Source: Photorhabdus thracensis
GTDB lineage: Bacteria; Pseudomonadota; Gammaproteobacteria; Enterobacterales; Enterobacteriaceae
Assembly (NCBI RefSeq): GCF_001010285.1
Contig: NZ_CP011104.1
Location: 2,604,001-2,668,000, forward strand
Length of the DNA: 64,000 nt
Direction of reading: 5' to 3'
Shown here: positions 1 to 64,000 of the stretch, piece by piece
Layout of the letters: each line of letters begins with the position of its first letter
Position numbering within the stretch: position 1 is the stretch's first letter
The notes under the pieces: generated by a model
Database searches by the model: none
What the model was told of the DNA's origin: nothing
Seen by the model: the letters and a program-made list of their open reading frames with translations, nothing else
Translations under genes and position numbers: made by a program

Positions 1-77
1 AAGAAACTGAGTATTTGCTATCAAAATAAAAGCTGAAATATTTTGATGGGGGATCTTGTCAGGTTAATGACTTTCAT

Positions 78-108
78 AAAAATCCCGCTGAAAAAACAGT
101 GGGGTTTT
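78..108. terminator. Hairpin, possible terminator of an upstream gene
   Basis: The arms AAAATCCCGCTG and CAGTGGGGTTTT pair, allowing G-T pairs, around an A-rich loop, and a short T-run follows. No gene is seen in bases 1-134. The hairpin probably ends a transcript entering from outside the window and isolates the toxin-antitoxin promoter. Confidence 0.45.
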
Positions 109-134
109 CTATGCCTGCTGACTTGTAACAAATG

Positions 135-185
135 TTGACTAAATATAGCCTTTTGACTATATTTTATGTAGTCAGAAGGCTATAT
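135..185 (+). promoter_or_regulatory. Promoter and autoregulatory operator of the toxin-antitoxin pair
   Basis: A -35 box TTGACT (135-140), a 17-base spacer and a -10 box TATATT (158-163) form a near-ideal sigma70 promoter. An inverted repeat with 15-base arms (143-157 and 171-185, 14 of 15 positions paired) flanks the -10 box. This is where an autorepressing antitoxin would be expected to bind. The palindrome placed over the promoter also shows that translation cannot sensibly begin at the ATG at 132. Confidence 0.65.
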
Positions 186-200
186 CTTTACAGAGGCACT

Positions 201-647
201 ATGCGTACATATACACCATCATATAAACCGGTAAGCGATCAACTTTGGCGCATTGTTGGTTTTAATGCGAGCAGTGGGCCGAATCTTGTCGCTCAACTCA
301 GAAAAGGGTTGCCAACGTCTGTTATTGATGAAATTCATGTATGGTCTGGTTTTAAGAAATCTGACATCCTCAAGATGGCGGGAATTAGTACCAGAAATGT
401 GTCTCGCCGAAAATCTGGGCCACAGACACTATCCCCAGATCAAAGCGAACGCATTGCACGCTTGGTTCGTGTGACTGATGCCGCAGTTGCCTTGTTTGAG
501 GGTGATAAAGATAAAGCAGTTAATTGGATGAGTAAGCCTGTCCGAGGTCTCGGCGGTGAAACACCAGAAAGTATAATTGATTCTGAAAGCGGTGCATTGG
601 AAGTGTTGGATCTTATTGGCCGACTGGAGCATGGCGTTTTCTCATGA
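201..647 (+). CDS. Type II antitoxin, Xre/MbcA/ParS family
   Basis: This 148-residue protein has the layout of antitoxins paired with RES toxins: an N-terminal helix-turn-helix-like region (about residues 40-75, with the GISTRNVSRRKSG segment) and a C-terminal toxin-binding domain of the DUF2384 type (WM.KPVRGLGGETP near residue 110). The antitoxin should neutralise the RES enzyme and repress its own promoter. The start at 201 is chosen because a GAGG ribosome site precedes it and an upstream ATG at 132 lies inside the promoter. Its stop overlaps the toxin start (ATGA), so the two are translationally coupled. Confidence 0.85.
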   Translation: MRTYTPSYKPVSDQLWRIVGFNASSGPNLVAQLRKGLPTSVIDEIHVWSGFKKSDILKMAGISTRNVSRRKSGPQTLSPDQSERIARLVRVTDAAVALFEGDKDKAVNWMSKPVRGLGGETPESIIDSESGALEVLDLIGRLEHGVFS

Positions 648-1114
648 TTGCGTATCGGATTATTAAGAAGAAATATAAGGCTTCAGCTTGGACAGGCTAC
701 GGGGCTCAGATGCACGGAGGCCGTTGGAATCCAAAGGGATGCCCTATGTTATATCTTGCTACATCTATTTCTCTCGCCATGTTGGAAACGCTTGTACATT
801 TTGAAAATGGTGCTTTACTCGAAGAGTACCTTCTCCTAAGCATTGAGATTGATGATGAAGAAATAATCATCTTGGATAGGGAATATTTGCCATCAAATTG
901 GAACGAGAGAGTTATACCTGATGATACTCGGGCGTTGGGGAATAATTGGCTGAATTCCTGTGATTCTATAGGTCTTATTGTGCCTTCTGTTGTCGTTCCG
1001 CAAGAGAATAACCTACTTGTTAATCCGCAGCATCCTGGTTTTCGACCTTTCTTAAATAGTGTGATTATCACTGACCATTTATTTGATCCTCGATTAGATA
1101 ACATGTCTAAGTAG
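644..1114 (+). CDS. RES-domain toxin
   Basis: This 156-residue protein carries the RES family signature: an N-terminal YRI segment, the GGRWNPKG motif (about residues 26-33), a YLATSISLAMLETL helix and an ending typical of the family. RES toxins (MbcT, ParT and relatives) attack NAD+ or transfer ADP-ribose, starving the cell until antitoxin is restored. The length is normal and no motif is lost, so the pair looks functional. It overlaps the antitoxin gene by four bases. The enzyme activity is taken from the family and was not read from this sequence. Confidence 0.87.
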   Translation: MIAYRIIKKKYKASAWTGYGAQMHGGRWNPKGCPMLYLATSISLAMLETLVHFENGALLEEYLLLSIEIDDEEIIILDREYLPSNWNERVIPDDTRALGNNWLNSCDSIGLIVPSVVVPQENNLLVNPQHPGFRPFLNSVIITDHLFDPRLDNMSK

Positions 1115-1143
1115 CTCCTCCCCTATATTTTCTTATTTTTTAT

Positions 1144-1172
1144 AACCAATATTGCTATGCCGGATATTGGTT
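1144..1172 (+). terminator. Terminator-like hairpin after the RES toxin gene
   Basis: Nine-base perfect arms AACCAATAT and ATATTGGTT surround an 11-base loop. A T-rich stretch (TTTTTTA) follows within 15 bases. Its place 30 bases after the toxin stop suits a terminator separating this pair from the polyketide operon. Confidence 0.5.
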
Positions 1173-1485
1173 TGTATCGCCTGTTTTTTAGATTAAATGG
1201 TTATATTTCTATACATATAAGTATTAATCAATAGTGAAGCATAACTATAACAGGCTATTTGGTTAAAAAAATATGATGGGTTTATATAATTACATGATGG
1301 AATATGATGATATTATAAGTTGTTGTAAATATAACGTTAATATATTATTGATATGAATCAGAAATTGTGAATGTTTTTTGTTAATGCTGACAGAAGTTGT
1401 CACTGAATTGTGAATAATACTTATGAAGGGTAACCGTAGTTTTTTGTAAATAAAAATAATATAAATAACGATAGGAATAATTTAG
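1173..1485 (+). promoter_or_regulatory. Upstream region of the anthraquinone operon with repeated motif
   Basis: This AT-rich gap must hold the operon promoter. The 10-base motif AATTGTGAAT occurs twice in direct orientation (1363-1372 and 1406-1415), 43 bases apart, about four helical turns. Between them lies the small inverted repeat TGACA-GAAGT-TGTCA (1388-1402). These are candidate sites for the WYL-domain activator found downstream of the cluster. No confident -35/-10 pair could be chosen in the AT-rich background. Confidence 0.4.
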
Positions 1486-2262
1486 ATGAAATATGCCTTT
1501 ATTACCGGTGCAACAGGAGATATTGGTTTCGCAATTACAGAAAAACTATCTGAGGATGGTTTTGAGCCAATATTATTATCACGCACTCCTGAGCGTCTCG
1601 ATAATGCAATTAGTAAGCTACGTAATAAATATGGTAATCAATTTGCAAAAAAAATAGTTTGTGATGTTTCTGATCATGAAGATGTCAGCAAAGCTTTTGA
1701 TCAACTTGATCTTGAAAATAATAAGTTATCCGTACTGGTGAATTGTGCAGGTATTTCCGGTGGTGGAATTACTGCTGACATAAGTCCTCAAACTTGGCAA
1801 AATATAATAAACGTTAATTTAAATGGCACTTACTTTGTCATACATGAAGTTCTGACAAGAAAACTAATTCTATCTGGTGGAAGAATTATCAATATTGCGT
1901 CAACCGGAGGCAAGCAAGGTGTTATTTATGGCACGCCATATTCCGCCTCTAAACATGGTGTTGTCGGTCTCACCAAATCCTTGGGGCTTGAATTAGCGCG
2001 TAATGGTTCAGGCGTCACCGTGAATGCAGTTTGCCCTGGGTTTGTTGAAAGTGACATGGCCGTGCGTGTCAGAGAACATTACGCTAAGATTTGGGGTACT
2101 GATAAAGAAGAAACGAAAAGAAGAGTAGAAGAACGTGTTCCTATCGGAAGATATGTTGAACCTAATGAAGTGGCTGAAATGGTTTCTTATCTCGCATCTC
2201 CGCTCGCTGGGGCTGTAACCGCTCAGGCGCTTAATGTGTGTGGTGGATTAGGTAATTACTGA
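1486..2262 (+). CDS. antA: Polyketide ketoreductase (SDR family), AntA-like
   Basis: This is a 258-residue short-chain dehydrogenase. The NADPH-binding TGATGDIG motif is at residues 8-15, NCAG near residue 86, and the catalytic Tyr and Lys sit in YSASK near residue 153. In the Photorhabdus anthraquinone pathway this enzyme reduces one carbonyl of the ACP-bound octaketide (C-9 by type II PKS convention) before ring closure. It is the first gene of a tight block of nine, two bases ahead of the phosphopantetheinyl transferase gene. The symbol rests on the whole gene order matching antA-I. The fold alone could be any FabG-like enzyme. Confidence 0.88.
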   Translation: MKYAFITGATGDIGFAITEKLSEDGFEPILLSRTPERLDNAISKLRNKYGNQFAKKIVCDVSDHEDVSKAFDQLDLENNKLSVLVNCAGISGGGITADISPQTWQNIINVNLNGTYFVIHEVLTRKLILSGGRIINIASTGGKQGVIYGTPYSASKHGVVGLTKSLGLELARNGSGVTVNAVCPGFVESDMAVRVREHYAKIWGTDKEETKRRVEERVPIGRYVEPNEVAEMVSYLASPLAGAVTAQALNVCGGLGNY

Positions 2263-2264
2263 TC

Positions 2265-2978
2265 ATGGGAAATATTTCTTTATCATCTGATTTTTTTGAT
2301 CTTTGGATTATAAAAATCGATGATATTGATTTAGTGTCTATTGAACAGTTAGTTTATGGTTCTGATATTACTCGCCATAATCAGATCTGTTTAGCGGATA
2401 GAAGAAAAAAGTTTATATTTAGAAGGGTTGCATTGCGTTATGTTTTAAATCAATATCTATCGGATTATGAAATAATAACGAATGATAACGGAAAGCCTTA
2501 TATATCTACGGGGAAAGACTTCAAATACTATTTTTCACTGAGTGCCTCAGGCAATTATTGTGCCATTGGCCTTAGTTCAAGAGAGATGGGTGTTGATATT
2601 GAAGTCACTCCTTCTAAGATAAAAATCTTAGAAATTATTGAGTATTTTATTAAGGATGAAAAACTGGAGTATATGAAAGGTATCCTGTTAAAACAACCAT
2701 TAGGTGTCAGCTCGGGATTTAAGAATTATTATTGTTTAATATCATTATATTATTGGGTTAGACTTGAGGCATATATTAAATTATTTGCTTCGACTTTGCA
2801 TGAAGAGTTATTGGTTAATAACGCTGCTTCTGTGAAAAATATGAAAGATTTGGAGGAAAGTACATTGCTAATTCATAATCAGGAATTTGTTTGTGCTTTG
2901 TCTCAAAAGAAGATAATTTCCACTCCGAATATTAAGAGAAGAAACTACTCCGAAATTATAAGGAACAAAGATGAATAA
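2265..2978 (+). CDS. antB: 4'-phosphopantetheinyl transferase (Sfp type), AntB-like
   Basis: This 237-residue protein shows the Sfp-type signatures: MGVDIEVTP near residue 109, where Asp and Glu bind Mg2+, and a variant of W..KEA..K reading WVRLEAYIK near residue 165. The usual Lys is replaced by Arg-Leu in the middle of that motif. It should load the phosphopantetheine arm onto the ACP encoded by antF. It starts two bases after antA and overlaps antC by eight bases. Having a dedicated transferase inside the cluster is a known feature of the Photorhabdus anthraquinone genes. Confidence 0.87.
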   Translation: MGNISLSSDFFDLWIIKIDDIDLVSIEQLVYGSDITRHNQICLADRRKKFIFRRVALRYVLNQYLSDYEIITNDNGKPYISTGKDFKYYFSLSASGNYCAIGLSSREMGVDIEVTPSKIKILEIIEYFIKDEKLEYMKGILLKQPLGVSSGFKNYYCLISLYYWVRLEAYIKLFASTLHEELLVNNAASVKNMKDLEESTLLIHNQEFVCALSQKKIISTPNIKRRNYSEIIRNKDE

Positions 2979-3798
2979 TATTATTGATTTAAGTGTTCCT
3001 ATAGATAGTGATTTTTGGGAGCCTGAAAAAGTCACGAGGGAAATAGTCGATCATAAAGAAGGTGCCAATAAATTAGGTGAGAGTTATTTGTATTTCCATA
3101 CCAGTTCATGGTGGAAAAGAGTCTTTATAAAACTCTTCAAACGCAAAAAGTGGATAATTGATCATAATGATTTCCCTGATGGTATGGGATTATCACTGAT
3201 GCATTATCGACTGACAACTCATACCGGAACGCATATTGATGCACCTTATCACTATGGGTGGCATAAAGGGCAAGAGCAGCCGGCAACAATTACCGATATT
3301 CCTTTGGATTGGTTTTATAGTCATGGTGTATTACTTGATTTTAGCCAAAATGATCAATTAATTGATAAACAGGCGGTAGAAAACAAGTTAAAGGAAATCA
3401 ATTATAAAATAAAAGCAAATGATATTGTTCTTATAAGTACTGGTGCTGATAAATTAGTAGGCTCAAAATCCTATTTTACTCACTATAGAGCGATTGAAAG
3501 CAGCGCTGTTCAATGGTTAGTAGAGCAAGGTGTAAAGATTATTGGAACAGACGCCTTCAGTTTTGATCGGCCGTTTATAGAGATGATTAACGATTATAAA
3601 AAGACAGGGAACAAAGCTTACTTATGGCCTTCTCATTTTATCGGACGGGATCGTCCTTATTTGCAAATAGAACGACTTTGTAATTTAAACAGTATTCCTA
3701 AACCTTATGGATTTAAGGTGTGTTGTTTTCCAATAAAATTAGAGAAAGCGGATGCTTCATGGAGTCGGGTTGTTGCAATATTTGATAAGGATATATAA
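2971..3798 (+). CDS. antC: Polyketide cyclase of the kynurenine-formamidase fold, AntC-like
   Basis: This 275-residue protein has the metal-binding HTGTHIDAPYHYGWH motif (about residues 84-98) that defines the cyclase/kynurenine formamidase-like family, plus a GTDAFSFD segment near residue 190. In the ant pathway it is assigned to a late ring cyclisation. The 5' end overlaps antB by eight bases. A 438-base gap, unusual for this cluster, separates it from antD. Confidence 0.85.
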   Translation: MNNIIDLSVPIDSDFWEPEKVTREIVDHKEGANKLGESYLYFHTSSWWKRVFIKLFKRKKWIIDHNDFPDGMGLSLMHYRLTTHTGTHIDAPYHYGWHKGQEQPATITDIPLDWFYSHGVLLDFSQNDQLIDKQAVENKLKEINYKIKANDIVLISTGADKLVGSKSYFTHYRAIESSAVQWLVEQGVKIIGTDAFSFDRPFIEMINDYKKTGNKAYLWPSHFIGRDRPYLQIERLCNLNSIPKPYGFKVCCFPIKLEKADASWSRVVAIFDKDI

Positions 3799-4236
3799 CT
3801 GACTGCATTGTGAATATAAAAGAAGTTTCAATGGTTAATGTTATATAAGGCAGAGAGAGATAGATTATCTTTGCTGTGTTTTATTATGAGCAGTTATATC
3901 AGCTCTATTGTAATAAATTTGTCATCTCCTTTCTGGATGATTTTTAAGAGTAAATTGAGCGATTAAGAAAAAGGCTGAATTATTATCTATAAAGATCGAA
4001 TGGAGTTAACTTAATTTGGTTTAATCTGGAATATTCATGTCATTCCTGCATGTTTGGCACATGATAAGTCAGTGAGAGACGCAAATTGATATTTAAAGGG
4101 AGTTATGGTTGGGCTTGGTGCTCATTCTCAAGAGTTTTGGTTAGGAGATAAAGATCAAATATATATATGACAAATATTAATTTAAAAATAATTAAAGTAG
4201 TTTGAGATAACTACTTTCAGATAGGGATTTTCTTAA
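3799..4236 (+). promoter_or_regulatory. Long gap inside the ant operon with leader ORF and hairpin
   Basis: All other neighbouring genes in the cluster are at most about 25 bases apart, but here 438 bases hold no full gene. Three things can be seen. A third near-copy of the upstream motif (ATTGTGAAT, 3807-3815) lies just after antC. A 21-codon ORF (4105-4170) has a GGGAG ribosome site and ends 24 bases before a hairpin. The hairpin has perfect 9-base arms AAAGTAGTT/AACTACTTT (4194-4202 and 4209-4217) directly ahead of antD. There is no T-run after it, so it is not a simple terminator. Confidence 0.4.
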
Positions 4237-5601
4237 ATGAAAATGGGTAAATTTTATGTGAATAAAACTTACCTGACAATAAATCTGTATTCTATTTCTA
4301 TCGAGATAACTATTGTGATAATAAATAACAGAAATGAATCTCAAACACAGAAAGTGGTGGTGACAGGGTTAGGTGTTATTTCACCAACAGGTATTGGCAT
4401 TAATGAATTTTGGGACAATATTCATAATGGGAAATCAGGGGTCAGTGAATATAAATGGGGAAGAAAAAAATTCGGATTCAAAAGCGGAGCTATAGGAAAA
4501 GTTGGCGATATTGATATCAATAACAAAGAATATGTTTTGCAAAATGAGCATAAATATCTGCGGTTTGCTTTGGATGCCTCCGAGATGGCAATGCAAGATG
4601 CAAATTTAACGCCTTCAGAAATTGACGGTAAACGCTTTGGTGTTGCAATTGCAACAGCTATTGCCGATGCTGCTGGAATGGAAGAGTGTTTGCTCAGAAT
4701 TACCCATGGAGGTAAAGAAGAGATCAGCCCTGATTTAATTCAACCAGAGGATTACGATAGCTTTGATTTCAGTTCTGCGGCAACCTCTGTAGCGAAAAAG
4801 TATGGTGCGTCCATGTCGGTGAGTAATATATCAACGGGATGTGCGGCAGGACTTGATGCTTTAGGTATTGCTCTTGAACATATTCGTTATGGAAGAGCCG
4901 ATGTCATGCTGGCTGGCGCAAGTGAAGCTCCGCTTTGTCCGCTGTCTATTGGCTCTTTTGAGGCTTTAGGGGCGTTGTCATCAAGAGAGCTGGAAAATCA
5001 GCAATCGGCAACCTGTCCTTTTTCTCTTGAACGTGATGGATTTGTTATTGCTGAAGGATGTGGAATATTAGTTTTAGAGTCTTATGAACATGCGAAGAAG
5101 CGTGGAGCACATATCTATGCTGAATTAGTAGGGTATGCATCAGTCAATAATGCTTATCATATGACGGATTTGCCCGCTGATGGATTGGCAATGGCACGAT
5201 GCATTGATATGGCATTGAAAGATGCCAAGGTTGCCCCATCAGCTGTAAATTATATTAGTGCGCATGGAAGTTCTACGGCTCAAAATGATATTAATGAATC
5301 AAATGCAATTAAATTTATTTTGGGGGAAAAAGCATTTGATATTCCAATTAACTCATTAAAGTCAATGACAGGCCATGCTTTAGCTGCCGCTAATGCGATA
5401 GAATCTGTTGCATTATGCCTGGAAATAGAAAGGCAATATATTCACCCAACAATTAATTATCAAACCCCGGATCCTGATTGCGATTTAGATTATATTCCTA
5501 ATCAAGGTTGCGTATATCCCATTGACACCGCGTTAAAATTGTCCAGTGGTTTTTCCGGTATTCACAGTGTTATTGTTATGAGGGCAGTTAACAATGCGTA
5601 G
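4237..5601 (+). CDS. antD: Type II PKS ketosynthase alpha, AntD-like
   Basis: This is a ketosynthase with the full catalytic set: the Cys in STGCAAGLDAL (near residue 206), the His of SAHGSSTAQND (near 345) and the His of SMTGHALAA (near 382). With the chain-length factor AntE and the ACP it builds the polyketide chain from malonyl units. As read from 4237 it carries about 40 residues ahead of the usual ketosynthase beginning KVVVTGLG, an abnormal extension without family support. An in-frame GTG at 4315 would give a normal N-terminus but has only a weak ribosome site. The end overlaps antE by eight bases. Confidence 0.88.
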   Translation: MKMGKFYVNKTYLTINLYSISIEITIVIINNRNESQTQKVVVTGLGVISPTGIGINEFWDNIHNGKSGVSEYKWGRKKFGFKSGAIGKVGDIDINNKEYVLQNEHKYLRFALDASEMAMQDANLTPSEIDGKRFGVAIATAIADAAGMEECLLRITHGGKEEISPDLIQPEDYDSFDFSSAATSVAKKYGASMSVSNISTGCAAGLDALGIALEHIRYGRADVMLAGASEAPLCPLSIGSFEALGALSSRELENQQSATCPFSLERDGFVIAEGCGILVLESYEHAKKRGAHIYAELVGYASVNNAYHMTDLPADGLAMARCIDMALKDAKVAPSAVNYISAHGSSTAQNDINESNAIKFILGEKAFDIPINSLKSMTGHALAAANAIESVALCLEIERQYIHPTINYQTPDPDCDLDYIPNQGCVYPIDTALKLSSGFSGIHSVIVMRAVNNA

Positions 5602-6703
5602 AAGAGTTGTTGTTACCGGTGTTGGCGCAATACATCCTGATGGCAAGGATGTGACATCCATCAAGTCAAATTTGATTCAGAAGCTCTTGGGCCAAAACTC
5701 GATAAATAATATGACCTCAAGCCCTGTAATAAGGACATTGAGTGATCCCGATGAAAAAAAATATATCAATAATCGCTTAAAGCGTAAAATTGATGACTTT
5801 TCTATTTATGGTATCGTCGCTGTTGAGATGGCATTAAAAGAGAGTAAATTAGATTTAGACAAGATTGATCCTAATCGCGTTGGGATATATGTTGGAAATT
5901 GCTTTGGTGGATGGAAACATATTGAAGACGAAGTGAAAGCGCTCCATATTGAAGGAATACAGGGAATGGGTCCTTATGTTGCTACGGCATGGTTCCCTGC
6001 TGCACTTCAGGGGCAGTTATCACTTCTTTATGGTTTTAGTGCACAATCTAAAACATTTTCTACATCGGATGTGGCAGGGATACAAGCAATAGGTTATGCG
6101 GCTGACGCTATTTCTAATGGTGTAGCGGAAGTTATGTTATGTGGTGCGTCAGAACATCTTTCGAGCCCATTAGTTAAAAATTTACTGGAGCAGAGATCAG
6201 CACAGAGAAATTCTGAAATATTTGGTGAAAAATTACCAGAAAATTTCTCGGAAGGTGCTGCATTTCTGGTTATAGAAGAAATGCAACATGCTTTAGAACG
6301 TGGCGCTTCGATATTGTGTGAATTAACCGGCTTTATTGATTATTTTTCACCTGATAAAAATACAAGAAATGACACCTTGGAATATATTGCTGAACTATTC
6401 AGCCATAATGAGAATTCTGCATTTATTATGGATGGAATATATGATGATGAAAAGGAAATAACGAGTAAAGTATTCTCAGATAAAAATATAAAAACATCTT
6501 TTGTAAATCTGAGGCCTTATTTAAATAATCAATTTTCGGTCAGTGGCGTGATTGATTCGGTCCTGGCTTCGTCATTCTTATCAGAAAATAATGGTGAACA
6601 GCAGTCTATTACAATAAATGAACTTTCAAATACTAATCAAATAGTTATTCAGCGTCTCAGTAACAAAGGTCATGTGTGCGCGTTGAGTTTTTCAGCTATT
6701 TAA
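5594..6703 (+). CDS. antE: Chain-length factor (ketosynthase beta), AntE-like
   Basis: This 369-residue ketosynthase-fold protein has lost the active-site Cys. The corresponding stretch reads FSTSDVAGIQAIGYA, and the C-terminal catalytic His motifs are absent. That is the hallmark of a chain-length factor, which pairs with AntD and sets product length. It is somewhat shorter than typical chain-length factors of about 400 residues, with a degenerate C-terminal half. It overlaps antD by eight bases, as expected for a heterodimer made in equal amounts. Confidence 0.86.
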   Translation: MRRRVVVTGVGAIHPDGKDVTSIKSNLIQKLLGQNSINNMTSSPVIRTLSDPDEKKYINNRLKRKIDDFSIYGIVAVEMALKESKLDLDKIDPNRVGIYVGNCFGGWKHIEDEVKALHIEGIQGMGPYVATAWFPAALQGQLSLLYGFSAQSKTFSTSDVAGIQAIGYAADAISNGVAEVMLCGASEHLSSPLVKNLLEQRSAQRNSEIFGEKLPENFSEGAAFLVIEEMQHALERGASILCELTGFIDYFSPDKNTRNDTLEYIAELFSHNENSAFIMDGIYDDEKEITSKVFSDKNIKTSFVNLRPYLNNQFSVSGVIDSVLASSFLSENNGEQQSITINELSNTNQIVIQRLSNKGHVCALSFSAI

Positions 6704-6736
6704 TCTCTAAAATATTTAAATGTGCGAGTGAAATAT

Positions 6737-6985
6737 ATGAATAACAATCCAGAAGTAAAAATAAAAACTATTTTATCATCTTTTGTTAATATTAATTTTG
6801 ATGATTTCAATATGGATGCAGATCTTACCCAAGCTTATGATATGGATTCTACGGAATTAGCTGACTTAGCAAAAGAAATTGGGAAAGAATTTGGTATTTC
6901 TGTGACCAAAAGTCAATTCAGTAATTGGGAAACAGGAAGAGCTGTCCTTGATTTCGTCTCAGCAAATTTAAGTGATAAAAATTAA
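6737..6985 (+). CDS. antF: Acyl carrier protein, AntF-like
   Basis: This small acidic protein of about 82 residues has the four-helix ACP pattern. The phosphopantetheine attachment Ser lies in [12 protein letters not shown] (about residue 38), a variant of the usual DSL motif with Thr after Ser. It tethers the growing polyketide. The start at 6737 is preferred over the GTG at 6722 because GAGTGA lies at the right distance from it. Confidence 0.85.
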
Positions 6986-7008
6986 TTTTTAATAAAAGGG
7001 AAGCAGAA

Positions 7009-8553
7009 ATGAAGCTAATTTCTATGTTGTTACATTCAGAGCGTGATAATTTAAATAACGATTGTATTATCACTAAGGATTTTCATTATACAAGAAAAGA
7101 GATAATATTTTCTGTTTCCCATTTAATTGATGATTTAAGTAATAGAGGAATTCATAAAGATAATAAAATTATCGTTATATTTGAACATGATGAATTAGGC
7201 ATTTTCTTCTTGGCTGCGGCCAGTGCTATGGGGTTGCATTTGTTAATGCCTTATAATTTATCATCAGCGACAATCGATGAATGGATCAATTTTACCAATG
7301 AAGTCCAATACGATTTTGTTGTTTATCTTAAAAAAGATAAATATTTTGTTGAAAAATTAAAAGAAAACGGCATCAATGTTATTGATGTTTCAGATCATGA
7401 GATCAGCGCTAATGATATAGAAGAAACCCCAGTTATTACCTACTCACCACAATCTATTGCTAATTTTATTGTACTTTTTACGAGTGGAAGTACTGGCAAA
7501 CCGAAAGCAATTAGTATTTCAGAATCCTTAGTATGTCAACGAATTTGCACAGTAACAGAAAAATTAAAGTTTAGTCAGGATGCTAAAATATTTATGTCAG
7601 GTTTATTGAATAATACTACCGGCGTGATTTTCTCTTTCGGTGCATTATTACATCAGTCAATACTTTTTATACCAGAAGACAGGAATATAGAGGAATGGCC
7701 TGCTTATATTTCCGGTAATAAAATTACGCATATTATGTTACGCCCAGAGTCGATGAAATTATTTGTTAAATCGGCAGAAGAATATGATATTGATCTAACT
7801 TGTTTACACGTTGTTGCTTATGGGGCTGCGGCTATGCCGCCCAGTGTACTTGAGAAAGGTCGTAAATTAATAGGCTGTGAATGGATGCAGGGATACGGAT
7901 TAAGTGAAACTTATGGTCCGTTCTGCTGGGTGGATGAGCAAGATCATCGTGATAAAAGATATCTCGACTCAGTTTATTGTGTTGGAAAGATTGATAATAC
8001 ATTGGAAGTTGCTATTAAACCCATTACCGGCTCATCTGATAATATTGGAGAAATTATACTAAGAGGTAACAGTATAATGGAAGGATATTATGATGTGATT
8101 TCTGGGAAAGTCACTCCCCCTGATGAATGGTTTGCTACCGGTGATCTGGGTTATATCGATGACGATGATTATTTAATTTTAAAGGGACGTAAGCAAAATA
8201 CATTTATGAGTGCTAACGGACATAGGATTTACCCTGAAGAAGTTGAATCTATTTTATCAAGAATACCCAATGTGAATGTTGCTACTGTTGTTGGTTTTTC
8301 TTTCCATGAAAATGGTGTTGCTATTGACCAACCTGTTGCCTGTATGAGTGGCGATATATCGAAGAAATTATTACCTGAAATTGAAAATATTCTTTCATCA
8401 TTTCTGAGTGCTAAATTAAGTCAGGAAAAATGGCCAGACTGGTTCTATGTTACTGGTGAGTCTTTTCCGAAAAGCCATAACGATAAGATACTAAAATCAG
8501 AGTTAATTAAATCAATCGATCCTAAAAAATTATTTAAATTGAGGAATAAATAA
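7009..8553 (+). CDS. antG: Acyl-CoA ligase of the ANL family, AntG-like
   Basis: This is a 514-residue adenylating enzyme. The P-loop LFTSGSTGKPKA is near residue 158, followed by GYGLSETYGP near 300, a TGDLGY motif near 378 and the C-terminal hinge region after it. In the anthraquinone pathway AntG acts with the hydrolase AntI in processing the shortened chain. It has been described as an unusual ligase needed for ACP activation or priming, and the exact role cannot be read here. It follows antF by 23 bases, and its stop overlaps the antH start. Confidence 0.85.
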   Translation: MKLISMLLHSERDNLNNDCIITKDFHYTRKEIIFSVSHLIDDLSNRGIHKDNKIIVIFEHDELGIFFLAAASAMGLHLLMPYNLSSATIDEWINFTNEVQYDFVVYLKKDKYFVEKLKENGINVIDVSDHEISANDIEETPVITYSPQSIANFIVLFTSGSTGKPKAISISESLVCQRICTVTEKLKFSQDAKIFMSGLLNNTTGVIFSFGALLHQSILFIPEDRNIEEWPAYISGNKITHIMLRPESMKLFVKSAEEYDIDLTCLHVVAYGAAAMPPSVLEKGRKLIGCEWMQGYGLSETYGPFCWVDEQDHRDKRYLDSVYCVGKIDNTLEVAIKPITGSSDNIGEIILRGNSIMEGYYDVISGKVTPPDEWFATGDLGYIDDDDYLILKGRKQNTFMSANGHRIYPEEVESILSRIPNVNVATVVGFSFHENGVAIDQPVACMSGDISKKLLPEIENILSSFLSAKLSQEKWPDWFYVTGESFPKSHNDKILKSELIKSIDPKKLFKLRNK

Positions 8554-9995
8554 TGAATTATTACGAATCACATTCAATCATTTGTAATACACAGGCAGAA
8601 AAGGTATATCAGGTTATTGTCAATTCTGAAAAGTGGTCAGAAATATTTGAGCCTTGTCAGGAAGTGAAGGCTATCTTTAGAGATAAAGACAGTGAAAAAA
8701 TAGAAATTAAAGCATTAATTAACGGTATCATCATGCAGTGGGTATCAGAGCGTAAATTTCATGCAGAAACATTCAGTATAAAATCAAAACTGACCAAGCC
8801 AATGACATTAGTCAAAGAGATGGAAACGTCATGGCGGGTTATTAAGATCAATTCTCAACAATGTATGCTTGTGTTAGAGCATGATTATGATATTGAGGCA
8901 GAAATAACAGGATTAGTTGATGGTGTTGAAACAACGCAGCAGGCTCATGAATTTATTAGTAAAGGAATTGATCTTAACTCAGTTAAGGAGCTCAATAATA
9001 TAAAGAATATTGTAGAAGTAAATGAAGGGCCGGAAAAAAAATTAAACGGAAATCTAACTCATTCAATAATATGTGAGGCACCGGCAAAGGATGTATATAA
9101 TTTGGTTAAGGATGTCTCTTATTGGCCTGATATTTTCTCATTTTGTGAAGGTGCTGATGTATTAAATAGAATAGATGATTCAGAACTTGTTGAAATTAAA
9201 GCAAGACAAAATAATAAAACAGTAAGCTGGCAAACAAAACGATATTATTCTGATTCTATTTATAGAATTGATTATGTCCTGCTTAAACCTATGCCATTAT
9301 TAAAGGCAATGAGTGGGAGATGGCAAGTTATTCCTATTAATGATCAACGTTGTCTTCTGACAGTACAGAGGAATTGGTCTTTATTAGACGATGTAAGCAG
9401 TATTATTGATGATGTTGATAATCATGATCAGGCTAATTTCTTTATTATCTCATTTATTAATGACAATACTCAAATGGAGATGGATAGTATAAAGAATAAG
9501 GTAGAAAGTAATAAAAAATCAGATTTATTAACTTTTACAACAGGATATTATATTCCTCATCAAATTGATGACGTTTACGATATCTTTTTAAATATCAATG
9601 ATTGGAGTCAGATATTACCTCATTGTTATTCAGTGAAAATAATTCATAATGATGATAGACACCAAGAATCTAATATGGATGTGTCAACGCCAAACGGAAA
9701 TGAAACTTTCCGTAGCATACGATTCTGTGATAGAGATAATTTATTAATTGAATATTTTCAACCAGAGCCTCCATTAGTATTAAAATCTCATAGCGGTTCA
9801 TGGCGTATATTTAGCAGAGGAAGTGGTTCGTTCATTGTTTCTAATCATAGTGTTGAATTAGATCATCATTTATGTGCAATCAAGTTTGGTACAGAAGATA
9901 AATTAAGACAACAAGAAATAGTGAAGAATGCTATTTCAGAAAATAGTAAGAAAATGGTTTTTGCCTGCAAAGAGTGGTTAGATAATCGTATTTAG
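8553..9995 (+). CDS. antH: Aromatase/cyclase with three START-like repeats, AntH-like
   Basis: This 480-residue protein consists of three related SRPBCC (START-like) units of about 150 residues each. They begin near residues 5, 170 and 325, each with a V/IY..V..W..I pattern followed by LLKAM/LVKEM-type strands and a SGRWQV, ETSWRV or SGSWRI segment. Bacterial aromatase/cyclases normally have one or two such units. It shapes the first ring or rings of the polyketide bound to AntF. The start overlaps the antG stop by one base. Confidence 0.85.
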   Translation: MNYYESHSIICNTQAEKVYQVIVNSEKWSEIFEPCQEVKAIFRDKDSEKIEIKALINGIIMQWVSERKFHAETFSIKSKLTKPMTLVKEMETSWRVIKINSQQCMLVLEHDYDIEAEITGLVDGVETTQQAHEFISKGIDLNSVKELNNIKNIVEVNEGPEKKLNGNLTHSIICEAPAKDVYNLVKDVSYWPDIFSFCEGADVLNRIDDSELVEIKARQNNKTVSWQTKRYYSDSIYRIDYVLLKPMPLLKAMSGRWQVIPINDQRCLLTVQRNWSLLDDVSSIIDDVDNHDQANFFIISFINDNTQMEMDSIKNKVESNKKSDLLTFTTGYYIPHQIDDVYDIFLNINDWSQILPHCYSVKIIHNDDRHQESNMDVSTPNGNETFRSIRFCDRDNLLIEYFQPEPPLVLKSHSGSWRIFSRGSGSFIVSNHSVELDHHLCAIKFGTEDKLRQQEIVKNAISENSKKMVFACKEWLDNRI

Positions 9996-10014
9996 TAAAT
10001 TAAAGGAAAATACA

Positions 10015-11166
10015 ATGAATAATAAGAATAAACCAAATAGAATTTCGGCAGCACTTTTTTCTACTTGTGGTTATTTTATGCCAAGACTTTTTTTCTTAAA
10101 TTCTCAATATGCACCTCAGGTTCATTGGGGAGATGTGGTTGAGGCATTGAGTCATTTTCAGGAGGAAAACTTAGATTTATCATCTGAAGAGTTCTGGCAT
10201 GAGTGGATGATTAATTGGTCAAAAGTGGGTGATAATTATATCAGCATCGCTAATTCTGCCAAAAATGAAGTCAGTTATGTTCGTGCCCTGAAGAGTGCTG
10301 CTGCTTGTTATCATTGGGCTGAATTTATGTATTTCAGTGATAAAAGCAGAAAGATCCAGCTCAGAGAGTATATTCGTTCATGTTTTTTATCCGGTATAAA
10401 ATATAGTGATTTGCTGGTTGAGCATCAGTATATTGTTGTTGATAAATTTCATATGCCGTTCTTCCTTATATTTCCTAAAAGATATAAAGAAGAAGAGAAT
10501 AATCCTTTACCTTGTGTTATTTTATCCAATGGATTGGATTCAATGACTGAAATTGAAATATTATCTTTGGCGGAATTTTTCTTGGAAAAAGGTATAGCGG
10601 TAGCTATATTTGATGGGCCAGGGCAAGGAATAAACCTTGGAAAATCGCCATTGGCTATTGACATGGAATCATATATTATCTTTATACTTAAATTATTAGA
10701 AGATGATGCTAGAATTAATAGTAGCCTTCTCTGTTTCTTAGGAATTAGTTTTGGCGGTTATTTTGCTTTACGTCTTGCACAAAAAATTGGCGATAAATTT
10801 TGCTGTATCGTTAATTTATCTGGTGGACCTGAAATAGCCGATTTTGATAAATTACCCAGAAGGCTTAAAGCAGATTTTCAGTTTGCCTTTATGCAAGATA
10901 ATCATATGCAGTCTCTTTTTGATGAAATAAAATTAGATGTATCTTTAACTTGTAAAACAAAGGTTTTTACTGTTCATGGCGCATTGGATGATATATTTTC
11001 AATTGATAAAATTAGAGAATTAGACCACTTATGGGGAGATGATCATAAATTATTATGTTATGAATCAGAAGCTCATGTTTGTTTAAATAAAATAAACGAG
11101 TATATGATACAAGTTTTAGATTGGGTTAACGAGCAATTCAGACTGAATGGCGCTAAGAAAAATTAA
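10015..11166 (+). CDS. antI: Alpha/beta hydrolase for polyketide shortening, AntI-like
   Basis: This 383-residue protein has an alpha-helical N-terminal half and an alpha/beta hydrolase domain with nucleophile elbow GISFGGYFAL (Ser near residue 245). The acid Asp is probably in GALDDIF and the His in SEAHVC near residue 362. In Photorhabdus this hydrolase cleaves the octaketide by a retro-Claisen type reaction so that the heptaketide anthraquinone forms. It is the last gene of the operon, and a weak hairpin with a T-rich tail follows at about 11180-11212. Confidence 0.87.
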   Translation: MNNKNKPNRISAALFSTCGYFMPRLFFLNSQYAPQVHWGDVVEALSHFQEENLDLSSEEFWHEWMINWSKVGDNYISIANSAKNEVSYVRALKSAAACYHWAEFMYFSDKSRKIQLREYIRSCFLSGIKYSDLLVEHQYIVVDKFHMPFFLIFPKRYKEEENNPLPCVILSNGLDSMTEIEILSLAEFFLEKGIAVAIFDGPGQGINLGKSPLAIDMESYIIFILKLLEDDARINSSLLCFLGISFGGYFALRLAQKIGDKFCCIVNLSGGPEIADFDKLPRRLKADFQFAFMQDNHMQSLFDEIKLDVSLTCKTKVFTVHGALDDIFSIDKIRELDHLWGDDHKLLCYESEAHVCLNKINEYMIQVLDWVNEQFRLNGAKKN

Positions 11167-12070
11167 TTTATTTTATACTTAGCACCTATTTTAGTTGGTG
11201 TAATTGTTTTGGATCGTTCTTATAAATGAATAGTGAACACGGACAGTGCGCAGGATCCGTATCGTACATATAATACGTGAGGATGACTTGTTTTCCTTGT
11301 CCTTCAGGCTGCTGCACTAAAGTGAGTTCAAAAGTTAGCGCTTTCACCTAAGCACTGTCTTGGTTTGCTGTTTATTATAAAGGACGGTGAATAAAATAGT
11401 GTATTTTATATAATATTATCCTTTAAAGTCAGGTATTTTATGCCAAAAGAAAATTTAAATAAACATTAATCATCTTATCTAAATAATGTTTATTTTTTCA
11501 ATAGAAGTGAAGGTGAAACTTATTTTAGTTATGCTTTTTAGTTTCACTACTTCTTTACTGTAAGTCATAAAACAAAATCATCTTCATAAACATTACGAAG
11601 TGAAATTTCTGAATAATAAGTTCATGCTTCTTCTGCTTAAATATTGACTGGCACGTATGAAACTTGACTTTAATATTTAAGCTTTCTTATATCACCAATA
11701 CATAGTAAGTTTACTTATTGAAGGTTAATTTTATTTTTTGTATTGATTGGAACTATATATATTTTAGATTTTTACTCTATGATTAAATGTTCGATAGTTG
11801 CCTTTACCATGCTTCAATGTAATGTATCGAGCATTTACTTTTTATATGGTAGAGTAATTATGAAAGACAAAAATATTATTTTCGTTAGCGCAGATAATTG
11901 AGATATATAATAAATATAAGATTTACAGTTGATGATTTTATAGTGAAGTTTCGATATTGTTCCATTAATCAATGAGTAAGAATAAATAGTTCCATTGGGT
12001 AGTAACTCAATATTGTTTATTTAATAAAGTTTTTCCTATTTGATTTTTTATTAAAATGAGGAGTGAGGAA
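11167..12070 (+). promoter_or_regulatory. Long intergenic region before the regulator gene
   Basis: About 900 bases hold no convincing gene. A less AT-rich segment at 11225-11365 stands out from its surroundings and may be a foreign or degraded piece; it was not identified. An imperfect inverted repeat lies at 11503-11520 and 11540-11554 (AGAAGT-gaag-GTGAAACT against AGTTTCACtACTTCT). The rest is AT-rich and probably carries the regulator promoter. The ribosome site of the regulator is GTGAGGA at 12063-12069. Confidence 0.4.
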
Positions 12071-12772
12071 ATGTCAAGAACCGAAAGACTCATAGTGTTA
12101 TTGCAATACTTAAGACAAAGAAGATATCCTGTCAGTGGTAAGTTACTGGCTGGCGATTTAAATGTAAGTTTGCGAACCCTTTATCGAGATATTGCTTTGC
12201 TAAATAGTCAGGGAGCAAATATAGAAGGTGAACCAGGTTTAGGTTATACATTAAGACCGGGTTTTATGTTGCCTCCTTTAATGTTTACAATGGATGAAAT
12301 TGATGCTTTAGTTTTAGGTAACAAATGGGTTATTGAACAAAATGATGTTGTTTTGGCTAAATCTGCTCATAGTTTTATATCTAAGATCGCGGCAGTACTT
12401 CCCGAAGAACAGCGCGCTCAGCTATACTGTTCGCCAATGTTTGTAAAAACGGAAGGTTATAGTAAAGTTACTGATAATAATTCGATATTATCTGATATTA
12501 GGAAAGCGATATATCATAAAGAAAAGATAGTGATAACTTTCTTTGGTTTAAATAATGTACGTACAGTGAAAACTACTTGTCCATTGTCGATTTTTTTCAA
12601 TAATGAATTCTTTTTAGTTTCTTGGTGTGAATTTAGTCATGAATTTATCAAGTTACAAGTAGAAAAAATAGAAAAATTAGAAGTGTTATCGGAAAAATAT
12701 ATACAAGATCGAATATTATTGCTAAAAAAATGGGGTGAGAAAGAAGGATTGTCTGAGAGTTATTTATCTTGA
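12071..12772 (+). CDS. antJ: HTH-WYL transcriptional regulator, AntJ-like
   Basis: This 233-residue regulator has an N-terminal HTH_11 domain (residues 3-60, with SLRTLYRDIALL as recognition helix) and a C-terminal WYL-type domain (about 135-200). It belongs to the YafY/DeoR-like WYL family. In Photorhabdus a WYL protein named AntJ activates the antA-I operon and controls pigment heterogeneity between primary and secondary cells. The location just after antI and the domain match make this the best candidate. The AUG at 12071 with GTGAGGA upstream is preferred to the one at 12056. Confidence 0.75.
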   Translation: MSRTERLIVLLQYLRQRRYPVSGKLLAGDLNVSLRTLYRDIALLNSQGANIEGEPGLGYTLRPGFMLPPLMFTMDEIDALVLGNKWVIEQNDVVLAKSAHSFISKIAAVLPEEQRAQLYCSPMFVKTEGYSKVTDNNSILSDIRKAIYHKEKIVITFFGLNNVRTVKTTCPLSIFFNNEFFLVSWCEFSHEFIKLQVEKIEKLEVLSEKYIQDRILLLKKWGEKEGLSESYLS

Positions 12773-12818
12773 TAAACGATTATTACTAAACAATTGATAT
12801 GGATACTTATCTAATTTT

Positions 12819-12860
12819 AAGCCGATTCAATAAAAATCATGATTTTTATTGAATCGGCTT
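12819..12860. terminator. 42-bp perfect palindrome, bidirectional terminator
   Basis: Two 21-base arms pair perfectly with no spacer (left arm begins AAGCCGATTCAATAAAAATC). It lies between a plus-strand and a minus-strand gene that converge. T-runs lie inside and beside the stem on both strands, which suits termination in both directions. Confidence 0.75.
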
Positions 12861-12933
12861 TACTTTATGGCTTAAGGCAGAGTTTAAAACTCGTATTCTT
12901 CACATAATTATAAATAATTCAATGGAGGAAAAT

Positions 12934-13278
12934 CTACCATTTCCATGTGTCTGGGCTGGTTCCAGAAGGTAATACACCAATTCCATAATCGCTAATGACA
13001 ACGGCAACATATATATCATTGTCATAACAATCTAATTGATATCTCCTTCCTTTTTCAGTCCATCGCCAATAATCAGTTTTCCCGCTTTCAGGATAGAATT
13101 CTTGAAGAAGTGAAGCGGTTGCTGGATATAATCCATTGATATTTAGAGCGCTCGTATTTGAAGAGTTACTCCAAAACACATCACCTGTTAAAATTTTATT
13201 GGTTATATTAACAACGAAAAAGTAATGGCTATTAACGCCAAGCATTTTACCTTTTTCTTTTTTCTCAATTTCTTTCAT
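12934..13278 (-). CDS. Small hypothetical protein
   Basis: This 114-residue protein was not recognised. The start has an excellent ribosome site (AGGAG, seven bases upstream). The N-terminus is charged (KEIEKKEKGK) and the remainder is rich in Tyr, Trp, Asn and Ser with alternating hydrophobic residues, suggesting a compact beta-rich domain without a signal peptide or membrane segment. The C-terminus ends DTWKW. It stands alone between the ant regulator and transposon debris, so context gives no function. Confidence 0.6.
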   Translation of the reverse strand: MKEIEKKEKGKMLGVNSHYFFVVNITNKILTGDVFWSNSSNTSALNINGLYPATASLLQEFYPESGKTDYWRWTEKGRRYQLDCYDNDIYVAVVISDYGIGVLPSGTSPDTWKW

Positions 13279-13517
13279 CTTAGGCTCCTGAACTAATGGA
13301 TAAAGTTGCTGATAATCATATAGAGATAACCATAGGTTTTTTTTGGAATTTCTATTTTTGCTGCTATAAATTAAATAGCCATGACGATAATTACAGTAGA
13401 AATAGATACAGAGTAAATATATTTTTATACTTGGCGGATTCGACTAATAAGTGCAATTTTTTAGAAAGGCGGTCAGTTGCTATAGTAGGCATCTTTCCCG
13501 CCACAAGAGAATGCACT

Positions 13518-13950
13518 ATGGCCTATACACAACTACCGAAACTGAAAGATACACGATTTCCAGTTTAAAAAAAGCTGGTTTTTCACCGTTTTTCATTGCT
13601 GATTCACTTAAGCTAAACCCATCGACCATCAACAGAGAATTGAAGAGAAATCAAAAAGTCCAGACATACTGCCCGAACAGGCTCATTTGAAGGTATTGGC
13701 TCGTCGTCATTTTGCTAAGCAAGCCGTAAAAATAACACCTGAAGTAAAAAAATGGATAAAACGGTTAATCAGACAATACTTTCCAAAGGGAACCGATTTT
13801 AATGAAGTCTCTGATCAGGAAATAAATTATGTAGGAAACCGATTAAATCATCGCCCGCGAAAAACACGGGGGGTAAAACACCGAATGAATTATTTAAGGG
13901 AATACGAACATGCTTACTTCCAGATTAACGATGTTGCACTTATTATGTGA
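13518..13950 (+). pseudogene. IS30-family transposase relic
   Basis: The IS30 N-terminus (MAYTQL..., then ERYTISSLKKAGFS and a helix-turn-helix ending INRELKRN) and C-terminus (LIRQYFPKGTDFNEV and LNHRPRKTRG) are recognisable, but the catalytic middle is missing. The two halves join at KKWIKRLIRQYFPK near 13750-13785. Frame changes occur near 13545, 13670 and the G-run at 13868. It cannot code for a working transposase. Confidence 0.8.
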
Positions 13951-14427
13951 ATCTACCCTTCATTATTTTAACTTGGATATATTTTTCTTAAAGAATCTAA
14001 TTGTCACAGCATCTTATCGGATGGAAAATTATATATCAGATATTTTTATAGTAGTGAAAAAATAGGAAATGTAAAGTATATCGTCATTGTGTTTTACCTG
14101 AATGCCATGGGAAATCGAGTCGGTGATCTTTGGGTAAGCTGACTGAAATTGCTGGTGAGAACCTGAAAAATACTATTTCTGATGAAAATTGGTTTGTAAA
14201 AGTCTGGATGGATGCAGTTTCATCTGCTGCTAACGAAACGTAACTGGATGTATTTCCGAATGAATGTATCTGGAGTATGACATCAATATTATCATCGGAG
14301 TTTTATCCGAATTAATCCTCATATGTTTTTCATCGTGAGTGCTGATTTTAATAAAAAGTGGTTGCAATATATAGTAATATTTACTACGGTAAATATTACT
14401 ATATAAAACTTTGTTCGGCTTACGGAA
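13951..14427 (+). other. Degraded region, no intact gene
   Basis: Only fragments of old coding sequence remain. One frame at about 14128-14240 reads through GKLTEIAGENLKN and ENWFVKVWMDAVSSAA before a stop, which looks like a true but unidentified protein fragment. No promoter or RNA structure stands out. Confidence 0.35.
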
Positions 14428-14760
14428 ATGAGAATTTTTGCCACAGATGATTTTTCGGTTTTCATGGAAGATAGTTTATTGACTAATAAGGATATTTGTC
14501 AATCTGCCAGAAATAATAGGAGGATTGGTAGACGCTAATCTTGGCGGTGATCTTTTTAAAAAAAGAATCGCTTTTGGGGAATAGGGAAAAGTGGTAGCAC
14601 CCGTTTTGTTTTTGCGTTCAGGTATCATGATAAAATGATTTTTATCTTAAAAAAGATGTAGCAAAATCGGGTAAAGAAATTCCCGATAAGCTGTTGAAGA
14701 TGTATAAGTTGCTAGCCAAAGACCTTCTTAATATCAGTGATAAAAATATTGAAGATATAC
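14428..14760 (+). pseudogene. RelE/HigB-type toxin fossil
   Basis: Fragments in successive frames follow the RelE-like (COG4737-type) toxin pattern in order: MRIFATDDFSVFM, then GGLVDANLGGDLFKKRIA, GKSGSTRFVFAFRYHDKMIFI, and finally KSGKEIPDKLLKMYKLLAKD. At least three single-base shifts separate these blocks (near 14510, 14585 and 14650). No intact partner antitoxin gene follows, because the sequence runs into a repeat and an insertion element. Confidence 0.65.
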
Positions 14761-14813
14761 CCTTCATCTTTCAAGTTGCTGCTTTGTTGGCTGCGTTCAC
14801 TTACCCCAGTCAC
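14757..14813. repeat. Partial enterobacterial dispersed repeat
   Basis: The segment containing CTTTCAAGTTGCTGC and CTGCGTTCACTTACCCCAGT resembles a short dispersed intergenic repeat that I recall as common in Photorhabdus and Xenorhabdus genomes. It is cut off by the terminal repeat of the ISAs1-family element. The family assignment is from memory; only one copy is seen in this window. Confidence 0.4.
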
Positions 14814-16043
14814 CAGGGCACGAGCATACTTTGACTGCTATTCATCCAAAGAAAACTCTTGCCCGATAATCATCGCACCAACCCGCTTTTTTAAGCTTGT
14901 TCCTTTGGCTCGGTGCCCCGCAATCGCATTGTTTGACCAGATTCAGGACGATACGACGGAATAAGGCCAGATTCTCAACTGCACCCTCCAGAACAATTCG
15001 TGAATCATCTTCTTTAAAGACCACATCAAGAATATAGTGCTGGGTATTTTCAATCCGCCAATGCTGGCGAATATAATATCCCAGTGATTTATGCTTGGGC
15101 GAAAGGGAACTCACATAATAAGACGTGTCCACCGTTCCTTTGCCATTTTGTGTCCGGTGACGTTCTACGGCGATAATGCTACGAATGGTCGGCCATTTCT
15201 CGATTAATTCTGCCGTAAATTGGGGCTTTAACTGAAACACATAACGCTCTTCACGCCGGCCATGGGCTTCTTGCTTAACTTCCGTGATAATTTTTTCTTT
15301 ACCGGCATCAAACACCGCCTGAAATTGCGATTGGACGGCTTCCCACAGATGGGGTTGATTTTTTTTCACCTGAACCACGACATGGGCTTTCTTTTCGCTG
15401 ATTTTTTCCAGCGTTTGGCGCTGACAATGCAAAGCATCCAGCGTGACGATGCTGCCTTTCAGGTCAAGGATATCCAACATCTGCCGCACGATACTGATTT
15501 CCCCGTTTTTCGTGGCAGTGGCTTTCTGGCTCAGGACTAATCCTTGTTCCGTATCATATGCCGTGACCAGTTGGACGGCGTTTTGCTTTTCATTACGGTA
15601 GGCGCGTCGCAGAACTTTTCCATCGAAGGCAATGACCGGTTTCCCTGCCTGTTCACGTTGTTCATTGATCCAGTTGAGCAAAGCCTCCAACAGCGAATCA
15701 AGTTCAATAGCGCGCACAATTCTGGCAACCGTGTGTCGGCATGGTATTCCACTGAGAAAGGGGCGATATTTTTTCAGCCACGTAATTTTGGCCCGACCAT
15801 AAGTTTCAATATCTTGCCAACCTTCAGCGCCAGCGAGAATGGCGCTGATGACAAGAAAAATAACATCAATCAGCTCGTATTGACGATTGATGTCAGAACG
15901 AGTTTCTTTCACAACGGTTAAATGTTCAATCAGGGTCTGGTTCGGATTCATGGGCCAGTATTAAAAAGAAAAATAAGGAGAATGAGATCATATAATTACG
16001 GTTCATTCAAGGGGGGGGGGTAAAAAAGTATGCTCGCGCCCTG
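14814..16043 (-). mobile_element. Complete ISAs1-family insertion sequence
   Basis: Terminal inverted repeats of 19 bases with one mismatch (14814-14832 and 16025-16043, CAGGGC[A/G]CGAGCATACTTT) bracket a full transposase gene, giving an element of 1230 bp. The flanks show no target duplication, and the two sides belong to unrelated sequences (a repeat on the left, a broken HNH gene on the right). This points to a deletion or recombination next to the element. A run of ten Gs lies at 16011-16020 inside the right end. Confidence 0.85.
14842..15951 (-). CDS. ISAs1-family (H-repeat type) transposase
   Basis: This 369-residue protein is full length for the family. Catalytic Asp residues appear in AFDGKVLRRAY (near residue 128) and VTLDALHCQ (near 194), with a C-terminal YYIRQHWRIEN motif supplying the Glu. 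The N-terminal DDE_Tnp_1-associated domain is present. No frame break is seen, so the copy may still be active. Confidence 0.92.
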   Translation of the reverse strand: MNPNQTLIEHLTVVKETRSDINRQYELIDVIFLVISAILAGAEGWQDIETYGRAKITWLKKYRPFLSGIPCRHTVARIVRAIELDSLLEALLNWINEQREQAGKPVIAFDGKVLRRAYRNEKQNAVQLVTAYDTEQGLVLSQKATATKNGEISIVRQMLDILDLKGSIVTLDALHCQRQTLEKISEKKAHVVVQVKKNQPHLWEAVQSQFQAVFDAGKEKIITEVKQEAHGRREERYVFQLKPQFTAELIEKWPTIRSIIAVERHRTQNGKGTVDTSYYVSSLSPKHKSLGYYIRQHWRIENTQHYILDVVFKEDDSRIVLEGAVENLALFRRIVLNLVKQCDCGAPSQRNKLKKAGWCDDYRARVFFG

Positions 16044-17085
16044 GGGTTGCTGTGACGCTGCAATCATTACATACCTTGATGACTTGATAAAAATCCTCTG
16101 ACTTCCCGTCATAGAAATATTTTGAAATAAGCTGAAAAGTCCATTTTCCTTTATTAGATTTACGAACACAGTACAGCTTAGAGCGTAAACATACAGGGCA
16201 GCACCAATGATCGGGAGTTTTTCCCCAGCGCTCTTTATTTAAATTGATCAGGTGCTGAAGCTCTCCCGATGTCGGTTGGGTTGAAGAAAATGGTTATCTT
16301 TTCCGCCTCCATGAGTCCGCATCTCCTATAAATTTTTTTGATTTATAAAGTAAACTTTCAGGGTATCCAGGTTTGATTTTATCAAGTCCATAATAATTAA
16401 TTCTGTACCTGGCGGTTCTTTCAGTCTGCTTTGCGGTTCTTTCCGAAGGTTGATACCAATGCCTGTTATTTGCCCCAATTTCTGCTATTTTTCTTACAAA
16501 AGAACATCGGAGATAAAATGTCTCCTTACACTCTTGCCAAAGTGCTATTGCCGCATTACCGTCAATTTCGTGATCACGATTGGGTAATGGCAAAATAAAT
16601 CTTTTTATTTCAGATGGGGAAAAAGAAAACGCTTCTGGTGTTTTGGCTATTTTCTTTGCTCTTGCGTCTGCATAATTACAATCAGCACAAATGATAGTAT
16701 TGTCGTAAGCAGAAAAAGCAAATGCCGTTCTTACAACAAAACGCTCAGCCAAGAAATCTGCAATGACGATATCGTTATTTTGTGAAATTCGGGTAAATTC
16801 ATCTTTCACAAAATCGGTCATGTGATCATGATGCTCATGCAAGTGTCCAGTAAGATAACCATGTTTGTTTTTTCTTATTATCTCTCGCTTTGTTCTTTGG
16901 CAGCATGGGCATATCCAAGTAGTCGGAGTAAGAATCCACCAACGATTCAGATCCATGCCTTTCGCAGAAAATTTCTCGATCAACTTTGTATATGAAAAAG
17001 AATACTCGCTGTCCAATCCAGCCAGTTCGTTTTCGTTCAAATACTCAATAAGCTCATCTTCACTGTTAAACATTTCTTTTCTCAT
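16044..17085 (-). pseudogene. HNH-endonuclease-like gene with in-frame stop, cut by an IS
   Basis: Residues 1-263 form one open part with CPCC, then HLHEHHDH, then ICADCN, a Cys4/His pattern as in HNH nucleases. A TAA stop lies at 16294-16296, but the same frame continues open to the ISAs1 end with a second Cys-rich unit (CCPVC, then VCNDC). The protein was therefore probably longer, with two zinc sites, and was broken first by a nonsense change or by the insertion. The 263-residue part could still be made from the ATG at 17085. The function is unproven; a defence nuclease is one option. Confidence 0.55.
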
Positions 17086-17091
17086 TTAACT

Positions 17092-17290
17092 TCAAATCTG
17101 TTTAAGAATATCCATTTCAGAACCACGTAAATCAAACTCGGCTTTTTTGTTTGGTTGAAAAGTGTAAGCAATTAATCCTGACACGACCGCCAACAAAAAG
17201 CCGGCCACCCACTGCGGTGTCTTGATGTTCTATCTGAGAGATATTTTTCAGTTGTTCCACAACCATTGCTATCAAAGAACACCTTCTTAC
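17092..17290 (-). pseudogene. Small membrane protein remnant upstream of the HNH gene
   Basis: The minus-strand frame 17092-17229 encodes a hydrophobic segment (WVAGFLLAVVSGLIAYTF) followed by a charged tail ending MDILKQI and a TGA seven bases before the HNH start. A plausible beginning (MVVEQLKNISQIE) is in another frame just upstream, so one frameshift near 17230 separates them. The two genes probably formed an operon. Confidence 0.45.
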
Positions 17291-17457
17291 TTAATATTAA
17301 CCCACCAAAAATATAAAAGTCTTTATTTTCATATTATTACGAATATTTTTCACCAGAGTAATTTTTCCCGCGGCAAGTTCATCACTCCGCGCCTGTGAGA
17401 TATATCACCTATCTCCATACACATGTCAGCTTCCCCATTTCAACCGTTTTTTAATCG
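17291..17457. other. Degraded region, nothing identified
   Basis: No open reading frame, repeat or structure of note is seen. The base composition is mixed, as expected of transposon debris. Confidence 0.3.
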
Positions 17458-17744
17458 GATGACGGATCCATCAAGTGTCAATTTGACCACGAACAGTTCC
17501 CTACAATCGTCGATAAACAGATGAAGTTTAAAACCATAAAACCAGCCTGTACTGCTTTTTCCTAGACGCGCTACGCCATCAAAGACCCGATTTTAGGGAA
17601 TACGTATGTTATGGCATACCGCTATTTTGATTGAATCAATAAAAGCAATGCCCCGGTTTTGGCTTTACACAATAAGAAAAACGCACACAAGGGAATGAGT
17701 GCTTTTTTTCAACGTGAACATGTGAGCATTCGGGTATAGCTGAC
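17458..17744 (-). pseudogene. IS982-family transposase relic
   Basis: The minus strand encodes, in shifting frames, pieces typical of IS982 transposases: AFIDSIK, CHN.RIP, NRVFDGVARLGKSSTGWF and YGFKLHLFIDD. Both ends are missing. The IS5-family element abuts it on the right. Confidence 0.6.
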
Positions 17745-17746
17745 TA

Positions 17747-18630
17747 AGAGCCTATCCCAAAAGGAATTGTCATATTGTATAATATTCTAGAACGGATAAT
17801 TTCTGAAGGTATAGAGAGTATGGCAAACAACAAATGGCGGCTCAGTGATGAACTTTGGGGAAAAATGGCGCCACTTATTCCCGAACATAAAACTCAGCAT
17901 CCGCTGGGCACACATCGTAAACGTGTTGATAACCGCGCCACTATGGATGCCATCTTCTTTGTGCTCAGAACGGGCTGCCAATGGAACGCCCTGAATGCAA
18001 CAGGAATATGCTCGTCAAGTTCGGCTCACCGTCGTTTTCAGGAATGGCGTGACGCCGGCGTTTTTGAACGCTTCTGGCAAAACGGTTTACTGGCCTGCAA
18101 GCATCTCGCGATCATCGACTGGTCGTGGTTATCACTGGATGGCTGCATGACCAAATCCCCTTTAGCGGGGACAAAAAAACAGGTCGTAACCCCACGGACC
18201 GGGGGAAACAAGGCGTAAAACGCAGTCTCATGACCGAGGCTAACGGGCTTCCTCTTTCACTCGTTGTTGCCGCGGCAAACACGCACGATATCAAATTGGT
18301 TGCAGATACGCTTGATGCACTTCAGACAGGCAAGCCGGGTAAAAAGGTCAGGCTGTGTCTGGATAAGGGATATGATGCTAAATGGCTGAAAGACTATCTA
18401 CGAAGTCGGCATTACGAGCCGCATATTCAGTCTCGCAAGGAGGAATCAGATGCCTGCCAAAATACGGACTTTAAAGCTCAAAGATGGGTTATCGAGAGGA
18501 CGCATAGCTGGATGAATCGCTTTCGTCGGATACTGATCCGATGGGAAAAGAAGGTCGAAAACTATGAAGCTATGTTACATTTTGCGTGCGGGATTATAGT
18601 TTGGAACAAAACCCTATTGGGATAGGCTCT
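17747..18630 (+). mobile_element. Complete IS5-family (ISL2/IS427-type) element
   Basis: Perfect 14-base terminal inverted repeats AGAGCCTATCCCAA (17747-17760 and 18617-18630) enclose 884 bp, with TA duplicated on both sides (17745-17746 and 18631-18632). The element sits at the 3' end of an IS1182 transposase relic. Both ends and the target duplication are intact, which suggests a recent insertion. Confidence 0.88.
17820..18625 (+). CDS. IS5-family transposase made by -1 frameshifting
   Basis: Two overlapping frames (to 18218, and from about 18125 to 18625) encode the N-terminal and catalytic halves. The first has RLSDELWGKMAPLIP and a CQW segment, the second GVKRSLMTEANG, CLDKGYD and WVIERTHSWMNRF (the DDE Asp and Glu). 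The overlap contains a run of seven As (18173-18179 region), the usual slippery site for -1 frameshifting in this group. The start at 17820 is preferred because a GAGAG site precedes it. The stop lies inside the right terminal repeat. Confidence 0.82.
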
Positions 18631-18632
18631 TA

Positions 18633-19387
18633 TCGCCTGTTATTGGAACTGACAACCCAGACAGGCTAAAAATAGCCCGTAATATCAGGGCAACGGCCCT
18701 TGATAAGTTATACGCTATGGCGTGCAAGGTAAATTCCACTCTGACTGCCGATAAACCTCTGCGCCGAAAACGCTCCAGTCCCTGGATACCCCGTAAGGCA
18801 GAAAATACCGGTTCTACCATGACTTTTCGTTGACTCAATATCCGCTTTGACTCCGGTTTGGTCATACGTGAACGCAGTTTATCCCGCGCTTCATCTTCCC
18901 GGTAACGTTTAATTTTTCTGCCCTTTTTCGCCTGCGTACAACCGGATTGACTGTGATGTAATACGGATGAAGCTCCCCCTTCAAAAAACGAGCCCGTCAG
19001 CGTGGATTGATGTTGATAGATGAAACGTCCAAGGCTGGCGTGCTCAGGTGTCATGCCATGACTGACAAAGAGACATCCCAAATCCAGACGTGCCAGCCGT
19101 TCAAGTCCTCTGAGAGAACGGCTCCCTTTCATGAGCCCATCAAGCAGAATGCCCATCATGGAACGTGGGGAATACGGTGCTCTACCGGATGAGGCGTAAT
19201 CGCGTTCGAAAGGGGCCCAATCCTGCTCATCAAGGATATCGGAGACAATAAATGCAGTGCGTTCCCCCACTGGCTTCAAATAGTCATGGAGGAAAAGAGT
19301 TCCCTTCAGTACAGTGAGGTGCTGAGCGGTGACAAACTGACGCCCGGTATGAACGGAAGGTGTCAGTTGCCGTAGGAATTTAGTCAT
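18633..19387 (-). pseudogene. IS1182-family transposase with internal deletion
   Basis: An open frame fuses the N-terminal DUF772-like region (to about residue 135, LTGSFFEGG) with a C-terminal segment containing CTQAKKGRKIKRY and EPVFSALRGIQGLERFRRRG. The total of about 257 residues compares with roughly 450-550 in intact relatives, so the central DDE region is gone. The last codons now come from the neighbouring IS5-family element. Confidence 0.75.
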
Positions 19388-19457
19388 ATAAGGTCTCGTT
19401 TGGAATATTAACCCAGAGCTTAACTGATATTAGCTGATAAGGGTTAACTTTTGCGAC

Positions 19458-19478
19458 ACCCTCGCACTGGACGAGGGT
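19458..19478 (+). terminator. Hairpin in the debris left of the two-component operon
   Basis: The arms ACCCTCG and CGAGGGT enclose a seven-base loop, followed by TT and, a little later, a GGTTTTT run. No live plus-strand gene leads into it, so it may be a relic of the region before the insertions. Confidence 0.35.
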
Positions 19479-19530
19479 TTACAGCGGTTTTTGCTAAATT
19501 TCTTTCATATACATTCGTGACAAACACAAA

Positions 19531-19553
19531 AACAGCTCTATAATCGAGCTGTT
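19531..19553 (-). terminator. Terminator of the two-component operon
   Basis: The arms AACAGCTC and GAGCTGTT pair around seven bases. On the minus strand the stem runs into TTTTTGTGTTTG. It lies about 60 bases after the response regulator stop. Confidence 0.65.
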
Positions 19554-19612
19554 TCTGCATGCTATTTTTAATAGCCACTTGCCATCCAGCAGCATTAACG
19601 CTACCTGCATGC

Positions 19613-20248
19613 TCAAGCTATCAATCCCAATTTTCTTGAATGTTTAAGTAATTCAGTCACCTTATGAACTTTAAGTTTTCGCATCATATTAAGTCGGTGA
19701 GTTTCTACTGTTTTAACACTAATACTGAGTATCTCAGCAATATGACGATTACCATTGCCTTCACTGATTAGCTGTAATATTTGACGCTCGCGCCGGGTAA
19801 GTAATGTGCTGTCATCATTTATTCCTTCCCCCAATAAGTGGATTGCTTCCTGATTCAAATGAGGATCAACGTAACTCTTTTTGGCAGCAACGCTGGTAAT
19901 CGCAGCAAGTAATATCTGCTGCGAACTGGTTTTCAAAACATAGGCTAATGCCCCCGCACGCAGTACACGGCTGGCAGTCAGCTCATCGTCATGGGCCGTC
20001 AGGGCAAGTACGCGTAAATCCGGCCACCGTTGGCAAAGTTGTGGAATAATATCTAATCCATTCAGCCCTGGAAGGCCAAGATCAAGAATAACTATATCTG
20101 GCGCCAGATCCCGACAGGCAGCATAAACAGATAGCCCATCATCAACCTGCGCAACAACCTGATAACGCGGATATGCAGCAAGAAGGTTCTTTATTCCATC
20201 TATGATCAGCTCATGATCATCCACCAGCAAAACTTTATAGCAAATCAT
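19613..20248 (-). CDS. LuxR/NarL-type response regulator
   Basis: This 211-residue protein has an N-terminal receiver domain (VDDHELI with the acidic pocket, phosphoacceptor Asp in VILDLGLPG near residue 54, Lys in VLKTSS near 105) and a C-terminal LuxR helix-turn-helix (LTRRERQILQLI, VKTVETHRLNMMRKL). It should be phosphorylated by the hybrid kinase encoded one base upstream. The start at 20248 is chosen because GAGGTCC precedes it and the longer reading would overlap the kinase. It resembles EvgA/RcsB-type regulators, and Photorhabdus AstR is one candidate identity. Confidence 0.88.
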   Translation of the reverse strand: MICYKVLLVDDHELIIDGIKNLLAAYPRYQVVAQVDDGLSVYAACRDLAPDIVILDLGLPGLNGLDIIPQLCQRWPDLRVLALTAHDDELTASRVLRAGALAYVLKTSSQQILLAAITSVAAKKSYVDPHLNQEAIHLLGEGINDDSTLLTRRERQILQLISEGNGNRHIAEILSISVKTVETHRLNMMRKLKVHKVTELLKHSRKLGLIA

Positions 20249-20249
20249 A

Positions 20250-23051
20250 TTAGGACCTCGCGGAAAAAGGTGCATTCTGCTCGTGTTCCTCAGCAGAGCA
20301 CAGTGTTGCGTTAATCAATTTGCGTAGTTTCATCAGCTCATTTTTTTGCGGCAGTGAACCGTTATGTACTTGGTTTTCCATTTCAACAATCATACATAAC
20401 AACGAATTAAGCCCCGCCTGCCCACTCACTCCCTTCATGGAATGTAAGAGCCGTTCTAATACCTCCTGTTGAGTAATATGTTGTTCAGCTTCGTCGATTA
20501 AAGTGAATAATTCCCTGCGGACTTTTTCCTGCATACGCAGCACATTCATAGACAATAACGGCTTATCCGTTTCCTGTTGCACTGTCAGGTGAATATCACG
20601 CCGCAACTGATATTCAGCAGTCATCTCCAGTATCTGAGCCAATTGTTTAATGGTGACCGGTTTGGATATGTAATCATTCATCCCAGCCTGAACAGCGCGC
20701 TCTTTTTCTTCAGCAACTGTATTTGCCGTCAGCGCCACAATCATGCAATCTGAATCCTGATTGTCAGGATCAATACGCCAAAGCCGGGTAGTTTCCAAAC
20801 CATCGCATTGTCCCGGCATCAATATATCCATCAGCACCAGATCAAAACGGTAACGCTGCCCCAATAATAGTGCTTCTGCACCATCCTGGGCGTGCTGCAC
20901 TTCTTGTCCTAACCGGGTCAGCATCATGCCAATAATATCCCGATTAGTCACCGCATCATCAACCAGTAATACCCGCATACGCCAAGGCTGTAACGGTACA
21001 TTATCCTGAACCGGTGGCGGAGTACCGGACAACTGACGCTCTGCAATATCTCGCAGGCGACCGGGCAAAAACAGTAAATCATTGGCCGACAGCTCACCAG
21101 CGTGCTTTTCTGGTAAACAGGTGAGACCCCATTCGATTAGTTGATGATGTAAAACAAGCGGCGCGTCTATCTCTCCCTGCAACAACTCCGGCTCAGTAAA
21201 ATCCATCAGCGGCAGTTGAAATACCACGCTGGTGCCTAAACCAAAGGCGCTGTTAAATTCCAGATTGCCTCCCATCATTCTGGCCAGCGTAGCCGCAATA
21301 GCCAGCCCAAGCCCTGTTCCTTGAGCATGTTCTTGCACCTGATAAAAGGGATTAAATACCAATGCGATATTTTCTCGCGCTACACCACACCCGCTGTCAG
21401 TAACATTAAAAATCAACGTGTTATCTGAACGGGTAACAGTCAAACAAATGCCACCATCATCGGTAAATTTGCAGGCATTTCCCAATAGATTCACCAGAAT
21501 CTGCCTGACACGGCTTGCATCAAGCACTAATACCTGTGGAACATCAGCAGCGACAAAGGTTTCTAACATCAACTTTTTATTGTGCGCCATTCCCTGTATC
21601 GTCGCCATTGACTGATCCAACAAGGGTAGCAACTGACTGGTGGCGTACTGTAATTCAACCTGCCCCGCTTCAATGCGCGAAAAATCAAGTAATTTATTGA
21701 TAATAAACAATAAAGATAACGTACACTGATGTGCTGTCTCTGCAAGTTGCAACTGTTCATTGCTCATCTCGCTGGTTTTCAGCAATTCCAATGCACCGAG
21801 CGTCCCACTAAGCGGTGTTCTTAATTCATGGCTGATCGTCGTCAAATGGCTACTTTTACGTTTATTAGCTAACTCTGCCTGTTGTTTTGCTTCCGTTAAT
21901 GCCTTGGTACGTTCTGCTACCTTGTTTTCCAGTGTGGAATATTGCTGATTCAGGGTATCAAGTAACGCATTGTAAGCCCTAGCTATTTGACCCAGTTCAT
22001 CACGCCGACTCTCCGGTAAACGAACATCCAACGCATGTGGCCCTGTCTTATCGATAATATCCACAAACTGCCATAACGGTTTAGCCAGATAATGGTGCAA
22101 CATCCAGAATATAGTCAGCGTTATCATTAATAAAATAACCAGCGCAAAGGGAAGCTGAATAATCGCTTGATCGATGACTTCCTCAAATACACTTTTAGTA
22201 GGATACAGCACCAATTGCTGCCAGCCAGGACCTCTAAGCTGGATACGTAATACCTGATAACCGGGAATGTATTGCCAGCCATCATGCAACTTGACATCTT
22301 TCAACAATGCTAAAATATGGTGTTCTGTATCCTGCGGTAATTTCCCTTTGAAAAACGGCAATAATTGCTGATTACTGTCCAGCCAGAGATCGATGTCATA
22401 ATTAGTTACCGCTTGTCCATATGACAATAGATCATTGAACTTAATAGCATATCCGGTCAGCCGGCCTATTTTATCGCTCGCAGCAACAGAGATACTCCAC
22501 CCACTACCGGGAATATGCTCAGGCTGTCCCCAATAAATATTATCGTGGTTGGGGATCATGGGGAAATTCGCCAACTCAAGACATCGTTTGATAAAATAGT
22601 CATCTGAGATTTTTTCCGGGGGATAAATAGATATTCCCTGAGATCGCTTAAAAATAAAGCTGTCCAGATAATAAGCTTGTCCGGCAGCGCCATATGCCTG
22701 AATAAACCAGTTATCCTGGCTTATTTCGTGATCGGGCTGGCAGATATTGCCATTAATAGGAAGATATTTGCTATCAGTATTCGGCGAAATATTTTTATCA
22801 TTTTCATACTTTTCATAATAAGCATCATAGCGCCTCGCCAGTTCCTGCGCGTCTTTCTCTGCGCCCTCAAAGCGATGATTACTTAAATCTGCCCGTAAAG
22901 TCGCAAGATGTGATAACTCATCCATCACATGTTGGTGTGCATATTTGAAAGAAAAAAATGCCGTCGCTACGACAGAAATCAGCCATATAAGAAACAGCGT
23001 CAGTGATAGAAATATAGTGAGTTTTATCACTAATGATGAGCGTGTTCTCAT
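20250..23051 (-). CDS. Hybrid sensor histidine kinase with receiver and Hpt domains
   Basis: This is a 933-residue inner-membrane kinase. Transmembrane segments lie near residues 11-33 and 300-320, enclosing a periplasmic sensor of about 265 residues, and HAMP follows near 321-375. The phosphorylated His is H408 in SHELRTP. The ATPase region contains NLLGNACKF and GTGLGLAI, a receiver domain begins at RVLLVDD with phosphoacceptor in LVLMDILMPG, and a C-terminal Hpt domain has LLHSMKGVSG. Phosphate should pass His-Asp-His-Asp to the adjacent regulator. It is built like BvgS/EvgS/BarA-class kinases. Photorhabdus AstS is possible but not proven. Confidence 0.88.
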   Translation of the reverse strand: MRTRSSLVIKLTIFLSLTLFLIWLISVVATAFFSFKYAHQHVMDELSHLATLRADLSNHRFEGAEKDAQELARRYDAYYEKYENDKNISPNTDSKYLPINGNICQPDHEISQDNWFIQAYGAAGQAYYLDSFIFKRSQGISIYPPEKISDDYFIKRCLELANFPMIPNHDNIYWGQPEHIPGSGWSISVAASDKIGRLTGYAIKFNDLLSYGQAVTNYDIDLWLDSNQQLLPFFKGKLPQDTEHHILALLKDVKLHDGWQYIPGYQVLRIQLRGPGWQQLVLYPTKSVFEEVIDQAIIQLPFALVILLMITLTIFWMLHHYLAKPLWQFVDIIDKTGPHALDVRLPESRRDELGQIARAYNALLDTLNQQYSTLENKVAERTKALTEAKQQAELANKRKSSHLTTISHELRTPLSGTLGALELLKTSEMSNEQLQLAETAHQCTLSLLFIINKLLDFSRIEAGQVELQYATSQLLPLLDQSMATIQGMAHNKKLMLETFVAADVPQVLVLDASRVRQILVNLLGNACKFTDDGGICLTVTRSDNTLIFNVTDSGCGVARENIALVFNPFYQVQEHAQGTGLGLAIAATLARMMGGNLEFNSAFGLGTSVVFQLPLMDFTEPELLQGEIDAPLVLHHQLIEWGLTCLPEKHAGELSANDLLFLPGRLRDIAERQLSGTPPPVQDNVPLQPWRMRVLLVDDAVTNRDIIGMMLTRLGQEVQHAQDGAEALLLGQRYRFDLVLMDILMPGQCDGLETTRLWRIDPDNQDSDCMIVALTANTVAEEKERAVQAGMNDYISKPVTIKQLAQILEMTAEYQLRRDIHLTVQQETDKPLLSMNVLRMQEKVRRELFTLIDEAEQHITQQEVLERLLHSMKGVSGQAGLNSLLCMIVEMENQVHNGSLPQKNELMKLRKLINATLCSAEEHEQNAPFSARS

Positions 23052-23476
23052 TTTATAATCTCCTTATTATTCAGAGATATTTTCTTGTAAAAAACCCAAA
23101 TGACTCCGCGCCTATCACGTTAATTAACAGCAGGTTTAGAACCTGTCTCATTGGGCTATATTTTTTCCAGCACTCTATAATTTAAGAAAAACACACCAAA
23201 AGATAATAAATGCTTTACGGCAGATAACAATCAGATAAAATTTATCAAAATCTCATCATCAAATTGTGACTAAAATCAATTTTACGCCTCTTTAACATCA
23301 ACAGAACCCAAACGAAAATCAATATTTGCCCGCGAAACGTTTTGCTCATCACTGGCAGCTTATTATCCAAAGACAGAGGTTTCCTTTCCTATAAACAAGA
23401 TCTACAGGAAAGGATTATCACTTTTTATTCAGGATGGGGCAAACCGCCTGGCAGGAGTTGCTATGAAAGTCATTTG
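23052..23476. other. Intergenic region between sensor kinase and inverse autotransporter genes
   Basis: No gene is evident. The kinase promoter should lie at the left side. A hairpin with perfect 9-base arms TCCTTTCCT/AGGAAAGGA (23382-23390 and 23406-23414) sits about 60 bases after the autotransporter stop and could end that transcript, though it lacks a T-run on the minus strand. Confidence 0.35.
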
Positions 23477-25468
23477 TTATTCATTCCATTCAGCATCATC
23501 ACGAGGAGGAAAAATATCAGGATCGGGATCAGGATCTGGTTCAATAGCATCCCTTCTTGCATCAATTTTCCTACGGAGCTCTTCCATCAAGTCTCCTCCC
23601 CTTTGAGGCCTTTCTACTCTTTCCTCTGGCGATCGTCGTTCTATCCGTAATGGCGGTACTGCCCCCCCATTCGGCAGCGGCGGCGGCAATGGCGGCGGCG
23701 GTGGAGGGCCTACTGGTTGACGCTGTTCACGTTCCAATCGCTCCCGTTCCAACCGTTCCTGCTCTAACTGCTCTTGTTCCAATCGCTCTCGTTCCAGCCG
23801 TTCCTGCTCCAACTGCTCTTGTTCCAAGCGCTCTCGTTCCAGCCGTTCCTGCTCCAACTGCTCTTGTTCCAATCGCTCTTGTTCCAGCCGTTCCTGCTCC
23901 AACTGCCCCTGCTCCAATCGCTCCCGTTCCAGCCTCTCCAACTCCAGCTGCTCTTGTTCCAATCGCTCCCGTTCCAGCCTCTCCTGCTCCAACTGCCCCT
24001 GTTCCAATCGCTCCCGTTCCAACCTCTCCTGCTCCAACTGCCCCTGTTCCAATCGCTCCCGTTCCAGCCTCTCCTGCTCCAACTGCCCCTGTTCCAATTC
24101 CGGTTGTTCTTCCCTTTCCTCCAATAAAGGCGGCTCTTCATCACCTTCGCCGGTTCTCAGAACTAATTCAAATTCATCATCTTCTGCCGGATCTATTACA
24201 GGCGCAGACAACACAACCGGCTCATTAATCAATATGACCATCTCACTACTATTTGATACATTTCCCTGTTCATCATACGCCATAGCTGAAATAGTAAGAT
24301 GGTTACTTTGCTGGTTGTTATAACGGGGAAAATGTACTGCGTAACTATTATCCGATAATGGGACTATCCGACCGCCCCGTGCGCGTAATATGCTGTCATC
24401 CCATTGGATATATTTTAGACGGTATTTTCCGTTGAAAGAGAAATTAATCAGTTTCCTCTCACCACCAAACCCACTAAGTATTGTTGGTAAATTCAGGCTC
24501 AGTTGCGATCTTTCCCGATGCTTCAACACAATGTTGTTGTTACGTTCAACCAGACGATGACGATTGTCAGCTAAAGTGCGTCTTACCGGTGCCGTCGTCG
24601 GATCAATCTGTTGGGATAAAGGCACCCCAAGCTGATAATTGAAGGATAAGCCAACCTTTGTGTCATCCTTGCCACTATGGCTAAAAGTTCTATCAACACC
24701 TAATGAAATCAATGGAATAGGCGTATAATCCAACCCCACTGTCAGTACTCGCGGATCCTTATCACGATTCTGGTGATTAAACAACGCAACATCATCACCG
24801 AAATATTGCTCAAATTTCAGTTTACCACTCAGTTGCGGGTAAGCAGGAAGCCAGCCCTGAGCACGGATATCATAGCCATTCGCCACACGTTCAGCATAAC
24901 CATTCAGTGCAGAAGATGCGTGCCAATCCGTCAGGCCAAAATAACCGTTAGCAGCCAAATGCAGGTAATCACGCCAATATTCCAAGCCGATCCCCAGCCG
25001 CTGATGAGCATTGCCGGAGATCTGAGCATCGTAAAACGTGTTGTAACCTATAGCCCAGTCTCCTTGAAAATGACGTTGACCAATCCCCAAGTTAACTATA
25101 CTACGCCCATCAAAGCGACGAGCGCCTGCCTGACCAAACAGGATGCGCTCATCTCCATCATATAATGGATAAAAAAGATCGATTGAACCACGGGTCAATT
25201 CACCATCAGATAAAGGTAAATTAGCACGCACTTCCCCGGTGGAATCCTTTTCTGTACCCAGTTTAGGAATATCGCCTCCCAGTTTTACATTTTCATCAGC
25301 CTGAGGCTGTAGCCACCTTTTTTTCCGTTTATGTTCGCTGCCAATGGTATTAAGATTCTCTTCTTGAGTTTCATTTACCACGAGTTCTTTTTTCTTATTG
25401 GGTTTATAGCAACTTGCCAATAGCAATGCTACGCTGATGGCAGATACATACCCTATTTTTTTATTCAT
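23477..25468 (-). CDS. Inverse-autotransporter (intimin/invasin-like) protein with charged repeat tail
   Basis: This 663-residue protein begins with a lipobox-like signal (LLLASC, Cys near residue 20). It continues with the beta-barrel domain of the invasin/intimin family (about residues 70-290, with [33 protein letters not shown] and [12 protein letters not shown]) and an Ig-like unit (about 340-420). The tail is unusual: eight 15-residue repeats of the [14 protein letters not shown] type (about 457-580), a poly-Pro stretch and a DPDPDPD-rich end. Typical relatives carry Ig-like passenger repeats instead. It is probably a surface protein, but export of such a charged helical tail is unproven. 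Confidence 0.8.
23721..24097. repeat. 45-bp tandem repeat coding for Glu/Arg/Gln-rich units
   Basis: A 45-base unit is repeated about eight times with small differences (anchor AACTG recurs at 23766, 23811, 23856 and so on every 45 bases). Each unit encodes 15 residues on the minus strand. The high identity between units makes copy-number change by slippage or recombination likely. The repeat leaves several frames open on both strands, and these are not real genes. Confidence 0.9.
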
Positions 25469-25790
25469 GAGCGCTTTTATTTAAATATCATTATATTAGA
25501 AATAGATCCAGGCACTGCCATGCCACTAAACAGAGAAAGACAATGCCATTCCATCCACATATTAATTACCAATTTTATCTCCTACGACTGCTGAAATTCT
25601 TCCGAAATACAAATTTAATTAAAATCAGACAAAACCCTTATTTTTAGAATAAACAAGGCAACAGCATTAATATTCACACATCCGCAATCATTTTCTAAGT
25701 AAAATAAGGTCAACACCTTATTGGTTATATTTCTTCCTTTGCTAATCTATTTGACAGAAATAGCAACACGTTAATTAGGTAGGTGATGAT
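25469..25790 (+). promoter_or_regulatory. Divergent promoter region ahead of the T6SS operon
   Basis: The region separates the minus-strand autotransporter gene from the plus-strand secretion operon. An inverted repeat AATAAGGT-CAAC-ACCTTATT (25703-25710, 25715-25722) is a candidate operator. A TTGACA box lies at 25751-25756, but the matching -10 is weak. A ribosome site AGGTAGGTG precedes the first gene. Confidence 0.4.
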
Positions 25791-26183
25791 ATGTTTGCAA
25801 ACTGTCAACTTTTTGGTATGGATCTGGCATTTCCAGATGTCTGTATGACACCTTTACCTATCCCAGTACCCGTACCCTATCCCAATATGACTCTGGGTCT
25901 GATGGCAACGCCTCATACTTATAAAGTGCTGTTTATGGGAATGCCAGCACATAATATGGCAACAGTGACTAACTCAAGCTTCGGCGATAACCTTGGCGTT
26001 AATCTCGGTATTGTTTCCGGTACCGTAATGGGGCCTTCACGCCATTTAATCGGCTCATTTACCACTTTAATTAAAGGATTTCCTGCAACACGCGTCACCA
26101 GCCTGAGTTTGCAAAACAGCACCAACATGATCGGTATGCGTTTAATTCCCAGCCAGCTTAAGGTACTCCTGCTGGGCCTGTGA
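25791..26183 (+). CDS. PAAR-like (DUF4150) T6SS spike protein
   Basis: This 130-residue protein is rich in Pro, Gly and Met and matches the PAAR-like DUF4150 pattern: DVCMTPLPIPVPVPYPN at residues 16-32, then MGMPAHN and MGPSRHLIGS repeats. It probably caps the VgrG spike of the type VI secretion system. It is the first gene of the operon, 13 bases before tssJ. Confidence 0.75.
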   Translation: MFANCQLFGMDLAFPDVCMTPLPIPVPVPYPNMTLGLMATPHTYKVLFMGMPAHNMATVTNSSFGDNLGVNLGIVSGTVMGPSRHLIGSFTTLIKGFPATRVTSLSLQNSTNMIGMRLIPSQLKVLLLGL

Positions 26184-26196
26184 TGGAGGACTTTCT

Positions 26197-26724
26197 ATGT
26201 TGTTTTTTCCTCACGACAAAAATCACTATTTTTCCTCTTTTATTCTGTTGAGCATACTTCTGACTGTGAGTTGTTCTGCAAATAAAGTGGAAAAAAATAT
26301 TCCTTACACCATTAAATTTCAGGCTCAAGGGGATATTAACAATAGCGCTCCTTTAAAATTAAATATATTGCTATTAAACGATCCGGATAAATTTAATCAG
26401 GCAGACGCCTTGGCTTTACAAAAAACGCCTAATTCAGCGCTGGACAATACTGTACTTTATCAAAAATCAATCTTCTTACTACCAATAAAAGGAAAAAATG
26501 ATATCAGTATTACGGTTAATGCTCCGTCAGCAGAAAAATATATTGCCATTTGGGCAGAATACCAAAATATTACCGATAAACAGTGGCGGTTCGTTATTCC
26601 TTTATCATCGTTTCCAACCGTATCTTATTTATCGGCTTTAAATCCTTTTTCATCCTCTGAGCCTTATCAGTTGATTACCGTTACTTCGCACGGATTACAG
26701 ATGGCATCTGAATCCGCTAAATGA
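26197..26724 (+). CDS. tssJ: T6SS outer-membrane lipoprotein TssJ
   Basis: This 175-residue protein has a lipobox signal peptide (LLTVSC, Cys near residue 27) and the TssJ pattern of a small beta-sandwich (LNILLLND, then LLPIKGK and YIAIWAEYQNI). TssJ anchors the TssLM membrane complex to the outer membrane. The neighbouring tssK, tssL and tssM confirm the call. Confidence 0.88.
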   Translation: MLFFPHDKNHYFSSFILLSILLTVSCSANKVEKNIPYTIKFQAQGDINNSAPLKLNILLLNDPDKFNQADALALQKTPNSALDNTVLYQKSIFLLPIKGKNDISITVNAPSAEKYIAIWAEYQNITDKQWRFVIPLSSFPTVSYLSALNPFSSSEPYQLITVTSHGLQMASESAK

Positions 26725-26749
26725 ATCACACGTGCTCAGGAGACTACCC

Positions 26750-28099
26750 ATGAAAAATACACACAAAGTTCTCTGGATGGAAGGCATGTTTTTACGACCC
26801 CACCATTTTCAGCAAGCAGATGAATATGTGGATGCACGCCTGCGTCAATGGGGAGCCCTGCAACGAGCCTACAATTGGGGATTTTCATCATTAAAACTCG
26901 ATGAGAGTCAACTTGCTTTGGGAAAAATCTCACTGCTGGCCGCCAGTGGTATTATGCCTGACGGCACGGCTTTTGAATTCACTGAAATTGGCGAGGCGCC
27001 ACCTGCGTTAACTATCGGCACTTCACTGCGTTCGCAGATTATCACTCTGGCTATACCGGCATATCTGGCCGGGCGCGAATCAGTCAGTTTCGATGATGCG
27101 CCAGACTCTCTGGCACGTTATCAGGCATTTGAAAAAGAGGTTAGCGACGTTAACTCTTTGGCCCTTGACAGTACCACCCTGCATTGCGGCAGATTACGCC
27201 TGCGTCTGCTACCAGAAAATGAACTCAACGGCGAATGGGTTGCTATGGGAGTAGTGCGGATTTTAGAAAAAAATCAGGATGGCGCCGTCATGCTGGATAC
27301 CGGATATATTCCGCCGTTACTTAACTGTTGGGCAAACCCGTTATTACAAAGCATAACTCATGATCTTTACGGCCTGTTACTGCAACGTAGCCAACAACTC
27401 AGCCGTCATCTGCAATGTAACGGCGCCAATACCTGTGATTTGTTACGGCTGGCGCTATTAAACCGTTTCAGTGCTCAACTTCAACACATCATACATCTAC
27501 CTCAACAGGCACCGGAAACGCTTTTTCTCATCTGGATCGGCTACGCACTGGAAATGAGCGCCTTTCAAGCACCCTATACACTGGAAGGAGAGTTACCCCG
27601 CTACAATCATCTGGATATTGGCGGTTGTTTCACCCGCCTCTGTATTTTACTGCAACGCAGCTTGTCCATTGTGTTGGAAGAGCATGTTATATCACTGCCC
27701 CTGACCAAACGTCTGCCGGGATTAAGCGTAGCACCATTGCCGGAACAAATGAGCCTGAATGATTACCACTTTATTCTGGTTGTGAAGTCAGAGATGGTGC
27801 ATGACACTTTTATAGCTCACTTTCCGGCCCAAATTAAAATCGCGTCAGCCGACTGCATACGCGATCTGGTGCGTTTGCAGTTGCCGGGTATCGCTTTACG
27901 CCACTTGGTACAAATCCCCAGACAACTTCCCTATCAGAATGGGTACTGCTACTTCAAATTGGAATTCGACGATAAAACTGAACAGTCGCTGGAAAAATCC
28001 GGGGTATTTGCTTTTTACGTCGCTGGTGAATTTCCTGGTCTGAAAATGGCATTTTGGGCACTCAAACGCCTGCCTGATGATGAGGATATCAGTCTATGA
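26750..28099 (+). CDS. tssK: T6SS baseplate protein TssK
   Basis: This 449-residue protein has the characteristic N-terminus KVLWMEGMFLRPHHFQQ. TssK links the baseplate to the TssJLM membrane complex. The start at 26750 is used because CAGGAG lies just upstream and the next in-frame ATG upstream (26732) would overlap that site. The stop overlaps tssL by four bases. Confidence 0.93.
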   Translation: MKNTHKVLWMEGMFLRPHHFQQADEYVDARLRQWGALQRAYNWGFSSLKLDESQLALGKISLLAASGIMPDGTAFEFTEIGEAPPALTIGTSLRSQIITLAIPAYLAGRESVSFDDAPDSLARYQAFEKEVSDVNSLALDSTTLHCGRLRLRLLPENELNGEWVAMGVVRILEKNQDGAVMLDTGYIPPLLNCWANPLLQSITHDLYGLLLQRSQQLSRHLQCNGANTCDLLRLALLNRFSAQLQHIIHLPQQAPETLFLIWIGYALEMSAFQAPYTLEGELPRYNHLDIGGCFTRLCILLQRSLSIVLEEHVISLPLTKRLPGLSVAPLPEQMSLNDYHFILVVKSEMVHDTFIAHFPAQIKIASADCIRDLVRLQLPGIALRHLVQIPRQLPYQNGYCYFKLEFDDKTEQSLEKSGVFAFYVAGEFPGLKMAFWALKRLPDDEDISL

Positions 28100-29259
28100 A
28101 TCGTGACTATCGTAATGCTTTAGTGCAGGTGGCTTATCCTCTGTTAAACGCCATGCCACATATTCGTCATACAGCCAAACCGGAAGACTCTGGTCAGTTA
28201 CGTCAACAATTGATCGGAGAAATATATCGCTTTGAGAAACAGTGCCAACAAGCGGGATTCAGTTATGAAACTGTCCTCGGCGCCCGTTATTGTCTGTGTA
28301 CTTCTCTGGACGAAGCGGTCGCATTGACTTCCTGGGGAGACAATAGCATATGGTCAGGTAATGGCCTGCTGATTACATTCCACAAAGAGAGCAGCGGCGG
28401 CGAAAAATTTTTCAAGTTACTGGATATGTTGTTGCAACAACCCAGTAAACATATCGATCTGCTCGAACTGTTCTATTTCTGTCTGCTTCTGGGATTTGGT
28501 GGACGCTACCGCCTGATTGACAACGGTCTCGCTCAACTGGAAACCCTGATCCAACGTCTGGCAATACGCCTGCGTCAGGTAAGAGGAGAGTATCCTGCTG
28601 CATTGAGCACGCTTCCTCCTCCCGCAATCAATACTCATCAACCATCACGGCTATCCCGTTTTCTGGTGTTTTTCACGCTATCTGGCACATTGATGACCGG
28701 TCTGCTCTACATCGGCCTGAACACCCGGCTTAATCAGCAGACAGAACCGGTGTTGACATCCATATACGATTTGCCATTGCCAGAGGCCACCATACTGGCT
28801 GAACGCTTTTCTGTTGCGCATTTACGGCAAGTGCTGCAACCCGCGATAGAACAGCAAGACATCACCATCAGCCAAAACGCGGATCATGTCAGTGTTACCC
28901 TACAGAGCGGTAGCTTGTTTGCTTCTGCATCAGCTACACTGAATCCGCGTTATCAGGCACCTCTCCAAGATCTTGCCAAACAACTGAACCTGACTACCGG
29001 GAAGATCATCGTACGCGGGCACAGTGACAACTTGCCGATTCATACACATGCCTACTCCTCCAACTATGCCTTGTCACTGGCACGAGCAGAAACCGTAGCA
29101 CAACCGCTACGAGCCGGCTTACTCCAACCACAACGGCTACAGGTTGAAAGTGCCGGCGCAGAAGCCCCTTTAGTCCCCAACACCAACGCCAAAAATCGAG
29201 CCTTGAATCGTCGTATTGAAATTATGTTCAACACCGCGCCAGATAATTCAGATCAGTAG
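28096..29259 (+). CDS. tssL: T6SS inner-membrane protein TssL with OmpA domain
   Basis: This 387-residue protein has an N-terminal DotU-like cytoplasmic domain (to about residue 180), a single membrane segment (near 188-208, FLVFFTLSGTLMTGLLYI) and a C-terminal OmpA-like peptidoglycan-binding domain (VRGHSDNLPI near 310, ending NRRIEIMF). This is the extended type of TssL, which anchors the complex to the cell wall by itself. Confidence 0.92.
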   Translation: MNRDYRNALVQVAYPLLNAMPHIRHTAKPEDSGQLRQQLIGEIYRFEKQCQQAGFSYETVLGARYCLCTSLDEAVALTSWGDNSIWSGNGLLITFHKESSGGEKFFKLLDMLLQQPSKHIDLLELFYFCLLLGFGGRYRLIDNGLAQLETLIQRLAIRLRQVRGEYPAALSTLPPPAINTHQPSRLSRFLVFFTLSGTLMTGLLYIGLNTRLNQQTEPVLTSIYDLPLPEATILAERFSVAHLRQVLQPAIEQQDITISQNADHVSVTLQSGSLFASASATLNPRYQAPLQDLAKQLNLTTGKIIVRGHSDNLPIHTHAYSSNYALSLARAETVAQPLRAGLLQPQRLQVESAGAEAPLVPNTNAKNRALNRRIEIMFNTAPDNSDQ

Positions 29260-29275
29260 GCAGGAGAGAAAGAAA

Positions 29276-32200
29276 ATGTTGAAAGCATTTATCGCCATCA
29301 TCACCAGTCGCCTGTTTTGGGGGGCACTCATTGTTGCCGCATTGTGTCTGCTTATCTGGATCATGGGACCATTTATCGCCATCGGCGATCTGCATCCACT
29401 GATGACAGAAACACAGCGCCAAATCGCCATCACCACGCTAATTTCGCTGTGGTTGTTACTACGGCTGTTACCTTTTCTGTATCAGGCTTGGGTAAATGGT
29501 CGTTTACGCCGCCGCTTACACCATGTCAGCAATGTCGTCACACCAACAACCCGTAGTGCCGCTCAGTCCCTCACAGACAGCTTTAAACAGGCAGCATCCT
29601 TGATTAAACACGGACTGCGTCTGAATGGTGAACGGCTAACCACACATCTGGGCAAACTCTATCTCTATCATCTGCCTTGGTATCTGGTTCTGGGTACCCA
29701 AGGATGCGGCAAAGACAAAGCCTTGCTGAACTCAGGATTAGATTTCTACCACACAACCTACCCTAGTCAGTTTGCTTTTCCTGAAACCAGTGCCGAATCA
29801 CACTGCTCATGGTATTTCACTTTTCAGAGCGTCATCCTTAGCCCCGCCGGAGAATACCTTAAAGAAGGTAATCCGCTGTGGCAGATTTTATTGAAACTGT
29901 TAAAACGTTATCGTCCACGCCAGCCAATCAACGCCGTTATTCTGGCAATCAGTGTGCAGGATCTACTGCAACAGGATAATGACGCACAATACCATCAGGC
30001 TTTACTGCTGCGTAAGCGACTGATGGACCTGCGTTTGCAACTGAAAATTGACTTTCCCATCTACGTGATGATCACCAAAACCGATCTCCTGCCAGGATTT
30101 AGCAGCTATTTCAGCCATTTTTACGGCGAAGAACTGGATCAGGTCTGGGGCTTTACCTTCCCCTGGCAACAGGAGCTGCATTCCCATACTGATTTACAAC
30201 AGATGCTGGATGAGCAGTACAACCACCTGCAACAGCGTCTGGATGCCGCACTGGCGGAGACTTTATTCACTCAGCAAGATATCATTCAGCGAGAACAAAG
30301 CTTCGCCTTCCCGCAGGCATTTGCAACCCTGCGTCCGGTGCTGATGCGCTATTTGAGTATTATTTTCTCCACCTCGGGCTTTGATCGGCCGTGGTTACCA
30401 CACGGCCTCTATTTCACCAGCGCCAATCAAAAACAGGGGGAATCATGGCACAACAACGGCGTTATACAGAATAATCTGTTTGACTACAGTTATGCGCTCT
30501 CTTCTGTAAGCAACAGCGATAGCAAAGTAACCAGCCGCACTGCCCGCAGTTACTTCCTGAGAGAGTTATTTCAAAAAATCATTTTAGCTGAAAGCGGGCT
30601 GGCCGGTATCAACCGCATATATGCATTACGCCAACGCTTTGCCCTGTTGATAGGATGTAGTTTATTACTCTCTTTAATGGCCGTGATCTGCATACTGTTA
30701 CTGACCAGTTATCACAATAATAACGACTATCTGGCACAAATTACGACCCGGCTCCCAGTGCTGGAACGGCAGGGACAGGCACTGAACCAACCATCAACCC
30801 GTGATCTACCCCACTTGATCCAATATTTGACACAACTACAGTCACTCACCACAAATCACCAAATTGATTCGGGTAGCCCCTCACTGGTTTATGGTATGGG
30901 GCTGTATCGAGGTCCTCAACTGAGCAGCACAAGCTATCCGGTTTATCAGCATGCGTTAAAGAATTTATTACTGCCGCTGGTGACACAGCAAGTCGAGAGT
31001 ATTTTGCGCCAGCAAACCGATGGCGATAGCAACGAATCAACCTACGAGGCGCTGAAAGCCTACCAGATGCTATTTCAGCCACAACATTACGACGGCAAAT
31101 TCCTTACTGCCTGGCTGATGCTGGACCTATCTCATATCCCCGGTGGTGAAAAGTTAGATGAGACACAGCGCAAAGCACTCCAGGGACATCTTTATCAATT
31201 ACTGAATCAGAAGCAGCCTGTCGGGTCTCAGCACAAAGATCAACAACTGATACAGGAGGCGATAAAAAATATCATGCGCTCCACATTTTCCCAGAGGGTT
31301 TATACCAGCATCAAAAAAAGACTGATCAATAACGGACGTTTTAAATCCGTCAATCTGATTGATTTGGCCGGTTCTCAGGCTGAGTTGGTGCTAAAACGAA
31401 AAAGTGCCCTGCCGGATACCGCAGCAATCCCCGGCTTCTTTACACCAGACGGATACTGGCACGGCCTGATTGCACAACTAGATGATACGGTAAAAGCACT
31501 GCATGACACTGATCGCTGGGTCCTCAATATTCCGTCACAGGTACAGGAAAAACCGGATGCGACTTACCAGGTGCGCCAGTTTTATATAAGTGATTTTATG
31601 TTGGAATGGGATACATTTCTCAATGATATCGCCCTAATTCCAGCCAATAGTCTGAACCAGCGTATCAATAATGTCCGTATTCTCTCCGGTGTCCATTCCC
31701 CTTTGCGCAATCTGCTGATCAATACCAGCCACGTTGTCGCACTCTCTCCACCGGAAGATAACGGCAAACTCGCACAACTGGGCCAGCAATTGAATGATGA
31801 AGCAACCCGTAAACTGCAAAACCTGTTTCCGGCTGTCAGCCCTCCCCCTGCACTGCCTTCACCAGAACAGATTGTCAGAAACCACTACCGCGACCTGCTT
31901 GATCTGGCTCGTCCACAGGGCGATCATAGCGATACTATTGCCTTTGACGATCTATTCAAAAAACTGGGTGATCTGTATCGCTACCTCACCGCTTTACAGG
32001 AAAATGGCGAAAGCACCGCCTCCTCCTCCGACACCATACTGACACAGTTACAGGCTGACGCCGGTCGCCTGCCGGTGCCGTTCCGCAGCATGATCATGGA
32101 TATGACGCAGGGTGCAAAAGGCGATACACAACAACAGGCTGTTTCACGCATACACCAACTCGCCGGAGCACAACTCAGTGACTTCTGCCGTGAAGCAATT

Positions 32201-32836
32201 GCCGGACGTTATCCACTGTCCCACTACAGCAAACGTGATATTGCACCTGATGATATGGCGCATATGTTTGCGCCGAATCAAGGGTTGATGGATCGCTTTT
32301 TTAATCAATATCTGGCGGATAAAGTCAACACTCAGGGTGATGAATGGCGCTTTTTCCCCTGGGCACTGGGCAGCACCAAACAGGAAGATCAATCACTGCT
32401 GAAAACATTCCGGCAGGCGCAATTTATCCGTGATGCATTTTTTAGTACTGCCTCTTCACAGCCCTCATTCTCGCTTACCTTGCAACCGCTGCAAATGGAT
32501 AACGATATTCTTACCCTGTCGTTAACGCTTAACGATCAGCGTGTCAGCTACAGCCACGGTCCCCTGACACCCTGGTACTTCACCTGGCCCGGCAGTAACA
32601 ACACTGGTACAGCCAAACTCACGATGCTGCTGGCGAATGGCAAAACCAAATCACTGGAAGCCTCGGGCCCCTGGGCATTAAACAGGCTAATTGACGCCGG
32701 AAAGTGGGTTCGGGAAGACAGCATGCATTACCGGATCACCTTCAATCTGGCAGGGCATCAAGCCACATTGACACTCACCCCCGACAGCATACACAACCCG
32801 TTTGTCATACCGGAATTTACCTGTATCAAACCATAA
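29276..32836 (+). CDS. tssM: T6SS membrane-complex protein TssM (IcmF)
   Basis: This is a protein of about 1186 residues with N-terminal membrane segments (near 5-30 and 45-60), a cytoplasmic NTPase-like domain, a third membrane segment (near 455-480) and a large periplasmic region with IcmF-related and DUF1215-type parts. The P-loop reads GTQGCGKDKALL, with Asp instead of Ser or Thr after the Lys, so nucleotide binding may be lost, as in some TssM proteins. The start at 29276 has a GGAGAG ribosome site; a longer reading would overlap tssL. Confidence 0.93.
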   Translation: MLKAFIAIITSRLFWGALIVAALCLLIWIMGPFIAIGDLHPLMTETQRQIAITTLISLWLLLRLLPFLYQAWVNGRLRRRLHHVSNVVTPTTRSAAQSLTDSFKQAASLIKHGLRLNGERLTTHLGKLYLYHLPWYLVLGTQGCGKDKALLNSGLDFYHTTYPSQFAFPETSAESHCSWYFTFQSVILSPAGEYLKEGNPLWQILLKLLKRYRPRQPINAVILAISVQDLLQQDNDAQYHQALLLRKRLMDLRLQLKIDFPIYVMITKTDLLPGFSSYFSHFYGEELDQVWGFTFPWQQELHSHTDLQQMLDEQYNHLQQRLDAALAETLFTQQDIIQREQSFAFPQAFATLRPVLMRYLSIIFSTSGFDRPWLPHGLYFTSANQKQGESWHNNGVIQNNLFDYSYALSSVSNSDSKVTSRTARSYFLRELFQKIILAESGLAGINRIYALRQRFALLIGCSLLLSLMAVICILLLTSYHNNNDYLAQITTRLPVLERQGQALNQPSTRDLPHLIQYLTQLQSLTTNHQIDSGSPSLVYGMGLYRGPQLSSTSYPVYQHALKNLLLPLVTQQVESILRQQTDGDSNESTYEALKAYQMLFQPQHYDGKFLTAWLMLDLSHIPGGEKLDETQRKALQGHLYQLLNQKQPVGSQHKDQQLIQEAIKNIMRSTFSQRVYTSIKKRLINNGRFKSVNLIDLAGSQAELVLKRKSALPDTAAIPGFFTPDGYWHGLIAQLDDTVKALHDTDRWVLNIPSQVQEKPDATYQVRQFYISDFMLEWDTFLNDIALIPANSLNQRINNVRILSGVHSPLRNLLINTSHVVALSPPEDNGKLAQLGQQLNDEATRKLQNLFPAVSPPPALPSPEQIVRNHYRDLLDLARPQGDHSDTIAFDDLFKKLGDLYRYLTALQENGESTASSSDTILTQLQADAGRLPVPFRSMIMDMTQGAKGDTQQQAVSRIHQLAGAQLSDFCREAIAGRYPLSHYSKRDIAPDDMAHMFAPNQGLMDRFFNQYLADKVNTQGDEWRFFPWALGSTKQEDQSLLKTFRQAQFIRDAFFSTASSQPSFSLTLQPLQMDNDILTLSLTLNDQRVSYSHGPLTPWYFTWPGSNNTGTAKLTMLLANGKTKSLEASGPWALNRLIDAGKWVREDSMHYRITFNLAGHQATLTLTPDSIHNPFVIPEFTCIKP

Positions 32837-32847
32837 GGAGAACCTTA

Positions 32848-33852
32848 ATGGATATCGCATCTTTACTTCACCCGGTCAGCCAGGAACATCCCAGTGGCGA
32901 AGACCTGGAATACAGTGCTGAATTCATCCACCTGATTCAACTCGCTCAAGAAAAAGCTGAACAGCAATTCGGCGACTTTATCTTTCCAACACAGGAACCT
33001 GACTGGTGCCAGATAGAAAAAAGCGCCTTGGCTTTGCTGGCTCGCAGCAAAGATCTGCACATTATCATCCTGCTAATGCAAGCCTGGTGCCACCAATATG
33101 GTCTGAGAGGATATGCCCAGGGTCTGATGTTATTGGAACAAACAATCGCACATTATTGGGAAACCTTGTGGCCTGCCGCAGAACTAGATGGTGAGCCAGA
33201 CCCACTGATGCGTATCAATGCATTACAGGGGCTAAGTGATGGTTTCGCATTGGCTAAACAGGTACGTCTTTGCGAATTTGCCCGCCTAAACGGCATCACT
33301 CTTACGGTGGCGGATGTGATGAAATGTCTGGATGGTAGTAATGGGGAGGAGAACCCATTTCCCGGAAGGATCGAGCTTCTGATCGCTGAATTACGGCAAA
33401 GTGAAGCCCCCGTCATAAAACTGATCCCACAAATAGCCAATACCCTTCAATGCCTGTTTAACACACTACGCGGTCATCTCGGCGATAGCGGGCTACCAGA
33501 TATGCGCCGTCAGATGGTGACACTTCATCATCTGACACAACTTCTCTCCCCTGAATCCAATGCGATTGAAGCTATAGCAGATTCTGAATATCCCTTGCCA
33601 GATAATGCGCATCCACAAAAGGTATCCAATGGCTGGCAGACATCCGGCATCCAGAATCGTGAACAGGCTCAACAAGCACTGGAAGCCGTGCGACAGTACT
33701 TTCTATTACATGAATCCAGTCATCCGGCACCACTGATGATCGAGCGGATACAACCCCTGATCAGTCAGGATTTTATGAGCATTATGCGCAACCTTGCGCC
33801 AGAGGCCATCGATCAACTTGAACATTTTTTTGGCCGAAAAAATCACACATAA
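32848..33852 (+). CDS. tssA: T6SS cap/assembly protein TssA
   Basis: This 334-residue protein carries the ImpA_N domain: HPVSQEHPSGEDLEYSAEF near the N-terminus and WP.AELDGEPDPL.R near residue 105. A short C-terminal region matches the small class of TssA. It coordinates sheath assembly. Its start (AAGGAG site) lies 11 bases after tssM. Confidence 0.9.
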   Translation: MDIASLLHPVSQEHPSGEDLEYSAEFIHLIQLAQEKAEQQFGDFIFPTQEPDWCQIEKSALALLARSKDLHIIILLMQAWCHQYGLRGYAQGLMLLEQTIAHYWETLWPAAELDGEPDPLMRINALQGLSDGFALAKQVRLCEFARLNGITLTVADVMKCLDGSNGEENPFPGRIELLIAELRQSEAPVIKLIPQIANTLQCLFNTLRGHLGDSGLPDMRRQMVTLHHLTQLLSPESNAIEAIADSEYPLPDNAHPQKVSNGWQTSGIQNREQAQQALEAVRQYFLLHESSHPAPLMIERIQPLISQDFMSIMRNLAPEAIDQLEHFFGRKNHT

Positions 33853-33952
33853 CGAAGGTGGAGAACACCACAGAATGAAGGTAATACACCAGAAAAACGG
33901 TTGTTATTCCGTCAATTACCCATAACCACTGATTTTGCCGATGGAGAATACT

Positions 33953-34510
33953 ATGTCAGGATCAAACAGCGGGCAAAAATTCATCGCCCGTAACCGTGCT
34001 CCACGAGTACAAATTGAATACGATGTCGAACTATACGGTGACGAACGTAAAGTTCAACTGCCTTTCGTCATGGGGGTTATGTCGGATTTAGCCGGAAAAT
34101 CTGCCGATCAACTTCCTCCGCTCAGTCAGCGAAAATTCCTCGACATTGATGTTGATAATTTCGATGACCGCATGAAATCACTGCACCCAAACGTCGCCTT
34201 TCCGGTGGACAACACCCTGAGCGGTGAAGGCAAGATCCAGGTTGCCCTCACGTTCAACACGATGGATGATTTTCTGCCAGATGCGATAGCACGTCAGGTA
34301 GAACCCCTTCATCAACTCCTGGAAGCACGTACTCAACTCGCCAACCTGTTGTCCTATATGGATGGTAAAAGCGGGGCCGAAGAGCTGATCGCCTCTATCC
34401 TGCAAAATCCTGAATTGCTGAAATCGCTCAGTACCGCACCACTGAATGATGCGGAATCCCCCGTTCCAATCGCAGAACAAGATCAAGGAGGCGCTAATGA
34501 GCCAATCTGA
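33953..34510 (+). CDS. tssB: T6SS sheath small subunit TssB
   Basis: This 185-residue protein shows the TssB/VipA signature (RAPRVQIEYDVE, LPFVMGVMSDLAG, FLDIDVDNFDDR). With TssC it forms the contractile sheath. The start at 33953 is preceded by GGAGAA. The end overlaps tssC by 14 bases, coupling the two subunits. Confidence 0.94.
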   Translation: MSGSNSGQKFIARNRAPRVQIEYDVELYGDERKVQLPFVMGVMSDLAGKSADQLPPLSQRKFLDIDVDNFDDRMKSLHPNVAFPVDNTLSGEGKIQVALTFNTMDDFLPDAIARQVEPLHQLLEARTQLANLLSYMDGKSGAEELIASILQNPELLKSLSTAPLNDAESPVPIAEQDQGGANEPI

Positions 34511-36005
34511 AATCCATGCTGCCAGTGAAACTCAAACTCAGGCTACCGGCTACAATCAAGGTGAACTCAGTGCTCTGCTCAGGAAAGAGTTTCGCCCTAA
34601 AACAGATCAGGCACGTCTCGCCGTGGAAAACGCGGTGAAAACCTTGGCACATCAGGCTTTGGAAAACAGCCTGACCTTATCGAGCGACACTTTCAGCACC
34701 ATTCAGGCGCTGATTGCCGCCATTGACAACAAACTCTCTCAGCAGATCAATGAAATTCTCCATCATCCTGATTTTCAAGCGCTGGAGGGCGCATGGCGTG
34801 GTCTGCTCTATCTGGTGAGCAATACCGAAACCAGCGAAATGCTGAAAATACGGATTATGAGCGTTGAAAAGAAAGAATTGGGACGCACACTGAAACGCTA
34901 TAAAGGAACCGCTTGGGATCAGAGCCCGATTTTCAAGCGGATTTATGAAGAAGAGTATGGTCAATTCGGTGGAGAGCCGCTCGGATGTCTGGTGGGTGAT
35001 TACTATTTCGACCACAATCCGCAAGATATCGAAATGTTGGGAGAAATGGCCCGTATCGCCGCCGCCGCCCACTGCCCTTTTATCAGTAGCGCCTCGCCTG
35101 GAGTTATGCAGATGGAAACCTGGCAGGAATTGGCAAATCCGCGCGATCTGAGCAAAATCTTTCTTAATACCGAATACGCCTCCTGGCGTAGCCTGCGTGA
35201 ATCAGAAGATGCCCGTTACATTGGTTTGGTTATGCCGCGTTTTTTGGCTCGCTTACCTTACGGTATCAGCACTAATCCGGTTGAAGGATTCGATTTTGAA
35301 GAAAAAACCGCAGGAGCCACGCACAGTAATTATGTGTGGAGCAACGCAGCCTATGCGATGGCGGTGAATATTAACCGTTCTTTTAAAGAATATGGTTGGT
35401 GCGCCTCCATCCGCGGCGTCGAATCAGGCGGAGCGGTAGATAAACTGATATGTCACACCTTCCCGACCGATGATGGCGGTTTAGATATCAAATGTCCGAC
35501 AGAGATTGCCATCAGTGACCGCCGTGAAGCAGAATTAGCAAAAAACGGCTTTATCCCGTTGGTTTACCGCAAAAATTCTGATTTTGCCGCGTTTATTGGC
35601 GCTCAATCACTGCAAAAACCGGCGGAATATATGGATGCTGATGCCACGGCAAACGCTAATCTGGCGGCTCGCTTACCTTATCTGTTTGCCTGCTGCCGAT
35701 TTGCGCATTATCTGAAATGTATCGTGCGTGACAAAGTGGGTTCATTCCAGAGCCGCGATGATATTGAACGCTGGCTGAATAAATGGATCATCAACTATGT
35801 TGATGGCGATCCCGCCAACTCCTCACAACAGACCAAAGCGCGCAAACCGCTGGCAGCTGCCGAAGTACAAGTCAACGAACAGGAAGATAATCCCGGCTAC
35901 TATCAGGCCAAATTTTTCCTGCGTCCCCATTATCAACTGGAGGGATTGACGGTTTCCCTGCGGTTGGTATCAAAACTGCCCTCCTTAAAACAGAGTGGTG
36001 GTTAA
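34497..36005 (+). CDS. tssC: T6SS sheath large subunit TssC
   Basis: This 502-residue protein has all the usual TssC/VipB blocks (HPDFQALEGAWRGL, FGG.PLGCLVGDYYFDH, RFLARLPYG, CASIRGVESGG). Full length and unbroken. The AAGGAGG ribosome site lies inside the end of tssB. Confidence 0.95.
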   Translation: MSQSEIHAASETQTQATGYNQGELSALLRKEFRPKTDQARLAVENAVKTLAHQALENSLTLSSDTFSTIQALIAAIDNKLSQQINEILHHPDFQALEGAWRGLLYLVSNTETSEMLKIRIMSVEKKELGRTLKRYKGTAWDQSPIFKRIYEEEYGQFGGEPLGCLVGDYYFDHNPQDIEMLGEMARIAAAAHCPFISSASPGVMQMETWQELANPRDLSKIFLNTEYASWRSLRESEDARYIGLVMPRFLARLPYGISTNPVEGFDFEEKTAGATHSNYVWSNAAYAMAVNINRSFKEYGWCASIRGVESGGAVDKLICHTFPTDDGGLDIKCPTEIAISDRREAELAKNGFIPLVYRKNSDFAAFIGAQSLQKPAEYMDADATANANLAARLPYLFACCRFAHYLKCIVRDKVGSFQSRDDIERWLNKWIINYVDGDPANSSQQTKARKPLAAAEVQVNEQEDNPGYYQAKFFLRPHYQLEGLTVSLRLVSKLPSLKQSGG

Positions 36006-36040
36006 TTCTGCAAATCACTGAATAAATAAGGAATACGATT

Positions 36041-36562
36041 ATGAACAACAGCATCTATTTGGATATCAAAGATATCTCTGGTGAATGTAAAGATAGCAAT
36101 CACCCCAACGGCATTGATGTGCATACCTTTGAATGGAAACTGTCACAGCCGGTAGAAACCGGTAGCGGCGGCGGCGGCGGAAGTGGACGCGCTAAAGTTC
36201 ATTCTCTGGTGGTCTATGCCCGTATGGATAAGGCAATGCCAACGTTAATGCAGAAATTAGCGCAGGGGGCGCATCTTCCTGAAGTGAAATTAACCATGCG
36301 CAAAGCCGGAGGCGAGCAACAAGAGTTCACTACCATTACGTTGGGCAGTGCATTACTTGACAACATCGAACTGGTTGACTTTAACCGCGATATTCCGCAC
36401 CTGACAGAAGGTTCGGCTGCCATTATGCCCGGCACTATCGGTGTGAAATACAGCTTCTCACCGAATATTGCCAAAGTCGTTTATAAAGAACAGGATAATG
36501 AAGGAAAAAGTGGCGCTGAGGTGGAATTTAATTGGGATACACAAAAGAACATCAGTAAATAA
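36041..36562 (+). CDS. hcp: T6SS tube protein Hcp (TssD)
   Basis: This 173-residue protein belongs to the Hcp family (YLDIKDISGE start, VYARMDKAMPTLMQ, ELVDFNRDIP). It stacks into the inner tube inside the sheath. A Gly-rich loop (GSGGGGGSG, residues 42-50) sits in the N-terminal part. It follows tssC by 35 bases. Confidence 0.93.
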   Translation: MNNSIYLDIKDISGECKDSNHPNGIDVHTFEWKLSQPVETGSGGGGGSGRAKVHSLVVYARMDKAMPTLMQKLAQGAHLPEVKLTMRKAGGEQQEFTTITLGSALLDNIELVDFNRDIPHLTEGSAAIMPGTIGVKYSFSPNIAKVVYKEQDNEGKSGAEVEFNWDTQKNISK

Positions 36563-36701
36563 TAAAACACTCACTGACAACTAAGTCAGTAAAAAAATAA
36601 CCTCTCGCCCGGAATACGATATGTTCGTGTCCGTTAGGATACTGCATACTTTTTTGTGGCGGAAGGTTAAGTGATTACTCAAGATAATAAGCGACGTTGT
36701 T

Positions 36702-37691
36702 ATGAAAATAACCTTTGTTAATATTCCATCAGATAAGGGGATAGAAAATAGTCGTCATATTTTCTATCCTCCGGGTGGAACTATCGGTACCAGCGAAAAT
36801 AATCATTTGGTGTTGCCAGATCCGAACGGTTGTATTTCGGCATTACAAGCCAGTGTACATATTTCTACCCAAGGTGCCTGCACTATTACTAATATTGGAA
36901 CTGCTTTCATGATGATTAACAATATTCCATTAGCGCGTGGAGAAACCACATCTCTGCAAGAAAATAATGAACTCCAGATTGGCGACTACCATCTGACCGT
37001 GAATGAAATAGAGACAACAAAAGATCATTTTGCCGAACAGGAAACGACAACCAATTTTTCCGGGGCGCTATGGGACGAATTAAATGAAACAGTGCCCACA
37101 GAAAAAAATTCAGAGGCGCGCAATCAACTTTCTCCGGCAGATTTTATATTGCCGGAACAAGGGACAGAACCCCCACTATCCCTTGATCAGCTCACTACAC
37201 GCTCCATCGATCCAATACAACTTTTTACGGCCCAACATCATAGTGCCGGCAGTCATCCCCTGTTTCAACAACCCCCTCGCCTTTCTGTCACACCGCTACA
37301 GTTATGGGAAGAGCAAGTAAAACAACTTGATCCGTTATGTTTATTCCGGAAAAATCCGCCAACAGCGACAGCCAACGACATGACTGTACCACAGACATAT
37401 CAAATACCGGACGGGCATGAGCAGGCAATGAAAGAAGCACTTTTTTATTGTCTTAACGCCATCATTAATCGCTTTAACCCATCCTATGACGAAAACAGTG
37501 TTCCTGCGGCATATTTCTGGCACATGAATGGCGCGCAACACCGTAAAGCAAAGTTATGGGATAACTTTACTGACCGCTATCAGCAAACCGCCGAAGAGAT
37601 ACGTCAACAATCGCCAACGTTATTCAACGCTTTTTTCCTTAGCGTTTACCAACAGAAACTGAATACTGCTTTCGACAGCAGCGATGATTAA
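36702..37691 (+). CDS. tagH: T6SS FHA-domain protein (TagH/Fha type)
   Basis: This 329-residue protein has an N-terminal FHA domain (about residues 20-95, with GTIGTSENNHLVLPDP and ALQASVHI) and a C-terminal domain shared by T6SS FHA proteins (about 235-325). FHA proteins respond to a Thr kinase in post-translational control of T6SS. No kinase gene (ppkA) is in the window. It is the last intact gene of the operon. Confidence 0.85.
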   Translation: MKITFVNIPSDKGIENSRHIFYPPGGTIGTSENNHLVLPDPNGCISALQASVHISTQGACTITNIGTAFMMINNIPLARGETTSLQENNELQIGDYHLTVNEIETTKDHFAEQETTTNFSGALWDELNETVPTEKNSEARNQLSPADFILPEQGTEPPLSLDQLTTRSIDPIQLFTAQHHSAGSHPLFQQPPRLSVTPLQLWEEQVKQLDPLCLFRKNPPTATANDMTVPQTYQIPDGHEQAMKEALFYCLNAIINRFNPSYDENSVPAAYFWHMNGAQHRKAKLWDNFTDRYQQTAEEIRQQSPTLFNAFFLSVYQQKLNTAFDSSDD

Positions 37692-38529
37692 TAAAACGGG
37701 CGATAATTTTGTTCTATTAATGATGCCACTATCATCAGTCAGCCTCCGAGAAACATCGTCCTTGAGGCATTAGGTATCTACACAATAGAGATACGGCCAG
37801 ACTCACAGGTGTTTCGGAAAGAACAGTGATCTGAGTAGTAAAGAATGCGAAGCAAAGCACGGAGATCGGTGAAAAGTGGCAAAAGGGTTGAAAATATAAG
37901 CTATGAATTATATTATATAACATAAGCTATAACTTTAACGGTCATCTCACCTTGTGCCAGGGTGTCATCGTCCACGGTTTCCCCTTGGTTCCTCAGCCCG
38001 TCCACGATGTTGCTGATCCTAGAAGTGTTCCAATAAATGCTCCCGCTGGTCAATATCTTAAAAATACTATTATAGTTCCTAATAATATTTTCTACTGCTG
38101 TATTAATTCTGGTCTTTTGGTTTTTACCTTTCCAGATTGGCTCATGATGAAAAACTCTATTTCTAACATTAAGAAAACCTTTTAACTCATTCTTTATAGC
38201 AGCTAATCTCAGGTAGATTCACATATTATTATATATTTTCCTTCTTCAAAATACTCTCTGCTCGAATCTGAGATTTTTTTCTGTTAATTTTTTCATTTAT
38301 CCTTTTAATTACTGATGGAAATTCATTTTTCATGAACATATCGGGCAAACAAAAATCATTATAATTTTCTAATAATACGTTATAAAGCTCATCTAACACC
38401 TTGTCTAGCCTAATATTATATTCAACCTAAATAAGATTCCAAAATAGCGCTACATCTTATACTACTCATAATTCTATATATAACAATGGGTTGAAGAAGG
38501 CCATGTGTAGCAAAATTATGAAATGTTAT
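37692..38529. other. Degraded region after the truncated T6SS operon
   Basis: No intact gene is seen in 840 bases. The minus-strand frame near 37930-38030 contains NTSRISNIVDGLRNQGETV, which faintly recalls the end of a Tn3-type transposase, but the match is weak. The rest is very AT-rich and shows no recognisable T6SS gene fragments. Confidence 0.3.
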
Positions 38530-39264
38530 TTAGAATCGTTTATAATGTGTATTCTCTACAATTTCTAAGAATTTAGAGAAATATTTCTTCGCTTCTCTAA
38601 AATCACATTTATCAAATTTCTCATATAAGAAAATCAATACAGGAACGCAAAGCATATTTATTCTCTCAACCTCTTGCATTACATCCATTTTCACCTTTGA
38701 ATATATATTAAAAAATCTGGATTTCATACAAGCTATTGGATTAAGTATTCGAACATTATAATGAGGCGTATATTTCATACCTATTATAGGAATATAAAAT
38801 ATTTCAGTATTTAAAGCTAACTTATTTGTTTGAAAGTCATTAAGTTCAAAACCGGCAGGCCAATCGATAATATCAACAACATTTGGCATTTCAATGTGTT
38901 TTTCATTATAAATCTGCTTATTCACAAATAATCTATTTTTATATTCTTTTATCTTCCCTGTATCTTTATCTTTAAGTGCAAATATAGCTATTGATGGCGG
39001 TGGATTATTTTCATTATGTTGAATAGAAACATTTAGAGCTTTAGCTATAGCCTCTATATCTATTTTACGTGCAGAAAAATCCACATCATTTGAGGTTACG
39101 TATTCACTTAGGGGTTTGGCACTATAGTTATTATAATACCATGTAACCCAATAATGTACCGCTTGCCCACCAATCGTTATGACTGGCGCAGTAAAATTAT
39201 CTGCATGTTCCATTAATTCTCGGTTAAGCAAGTACAACTGATCAAGAGGCTCTATATGAGACAT
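38530..39264 (-). CDS. Nucleotidyltransferase-fold protein, possible toxin
   Basis: This protein of about 244 residues has features of the minimal nucleotidyltransferase fold: TIGGQAVHYWVTWYY near residue 32 and NDVDFSA near 60, where the Asp pair would bind metal. The rest is rich in Ile, Asn and Lys with no membrane segment. The start at 39264 is preferred over 39297 because AAGGTGAG precedes it. A 56-codon gene lies just upstream on the same strand. The pairing is typical of toxin-antitoxin or abortive-infection modules, but no family name can be given safely. Confidence 0.55.
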   Translation of the reverse strand: MSHIEPLDQLYLLNRELMEHADNFTAPVITIGGQAVHYWVTWYYNNYSAKPLSEYVTSNDVDFSARKIDIEAIAKALNVSIQHNENNPPPSIAIFALKDKDTGKIKEYKNRLFVNKQIYNEKHIEMPNVVDIIDWPAGFELNDFQTNKLALNTEIFYIPIIGMKYTPHYNVRILNPIACMKSRFFNIYSKVKMDVMQEVERINMLCVPVLIFLYEKFDKCDFREAKKYFSKFLEIVENTHYKRF

Positions 39265-39316
39265 AAATAAACTCACCTTAAAATTAAGATGGTTCATCTT
39301 GTCTTAAATTGAAATA

Positions 39317-39487
39317 TTAAGCAAAACCAAATTGCTTTTTCATCTTGGTTGAGTGTTGTAACTGACCAAAATCAGATTTAGGTATGAATTGCACCGATTC
39401 ACGTTCACCGGATTCAATCTGACGCAGGTAGTCACCGTAAATTTTATGTTGAACTTGCTTAATGTCACGTGCTGATTGAGATTTCAT
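39317..39487 (-). CDS. Small protein upstream of the nucleotidyltransferase-like gene
   Basis: This is a 56-residue open frame with a good ribosome site (AGGTGG, seven bases upstream). The sequence is basic and hydrophilic (MKSQSARDIKQ start, GERESVQFIPKSDFG middle, KMKKQFGFA end) and has no membrane segment. Its position and size suit an antitoxin or small DNA-binding partner of the next gene, 52 bases downstream. This is inference from context. Confidence 0.5.
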   Translation of the reverse strand: MKSQSARDIKQVQHKIYGDYLRQIESGERESVQFIPKSDFGQLQHSTKMKKQFGFA

Positions 39488-39520
39488 ACAACACCACCTA
39501 AAAATGGAAAATGATTACTT

Positions 39521-39700
39521 AATTGCTCCCCCCACTCAGTCACAAGTGACTCTAGTGGGGGCTTCTTATGGCCCCTATTAGCAACCGCTAATAGCTTTCG
39601 TTGCAATACCTGCGCTGACAGATGTTACTGCAAGGGAACTCTTTACATAACCGCTATGCCCTAGCGTATCAGCTAATACAAAATCAGTGTATTCCTAATA
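39521..39700 (-). ncRNA. Likely TnpB right-end/omega-RNA fossil of an IS200/IS605-type element
   Basis: On the minus strand a GC-rich structured stretch ends with GAAGCCCCCACT, a loop with its own AGTCAC/GTGACT stem, and AGTGGGGGG (39528-39561). IS605-type elements carrying tnpB end this way, and the region overlaps the omega (re) RNA. A preceding block (GCTATTAGCGGTTGCTAATAG) pairs with itself as well. No tnpB coding sequence remains, because the IS1182-family element lies upstream. The identity is from recalled family structure and needs a covariance search. Confidence 0.4.
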
Positions 39701-39765
39701 AAATCACATTATCACGGTGTCTACAAGCCAAAATGACAGATCACTGACAGCCCTTTGGGCTGTTT

Positions 39766-41347
39766 CAGATTATTGACAAAGTGCTGGTTTTTTATCCGGC
39801 ATTTTGTTTTAATTAAGTTCCGTTCACTCAACGGAGCTTGCCGCCATGTTAAGAACACCCCCTCTCCAGACTTTCCCGCCAGAAACGCTCTCGCTTGACG
39901 AGCTGGTGCCTAAAAATCATTTGGTCCGTCAAGTCGATGCCGCCATTGATTTCGAATTTATCCGCGAATTAGTCGCCCCGTTGTATTGCCACAATAATGG
40001 CCGTCCTGCTATCGACCCGGTCATGCTGATTAAAATGATGTTACTCGGCTACTTGTTTGGCGTCCCCAGTGAACGCCGTCTGGTTCAGGAAATTCAGGTT
40101 AATGTGGCTTACCGCTGGTTTCTGCGCCTCGGACTGACAGAGAAGGTCCCTGATGCCTCAACCCTGAGTCAGAACCGCCGCCGCCGTTTCAATCATACCG
40201 CGGTCTTCCAGCAGATTTTTGACCACATTGTTGAACAGGCGATGGCCAAAGGATTCGTGGGTGGACGCGTACTCTATACCGACAGCACCCACCTGAAAGC
40301 CAGTGCCAATCCGCATAAATCGGAGAATGTCATGCGGTCGGTTCCCCCCGGCGCCTATGTTGACGCACTGGATAAAGCCGTCACTCAAGACCGGGCGGCA
40401 GCTGGAAAAAAAGCCTGAAGCCAGCCCTAAAGGAACGGCAGAGAAAGACGAAGGTCAGTACCGTCGATCCGGAAAGCGGGTTTATGCACCGGACCAACAA
40501 ACCCAGAGGGTTCTTTTACCTTGACCACCGTACCGTGGATGGGCAAGTCGGTATTATCACCGATACCTACGCCACACCGGGTAATGTCCACGACAGCCAG
40601 CCTTTTATCAAGCGTTTGACGCGTCAGTTAGAGCGTTTTGCCCTCAACCCCCTCGCGGTTGGGTTGGATGCGGGCTATTTTACGGCCCCGGTTTGTTACT
40701 TAACGGAACAGTTAGGTGTCATGCCGATAATCGGTTACCGCCGTCCGAATAAGGGGTCGAACGTCTTCCAGAAAAAACATTTTACCTATGACAAGCAGGA
40801 GGACTGCTATGTGTGCCCTCAGGGCGAAAAGTTGATTTATAAAACAACCAGCCGAGAGGGATACCGGCATTATCAGGCCGCGGCGAATATCTGCCAGTAT
40901 TGCCCGAAACGCGCGTCCTGTACGCAGGCCAAAGGGGGCAAAAAGATAACCCGTCATGTCTGGGAGGACAGTAAAGAGCAGGCCAGGGAAAACCGGCTAA
41001 CGGAGTGGGGTAAAAAAACCTACAAGCGGCGAAAGGAGACGATAGAGCGTAGTTTTGCAGATGCGAAGCAACATCACGGGCACCGCTATGCCCGTTTCCG
41101 TGGGTTGCAAAAAGTGCAAATACAGTGTCTTTTGGCAGCCACAGCCCAAAATATCAAGAAGATAGCCTTGCTGGTCGCAATGCTTTGTTGTTTTTATCTC
41201 TGGAGAGCGAGCATTTCATTGCAGGAGAAGCGAAAATAACGCCTTGTCGGGCGATTAAATTGGCTTAATGAGGAAAATGGATGGCATTATGATTCACAAT
41301 GAAAGGAACAAATCCCGTTATTTTCAACGAGGTTTGTCAGCGGTCTG
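39766..41347 (+). mobile_element. IS1182-family element
   Basis: Imperfect terminal repeats CAGATTATTGACAAA (39766-39780) and TTTGTCAGCGGTCTG (41333-41347), 11 of 15 matching when inverted, flank a frame-shifted transposase gene. The right end abuts the ybfF terminator directly. A target duplication is not clear, so the exact borders are approximate. Confidence 0.65.
39846..41239 (+). CDS. IS1182-family transposase in two frames
   Basis: The N-terminal half (to 40418) begins MLRTPPLQTFPPETLSLDELV with the DUF772 domain and the first catalytic Asp in VLYTDSTHLKA. The C-terminal half (to 41239) continues from about 40410 with DPESGFMHR, VGLDAGYFT, a Cys-rich segment (CQYCPKRASC) and RKETIERSFADAKQHHG with the Glu. 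The break is at a run of seven As (40407-40413), a -1 shift. It is either a slippage-type frameshift or a mutation that inactivates this copy. Confidence 0.7.
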
Positions 41348-41377
41348 ATATTGGCTCACAGAAAGGTGAGCCAATAT
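41348..41377 (-). terminator. Terminator of ybfF
   Basis: Perfect 12-base arms ATATTGGCTCAC and GTGAGCCAATAT enclose a six-base loop, 23 bases after the ybfF stop. The IS1182-family element ends exactly at its far side. Confidence 0.75.
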
Positions 41378-41400
41378 TTATCGCGAATTAACTGCCTGCA

Positions 41401-42186
41401 TTATTTCGCATCAATATTGAGAAAACGATGAATCGCTCTTAAAACGGCATTGGGTTTTTCTGCGTGAACCCAGTGACCGCAATCGGCGACAACCCAGGCT
41501 TTAGCTTGTGGAAATTGTCTGGCGATATCATCCCGGTACTCTTCCTGAATATAAGAAGAAAGACCGCCGCGAATAAACAGCGCGGGATGAGGCCATGCAG
41601 GTATTTCCTGCCAGCCGATAATCTTTTCATATTGATTGATTAATACCGGCAAATTGAATTTCCATTCTCCCTGACGGAATGATTTCAATAAAAACTGAAT
41701 AACACCCTCTTCCTGAATATCTTCCCGCATAATTTCGGTGGCTTCCTGACGGGTATTAACGCCGGCTTTCGTCACTTTATTCAATGCGGTAAAAATCTGG
41801 TCATGACGGCGAACCTGATAGGCGATTGGCGCTATATCAATAAGAACCATTTTTTCTATCCGTTCTGGCGCCAAGGCGGTCATTGTCATTGCGATCTTGC
41901 CGCCCATTGAATGACCAATAATAATGGCGGACTGAATTTGCAGATGATCCAGCAGAGAAATAACATCCTGTGCCATATCGTGGTAATCCATGTTATCTGC
42001 CCGTGGAGATAAACCATGATTACGTACATCAACCTGAATAACGGGATAATATTGCTGTAAATCACGAGCCAGGACGCCAAGATTATTCAGATCGCCAAAT
42101 AACCCGTGGATCAATACAACAGGGGTGGAAGAGACAGGATTTTCCGGTGTCTGTATATGATGATTTAACTGGCTGTTTAATTTCAT
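41401..42186 (-). CDS. ybfF: Esterase YbfF
   Basis: This 261-residue alpha/beta hydrolase has HGLFGDLNNLG (oxyanion region), GHSMGG with the nucleophile Ser near residue 93, and a C-terminal CGHWVHAEKP carrying the catalytic His. YbfF is a short-chain esterase of enterobacteria. Its position left of seqA-pgm, in opposite direction, is the same as in E. coli, although a 3.6-kb insertion now separates ybfF from seqA. Confidence 0.92.
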   Translation of the reverse strand: MKLNSQLNHHIQTPENPVSSTPVVLIHGLFGDLNNLGVLARDLQQYYPVIQVDVRNHGLSPRADNMDYHDMAQDVISLLDHLQIQSAIIIGHSMGGKIAMTMTALAPERIEKMVLIDIAPIAYQVRRHDQIFTALNKVTKAGVNTRQEATEIMREDIQEEGVIQFLLKSFRQGEWKFNLPVLINQYEKIIGWQEIPAWPHPALFIRGGLSSYIQEEYRDDIARQFPQAKAWVVADCGHWVHAEKPNAVLRAIHRFLNIDAK

Positions 42187-42657
42187 GATGGGAATAGTTT
42201 TCCTTCGGATATTGGGATCATGCCGTGCATGTTATGGGATATTGTTGTTCAAATTGTAACAAAGCAACCAAGCTATGCAATTATAGTTAATAATTTCTTG
42301 TAATTGAATTGTTCTTAAAATGTTCAGCGCGTCAAAAACTTGTTAATTTTCATGCTAATACTTAATCGCTTAAAAAACAAAAACGCTTCAAATTACTGAT
42401 ATTTTTAAATAGCAGGTTTTAAATAACTTGTGAGATAATTATCGGTTCAGCCATCTTAATGTGGTTGTTTATTATGTGTTTATGTGATCTATATCTTAAA
42501 AAATTGTGTGTTAACTTTAAATTTTTGTGAAAAAATAATGAAAATTTACTTTATGTTTTATGTAAATAAAAGATACAGGGTAAATTCAACAACAATCACA
42601 CCGTTCTAAGAAGAATAAATAGAATCTGATTTTATACTATGAATTAGGGAATAAGAA
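42187..42657 (+). promoter_or_regulatory. Divergent promoter region of ybfF and dctA with a possible CRP site
   Basis: The gap is 471 bases and very AT-rich. TATGTGATCTATATC at 42481-42495 matches one full half and part of the second half of the CRP consensus. dctA is CRP-activated in E. coli, so this placement about 175 bases ahead of the gene is reasonable but not decisive. Confidence 0.35.
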
Positions 42658-43911
42658 GTGAAAAGAAATTTACTAAAAAGTCTTTATTTTCAAGTTTTGC
42701 TTGCAATAACTATCGGCATATTGCTGGGGCATTTCTACCCTGAACTGGGCGCGGAAATGAAGCCATTGGGTGATGGATTTGTAAAATTAATCAAGATGGT
42801 TATTGCGCCAGTTATTTTCTGTACGGTTGTGACCGGTATCGCCGGTATGGAAAGTATGAAAGCTGTGGGTAAAACAGGCGCTATTGCTCTGGTCTATTTT
42901 GAAATAGTCAGCACAATTGCTTTAATTATTGGGTTAATCGTTGTCAATGTTGTCCAGCCTGGTGCAGGGATGAATATTGATCCCGCTACGTTAGATGTTA
43001 AAGCTGTCTCTATATATGCGGAGAAAGCGGCTGAACAGGGCATAATCGCATTTTTACTTGACGTTATTCCGGGCAGTGTCATCGGAGCATTCGCCAGTGG
43101 TAATATTTTGCAAGTTTTATTATTTGCGGTGTTATTTGGCTTTGCGCTTCATCATTTAGGAGAAAAAGGGAAGCCAATCTTTAATATTATTGATGGTTTC
43201 TCTCAAGTGATTTTCGGTATTATCAATATGATAATGCGATTAGCACCTTTGGGGGCTTTTGGTGCAATGGCCTTTACCATCGGCAAATATGGTATTGGTT
43301 CATTAATACAATTAGGGCAGTTAATAGTTTGCTTCTATATCACTTGTATTCTTTTTGTCATATTTGTTTTAGGGACAATAGCGAAAGTGACCGGATTTAG
43401 TATATTCCGGTTTATCAATTATATTAAAGAAGAATTATTAATCGTATTGGGAACATCATCTTCTGAATCTGCATTACCGCGTATGTTAGATAAAATGGAG
43501 AAGGTGGGATGTCAGAAATCAGTTGTTGGTTTGGTGATACCTACCGGATATTCATTTAATCTGGATGGTACTTCTATTTACCTGACAATGGCGGCGGTAT
43601 TTATTGCGCAGGCAACCAATACACATATGGATATTGTGCATCAAATAACGCTACTAGTGGTGTTGCTTTTATCTTCTAAAGGGGCTGCTGGCGTAACTGG
43701 TAGCGGATTTATTGTATTAGCGGCAACAATTTCTGCTGTTGGGCATTTACCACTGGCGGGTCTGGCGTTAATTCTGGGAATAGATCGTTTCATGTCAGAA
43801 GCAAGAGCGTTAACCAACCTGATTGGCAATGGGGTTGCAACAATTGTAGTCGCAAAACGTTGTCGTCAGCTTGATGAAGCTAAATTAAATCAAGTGTTAA
43901 ATGCTAAATAA
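42658..43911 (+). CDS. dctA: C4-dicarboxylate/H+ symporter DctA
   Basis: This 417-residue protein belongs to the DAACS family, with about eight membrane helices and two re-entrant loops. Signature stretches are [14 protein letters not shown] (near residue 262) and [15 protein letters not shown] (near 299). It imports succinate, fumarate, malate and aspartate. The start is GTG. A strong terminator follows. The gene is inserted between ybfF and seqA, where E. coli has none. Confidence 0.88.
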
Positions 43912-43957
43912 GCGAATCTTTAGATTTATGCCTGTTTGATGATCACTCAATAAAATA

Positions 43958-43979
43958 ATTCCGGCCATTGGGCCGGAAT
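43958..43979 (+). terminator. Terminator after dctA
   Basis: Perfect arms ATTCCGGCC and GGCCGGAAT enclose the loop ATTG, followed by CTTTA. It is a compact GC-rich stem 46 bases after the dctA stop. Confidence 0.8.
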
Positions 43980-44113
43980 CTTTACACCGAGTCAAAATAG
44001 TCAAAAACAAATTTATTTCTCCTACTTTGCAAGACACTTAATCTGTTCTATTCTTTTTTTATATATTAATCAAAATTAAATTATAGGTTCTTGTTAAAGC
44101 AGGAGGAGAAACA

Positions 44114-45111
44114 ATGTCACTTGGTGATGAGATTGTCACCCGAATTACCCGGGTCGGTGCGCAGCACACTGTACTCGTTTCTCCTCCACAAAGCGTTCCC
44201 GGACCAGCGGCTGCTCGCGTGGGCGACCCGATTAAACATGCCAGTTTCCTCGGTGCGCTGGCTGGGGCTATTCCGGTGTCCTGATAAGTGCTGCGGTATT
44301 TGCCGTGGCGGCTGCCGTAGTCGTGGGTACCGGCGGATTAGCCACTGTTGCAGTGATTGCACTGGGCACTGCCGGTACTCTGGCCCTGGGGAAGGTTATC
44401 AGTGCCGCCAGTTCGGCCGTCACGAACATGGTGGACAGCATCGGCCCGCCCAGTGGGGCGCTGGCGACCGGTTCCCCGAATGTGTTTATTGAAGGCAAAC
44501 CGGCGGCCCGGGCCATAGTCGATACTGTCGCTTGCAATAAACACCCGGCACCGCCGCTGATTGCTCAGGGCAGTGAAACGGTATTTATCAATGACTCCCC
44601 AGCGGCTCGGGTTGATGACAAACTGGCCTGTGGCGCGACCATCAAAGCCGGGGCTAAAACCGTATTTATCGGCTCTGGTCGGGGCACCTACTTAGAAGTT
44701 GCCGAAGAGATCTCCGCCTGGGAACGGGCAATACTGATAGCTGTTGAGTTTCTGGTACCGCCATCTCGGGGCTCCATCAAGGGTATCGGTAAACTGTTTA
44801 CCAAAGCTGGTCAGGGCGTGCTGAAAGGTGTCGTGGCCGGGGCTAAACATGCCTGGAAAATCATATCGGGCGGAACCTTTTCCTGCGCTAAGAAAGTTTT
44901 TAAAGAAACCCAGGGTGTGAAACGTTATTGGGAAAGCGCCAAGGCGCACCGCTGGCGTTTTGGCGCGCACAGCAAAACCCTGCCTGCCGGTCCCAAACGC
45001 AGTCAGTTTGAGGAAGATGCCGATACCGATATCGCGGTGCTGGAAACCCAGCTCTCACGCCTGCATATCAAGGAAGACGCGCCCGCGTCTCATCCTAAAC
45101 GTCAGCCTTAA
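44114..45111 (+). pseudogene. Orphan PAAR-domain T6SS effector gene with a frameshift
   Basis: A strong AGGAGGAG site precedes an ATG at 44114. The first frame gives 56 residues with ARVGDPIKH, the PAAR start, and stops at 44282. The next frame carries on without a gap: a hydrophobic segment (VFAVAAAVVVGTGGLA), then PAAR blocks SPNVFIEGKPAARA and GSETVFINDSPAARVDD, then about 100 residues of unassigned C-terminus ending at 45111. One single-base shift near 44270-44285 separates them. The C-terminal part may be a toxin domain or its remnant. No VgrG is nearby. Confidence 0.7.
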
Positions 45112-45112
45112 C

Positions 45113-45434
45113 AGAGCAAGTTACCTATGTTAAAGGAATAAAAAAGAACTCTGATTTATTTATCAAAATGTTAGATGAACTGAATCATCAATATCCCCAT
45201 GCGGAAACCCTCACATTAATCTTAGATAACTCCGGTATACATAAAAGTCAGAAGGTAAAGGACTGGCTGGCACGACATCCAAAATTTACTCTGTTGTTTT
45301 TACCCGTCTATTCACCGTGGTTAAATAAAATAGAACGGTTATGGCAATCGCTCCATGAGACAATAACACAAAATCATTGTTGTCAATTTTGGCATCGTTT
45401 TCATCACAGCAAAAACCAGGAAGGTAAAAAATGA
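45113..45434 (+). pseudogene. IS630-family transposase fragment
   Basis: Only the C-terminal DDE region remains: LILDNSGIHKS with the second Asp, FLPVYSPWLNKIERLW with the Glu. It begins directly after the PAAR gene stop and lacks the N-terminal half. It is not the same IS630 type as the complete element at 53.2 kb. Confidence 0.75.
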
Positions 45435-45782
45435 GTGTAGCACTATTATGAAACCTTATTTATAAAGCTTGGTTCGAATTTAGATATGGTTAACTTTTCT
45501 TCTCTGTTGAATCAGAACGTAAATGATATACGAAGGTAAAAAATTATTGCTTCTCAATTTTATCGGTTGCGGTAGAAATAGCCATTACTTATTGGTTATC
45601 TCTATCATACCCACAATATCCATGTAACTGATTGATTTGTTTTAGATGAAAATCGCCTGCTTTGTCATATCGTTTTTCACGCTGAAACACTTTTAAGTTA
45701 TTGAAATTTTACCTATTTTGTTTTCTCCTTTTATACTTTATAATCCGGCTAAACTTTTTATTTAGAACAGTACTGGATAGAA
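45435..45782 (+). promoter_or_regulatory. Upstream region of seqA
   Basis: No gene is seen. The region must contain the seqA promoter. It is AT-rich, and several TATAAT-like boxes occur near 45730-45760, none decisive. Confidence 0.35.
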
Positions 45783-46307
45783 ATGAAAACGATAGAAGTT
45801 GATGAAGACCTTTACCGCTATATTGCCAGCCACACACAACATATCGGTGAAAGTGCATCTGACATTTTACGGCGGATGCTGAAATTTAACGCCGAGCAGC
45901 CAGTACAAAATGTCCAGCCTCTTAGCGCTGTGGAGAAAACATCAGTATCCCGTCCGCGTGATTCTGTTCGTGTAATACGTGAATTGTTACTTTCAGATGA
46001 CTATTCTGAGAAGAAAAAATCAGTTGATCGCTTTATGTCGATCTTATCCACGTTATACAGCTTGAACAGTGAAAGTTTTTCTCAGACAACCGATGCTATG
46101 CATGGTCGTACCCGTGTTTATTTTGCCGGTGATCAACAGACGCTGCTTGCCAGTGGCAAACAAACCAAACCTCGTCATATTCCGGGCACACCTTTTTGGG
46201 TCATTACTAACACCAATACTGACCGTAAGCGTAATATGGTTGAACAAATTATGCAGGATATGCAATTCTCAGCCAATCTTATTGAAAAGGTGTGTGGCAC
46301 GATTTAA
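45783..46307 (+). CDS. seqA: Replication initiation regulator SeqA
   Basis: This 174-residue protein has the N-terminal multimerisation domain (MKTIEVDEDLYRYIASHTQ) and the C-terminal domain that binds hemimethylated GATC (GRTRVYFA, TPFWVITNTNTDRKR). It sequesters oriC after initiation. Slightly shorter than the 181 residues of E. coli. It is followed by pgm as in other enterobacteria. Confidence 0.97.
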   Translation: MKTIEVDEDLYRYIASHTQHIGESASDILRRMLKFNAEQPVQNVQPLSAVEKTSVSRPRDSVRVIRELLLSDDYSEKKKSVDRFMSILSTLYSLNSESFSQTTDAMHGRTRVYFAGDQQTLLASGKQTKPRHIPGTPFWVITNTNTDRKRNMVEQIMQDMQFSANLIEKVCGTI

Positions 46308-46363
46308 CTGACTAAAGCTGTGCTGCAACAGTCAAGGCGGTGCAGCCATCCAGGAGAGATAAA

Positions 46364-48004
46364 GTGGCAAATCATCCGCGCGCAGGGCAACTTGCCCGCC
46401 AAAGTGATCTGATAAATGTAGCGCAACTGACTTCACAGTATTACACCTTACATCCTCAGCCGGAAAACCCGGTGCATAAGGTTAAATTCGGTACATCCGG
46501 CCATCGGGGCAGCTCTCAGCGCAGTAGCTTTAATGAAGCGCATATTCTGGCAATTGCTCAGGCAGTTGTGGAAGCCCGTAAGCAGCGGGGAATAAACGGA
46601 CCTTGCTATGTGGGTAAAGATACCCATGCGTTGTCAGAAGCGGCTTTTATTTCTGTGCTGGAAGTGTTGACCGCCAATAATGTGCATGTGATTGTGCAGG
46701 AAAATAATGGATTTACGCCAACCCCGGCGATTTCTCATGCCATCCTCTGCTATAACCGTCAGGGTAAGGCGCTGGCGGATGGGATCGTGATTACGCCATC
46801 CCATAATCCACCGGAAGATGGCGGTATTAAATATAATCCACCTGATGGCGGTCCTGCCGATACGGATCTGACCGCGATTATTGAACGTCGTGCTAACGAG
46901 TTGCTCGAAGAAAGTCTGAAAAGTGTTAAGCGTCTGCCATTTGTTCAGGCATTAAGCAGTGAATATCTGCACCAGCAGGATTTAGTCGAGCCATATGTCG
47001 TTGCGCTGGGTGATGTGGTTGATATGGCCGCTATCCAGAAAGCCGGGCTGAAAATCGGTATCGATCCGTTGGGTGGTTCCGGCATTGCGTTCTGGCAGCG
47101 TATTGGTGAGCACTACAACCTGGATCTGACATTGGTGAATGATCAGGTGGATCAGACGTTCCGTTTTATGCATCTGGATCATGATGGTGTCATTCGCATG
47201 GATTGCTCATCCCCTTGGGCAATGGCAGGCTTGCTGGCAATGCGCGATAAGTTTGATCTGGCTTTCGCCAACGATCCTGATTATGACCGTCACGGTATTG
47301 TCACACCAGCCGGTTTGATGAATCCGAACCACTATCTGGCAACCGCGATAGATTACTTGTTCCGTCATCGTCCGCAATGGTCAGAAAGCGTTGCGGTAGG
47401 TAAAACCCTGGTTTCCAGTGCCATGATTGATCGGGTGGTTGCTGATCTTGGCCGTAAATTGGTGGAAGTGCCGGTCGGTTTTAAGTGGTTTGTTGACGGT
47501 TTGCATCAAGGTAAATTGGGCTTTGGCGGTGAGGAGAGCGCAGGGGCTTCTTTCCTGCGTTTCGATGGTACGCCGTGGTCCACGGATAAAGATGGGATTA
47601 TCCTCTGTTTGCTGGCGGCAGAAATGACTGCCGTGACAGGAGAGAATCCACAGCAGCGTTACAATGAGTTAGCCGCCCGTTTTGGTACACCGAGCTACAG
47701 CCGTATTCAGGCGCCCGCAAGCCATCAACAGAAGGCGTTGTTAGCCAAGTTGTCACCAGAAATGGTGAAAGCAGATAAGCTGGCAGGTGATCCTATCACT
47801 GCCCGGTTGACGAAAGCTGCCGGTAACGGAGCATCAATCGGTGGCCTGAAAGTGATGACAGAAAATGGCTGGTTTGCCGCCCGTCCATCAGGAACGGAGG
47901 AAGCCTATAAGATTTACTGTGAAAGTTTCCTTGGTCCTGAACATCGGGAGAAGATTGAACGCGAAGCGCAGGATATTGTTAACCAGGTTTTTGCCGCCGT
48001 TTGA
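46364..48004 (+). CDS. pgm: Phosphoglucomutase
   Basis: This is a 546-residue alpha-D-phosphohexomutase that interconverts glucose 1- and 6-phosphate. The active-site Ser lies in [11 protein letters not shown] (near residue 146), the metal loop in DPDYDRHG and the sugar loop in [10 protein letters not shown]. The GTG start at 46364 ([16 protein letters not shown] site) matches the E. coli N-terminus better than an in-frame ATG-less extension to 46340. Confidence 0.96.
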
Positions 48005-48022
48005 TATTTGATTCGATTGAAT

Positions 48023-48056
48023 AATCCGCAATAGCTGTCACAGGTTATTGCGGATT
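48023..48056 (+). terminator. Terminator after pgm
   Basis: The arms AATCCGCAATA and TATTGCGGATT pair, and TTTGTTTTT follows, 19 bases after the stop. A canonical intrinsic terminator. Confidence 0.88.
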
Positions 48057-48063
48057 TTTGTTT

Positions 48064-48318
48064 TTCAGCCCAGAGCGACCATTAAGGCACCGGCGGTAAT
48101 CAGCGCGATGTTCCCGCTACACCACTTAGCATGATAAAAAGCAACGCCTGGCGATTTGCTAGTATTTCACCGATCAGGTTTAATTTCCCCTGTACTACAA
48201 CAATACCGACCAGGAATAACGCCATAATGACCGCACGTATTGCGGTTGCGGTGTTTAATATCAAATGAGCTGAGATGATAAGACAATTCTCTCTGCTTAA
48301 ATATATCATTACTCTCAT
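48064..48318 (-). pseudogene. EamA-type transporter fragment
   Basis: The minus strand encodes one or two hydrophobic segments (VIMALFLVGIVVVQGKL, then EILANRQALLFIMLSGVAG) of the kind found in EamA/DMT-family transporters. The frame then breaks and the rest of the gene is absent. It is a relic between pgm and the next operon. Confidence 0.5.
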
Positions 48319-48923
48319 TAATGAAACTAAAGAATAAACTCATTACTAATCTCAGTTTTAGTGAGTGAATATTTTGGGGCTGTGGAATGGTTTCCAGTTT
48401 TATCTTAGATGGCCTTATATAAATCTATAAATAATAATTATCCCTACCAGAGTTTAGCTATTAAACTAAAATACAATTTTATTTATCTATTTCATTCTGA
48501 ATATAATATTACAGCTTATTTTTTGGTTGGATTAAGCTGAGTTTTTCCATTAATTGATCAATATTTGAATAGATAAGATTGAACTAAAAGGTTTTTATCT
48601 AAGATTAAGGGCCCTTTTTATCTGTGTTTTCGCCTGTTAAAGTGCAAAGTACTTATGTCATTATGTTGCTCATTAACATCACAAGCATTTGCTCTGCGTT
48701 TAACGTGTAACAAAAGTGTCATATTTTGTTTGCAATTAACATCTGTTTTGATAATATATTAAAGACAAGTTATACATCGTTGAATTTGCTTTATCGTACA
48801 GATCATCCTAATGCTTGCTTCTACATTTGATTTTTGTAGAGGCAAGTGGGTTTTATGGACTTTCATAAATATTTTAAATGCTTGGTTTAAACGATACCAA
48901 TAAAATAATATAAGAACATAACA
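48319..48923 (+). promoter_or_regulatory. Upstream region and structured leader of the novel operon
   Basis: The first 400 bases are AT-rich and hold no gene. A likely promoter is TTGCAA (48730-48735), 16 bases, TAATAT (48752-48757). A hairpin with 12-base arms and one mismatch follows (CTTGCTTCTACA 48814-48825, TGTAGAGGCAAG 48835-48846), then TGGGTTTTAT, about 75 bases before the first start codon. It may be an attenuator or a protein-binding leader. Confidence 0.45.
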
Positions 48924-50156
48924 ATGAAAAATTTTTCTCTTAAGAGTTATACATCCATCCCGGCATGTATATGGGGTCTATTTCTGGGGACTTTTATAAC
49001 AAGGTCAACATCAATGATGGTATGGCCTTTTATCTCCATCATATTATATACAAAGTTCCATTTTACTGCATCGATGATTGGGTTAGTTCTCTCTCTATCC
49101 ATTGCGATTTCATCAATATTAAGTTTTTATGCAGGTTACTTCTCTGATAAAGTTGGCCGGGCCAAGATAATTATCATTGGCTGTCTTATATCTTCACTGG
49201 CATATTTAATATTATGGCTATCCGAGCATCAGTCTGGTTTTATTCTTGGCACGTTATTAGCGAATATCTCTTGGGCGCTGGTTAACAATCCAATAAAAGC
49301 AGTTATCGGCGATATTATCGAAGAAAAACAGGTAAGAGAGAATGCCATGTATTTAAGGTATTTATTTCTGAATGCGGGTGCGGTAGTCGGACCTTATTTA
49401 GGGGTAAAGTTAAGCCTGGATATTAATTCTATCTCTTTTCTGATTGTATCGGTATCCTATGTAACTTTTATGATCCCGGTTTATCTATTTGGGAAGAAAA
49501 TAAAAATAAACTTAACTAATGATGATGATTTTAAAGGCACGATAAAGATTTTATTGAATGATCGGGTGTTTTTAATGTTGGTCATCAATAATATTCTCAT
49601 GATGTTTATTTTTGGTCATTTTGATTCAACTCTGCCGCAGTTAATTACTTCATTAGGGTTTAGTGGATATGCTGAGTTTATTGCTTCGCTTATTATGCTG
49701 CATGCGGTAACCATTGTGATTATGCAGTTGCCGTTTTCCATGTTAACGCAGCAAATGTCATTGGAAACGAAGATAAAAATAGGCACTGTATTACTCATTT
49801 TATCTGAATTAATGTTCTTTATTTCATTCAAGTATTATGATGTCTATTTATTGTGGTATCTGGCTGCGTTTACCATGAGTATCAGTCAAACTATTTTATT
49901 TCCATGTGTGAATGTTTTTATTGATCGTTTGGCACCAAATGATTTACGTGGTGCATATTTTGGCGCAGCATCACTTTATAGTATCGGCTTTTCTATCTCT
50001 CCATTAGTGGGTGGTACTGTTATTCAATTCTTTGATGGTGGCGTGTTATTTCAATTATTAGCGATATTAAGTGTGTTGGTGTTGGTAATTTTTTGCCGTA
50101 TGTTTAAACTAAGGGATAAACATGAAATTAATATTAGAAGAAGTCTCGAATCTTAG
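48924..50156 (+). CDS. Major facilitator superfamily exporter
   Basis: This 410-residue protein has about 12 membrane helices. The loop 2-3 motif of the MFS is visible as GYFSDKVGRAKIIIIG (near residue 72). As the first gene of a biosynthetic operon it probably exports the product, giving self-protection. Fosmidomycin resistance proteins are also MFS exporters, but a specific relation was not tested. Its 3' end overlaps the next gene by 35 bases. Confidence 0.82.
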   Translation: MKNFSLKSYTSIPACIWGLFLGTFITRSTSMMVWPFISIILYTKFHFTASMIGLVLSLSIAISSILSFYAGYFSDKVGRAKIIIIGCLISSLAYLILWLSEHQSGFILGTLLANISWALVNNPIKAVIGDIIEEKQVRENAMYLRYLFLNAGAVVGPYLGVKLSLDINSISFLIVSVSYVTFMIPVYLFGKKIKINLTNDDDFKGTIKILLNDRVFLMLVINNILMMFIFGHFDSTLPQLITSLGFSGYAEFIASLIMLHAVTIVIMQLPFSMLTQQMSLETKIKIGTVLLILSELMFFISFKYYDVYLLWYLAAFTMSISQTILFPCVNVFIDRLAPNDLRGAYFGAASLYSIGFSISPLVGGTVIQFFDGGVLFQLLAILSVLVLVIFCRMFKLRDKHEINIRRSLES

Positions 50157-50517
50157 ACCAACTGAATTACATTGTCCTGTTCGTGTTGAGCAGTTAATAG
50201 ATAAAGTTAAACTTGAAGGTTTTTGGACTCAACCCATCTGGATTGATGAAGCAACGAATGTGGTGATTGATGGTCATCATAGACTTGAATTAGCCAAAAC
50301 ACTTAAGTTAAGTTGTATTCCTTGTCTGGCATTTGATTACCAGAAGGAGCTGTTGGTTTATTCACGTAATGAGAATAAAACAATTAGTCATAATGATGTT
50401 ATTCAGGCGGGTCTGGATGGGCAACCACTGGGTTATAAACAGACTCGTCATGAGTTTGCCGGGAATGTTATTGAAACACAAATTTCGTTAAAAATGTTAG
50501 GGTTTATCAATGAATAA
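50122..50517 (+). CDS. ParB/Srx-fold amino acid kinase, SbnI/SerK-like
   Basis: This 131-residue protein belongs to the ParB-like nuclease fold but is a single domain with the key residues of free-serine kinases (SbnI, archaeal SerK): LRPTE near residue 12 and DGHHRLELA near 50. Such enzymes phosphorylate L-serine to O-phospho-L-serine. The short length lacks any helix-turn-helix, arguing against a plasmid-partition role. It overlaps both neighbours, so it is translated as part of the operon. The substrate is inferred from the family. Confidence 0.7.
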   Translation: MKLILEEVSNLRPTELHCPVRVEQLIDKVKLEGFWTQPIWIDEATNVVIDGHHRLELAKTLKLSCIPCLAFDYQKELLVYSRNENKTISHNDVIQAGLDGQPLGYKQTRHEFAGNVIETQISLKMLGFINE

Positions 50518-51706
50518 GCAGTTTTATGATGTTGTAATGTGTGGTGCAGGTCCTGCAAATATCTCTTTAATTCCAGATTTATTAAAAGATGAAGCCATAA
50601 GAAATTGTCTGATTTTAGAAAAAACCGAGATGGTCGGCTCTGGCGCATTAAAGAAATATAAAATTACTGCGAACTCTTTAGGTAGTGTATTTTTAGAGAA
50701 GTTTGACGGTTGTGATGATGAATTGAGTCAATATATAAGATCAACCTCAGAATGGGAATATTTTAGTGCCAATAGAGATAAACCGGTTGAATTGAGGTTT
50801 GTCGGTCAATATTTAGAGAGAATTGCACGTTTTATTCAGGAAAATAAATATGGTGATCAGTTTTGCGTATTGACCGGTACGGAAGTAAAAAAGATCAAGC
50901 AGAATGAAAATGGTGACTATGATATAACTTATCATAAAGATAATGAAGACTATATTGTATCAACACGAAAAGTCCTGTTTAATATAGGTGGAAACCCGAA
51001 CGAATCCAGATTATTACATAATAGTAATAATATGACTTCAGGTGATTTCATTAAAGGTGTTTATGATGAGGTCATCAATAAAGGTGATATAAAAAGTATA
51101 TCCATATTAGGTTCGTCACACAGTTCTGTTTCCTGTTTGATTCGGCTGATAGAACAATTAAAGTTTACCGGCAAGATAAATGTTCTGGTTAATAAAGATT
51201 TCAAGCTGTTTTTTGATTCACCTGCAAGTGCTGAATCTTACAGCTATGATTTCACCCAAGAAGATATCTGTCCTTTAAGTGGCCGGGTTAATCGATATTC
51301 AGGTCTGAGATATGACTCTTTTATATTTGCACAAGAACTTAAAGCAAGAAAACATAAAAATATCTCTATTTTAAATATCTCAGAAATATCTGGTGATGAG
51401 GTTATTCAACGTATTAATTGTGACGATTTATTAATTCACTGTACGGGGTACCACTCTAAACTTGTTGAAATCATTGATAAAAATAATATTCCTCTTGAAT
51501 TTAAAAGTGATAAATATGGTTTGCTGACTAATACAAAATTAAATCCTATATCAACATCGGGTGAAACGCTCAATAATTTTCATACATTTGGCCTGGGGTC
51601 GGGTGTAAAGACCGGTGGTGAAATTGGTGGCGAAGCAAGTTTCCACGGACGAATTGACGGGGTTTGGGTATATCAGCATGTTATATATGACGCTGTATTT
51701 AATTGA
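50510..51706 (+). CDS. FAD/NAD(P)-dependent N-monooxygenase-like enzyme
   Basis: This 398-residue protein has an N-terminal FAD site (VMCGAGPANISLIPDLL, residues 9-25) and a second dinucleotide site (ISILGSSHSSVSCL, near residue 200). A late HCTGYHSK motif (near 308) resembles the ATGY signature of class B flavin N-hydroxylases. It would hydroxylate a primary amine, as FrbG does in FR-900098 biosynthesis. It could also be a general flavoprotein oxidoreductase. It overlaps the kinase gene by eight bases. Confidence 0.65.
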   Translation: MNKQFYDVVMCGAGPANISLIPDLLKDEAIRNCLILEKTEMVGSGALKKYKITANSLGSVFLEKFDGCDDELSQYIRSTSEWEYFSANRDKPVELRFVGQYLERIARFIQENKYGDQFCVLTGTEVKKIKQNENGDYDITYHKDNEDYIVSTRKVLFNIGGNPNESRLLHNSNNMTSGDFIKGVYDEVINKGDIKSISILGSSHSSVSCLIRLIEQLKFTGKINVLVNKDFKLFFDSPASAESYSYDFTQEDICPLSGRVNRYSGLRYDSFIFAQELKARKHKNISILNISEISGDEVIQRINCDDLLIHCTGYHSKLVEIIDKNNIPLEFKSDKYGLLTNTKLNPISTSGETLNNFHTFGLGSGVKTGGEIGGEASFHGRIDGVWVYQHVIYDAVFN

Positions 51707-53151
51707 TAAATAAATATCAATCTTACATTATTAACAGGCTATATTTTAGGTTAATTCTTATTTAAGAATACCGATAGCTTTCTAACATCTATTTAAAATA
51801 AATTATCAAAACTATGAATGAAAAAACAGTAATACTGCTTTGTGCAGGAAGAGGTAGCCGGTTATCTACCAGAACATCAAATAAACCAAAGCCTTTGGTA
51901 GAAACAAATCAAATATCACTTATCGATAATGCACTGAAAAATATCGAATCTGTCGGTATTAAGAAAGTGATTATTGTGGTGGGTTATAAAAGTGATGTTT
52001 TAATGTCTCATATTAAACAAAAGACATATAACCTGGATATTGAATTTGTTAATAGTGAAAAATGGGAATCGACCAATAATCTCTACTCTTTATATCTTGC
52101 CAGAAACTGGATTAAGCAAGATACGCTGATCCTGGAAGGCGATATATTCTTCACCAAGAAATGCTTGGAAACAGTGATATTAAAAGCAGGAGATCTCAAT
52201 GTCTTGGTTTCTCCTCTTAGTGGGAATATGGAAGGGACTTATGCAAAAATAGATAAAGATAATATTATTGCATTAAATTCCACCAAGGATAGTAATTATC
52301 AGATTGAAGATGGGCAATATAAGACAGTAAATATTTATCATATTTGCAGCGCAAATTTTGCAGAATATGTGAATAAAGAGTTAGAAAATTACGTTAATAA
52401 TGGATTAACCGGGCTATATTATGAAGATATATTTAAAAAATCTTTATTGGATAATATAGCTGAATTTAAGGCAAGTATTGTTGATCATTCTCAATGGTAT
52501 GAAGTCGATAATACTTATGATCTTGCTATTTGTGATTTCATTTCAAGTAATAACAAGCTGGATCTTGTGCAGAATAGACATGGTGGATATTGGCGTTATC
52601 CTATTATTGATTTTGCATTAATTTATAATTTCAACTTTCCACCTAAAAAATTGAAAGATGAAATGAAGAATAATTTTGATGAGATATTACTCAATTATCC
52701 TGGTGGAAATCGTTTAGTTGAATACGCTTTATCTGAATTTCTAGGCATAGAAAAAACGAAATTATGTATTTCAAATGGTGCTGCTGAAATAATAAAACGG
52801 CTACCTGAGATTTATACAGGTAAAGTATTAGTCACTGTGCCATCATTTAATGAGTATGCTAATTGCTTTGGTAAAGACAGAACAATATTTAGCTATAGCA
52901 AAGAGAGCAGAGATTTTGAGATAGATGTTGATGAATTATTAATGTTGGCGAAAGAAGAAAAGCCAGGTGTGGTGGTAATTGAGTCACCAAATAACCCGAC
53001 AGGTAAACTGACGCCGATTAATAGTTTGTTATATCTGGCAGGCGAGTTATTGACATTAAATATAGATTTGATTGTTGATGAATCTTTCTTGGATTTTTCT
53101 AAAATGCGTGATGATACAATGTTAATGCATTTAGATAATTATAATAATTTA

Positions 53152-54248
53152 TACCCGCTTAACTTGAAGATGCAGTATTCATAACCTGGAAGTTGTCATT
53201 AATACGGCACGACAGGTTCCCGGCCAGTTCCGGTAATATTTCCGTAAAAAAGCGATGTATTGCCTGCTTGAACAAGGTCGTCGAGGCGAAATAATGGTTA
53301 TTCCTGACTTGTTCATTCATCACCTTCCACAGCCTTTCTATCGGGTTCAGATTCGGGCTGTACGGTGGCAGGTAATGAAGCTCAATATTCATCACATAAG
53401 CCCAGTCTTTCACCAGCCTGCTTCGGTGGTAACCAGCTCCGTCAAGGATAATATGAACCTTCTGACTGACCGGATAGGTTTCACGCAGAGCAATGAAAAA
53501 CTCTGCGATGTGATAACTGTCGATACGGTCATACTCGCGTACTACCGTTTTACTAATATCAGCCAGATTAAGGGCCCCCATCAGGTTCAGACGGGTACGG
53601 CTTCCCGTGGTTTTCACCGCGGTTTTCTGGCCTTTTCGCATCCAGCCATAAGCCAGTTTCGTCCCCTGCGTGGGATGGACGCCATCAATGAACAGGATGG
53701 GCTCATGGTCTCCGGCTTCCTGCTTGAGTTTCCCGTAGGTTTCTATAAAGGCCCGCTGCTGTTCCGCGTTGAACTTGTGTGGCACGCCGGTCGGCTTTTT
53801 ATAACTGAATCCCTGGTGGTGCAGCCATTTATTCATGCCGGGAACGGTGTAACGGATATCCCACGCTTCTTTGACAAGGCGGATAACCGCCTGTGTGGTG
53901 GGCAGAAGATTTGCGGTCAGATAGGCGATAAGTTCCTGAGTCTGTGTTTCGCTGAGATGGCTCTGAGAGCCGCCATTTTCGGGCTTGATTTTACGGTGAT
54001 TAAGGTAATCGCTGATATGACGATGAACGGTCGTTTCATGAAGACGCAGGGCCTGAGCGATCATGACAGAACTCCAGCCCTCAGAGGCCAGGAGGACCGC
54101 TTTGATGCGATCACACTCTCTCTTATCACGGCAGGTGTGATGGAGATGTTCAAGTTCGGCTTTTTGTTCATCGGTAATGAATATTTTCATGACAGATACC
54201 ATGAACCTCATTTGGGCGAAAATCAAGCAGTTTCAATGATTACGGGTA
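53152..54248 (-). mobile_element. Complete IS630-family element
   Basis: The ends TACCCG (53152) and CGGGTA (54248) begin imperfect inverted repeats, and TA is duplicated at 53150-53151 and 54249-54250. The length is 1097 bp. The borders are fixed by the host gene: only this choice joins the two halves in frame as NNL-SVIRSMSK. Confidence 0.88.
53159..54187 (-). CDS. IS630-family transposase
   Basis: This protein of about 342 residues (start at 54187, MKIFITDEQ; a reading from 54226 would begin at the element end) has an N-terminal helix-turn-helix (WSSVMIAQALRLHETTVHRHI). The DDE triad is FIDGVHP, IILDGAGYH and LNPIERLWK. Full length with no frame break. It transposes into TA sites. Confidence 0.9.
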   Translation of the reverse strand, partial: KIFITDEQKAELEHLHHTCRDKRECDRIKAVLLASEGWSSVMIAQALRLHETTVHRHISDYLNHRKIKPENGGSQSHLSETQTQELIAYLTANLLPTTQAVIRLVKEAWDIRYTVPGMNKWLHHQGFSYKKPTGVPHKFNAEQQRAFIETYGKLKQEAGDHEPILFIDGVHPTQGTKLAYGWMRKGQKTAVKTTGSRTRLNLMGALNLADISKTVVREYDRIDSYHIAEFFIALRETYPVSQKVHIILDGAGYHRSRLVKDWAYVMNIELHYLPPYSPNLNPIERLWKVMNEQVRNNHYFASTTLFKQAIHRFFTEILPELAGNLSCRINDNFQVMNTASSS

Positions 54249-54765
54249 TATCTGTTATTCGCAGCATGAGTAAAACCTTTGGCATTGGTGGTATTCGGAT
54301 AGGATATATTACAACCGCGAATCAAGCATTATTGGGTAAAGTGAGATCAGTATTGCCTATTTGGAATATTAATGGTTTTGCTGAAGAGTTTTTATTGCGG
54401 TTGCCACAATATAGAGAGAGCTATAAATTAAGCTGTGAACAGGTGATTATTGATACGTTAAAATTACAGCAAGAATTAAATTCAATCGAAGGTATTACTG
54501 CCTATGAAACGGATTCTAATTTTGTTTACTGTAAATTCCATGTTTCCGATGCAAAAACGGTATCACAGTTACTTTTAGATATTCATGGCGTGTATATAAA
54601 AGAGTGCTCCGGGAAAGGAAATGCCGATTCTGATCTATATTGCCGGATATCTTGCCGGACACAAAGTGACAATGAAATTTTAATCCATTCATTGCGCATG
54701 GTGATACAGGGGCTGATTAATATTAGTGATATTAGCACGATTAAGGAAATTAACGAGGTCTGCGA

Positions 54766-55440
54766 ATGAGTCATCCAAAAACAGTAGTGATTTGTGGTAA
54801 AGGAGAATTGGCAATTTTCATTTGTCAGTATTTCTTAAATCATAAAGATTATCAAATATTGCACGTTGTGGCAGATAAATTTGAACCTGTCAGTACTGAG
54901 CAGACATTAATAGATTTCTGTCATGAAAATAATATTTCTATTATTGAAGACAATAAAGTTGAAAATCTACCCGGTTATGAAAATGGTGATTTTAATTGTG
55001 ATTTGTGCTTTGTTGTATTTCATAAGCGGATATTGCCGTCAAAATTCATTAATTCTTGTAAAAGAATATTGAATATTCATTTATCCCATTTACCTAAATA
55101 TCGCGGCGTCAGGCCAGTAAACTGGGCTTTGAAAAATGGCGAGTCATCTCATGGTGTGACGATTCATGAAATTAATGAAGGTATTGATGCAGGTCCAATT
55201 GTGAATCAGGTTTCATTTTCTATTTATCCAGAGTTTGAAGAGGTTATTGATACTTATACCCGGGCTGTTAGTTATGCCAGACAATTATTCCTTGATACCA
55301 TGCCAATGGTGGAAAAAATAAGTCCAAGACCTCAAATGGATTCAGAGGCCAGTATTTATTATGAGAGAGATAATCATAAGTTGGCAGAAAGGATGACATT
55401 TACCAAGAAAGCATCGCTTGAATTGCTGAATAAAGCATAG
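54766..55440 (+). CDS. Formyltransferase-fold enzyme
   Basis: This 224-residue protein matches the methionyl-tRNA/GAR formyltransferase catalytic domain. Asn and His are in LNIHLSHLPKYRG (near residue 105) and the catalytic Asp is in EGIDAGPIV (near 143). It lacks the C-terminal tRNA-binding domain, so a small-molecule amine or hydroxylamine is the likely acceptor, with a 10-formyl-folate donor. The start overlaps the stop of the fusion gene by four bases. In the proposed pathway it adds the formyl group after N-hydroxylation. Confidence 0.8.
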   Translation: MSHPKTVVICGKGELAIFICQYFLNHKDYQILHVVADKFEPVSTEQTLIDFCHENNISIIEDNKVENLPGYENGDFNCDLCFVVFHKRILPSKFINSCKRILNIHLSHLPKYRGVRPVNWALKNGESSHGVTIHEINEGIDAGPIVNQVSFSIYPEFEEVIDTYTRAVSYARQLFLDTMPMVEKISPRPQMDSEASIYYERDNHKLAERMTFTKKASLELLNKA

Positions 55441-55475
55441 ATAATAATTGCTTTTAATGTACCGGGGAAGTGCTC

Positions 55476-56297
55476 ATGTATAATCTTATTGCTACGGATC
55501 TTGATGGAACTCTGTTACTTCAGGGGGATACGGTAGGTAAATTTACCCGCCAAGTGTTGACTGATTTGTCAAATACGGGAAAGCAGATCGTATTTGCCAC
55601 CGGCAGGCATCATGCTGATGTGAACGCCATTATTGGTGATTTTGATATCCCTGTACACTTGATTACGTCTAATGGCGCCAGATTGACAAGTGCCTGTAAA
55701 AAGTTGGATATCAGACAATATCTACCAAGTAATGTAGTAAAAAGATTAATTGAGGAAACGCAGGCAGATCAGGATGTAGTGATTAATATGTATTGTGGTT
55801 CCCAATGGTTAACCAGTGAATTACATCATAGCTTCAGTGATTTTAATCAGAATGATAATTTTAATCCAACCATCAGACCGGCTGATGAAATGCCTTGTGA
55901 TGCTGTTGAAAAAGTTTTTTTCATTCATAAGCGCCGAGATCACGATGCGTTGGTTAAATTGGAACGCCATTTAATTGAGCTATTTTCTGATAGTGTCAGT
56001 ATCGCTTTCTCATTCCCCTGGTGTCTGGAAGTGATGGACAGCGGTGTTTCTAAGGGACAGGCTTTAATTCAGTTAGCCGGGTTTCTTGGGATTCCAATCA
56101 ATCAAACTATCGCGTTTGGCGATGGTATGAATGACGTGGAAATGCTTTCAACCGCCGCTAAAGGGGTCATCATGGGAACGGCTCAGGATAGGGTTAAACA
56201 AGCGCTGCCTCATGCGGATGTTATTGGCTCCTGCCGCGAAGAGTCTGTCGCTTATTATTTATCTGAACATGTATGTCAGGTGAATAATCTGCCCTAA
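55476..56297 (+). CDS. Cof-type HAD-IIB phosphatase
   Basis: This 273-residue protein has the HAD motifs ATDLDGTLL (residues 5-13, nucleophile Asp), TGRH near 42, Lys in SKGQAL near 193 and GDGMNDVEML near 215. It belongs to the sugar-phosphate phosphatase group (YbiV/YidA-like). The start at 55476 has a GGGGAAG site. It lies 35 bases after the formyltransferase gene in the same direction, so it might be co-transcribed, but it looks like a housekeeping family. Confidence 0.85.
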   Translation: MYNLIATDLDGTLLLQGDTVGKFTRQVLTDLSNTGKQIVFATGRHHADVNAIIGDFDIPVHLITSNGARLTSACKKLDIRQYLPSNVVKRLIEETQADQDVVINMYCGSQWLTSELHHSFSDFNQNDNFNPTIRPADEMPCDAVEKVFFIHKRRDHDALVKLERHLIELFSDSVSIAFSFPWCLEVMDSGVSKGQALIQLAGFLGIPINQTIAFGDGMNDVEMLSTAAKGVIMGTAQDRVKQALPHADVIGSCREESVAYYLSEHVCQVNNLP

Positions 56298-56357
56298 ACT
56301 TTGCTGAGAGCAGTTAATTGCCTGAGACATGAAGAGATTTGGTTCGTGTCTCAGGCA

Positions 56358-57044
56358 TTAAGGCATAAACCGATAGCCAATGCCGGTTTCAGTGAGCAAA
56401 TGTTTTGGCCTGGTGGGGTCAGTTTCCAATTTTTGCCGCAGATGCCCCATATAAATCCGCAAGTAATGGTTATGTTCAACATAATTAGGCCCCCAGACCT
56501 GATTGAGTAACTGGCGTTGTGTCAGTACCTTGCCGCTATTTACCAATAATTCACCCAGCAAACGAAACTCAATCGGCGTCAGATGCAACTCTTCATCGCT
56601 TTTGGTTATCCGGCGGTTAACCAGATCGACAATCACATCAGAAAAATAGACGATAGATTCTTCTTGATTGGTTCTGGCAAAGTGGCGCAGGGCAACGCGT
56701 ACTCTTGCTAACAATTCACTGATGCCAAACGGTTTACTCAGATAATCATCAGCGCCGGCATCCAGTGCGGCAACTTTATCAGCTTCTGCGTCACGGGCAG
56801 AAAGAACAATCACGGGAATGGTGCTCCATTGGCGCAGATCACGGATCAAATTAATGCCGTCACCATCGGGCAGCCCCAAATCAAGAATAATCAAGTCAGG
56901 TTTACGGGTTCCCGCTTCAATTAAGCCCCGTTTCAGCGTCTCACTTTCAAATACACGACAGCCTTCTCCTTCCAGTGCCAGCCGGACAAAGCGTCGGATC
57001 TCTTTTTCATCTTCGATAATTAAGATGGTGTTATTGCTGGTAAT
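56358..57044 (-). CDS. kdpE: Response regulator KdpE, apparent AUU start
   Basis: This 228-residue OmpR-type regulator has IIEDEKEIRRF at the N-terminus, phosphoacceptor Asp in LIILDLGLPDGDG (near residue 58), Lys in YLSKPFG and a winged-helix domain ending TGIGYRFMP. The frame is intact upstream to a TGA at about 57057, but between that stop and the conserved receiver start no ATG, GTG or TTG occurs. The only reasonable start is ATT at 57042-57044, seven bases after AGAGGTG. It overlaps kdpD by 25 bases. KdpE activates the kdp genes when K+ is low. Confidence 0.85.
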   Translation of the reverse strand: MTSNNTILIIEDEKEIRRFVRLALEGEGCRVFESETLKRGLIEAGTRKPDLIILDLGLPDGDGINLIRDLRQWSTIPVIVLSARDAEADKVAALDAGADDYLSKPFGISELLARVRVALRHFARTNQEESIVYFSDVIVDLVNRRITKSDEELHLTPIEFRLLGELLVNSGKVLTQRQLLNQVWGPNYVEHNHYLRIYMGHLRQKLETDPTRPKHLLTETGIGYRFMP

Positions 57045-59746
57045 AGTGACACCTCTTCAGTCATTTCTTCAATTTCAGGCGGTTTCTCTAACGGTAGAAC
57101 AAAGTGAAAACTTGCTCCACCTTTTTCGTTATTGGCAGCCCAAATCTTTCCATTGTGAATTTCAATAATTGCACGACAGATTGCCAGCCCAAGGCCCACT
57201 CCCGGAATGGCAGATTCTTTGCGGGCGCGGGAAAATTTATCGAAAATTAACTGTTCCTGCTCCGGTGGAATACCTTTACCAGCATCCCAGACTTCAATAT
57301 GAACCTGATTTTTTTCTGTTGTCGCCTTAATGCCCAGGGGGGTTTGTTCATCGGTGTATTTGATCGCGTTTTCCAATAAATTGATAAATACCCGTTCCAG
57401 CAGGCTGGCATCACAATGCAAGAGTAAATCAGATGGCAGGGAAACGGTGACCGGATGGCGATTAAGCGCATATTCCAGTGAACGCAAGGTACTGCCGACG
57501 ATCTCTTCCAGTGATTGCCATTCCAGATTCAGTTGAATTCCCCCCGATTGGATACGCGCCATATCTAACAAGTTATTGACCAGACGGGAAGTGCTGAGAA
57601 TTTGCTGACGGATTTGATTCACCTGCTTGGTATGCGGGGAACCTTCGGCAGATAAATCCAGCATCAGGATTTCTGCTTGCCCGAAAAGGACCGTCAAAGG
57701 GGTACGTAAATCGTGAGAGAGTGCCGCCAGAAGTGAGTTACGTAACTGCTCCCGCTCGGCATCCAGTTTCGCCGATTCTGCCCGGCGGGAGAGGTGCAAT
57801 CTTTCCAACGCATTGGCAATCAGGCCGGTAAATGTTTGCAATAATCGCTGTTGCTCCGGGATGAGCAGCTGGCGTAAATAGGATGGCTCAATCGCCAGCA
57901 CAGCAAACGTTTGTGAAGGTGTTGCGATAGGCAATAGCTGGTAAGGTACGCTGGGCAAGGTATCGGTTCCTGCGCCCGCCGGCAGATTTTTATCAAAACT
58001 CCATTTGGCAATGGCATCGTCAATCAGCATATGACCGCCATTGTTTGTTGTGAGTTGGCGTAAATCGCCATTATCGCTCGGTAAAAACAGGCCGGTTTTC
58101 GCCTGAAAACCATTGGCAAGGAAATGGTAGCTGGTACGGGCAATATCTGCTTCATTCAATGCCCGGCTGAGTTCACGGGTCATTTCATAGAGATGGCGGG
58201 TTCGCTGTTCGCGGTAACGGGCAATTCGCGCTTGATATCTCATTCCCGCTGTCAGATTTCCGACCACAACCCCGACGATCAGCATGACCGTGAAAGTCAG
58301 CAGATACTGCATATCCGTGACGGCAAGCGACCAGTGGGGTTGTACAAAGAAGATATCGAAACTGATGACGTTAATAAAAGCCGCGAATATTGATGGCCGG
58401 CGTCCATAAAACAGCGCAATGATGACAACGCCAAGCAGATAAAGCGTAACCAGGTTAGCTTTATCGAGAGTCAGCAAGAATGTCCGGGAGAACAGGGTGA
58501 TCAGCGTGCAGAGGGCGATTGCGATCAGGCAACCCTGAATCTGTATCCGCCATTTTTCACTGACAGAACGGCTGTCTTGTTCTTTATCCCATTGGCTGCG
58601 ATCTTCCAGCGCGACAATCACTAAATCCAAATCCGGCCCCAGTTTTCCTAACCGATCAGCAAAACCAGGGCGCCATTTCCAGTTAAGCAGCTTATGTTTG
58701 GATTCACAGCGGCGGCCTATCAAAATTTTGCCGAGGTTATGTTCTCTGGCATAACGTAATACCGCTTTTTCTTTGTTGGGATCGGCGAGGGTTGCTGTTT
58801 CCGCTCCCAATTCATGGGCTAATTTGAGCGCGGTTAAAATCGTGCGCCGTTTACCTTCCGGCAATTGGTGCAGTTTTGGGGTTTCAACATAAATTGCATG
58901 CCAGATACAGCCTAACCGGGCAGCAAGCCGGGCGGCGGTACGAACCAGTTTTTCATTGCCCGCGCTGTTACCGATGCACAGCAGAAGATTATCACGGGTG
59001 TGCCAGACCGGTTCATGCCCTTGGGTGTCGCGGAAAGCGCGCATTTGATCATCAACGCGATCAGCGGTACGACGCAAAGCCAGTTCCCGCAGGGCAATCA
59101 GATTGCCTTTGCGGAAGAAATGTTCAATGGCGCGTTCCGCCTGGCTGGAAATATAGACCTTCCCTTCATTGAGCCGTTGGCGCAGATCATCCGGTGGCAG
59201 ATCAACCAGGACAATTTCAGTAGCCTGATCAAAGATGTGGTCAGGGATGGTCTCCCTGACCTGGATACCGGTAATATCACCAACCACATCATTAAGGCTT
59301 TCCAGATGCTGAACGTTAATGGTCGTCAGCACATCGATTCCTGCTTCCAGTAATTCTTCAACATCCTGCCAGCGCTTGGGATGACGGCTGCCGTGAGGAT
59401 TGCTGAATGCCAGTTCATCCATCAGAATCATCGCCGGGTGGCGGGCAATAGCGGCATCAAGATCAAAGACGGTGGTTCTGCGCTTGCGGTAGTGGATCGG
59501 TTTAAGTGGCAATTGTGGCAGACCATCAACTAAAGCGGCTGTTCCTTGCCGCTCATGGGTTTCTACTACCCCGATAATCACATCCAGCCCTTGAGCACGC
59601 AATCTTTGTGCTTCTTGCAACATGGCATAAGTTTTTCCCACGCCAGCGCAGGCGCCGAAAAATATTTTTAATTTACCGCGCGGTTTCTCATTAACCAGTG
59701 TCAGTAATTCATCAGGGTCAGGGCGTTGTGGTTCGTGTTGATCCAT
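57020..59746 (-). CDS. kdpD: Sensor kinase KdpD
   Basis: This 908-residue kinase has the N-terminal KdpD domain with Walker A GACAGVGKT (near residue 32), a USP-like segment, four membrane helices (about 405-500), a GAF-like region and a histidine kinase core with SHDLRTPLT and GLGLAI. It senses K+ limitation and phosphorylates KdpE. Slightly longer than E. coli KdpD (894). It sits 9 bases after kdpC. Confidence 0.96.
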   Translation of the reverse strand: MDQHEPQRPDPDELLTLVNEKPRGKLKIFFGACAGVGKTYAMLQEAQRLRAQGLDVIIGVVETHERQGTAALVDGLPQLPLKPIHYRKRRTTVFDLDAAIARHPAMILMDELAFSNPHGSRHPKRWQDVEELLEAGIDVLTTINVQHLESLNDVVGDITGIQVRETIPDHIFDQATEIVLVDLPPDDLRQRLNEGKVYISSQAERAIEHFFRKGNLIALRELALRRTADRVDDQMRAFRDTQGHEPVWHTRDNLLLCIGNSAGNEKLVRTAARLAARLGCIWHAIYVETPKLHQLPEGKRRTILTALKLAHELGAETATLADPNKEKAVLRYAREHNLGKILIGRRCESKHKLLNWKWRPGFADRLGKLGPDLDLVIVALEDRSQWDKEQDSRSVSEKWRIQIQGCLIAIALCTLITLFSRTFLLTLDKANLVTLYLLGVVIIALFYGRRPSIFAAFINVISFDIFFVQPHWSLAVTDMQYLLTFTVMLIVGVVVGNLTAGMRYQARIARYREQRTRHLYEMTRELSRALNEADIARTSYHFLANGFQAKTGLFLPSDNGDLRQLTTNNGGHMLIDDAIAKWSFDKNLPAGAGTDTLPSVPYQLLPIATPSQTFAVLAIEPSYLRQLLIPEQQRLLQTFTGLIANALERLHLSRRAESAKLDAEREQLRNSLLAALSHDLRTPLTVLFGQAEILMLDLSAEGSPHTKQVNQIRQQILSTSRLVNNLLDMARIQSGGIQLNLEWQSLEEIVGSTLRSLEYALNRHPVTVSLPSDLLLHCDASLLERVFINLLENAIKYTDEQTPLGIKATTEKNQVHIEVWDAGKGIPPEQEQLIFDKFSRARKESAIPGVGLGLAICRAIIEIHNGKIWAANNEKGGASFHFVLPLEKPPEIEEMTEEVSLLPAITPS

Positions 59747-59755
59747 CTTTCAGCC

Positions 59756-60337
59756 TTACTGTTTTTTCTTTTGCAAATTATCAAGGGCAAGATTGAGTTT
59801 TAACACATTAATCACCGGTTCACCGAGAAATTCCGATGGCGGGGTTTCAGTATTATTCCGGATTAATTGTTTTACTGCTTTAACGGGTAAACGGCGTGCG
59901 TCAGCCACTCTTTGTACCTGAAAATCAGCTGCTGCGGGTGAAATATGAGGATCAAGGCCGCTGGCGGACGCGGTGACCAGATCAACCGGCACAGGCATGT
60001 TTGGCTGGCGATTAAATTGGCGCAAATGTTCAACTCTGCGCTTGATTTCATCATCCAATACCGGGTTAGAAACCGCTAAATTACTGCCACCGGATAACAT
60101 CGTGTTATAAGGGTAGTCCATCGTCGCGGAAGGGCGTCCCTGAAAATAGATATCTTTAGTGAAGGGTTGACCAATCAGTTCAGAACCCACTATCTGACCG
60201 TCTTGTTTCACCATAGAACCTTGGGACTGGTAAGGAAACATCAGTTCTGACAAACCTGTTGCCAGCAACGGGTAAGCCACACCAGTAATCAGAGTCAGGA
60301 ATAGCAACAATACAACAGAAGAACGTAACCAAATCAT
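59756..60337 (-). CDS. kdpC: K+-transporting ATPase subunit KdpC
   Basis: This protein of about 193 residues has one N-terminal membrane helix ([18 protein letters not shown]) and the conserved [19 protein letters not shown] and [13 protein letters not shown] motifs. The ATG at 60337 is chosen over the GTG at 60346 because AAAGGTG fits it and it aligns with the E. coli start. KdpC stabilises ATP binding by KdpB. Confidence 0.95.
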
Positions 60338-60348
60338 TTTCGTCACCT

Positions 60349-62415
60349 TTATTTAAATATCAGCAAAGTCAGCAACATATCTATCAGTTTGATGCCGATG
60401 AAAGGCGCTATTAGACCACCCAAACCATAAATCCACAGATTGCGGCGTAAGAGTGACAATGCGTTCATGGGGCGGTAGCTCACGCCTTTCAGAGCCAATG
60501 GGATCAGGAAGACAATAATTAGTGCATTGAATATAACTGTCGATAAAACCGCCGATGTTGGCGAATACAGATGCATGATATTCAAGACATTTAACTGTGG
60601 ATATGTGACAGCAAATGCCGCCGGGATAATGGCGAAATATTTTGCGATATCATTGGCGATACTAAACGTGGTCAGAGAACCTCGTGTCATCAGCATCTGT
60701 TTACCAATACGGACGACTTCAATCAGTTTGGTTGGGTTGGAGTCCAGATCCACCATATTGCCGGCCTCCTTGGCTGCCTGAGTGCCTGAATTCATGGCAA
60801 CCGCAACATCAGCCTGAGCAAGCGCGGGTGCATCATTAGTACCGTCGCCGGTCATGGCGACCAGACGGCCTTCGGATTGATACTGGCGGATAAGCGCCAG
60901 TTTGGCTTCGGGTGTGGCTTCCGCCAGAAAATCATCAACGCCGGCTTCAGCCGCGATCGCGGCGGCAGTCAGGCGGTTATCGCCGGTAATCATCACGGTT
61001 TTGATGCCCATCCGGCGCATTTCGCTGAATCGCTCTTTGATGCCGCCTTTTACGATATCTTTCAGTGCAACAACACCCAGTACCCGCTGATTTTCTGCGA
61101 CAACCAGCGGTGTCCCCCCTTTACGTGCTACGGTCTGTACCAGGATCTCGACTGCTTCAGGGAATTTGCCATGATTAACTTCAATATGACGGCGGATGGC
61201 ATCTACAGCCCCTTTACGGATCATACGATTTTCCACATTTACGCCGCTCATTCTGGTCATGGCAGAGAAAGGCACAAAACTGGCATTCAGTGAGCGTAGA
61301 TCACGTTCGCGCAGATTGAAGCGCTGTTTTGCCAGAATGACAATGCTGCGGCCTTCCGGTGTTTCATCGGCCAGAGAAGAGAGCTGGGCGGCATCTGCCA
61401 GCTGTTGTTCTGTCACGCCGGGAACCGGCAGAAACTGAGATGCCTGGCGATTTCCCAGGGTGATAGTGCCGGTTTTATCCAACAGCAGTACGTCCACATC
61501 CCCCGCTGCTTCAACGGCCCGGCCGCTGGTGGCAATAACATTCGCACCCAGCATTCGGCTCATGCCTGCGACACCGATCGCAGAAAGTAAACCACCAATG
61601 GTGGTCGGAATAAGACAAACCAGTAATGCGACCAATACCGTGATGGTGATAGGTTGACCAGATTGGTTGGTTTCCACACTGAATATTGAGAATGGCAATA
61701 GGGTGACACACACCAGGAGAAAGATAATCGTCAGCGCTGTCAGCAGAATCGTCAGGGCGATCTCGTTTGGCGTTTTTCGCCGTTTAGCTCCTTCCACCAT
61801 TGAAATCATGCGATCAAGAAAGGTTTCACCGGGATTGACCGAACACTCGACTATCAGCCAATCAGACAGCACGCGTGTACCGCCGGTAACCGAGGAAAAG
61901 TCACCGCCGGATTCGCGGATAACCGGGGCAGATTCTCCAGTGATGGCACTTTCATCAACGGAAGCACCGCCTTCAATAACTTCACCATCACAAGGAATGG
62001 TTTCATTGGCTGCAATAATGACGATGTCGCCTTTGCGCAGGCTGTCAGAAGGGACTTTTTCTCTCGTTGCATCATGGCTGGCTGAGGCGAGTTTCGTTGC
62101 CCAACTGGTTTTTCTCACCCCTTTAAGGCTGGCGGCCTGCGCTTTGCTTCTGCCTTCCGCCAGTGCTTCGGCAAAGTTAGCGAACAGTAAGGTAAACCAT
62201 AGCCATAAGGCGATATTACCGGTAAACAGCGTATTTCCCTGAAACTGACCAGCCAACATGGCAATCCATAAAATTGTGGTTAACCCACTGCCCAGATAGA
62301 CCACAAACATCACCGGATTACGCCATTGTGCGGCCGGATGGCATTTTTTTACTGAATCAATAAGCGCATTACGCATCAAAGAGGGTTCGAATAATGTCTG
62401 TTGTTTGTTTGTCAT
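60349..62415 (-). CDS. kdpB: K+-transporting P-type ATPase KdpB
   Basis: This 688-residue P-type ATPase has the phosphorylated Asp in [10 protein letters not shown] (near residue 313), TGES in the actuator domain and [12 protein letters not shown] in the hinge. The start at 62415 has an AGAGAGGA site; an upstream ATG at 62439 is out of register with that site. It powers high-affinity K+ uptake with KdpA. Confidence 0.96.
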
Positions 62416-62447
62416 GGTGTTCCTCTCTCTATTCCTCATGTCGGCAC

Positions 62448-64000
62448 TTACCGGGACAGCCAGATTTGTAAATGTTCAATTACCGGGCCAAGGATCAGTG
62501 CCGGAATAAAAGTCAATGCACCAATTAACATAATGGTCAGGATTAATAAGCCGATAAACAGCGGGCCACTGGTGGGGAGTGTGCCGTTGCTGACAGGCTG
62601 GCGTTTTTTCACTACCAGAGAACCAGCAATAGCAAGTACCGGCAGGATCACGCCAAAACGGCCAAAAAACAGGGTGGCTGCTAGCAGTAGGTTATAGAAC
62701 ACGCTGTTGGTATTGAGGCCCGCGAAAGCACCGCCATTATTGTTGGCGGCAGAGGAGAGGGCATAAAGCACTTCACTGAAACCATGAGCGCCGGGGTTCA
62801 GAATACCGGCACGTCCACTGGTTGTGGATATGACAAGTGCCGAGCCTAAAAGTACCAGTGTCGGGGTGACCAGAATCGCCAGTGCGACCATTTTCATCTC
62901 GAATACTTCGATTTTTTTACCGAGATATTCAGGCGCCCGGCCGATCATTAAACCGCCAATAAACACCGTCAGCAGAACGAACAGCAACATACCGTATAAA
63001 CCGGAACCCACGCCGCCGAACACGACTTCGCCAATTTGTATCAACCACATGGGGATCATGCCGCCAAGCGCGGTGAAAGAATCATGCATAGCATTGACTG
63101 CCCCACAGGAGGCCGCGGTTGTCACTACCGCATAAATTGAGGTTGCAAGGATACCGAAGCGATTCTCTTTACCTTCCAGATTGATATTACTGGCAGCACC
63201 CAGCAGACTGAAATGGGGATTGCCTTTGAGTTCAGCGTACATCACTCCCACCGTAGCAACGACGAAGATGATACACATCGCCCATAATAAAGCGTGTCCC
63301 TGATGGTTATCGCCAATGACCTGACCAAAGGCAAAGCAGAGCGCGCAGGGGATCAGCAGGATAGATAATATCTGAATAAAATTGCTGATAGCGGTCGGAT
63401 TTTCAAACGGATGAGCTGAACTGGCGCCAAAGAATCCACCGCCATTGGTTCCCAATAACTTAATGGCTTCCTGTGAGGCGACAGGTCCCATCGGGATCAA
63501 TTGCTGTTGGTCTTCAATGGTATGAGCTAATTGATAGGGTTCGAAATTCTGTATCACACCCTGACTGACAAAAACCAGCGCGATAATTATAGACAGCGGT
63601 AGCAGCAGATAAAGTGTAATACGGGTGATATCAATCCAAGCGTTCCCCACGGTTTTGACGCCATGACGGGAAAATGCGCGTATCAGCGCAAATACCACAG
63701 CGATACCGGTCGCGGCAGAAAGAAAGTTTTGCACGGTTAAACCTGTCATCTGACTAAAGTAGCTTAACGTGTTTTCTCCACTGTAGGCTTGCCAGTCAGT
63801 ATTGGTGATAAAGCTGACCGCGGTATTCAGCGCCAGGTCCCATTTGAGCCCGGGAAAATGTTCAGGATTTAGAGGAAGGACGCGTTGGGCGACCAGAAGG
63901 GTAAATAACAGTAATAATCCAGTCAGATTAAAAATAATGATCGCTAATGCGTATTGTCGCCAGCTCATTTCTTTCACTGTGCCGCCAGGCTTCTGTAAAC
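62448..64000 (-). CDS. kdpA: K+-transporting ATPase subunit KdpA, 5' end outside the window
   Basis: This is the K+-channel-like subunit with [31 protein letters not shown] and [16 protein letters not shown] selectivity segments. The frame stays open to the window edge. Alignment from memory puts residue 1 of the visible conserved part (EMSWRQY) near residue 56 of E. coli KdpA. About 45-50 residues therefore lie beyond the window, and the GTG at 63977 is not the true start. kdpF, if present, is also outside. Confidence 0.94.

Follow-up and report, generated by a model that had tools for sequence, protein, structure and literature searches.

A 64,000-nucleotide stretch of Photorhabdus thracensis DNA (the window) carries an operon that we read, with a probability of roughly 0.6, as a phosphate (C–P-free) version of the late FR-900098 pathway, predicted to yield a DXR inhibitor that carries a nucleotide and belongs with fosfoxacin and fosfocytocin. 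On a more detailed proposal, which we rate only a little better than even, these would be the biosynthetic genes for fosfocytocin/fosfoxacin, leading from phosphoserine to N-formyl-N-hydroxyaminoethyl phosphate on CMP as the phosphate counterpart of the FR-900098 pathway, shared by Photorhabdus, Photobacterium and Pseudomonas and accompanied by an N-acylated, DXR-guarded variant on a Priestia plasmid. What the analysis shows directly is the set of enzyme classes, their conserved grouping, a DXR gene in a sister operon and, for the genomes specified below, no PEP mutase scoring over cut-off.

Organization and enzymes of the operon

A biosynthetic operon of five overlapping or closely spaced genes at 48924–55440 had been proposed in the sequence-only reading. 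Its outer coordinates and each of the five enzyme classes proved correct, as did the spacing; from the MFS gene to the formyltransferase gene, we found overlaps of 35 and 8 bases, a gap of 107 bases and an overlap of 4 bases. The observation is partly confirmed, with two amendments: the operon probably extends one gene further, and the nucleotidyltransferase–PLP fusion, although assigned to the right class, is not intact in P. thracensis. The first gene (48924–50156, + strand) encodes an MFS transporter (Pfam MFS_1, E = 1.9e-39), likely the product exporter, which matches NCBIfam drug-efflux MFS models below cut-off; an MFS gene opens the operon in Photorhabdus, Photobacterium and Pseudomonas alike.

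The second gene (50122–50517, + strand) encodes a short SerK/SbnI-like protein, a candidate free-serine kinase; the two matched families, SerK and SbnI, both make O-phosphoserine. Its NCBIfam SerK match (E = 2.6e-7) scores 30 bits against an equivalog cut-off of 380, Pfam returned no match, and profile alignments with SerK and SbnI chains were weak (PDB E-values 0.01–0.1). At 131 amino acids, compared to 242–256 for the solved SerK/SbnI chains, the protein is about half as long as SerK. Glu15 and the DGHHR motif at positions 50–54 (D50–R54) are invariant in all ten homologues, and a C-terminal TR motif aligns with SbnI 194–220. DGHHR aligns with SerK, and Glu15 aligns with a Glu of SerK chain 5x0b that is Gln in chain 5x0j, a replacement from which we take the residue to be catalytic. 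This ParB-like protein keeps the kinase residues, in a weak match of half length, and is a putative kinase. A kinase profile matched none of the four Pseudomonas genomes carrying the operon (0/4), so the pathway does not depend on this kinase.

The third gene (50510–51706, + strand) encodes a flavoprotein that is, along its length, 26% identical to the one from the Streptomyces rubellomurinus frb locus, and we assign it on this homology as an FrbG-type flavin-dependent N-hydroxylase, an FAD-binding N-monooxygenase encoded next to an FrbH-type gene. A flavoprotein profile retrieved L-ornithine 5-monooxygenase (3s5w) and KtzI as top PDB matches, and the GxGPA motif is invariant in the family alignment. 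The single window sequence had no match in the PDB and fell just short of Pfam Lys_Orn_oxgnase (20.3 versus a cut-off of 21.3). An FrbH-type gene lay alongside the flavoprotein gene in 16 of 16 genome-contig loci retrieved with the profile, in a scan restricted to loci that show both of two selected peptide patterns. The family is broad: no FrbH neighbor showed in the short flanks of 26 of 30 Pseudomonas loci, nor in those of any of 11 other loci from across the phylum.

The fusion gene is cut in two. Its first part (51814–53151, + strand) encodes a LicC-like nucleotidyltransferase and the N-terminal half of a CobD-like PLP domain (Pfam NTP_transferase, E = 8.9e-12; Aminotran_1_2, E = 6.3e-13), with matches to the CTP:phosphocholine cytidylyltransferase chain 1jyk (E = 1.4e-12) and the CobD-like 6oux (E = 6.6e-16). 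This part ends inside ORF 51814–53184 at an IS630-family insertion sequence (53152–54248, − strand), whose ends were placed by eye and are accurate within a few bases; its transposase (ORF 53159–54226) scores 254 bits with NCBIfam transpos_IS630. At a rounded identity of 100%, the genome holds 15 full-length matches to the 1021-base query, including the copy in the fusion gene. The second part (54249–54769, + strand), with the C-terminal half of the PLP domain and the PLP lysine in SMSKTFG, picks up near 54249 in ORF 53255–54769 (Pfam Aminotran_1_2, E = 8.8e-10) and follows the sequence of the intact Photorhabdus protein starting at SVIRSMSK. Because IS630 breaks the gene, this copy of the operon probably makes nothing.

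The intact Photorhabdus fusion is a single chain made up of a nucleotidyltransferase domain and a CobD-like PLP domain, and it aligns over nearly its full length with S. rubellomurinus FrbH (33% identity over 586 residues). Its PLP domain ranks CobD (TIGR01140, 164 bits; cut-off 290.55) above HisC (137 bits), as does that of FrbH (161 and 126 bits); this order held in all four fusions compared (Photorhabdus, Pseudomonas, Priestia and frb), each scoring under the equivalog cut-off. The best PDB match was 6oux, a ‘threonine phosphate decarboxylase-like enzyme’ (E = 1.2e-36). The CobD ranking agrees with the decarboxylation step proposed earlier and does not place the domain with true aminotransferases. 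The PLP lysine and the nucleotidyltransferase GxGxR and KP motifs are invariant across 14 aligned fusion proteins.

The fifth gene (54766–55440, + strand) encodes a formyltransferase without a tRNA-binding domain, a candidate N-formylating enzyme with the Fmt/nucleotide-sugar N-formyltransferase fold (Pfam Formyl_trans_N, PF00551, E = 7.3e-24; no second Pfam domain matched). Its closest PDB relatives are formyltransferase 5uin, TDP-3-aminoquinovose N-formyltransferase and ArnA, and it is similar to enzymes whose substrates are nucleotide-linked amines. The NIH…D residues aligned with 5uin presumably form the N-H-D active-site triad of formyltransferases. A Cof-type HAD phosphatase gene follows (55470–56297, + strand; TIGR00099, 154.6 bits, cut-off 137). 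Since a homolog (49–54% identity) follows the formyltransferase gene in four of four Pseudomonas operons, it is probably the sixth operon member; the nearest paralog in the window’s genome shares 39% identity, and the Photobacterium galatheae locus lacks the gene. A role in self-protection or processing is possible.

Distribution of the operon, PEP mutase and DXR

Eight further Photorhabdus loci, from seven named species and one strain, all had the five genes in the same order and with full-length open frames, a grouping far beyond chance. P. galatheae also carries them, with identities of 64% (MFS), 62% (SerK-like), 59% (flavoprotein), 67% (fusion) and 74% (formyltransferase). Median dN/dS values were 0.07–0.13 per operon gene (28 pairs each). 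Four Pseudomonas genomes hold the operon without the kinase gene and with a HAD phosphatase gene at its end. These four are P. piscis and three more; the reported source of fosfoxacin is P. fluorescens. The nearest outside relative, on plasmid pBM700 of Priestia megaterium, branches in the FrbH tree as sister to the window’s type (98/98). It encodes FrbG (36%) and FrbH (44%) homologs, an N-acyltransferase, a DXR and a split SbnI-like kinase (first piece, E = 5e-4; second piece, E = 1.2e-7; SbnI scores below the equivalog cut-off).

We scored PEP mutase, the test for a phosphonate biosynthetic gene cluster, with TIGR02320 (cut-off 319.55). The window’s genome had none over cut-off (best 120 bits), and the same applied to Photobacterium and the two Pseudomonas genomes searched. 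Across all searches, 3 of 17 genomes or records exceeded the cut-off; for Photorhabdus genomes searched via operon loci, the figure was two of seven (P. namnaonensis and strain CRCIA-P01), with none over cut-off in the other five. The PEP mutase of the frb locus, which has one TGA in the matched stretch, scored 306 bits, just below 319.55, and lies ~2 kb upstream of the frbG homolog. DXR is the target of fosmidomycin, and an extra DXR gene in the cluster, a self-resistance feature, occurs in the Priestia and S. rubellomurinus loci. The window’s genome has a single DXR gene, distant from the operon at 1.10 Mb, and no second one was found in the Photorhabdus, Photobacterium and Pseudomonas genomes searched; no target-based self-resistance of this kind is thus seen there, a point against the reading.

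Proposed pathway and alternative explanations

The CobD-like PLP domain, the absence of PEP mutase over cut-off, the DXR gene in the Priestia operon and the Pseudomonas homologs support the earlier proposal of a route from phosphoserine through CMP-linked intermediates to a fosfocytocin-like product, and checks of PLP class, kinase residues and PEP mutase left it standing. O-Phosphoserine would be supplied by the SerK-like kinase or, in pseudomonads, by ordinary serine metabolism (SerC). The fusion would join CMP to the phosphate of O-phosphoserine and decarboxylate the adduct to CMP-phosphoethanolamine (that is, CDP-ethanolamine); the natural FrbH substrate, 2-amino-4-phosphonobutyrate, is a phosphoserine isostere (PMC10141581). 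The FrbG-type enzyme would hydroxylate the amine while CMP-bound, and FrbG is described as needing the CMP part of its substrate (PMC7347517). The hydroxylamine would then be formylated and the CMP ester, of the fosfocytocin type, exported by the MFS protein. In the target cell, CMP release would yield 2-(N-formyl-N-hydroxyamino)ethyl phosphate, which is fosfoxacin, a mimic of the DXR substrate; the HAD phosphatase may destroy fosfoxacin freed within the producer. Fosfocytocin is taken here to be a CMP ester; for this operon, CMP as the nucleotide and its retention on the product are proposed. Each reaction on these exact substrates, and the identity of the product, are likewise predictions.

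The CMP-activated, N-modified phosphoethanolamine might instead end up in a glycan at the cell surface or in a lipid head group rather than in a secreted antibiotic. Phosphocholine and aminoethylphosphonate destined for the cell surface are typically activated with CMP (PMC6697681), and a CDP-alcohol phosphatidyltransferase-like gene occurs in Erwinia, Rahnella, Priestia and Saccharothrix relatives. We consider this unlikely, as no gene of that kind turned up in the loci of Photorhabdus, Photobacterium and Pseudomonas, where an exporter is encoded, N-hydroxylation with N-formylation creates the metal-binding group of DXR inhibitors, and DXR genes lie in the Priestia and frb loci. The use of another phosphorylated amino acid, such as O-phosphothreonine, which would give a methylated fosfoxacin relative, is suggested by CobD, the nearest curated decarboxylase family, which acts on threonine phosphate. 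It appears quite improbable given that the matched kinases make O-phosphoserine, that archaeal SerK does not use threonine (PMC5120207) and that the one known natural phosphate that inhibits DXR, fosfoxacin, is described as an oxa analog of fosmidomycin without the extra methyl.

Even less credence attaches to an ordinary phosphonate pathway of which the operon would be the late module, with PEP mutase and early genes elsewhere and a fosmidomycin or FR-900098-like product. FrbG and FrbH are reported to work on phosphonates in S. rubellomurinus, and the operon carriers P. namnaonensis and CRCIA-P01 have a PEP mutase, but the other genomes detailed above do not exceed the cut-off, the frb enzyme is encoded close to frbG and no clear purpose would be left for a serine-kinase-like gene. 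A small metal chelator of the hydroxamate type is highly improbable; although SbnI is the phosphoserine supplier for staphyloferrin B (by a title cited in PMC12704722) and the flavoprotein is similar to N-hydroxylases of siderophore pathways, the operon genes include neither a siderophore synthetase nor a receptor, it is hard to see what a nucleotidyltransferase–decarboxylase fusion would do in making a chelator, and the relatives carry the DXR link.

If the fosfocytocin/fosfoxacin reading is true, an orphan antibiotic class gains a gene marker searchable in any genome, and DXR-inhibitor chemistry would be possible without a phosphonate and thus missed by cluster searches keyed on PEP mutase. 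It also gives rise to a claim about one enzyme, that an FrbH-type fusion accepts phosphoserine. As most of the sampled Photorhabdus genomes carry the operon, its product may help to defend the insect cadaver against competitors.

Comparison with known systems

Fosfoxacin, fosfocytocin and fosfadecin, known as compounds only, represent the predicted product class, N-formyl-N-hydroxyaminoethyl phosphate in free or nucleotide-linked form. Fosfoxacin is described as a natural alpha-oxa analog of fosmidomycin from P. fluorescens (PMC9782300, PMC9919496) and as its phosphate equivalent, known since 1990 (PMC9782300); among the papers listed in the literature searches, none assigns genes to it or its nucleotide esters. 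PntC-type CMP activation in pathways for surface phosphonates likewise places a LicC-like cytidylyltransferase domain and a PLP enzyme in one chain (PMC6697681; 6pd1 match), but its PLP enzyme is an aminotransferase (class V by the name of 6pd1) with 2-aminoethylphosphonate as substrate, whereas the PLP domain of the operon’s fusion is CobD-like.

The frb locus of S. rubellomurinus ATCC 31215, which we take to be the FR-900098 producer, resembles the operon in its adjoining N-hydroxylase and fusion genes (26% and 33% identity) and its CobD-like PLP domain, and the CMP-tethered logic reported for its late steps, FrbH–FrbG, is proposed here too. Unlike the window operon, it has a PEP mutase, and its contig holds an additional DXR as well. 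FR-900098 is N-acetylated; the window operon has a formyltransferase in place of this step and adds a serine-kinase-like gene. The Priestia operon likewise combines FrbG and FrbH homologs with an SbnI-like kinase gene and an N-acyltransferase, with an MFS gene nearby on the opposite strand, but its acyltransferase is of the AAC(3) type instead of a formyltransferase, and it adds two ATP-grasp genes, the CDP-alcohol phosphatidyltransferase and DXR.

An operon interrupted in the window and open in its Photorhabdus relatives

The five genes assigned by the sequence-only reading to an operon at 48924–55440 on the forward strand are all present, but the fourth, encoding the nucleotidyltransferase–PLP fusion, is broken within its PLP domain by an IS630-family element at about 53152–54248. 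The ends of this element were read by eye, and an inverted-repeat search found none of at least 14 bases. Both the nucleotidyltransferase and the PLP domain are still matched by the left part of the fusion gene; the region of the PLP lysine survives in the right part. A 1021-base IS630 query produced 15 full-length matches (window copy counted) at 100% rounded identity in the 5.15-Mb, single-contig host genome. Because these matches are essentially identical, the break is probably recent. Such near-identity is in itself a sign of recent IS630 expansion in the strain. The operon and its enzyme classes, the kinase excepted, are firm. The window's copy is probably dead, and the copies to study are the intact ones in relatives. 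A promoter scan, with 28 sites versus 35.8 expected, was uninformative, and an Rfam search of the window gave no match. Upstream, an ORF at 44305–45111 has what we take to be PAAR-like repeats and adjoins a short, presumably transposase-like ORF (45168–45434); on the corresponding side of L010, an intact locus of the P. khanii type, the ORFs at 24–2940 are presumably NRPS-like.

Scanning genome_contigs with a flavoprotein profile, which keys on two peptide patterns only and is not a full census, yielded 16 loci (eight from Photorhabdus, one from Photobacterium, two from Pseudomonas, one from Saccharothrix and four from Streptomyces), every one of which also carries an FrbH-type gene. The Photorhabdus loci span seven species and one further strain, with P. 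khanii and P. tasmaniensis closest to the window (94% and 93% flavoprotein identity), and the five operon genes are open end to end in all eight. Median dN/dS over 28 pairs was 0.07 for the MFS gene, 0.13 for the SerK-like gene, 0.11 for both the flavoprotein and the fusion and 0.08 for the formyltransferase, with a maximum of 0.51 for a single SerK-like pair. The flavoprotein occurs in 9 of 12 Photorhabdus genomes, the window's counted; in the other three, pgm, the HAD gene and kdpE are still in place. One of these (locus L106) keeps a 49-residue remnant with 43% identity to the formyltransferase directly before the HAD gene, suggesting operon loss by deletion, and no operon remnant was seen at the locus in the other two. 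A wider family sample of 295 genomes matched the flavoprotein in only three, all Photorhabdus.

With the P. piscis flavoprotein as query and a threshold of E ≤ 1e-10, 42 of 398 Pseudomonas genomes gave a match, with identity of at least 60% in only four, including P. piscis itself. In each of these four, a HAD gene comes after MFS, FrbG-, FrbH- and formyltransferase-type genes. Loci were obtained for 30 of the 42 matches; an FrbH-type gene was absent from 26 within flanks of about 1.5 kb and remained so in three of these viewed over 15–16 kb. A phylum sample gave flavoprotein matches in 12 of 398 genomes, and none of the 11 besides the window had an FrbH-type neighbor within short flanks. The flavoprotein family is thus broad, and it is the pairing with FrbH that serves as the marker. 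The FrbH-less relatives, found in 38 of the 398 sampled Pseudomonas genomes and in 11 other genomes of the phylum sample (loci L048–L073 and L109–L122), are mostly longer proteins with about 22–28% identity and no FrbH neighbor in the stretch seen.

Enzyme classes and the predicted phosphoserine route

As a single query, the window's flavoprotein had no PDB match. A 12-sequence profile retrieved L-ornithine 5-monooxygenase (3s5w) and KtzI as best matches (E about 1e-5), and no FrbG entry was among the PDB matches of a profile including the protein from L025, the Streptomyces rubellomurinus FR-900098 locus. Identity to this S. rubellomurinus homologue is 26%. According to a review (PMC7347517), FrbG recognizes the CMP part of its substrate. 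The intact Photorhabdus fusion is 33% identical to that of S. rubellomurinus over 586 residues, and CobD (threonine-phosphate decarboxylase) was the top-scoring family for the PLP domain in all four proteins tested, below its equivalog cut-off. The substrate reported for cytidylylation by FrbH is 2-amino-4-phosphonobutyrate (PMC6697681), a non-hydrolysable isostere of phosphoserine (PMC10141581). For the formyltransferase, the nearest solved relatives include nucleotide-linked amino-sugar N-formyltransferases and ArnA; the N, H and D positions line up. The 131-residue SerK-like protein matched SerK weakly (30 bits against a cut-off of 380), and its profile reached E values of 0.01–0.1 in the PDB. 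Its Glu, DGHHR and C-terminal TR motif align with SerK or SbnI, and it looks like a shortened member of this family and a putative kinase.

These genes could serve a phosphonate pathway if phosphoenolpyruvate (PEP) mutase were available. Model PF13714 was not specific for this enzyme (it exceeded its threshold in 14 of 17 genomes or records, and also in 9 of 14 controls), so TIGR02320 was used, on 17 genomes or records leaving out P. akhurstii (locus L014) and two Pseudomonas genomes (G521 and G351). It exceeded its cut-off in just three, P. namnaonensis, Photorhabdus sp. CRCIA-P01 and Saccharothrix, and a phosphonate role for the operon was rejected on this count. Over the whole genome of the window the best score was only 120 bits, under the cut-off, in line with the absence of PEP mutase noted from the sequence alone. 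In S. rubellomurinus, a PEP mutase scoring 306 bits, marginally under the cut-off, lies about 2 kb upstream of the frbG homologue by matched contig coordinates. The PEP mutases of P. namnaonensis and CRCIA-P01 may belong to hvr-like loci, reported to be abundant across Photorhabdus and Xenorhabdus (PMC7858074). A siderophore was likewise rejected as the product. Within the phosphoserine proposal, the serine kinase was rejected as an essential component because its profile matched nothing in the four Pseudomonas genomes carrying the operon.

A predicted pathway from phosphoserine is well supported by these gene-level comparisons. Phosphoserine would be decarboxylated, N-hydroxylated and N-formylated to N-formyl-N-hydroxyaminoethyl phosphate. 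Two reviews (PMC9782300, PMC9919496) describe fosfoxacin, from P. fluorescens, as the natural fosmidomycin analogue of the phosphate, alpha-oxa type. No gene for a CMP-releasing hydrolase was recognized among the five operon genes, which fits a nucleotide product; the HAD enzyme could provide this activity. By title, and with most subscription journals and bioRxiv not covered, we found no paper on the genes for fosfocytocin, fosfoxacin or fosfadecin, also among papers on Photorhabdus and fosmidomycin-related clusters.

The adjoining HAD phosphatase gene

With 154.6 bits against a cut-off of 137, the product of the gene at 55470–56297 is a HAD phosphatase of the Cof type; it has 49–54% identity to the product of the gene following the formyltransferase in all four Pseudomonas operons; its nearest paralogue in the window's own genome shows 39%. 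All 12 Photorhabdus genomes have this gene, including those without the operon, and it may be a resident of the locus that the operon sits next to. It was not found in the Photobacterium locus, and the match for three Photorhabdus copies (genomes G295, G296 and G300) contains one internal TAG, in G300 next to five open operon genes. The enzyme is therefore not strictly needed. Since fosfoxacin is a phosphate ester, such a phosphatase could disarm it inside the producer, a trick that would fail on a phosphonate; we infer a possible self-protection role on this basis.

FrbG–FrbH relatives and the link to DXR

Other FrbG–FrbH pairs were seen on plasmids of Erwinia rhapontici (L006) and Rahnella sikkimica (L007), at about 8986–19194, accompanied by CDP-alcohol phosphatidyltransferase, HAD, SDR and ATP-grasp genes. 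PEP mutase was not found on these plasmids, nor DXR on that of Erwinia; they form another branch of such loci. In Streptomyces sp. MspMP-M5 (L024) and S. katrae (L026), an acyltransferase gene of the AAC(3) type comes after the pair. PEP mutase was not above the TIGR02320 cut-off in the MspMP-M5 genome, so Streptomyces, too, may have a pathway of the phosphate type.

On the Priestia megaterium plasmid pBM700 (L005), an operon at 5832–14685, with all genes in the same direction, encodes an SbnI-like kinase in two pieces, which match the SbnI model with E = 5e-4 and 1.2e-7 (in each case far under cut-off), and two ATP-grasp proteins. An AAC(3)-type acyltransferase gene stands between those for the FrbG and FrbH homologues, and the operon also encodes a CDP-alcohol phosphatidyltransferase and a complete DXR. 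A second SerK-like stretch, with one internal TAA, lies at 1950–2123 of the plasmid. The Priestia FrbH homologue was sister to the window type (support 98/98) in a midpoint-rooted tree that carried warnings for long branches and composition. A possible product of this operon is a fosfoxacin relative that is N-acylated and conjugated. An isoprenoid-type gene about 4 kb from the DXR gene raised the alternative of a plasmid terpene pathway, but the DXR frame begins 25 bases past the end of the preceding same-strand frame, which favors operon membership. We take the isoprenoid-type gene, which adjoins a histidine kinase and a response regulator, to be part of a ComQXPA locus. The operon-encoded DXR is presumed to be a second copy, the plasmid alone having been searched.

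Fosmidomycin targets DXR (PMC13302981). Single DXR genes were found in each of the Photorhabdus (seven), Photobacterium (one), Pseudomonas (four), Saccharothrix (one) and Streptomyces MspMP-M5 genomes, and two in S. rubellomurinus, one of them inside the frb locus. The strongest indication that the FrbG–FrbH pair makes DXR inhibitors is the DXR gene found beside it in two distant lineages, those of Priestia and S. rubellomurinus.
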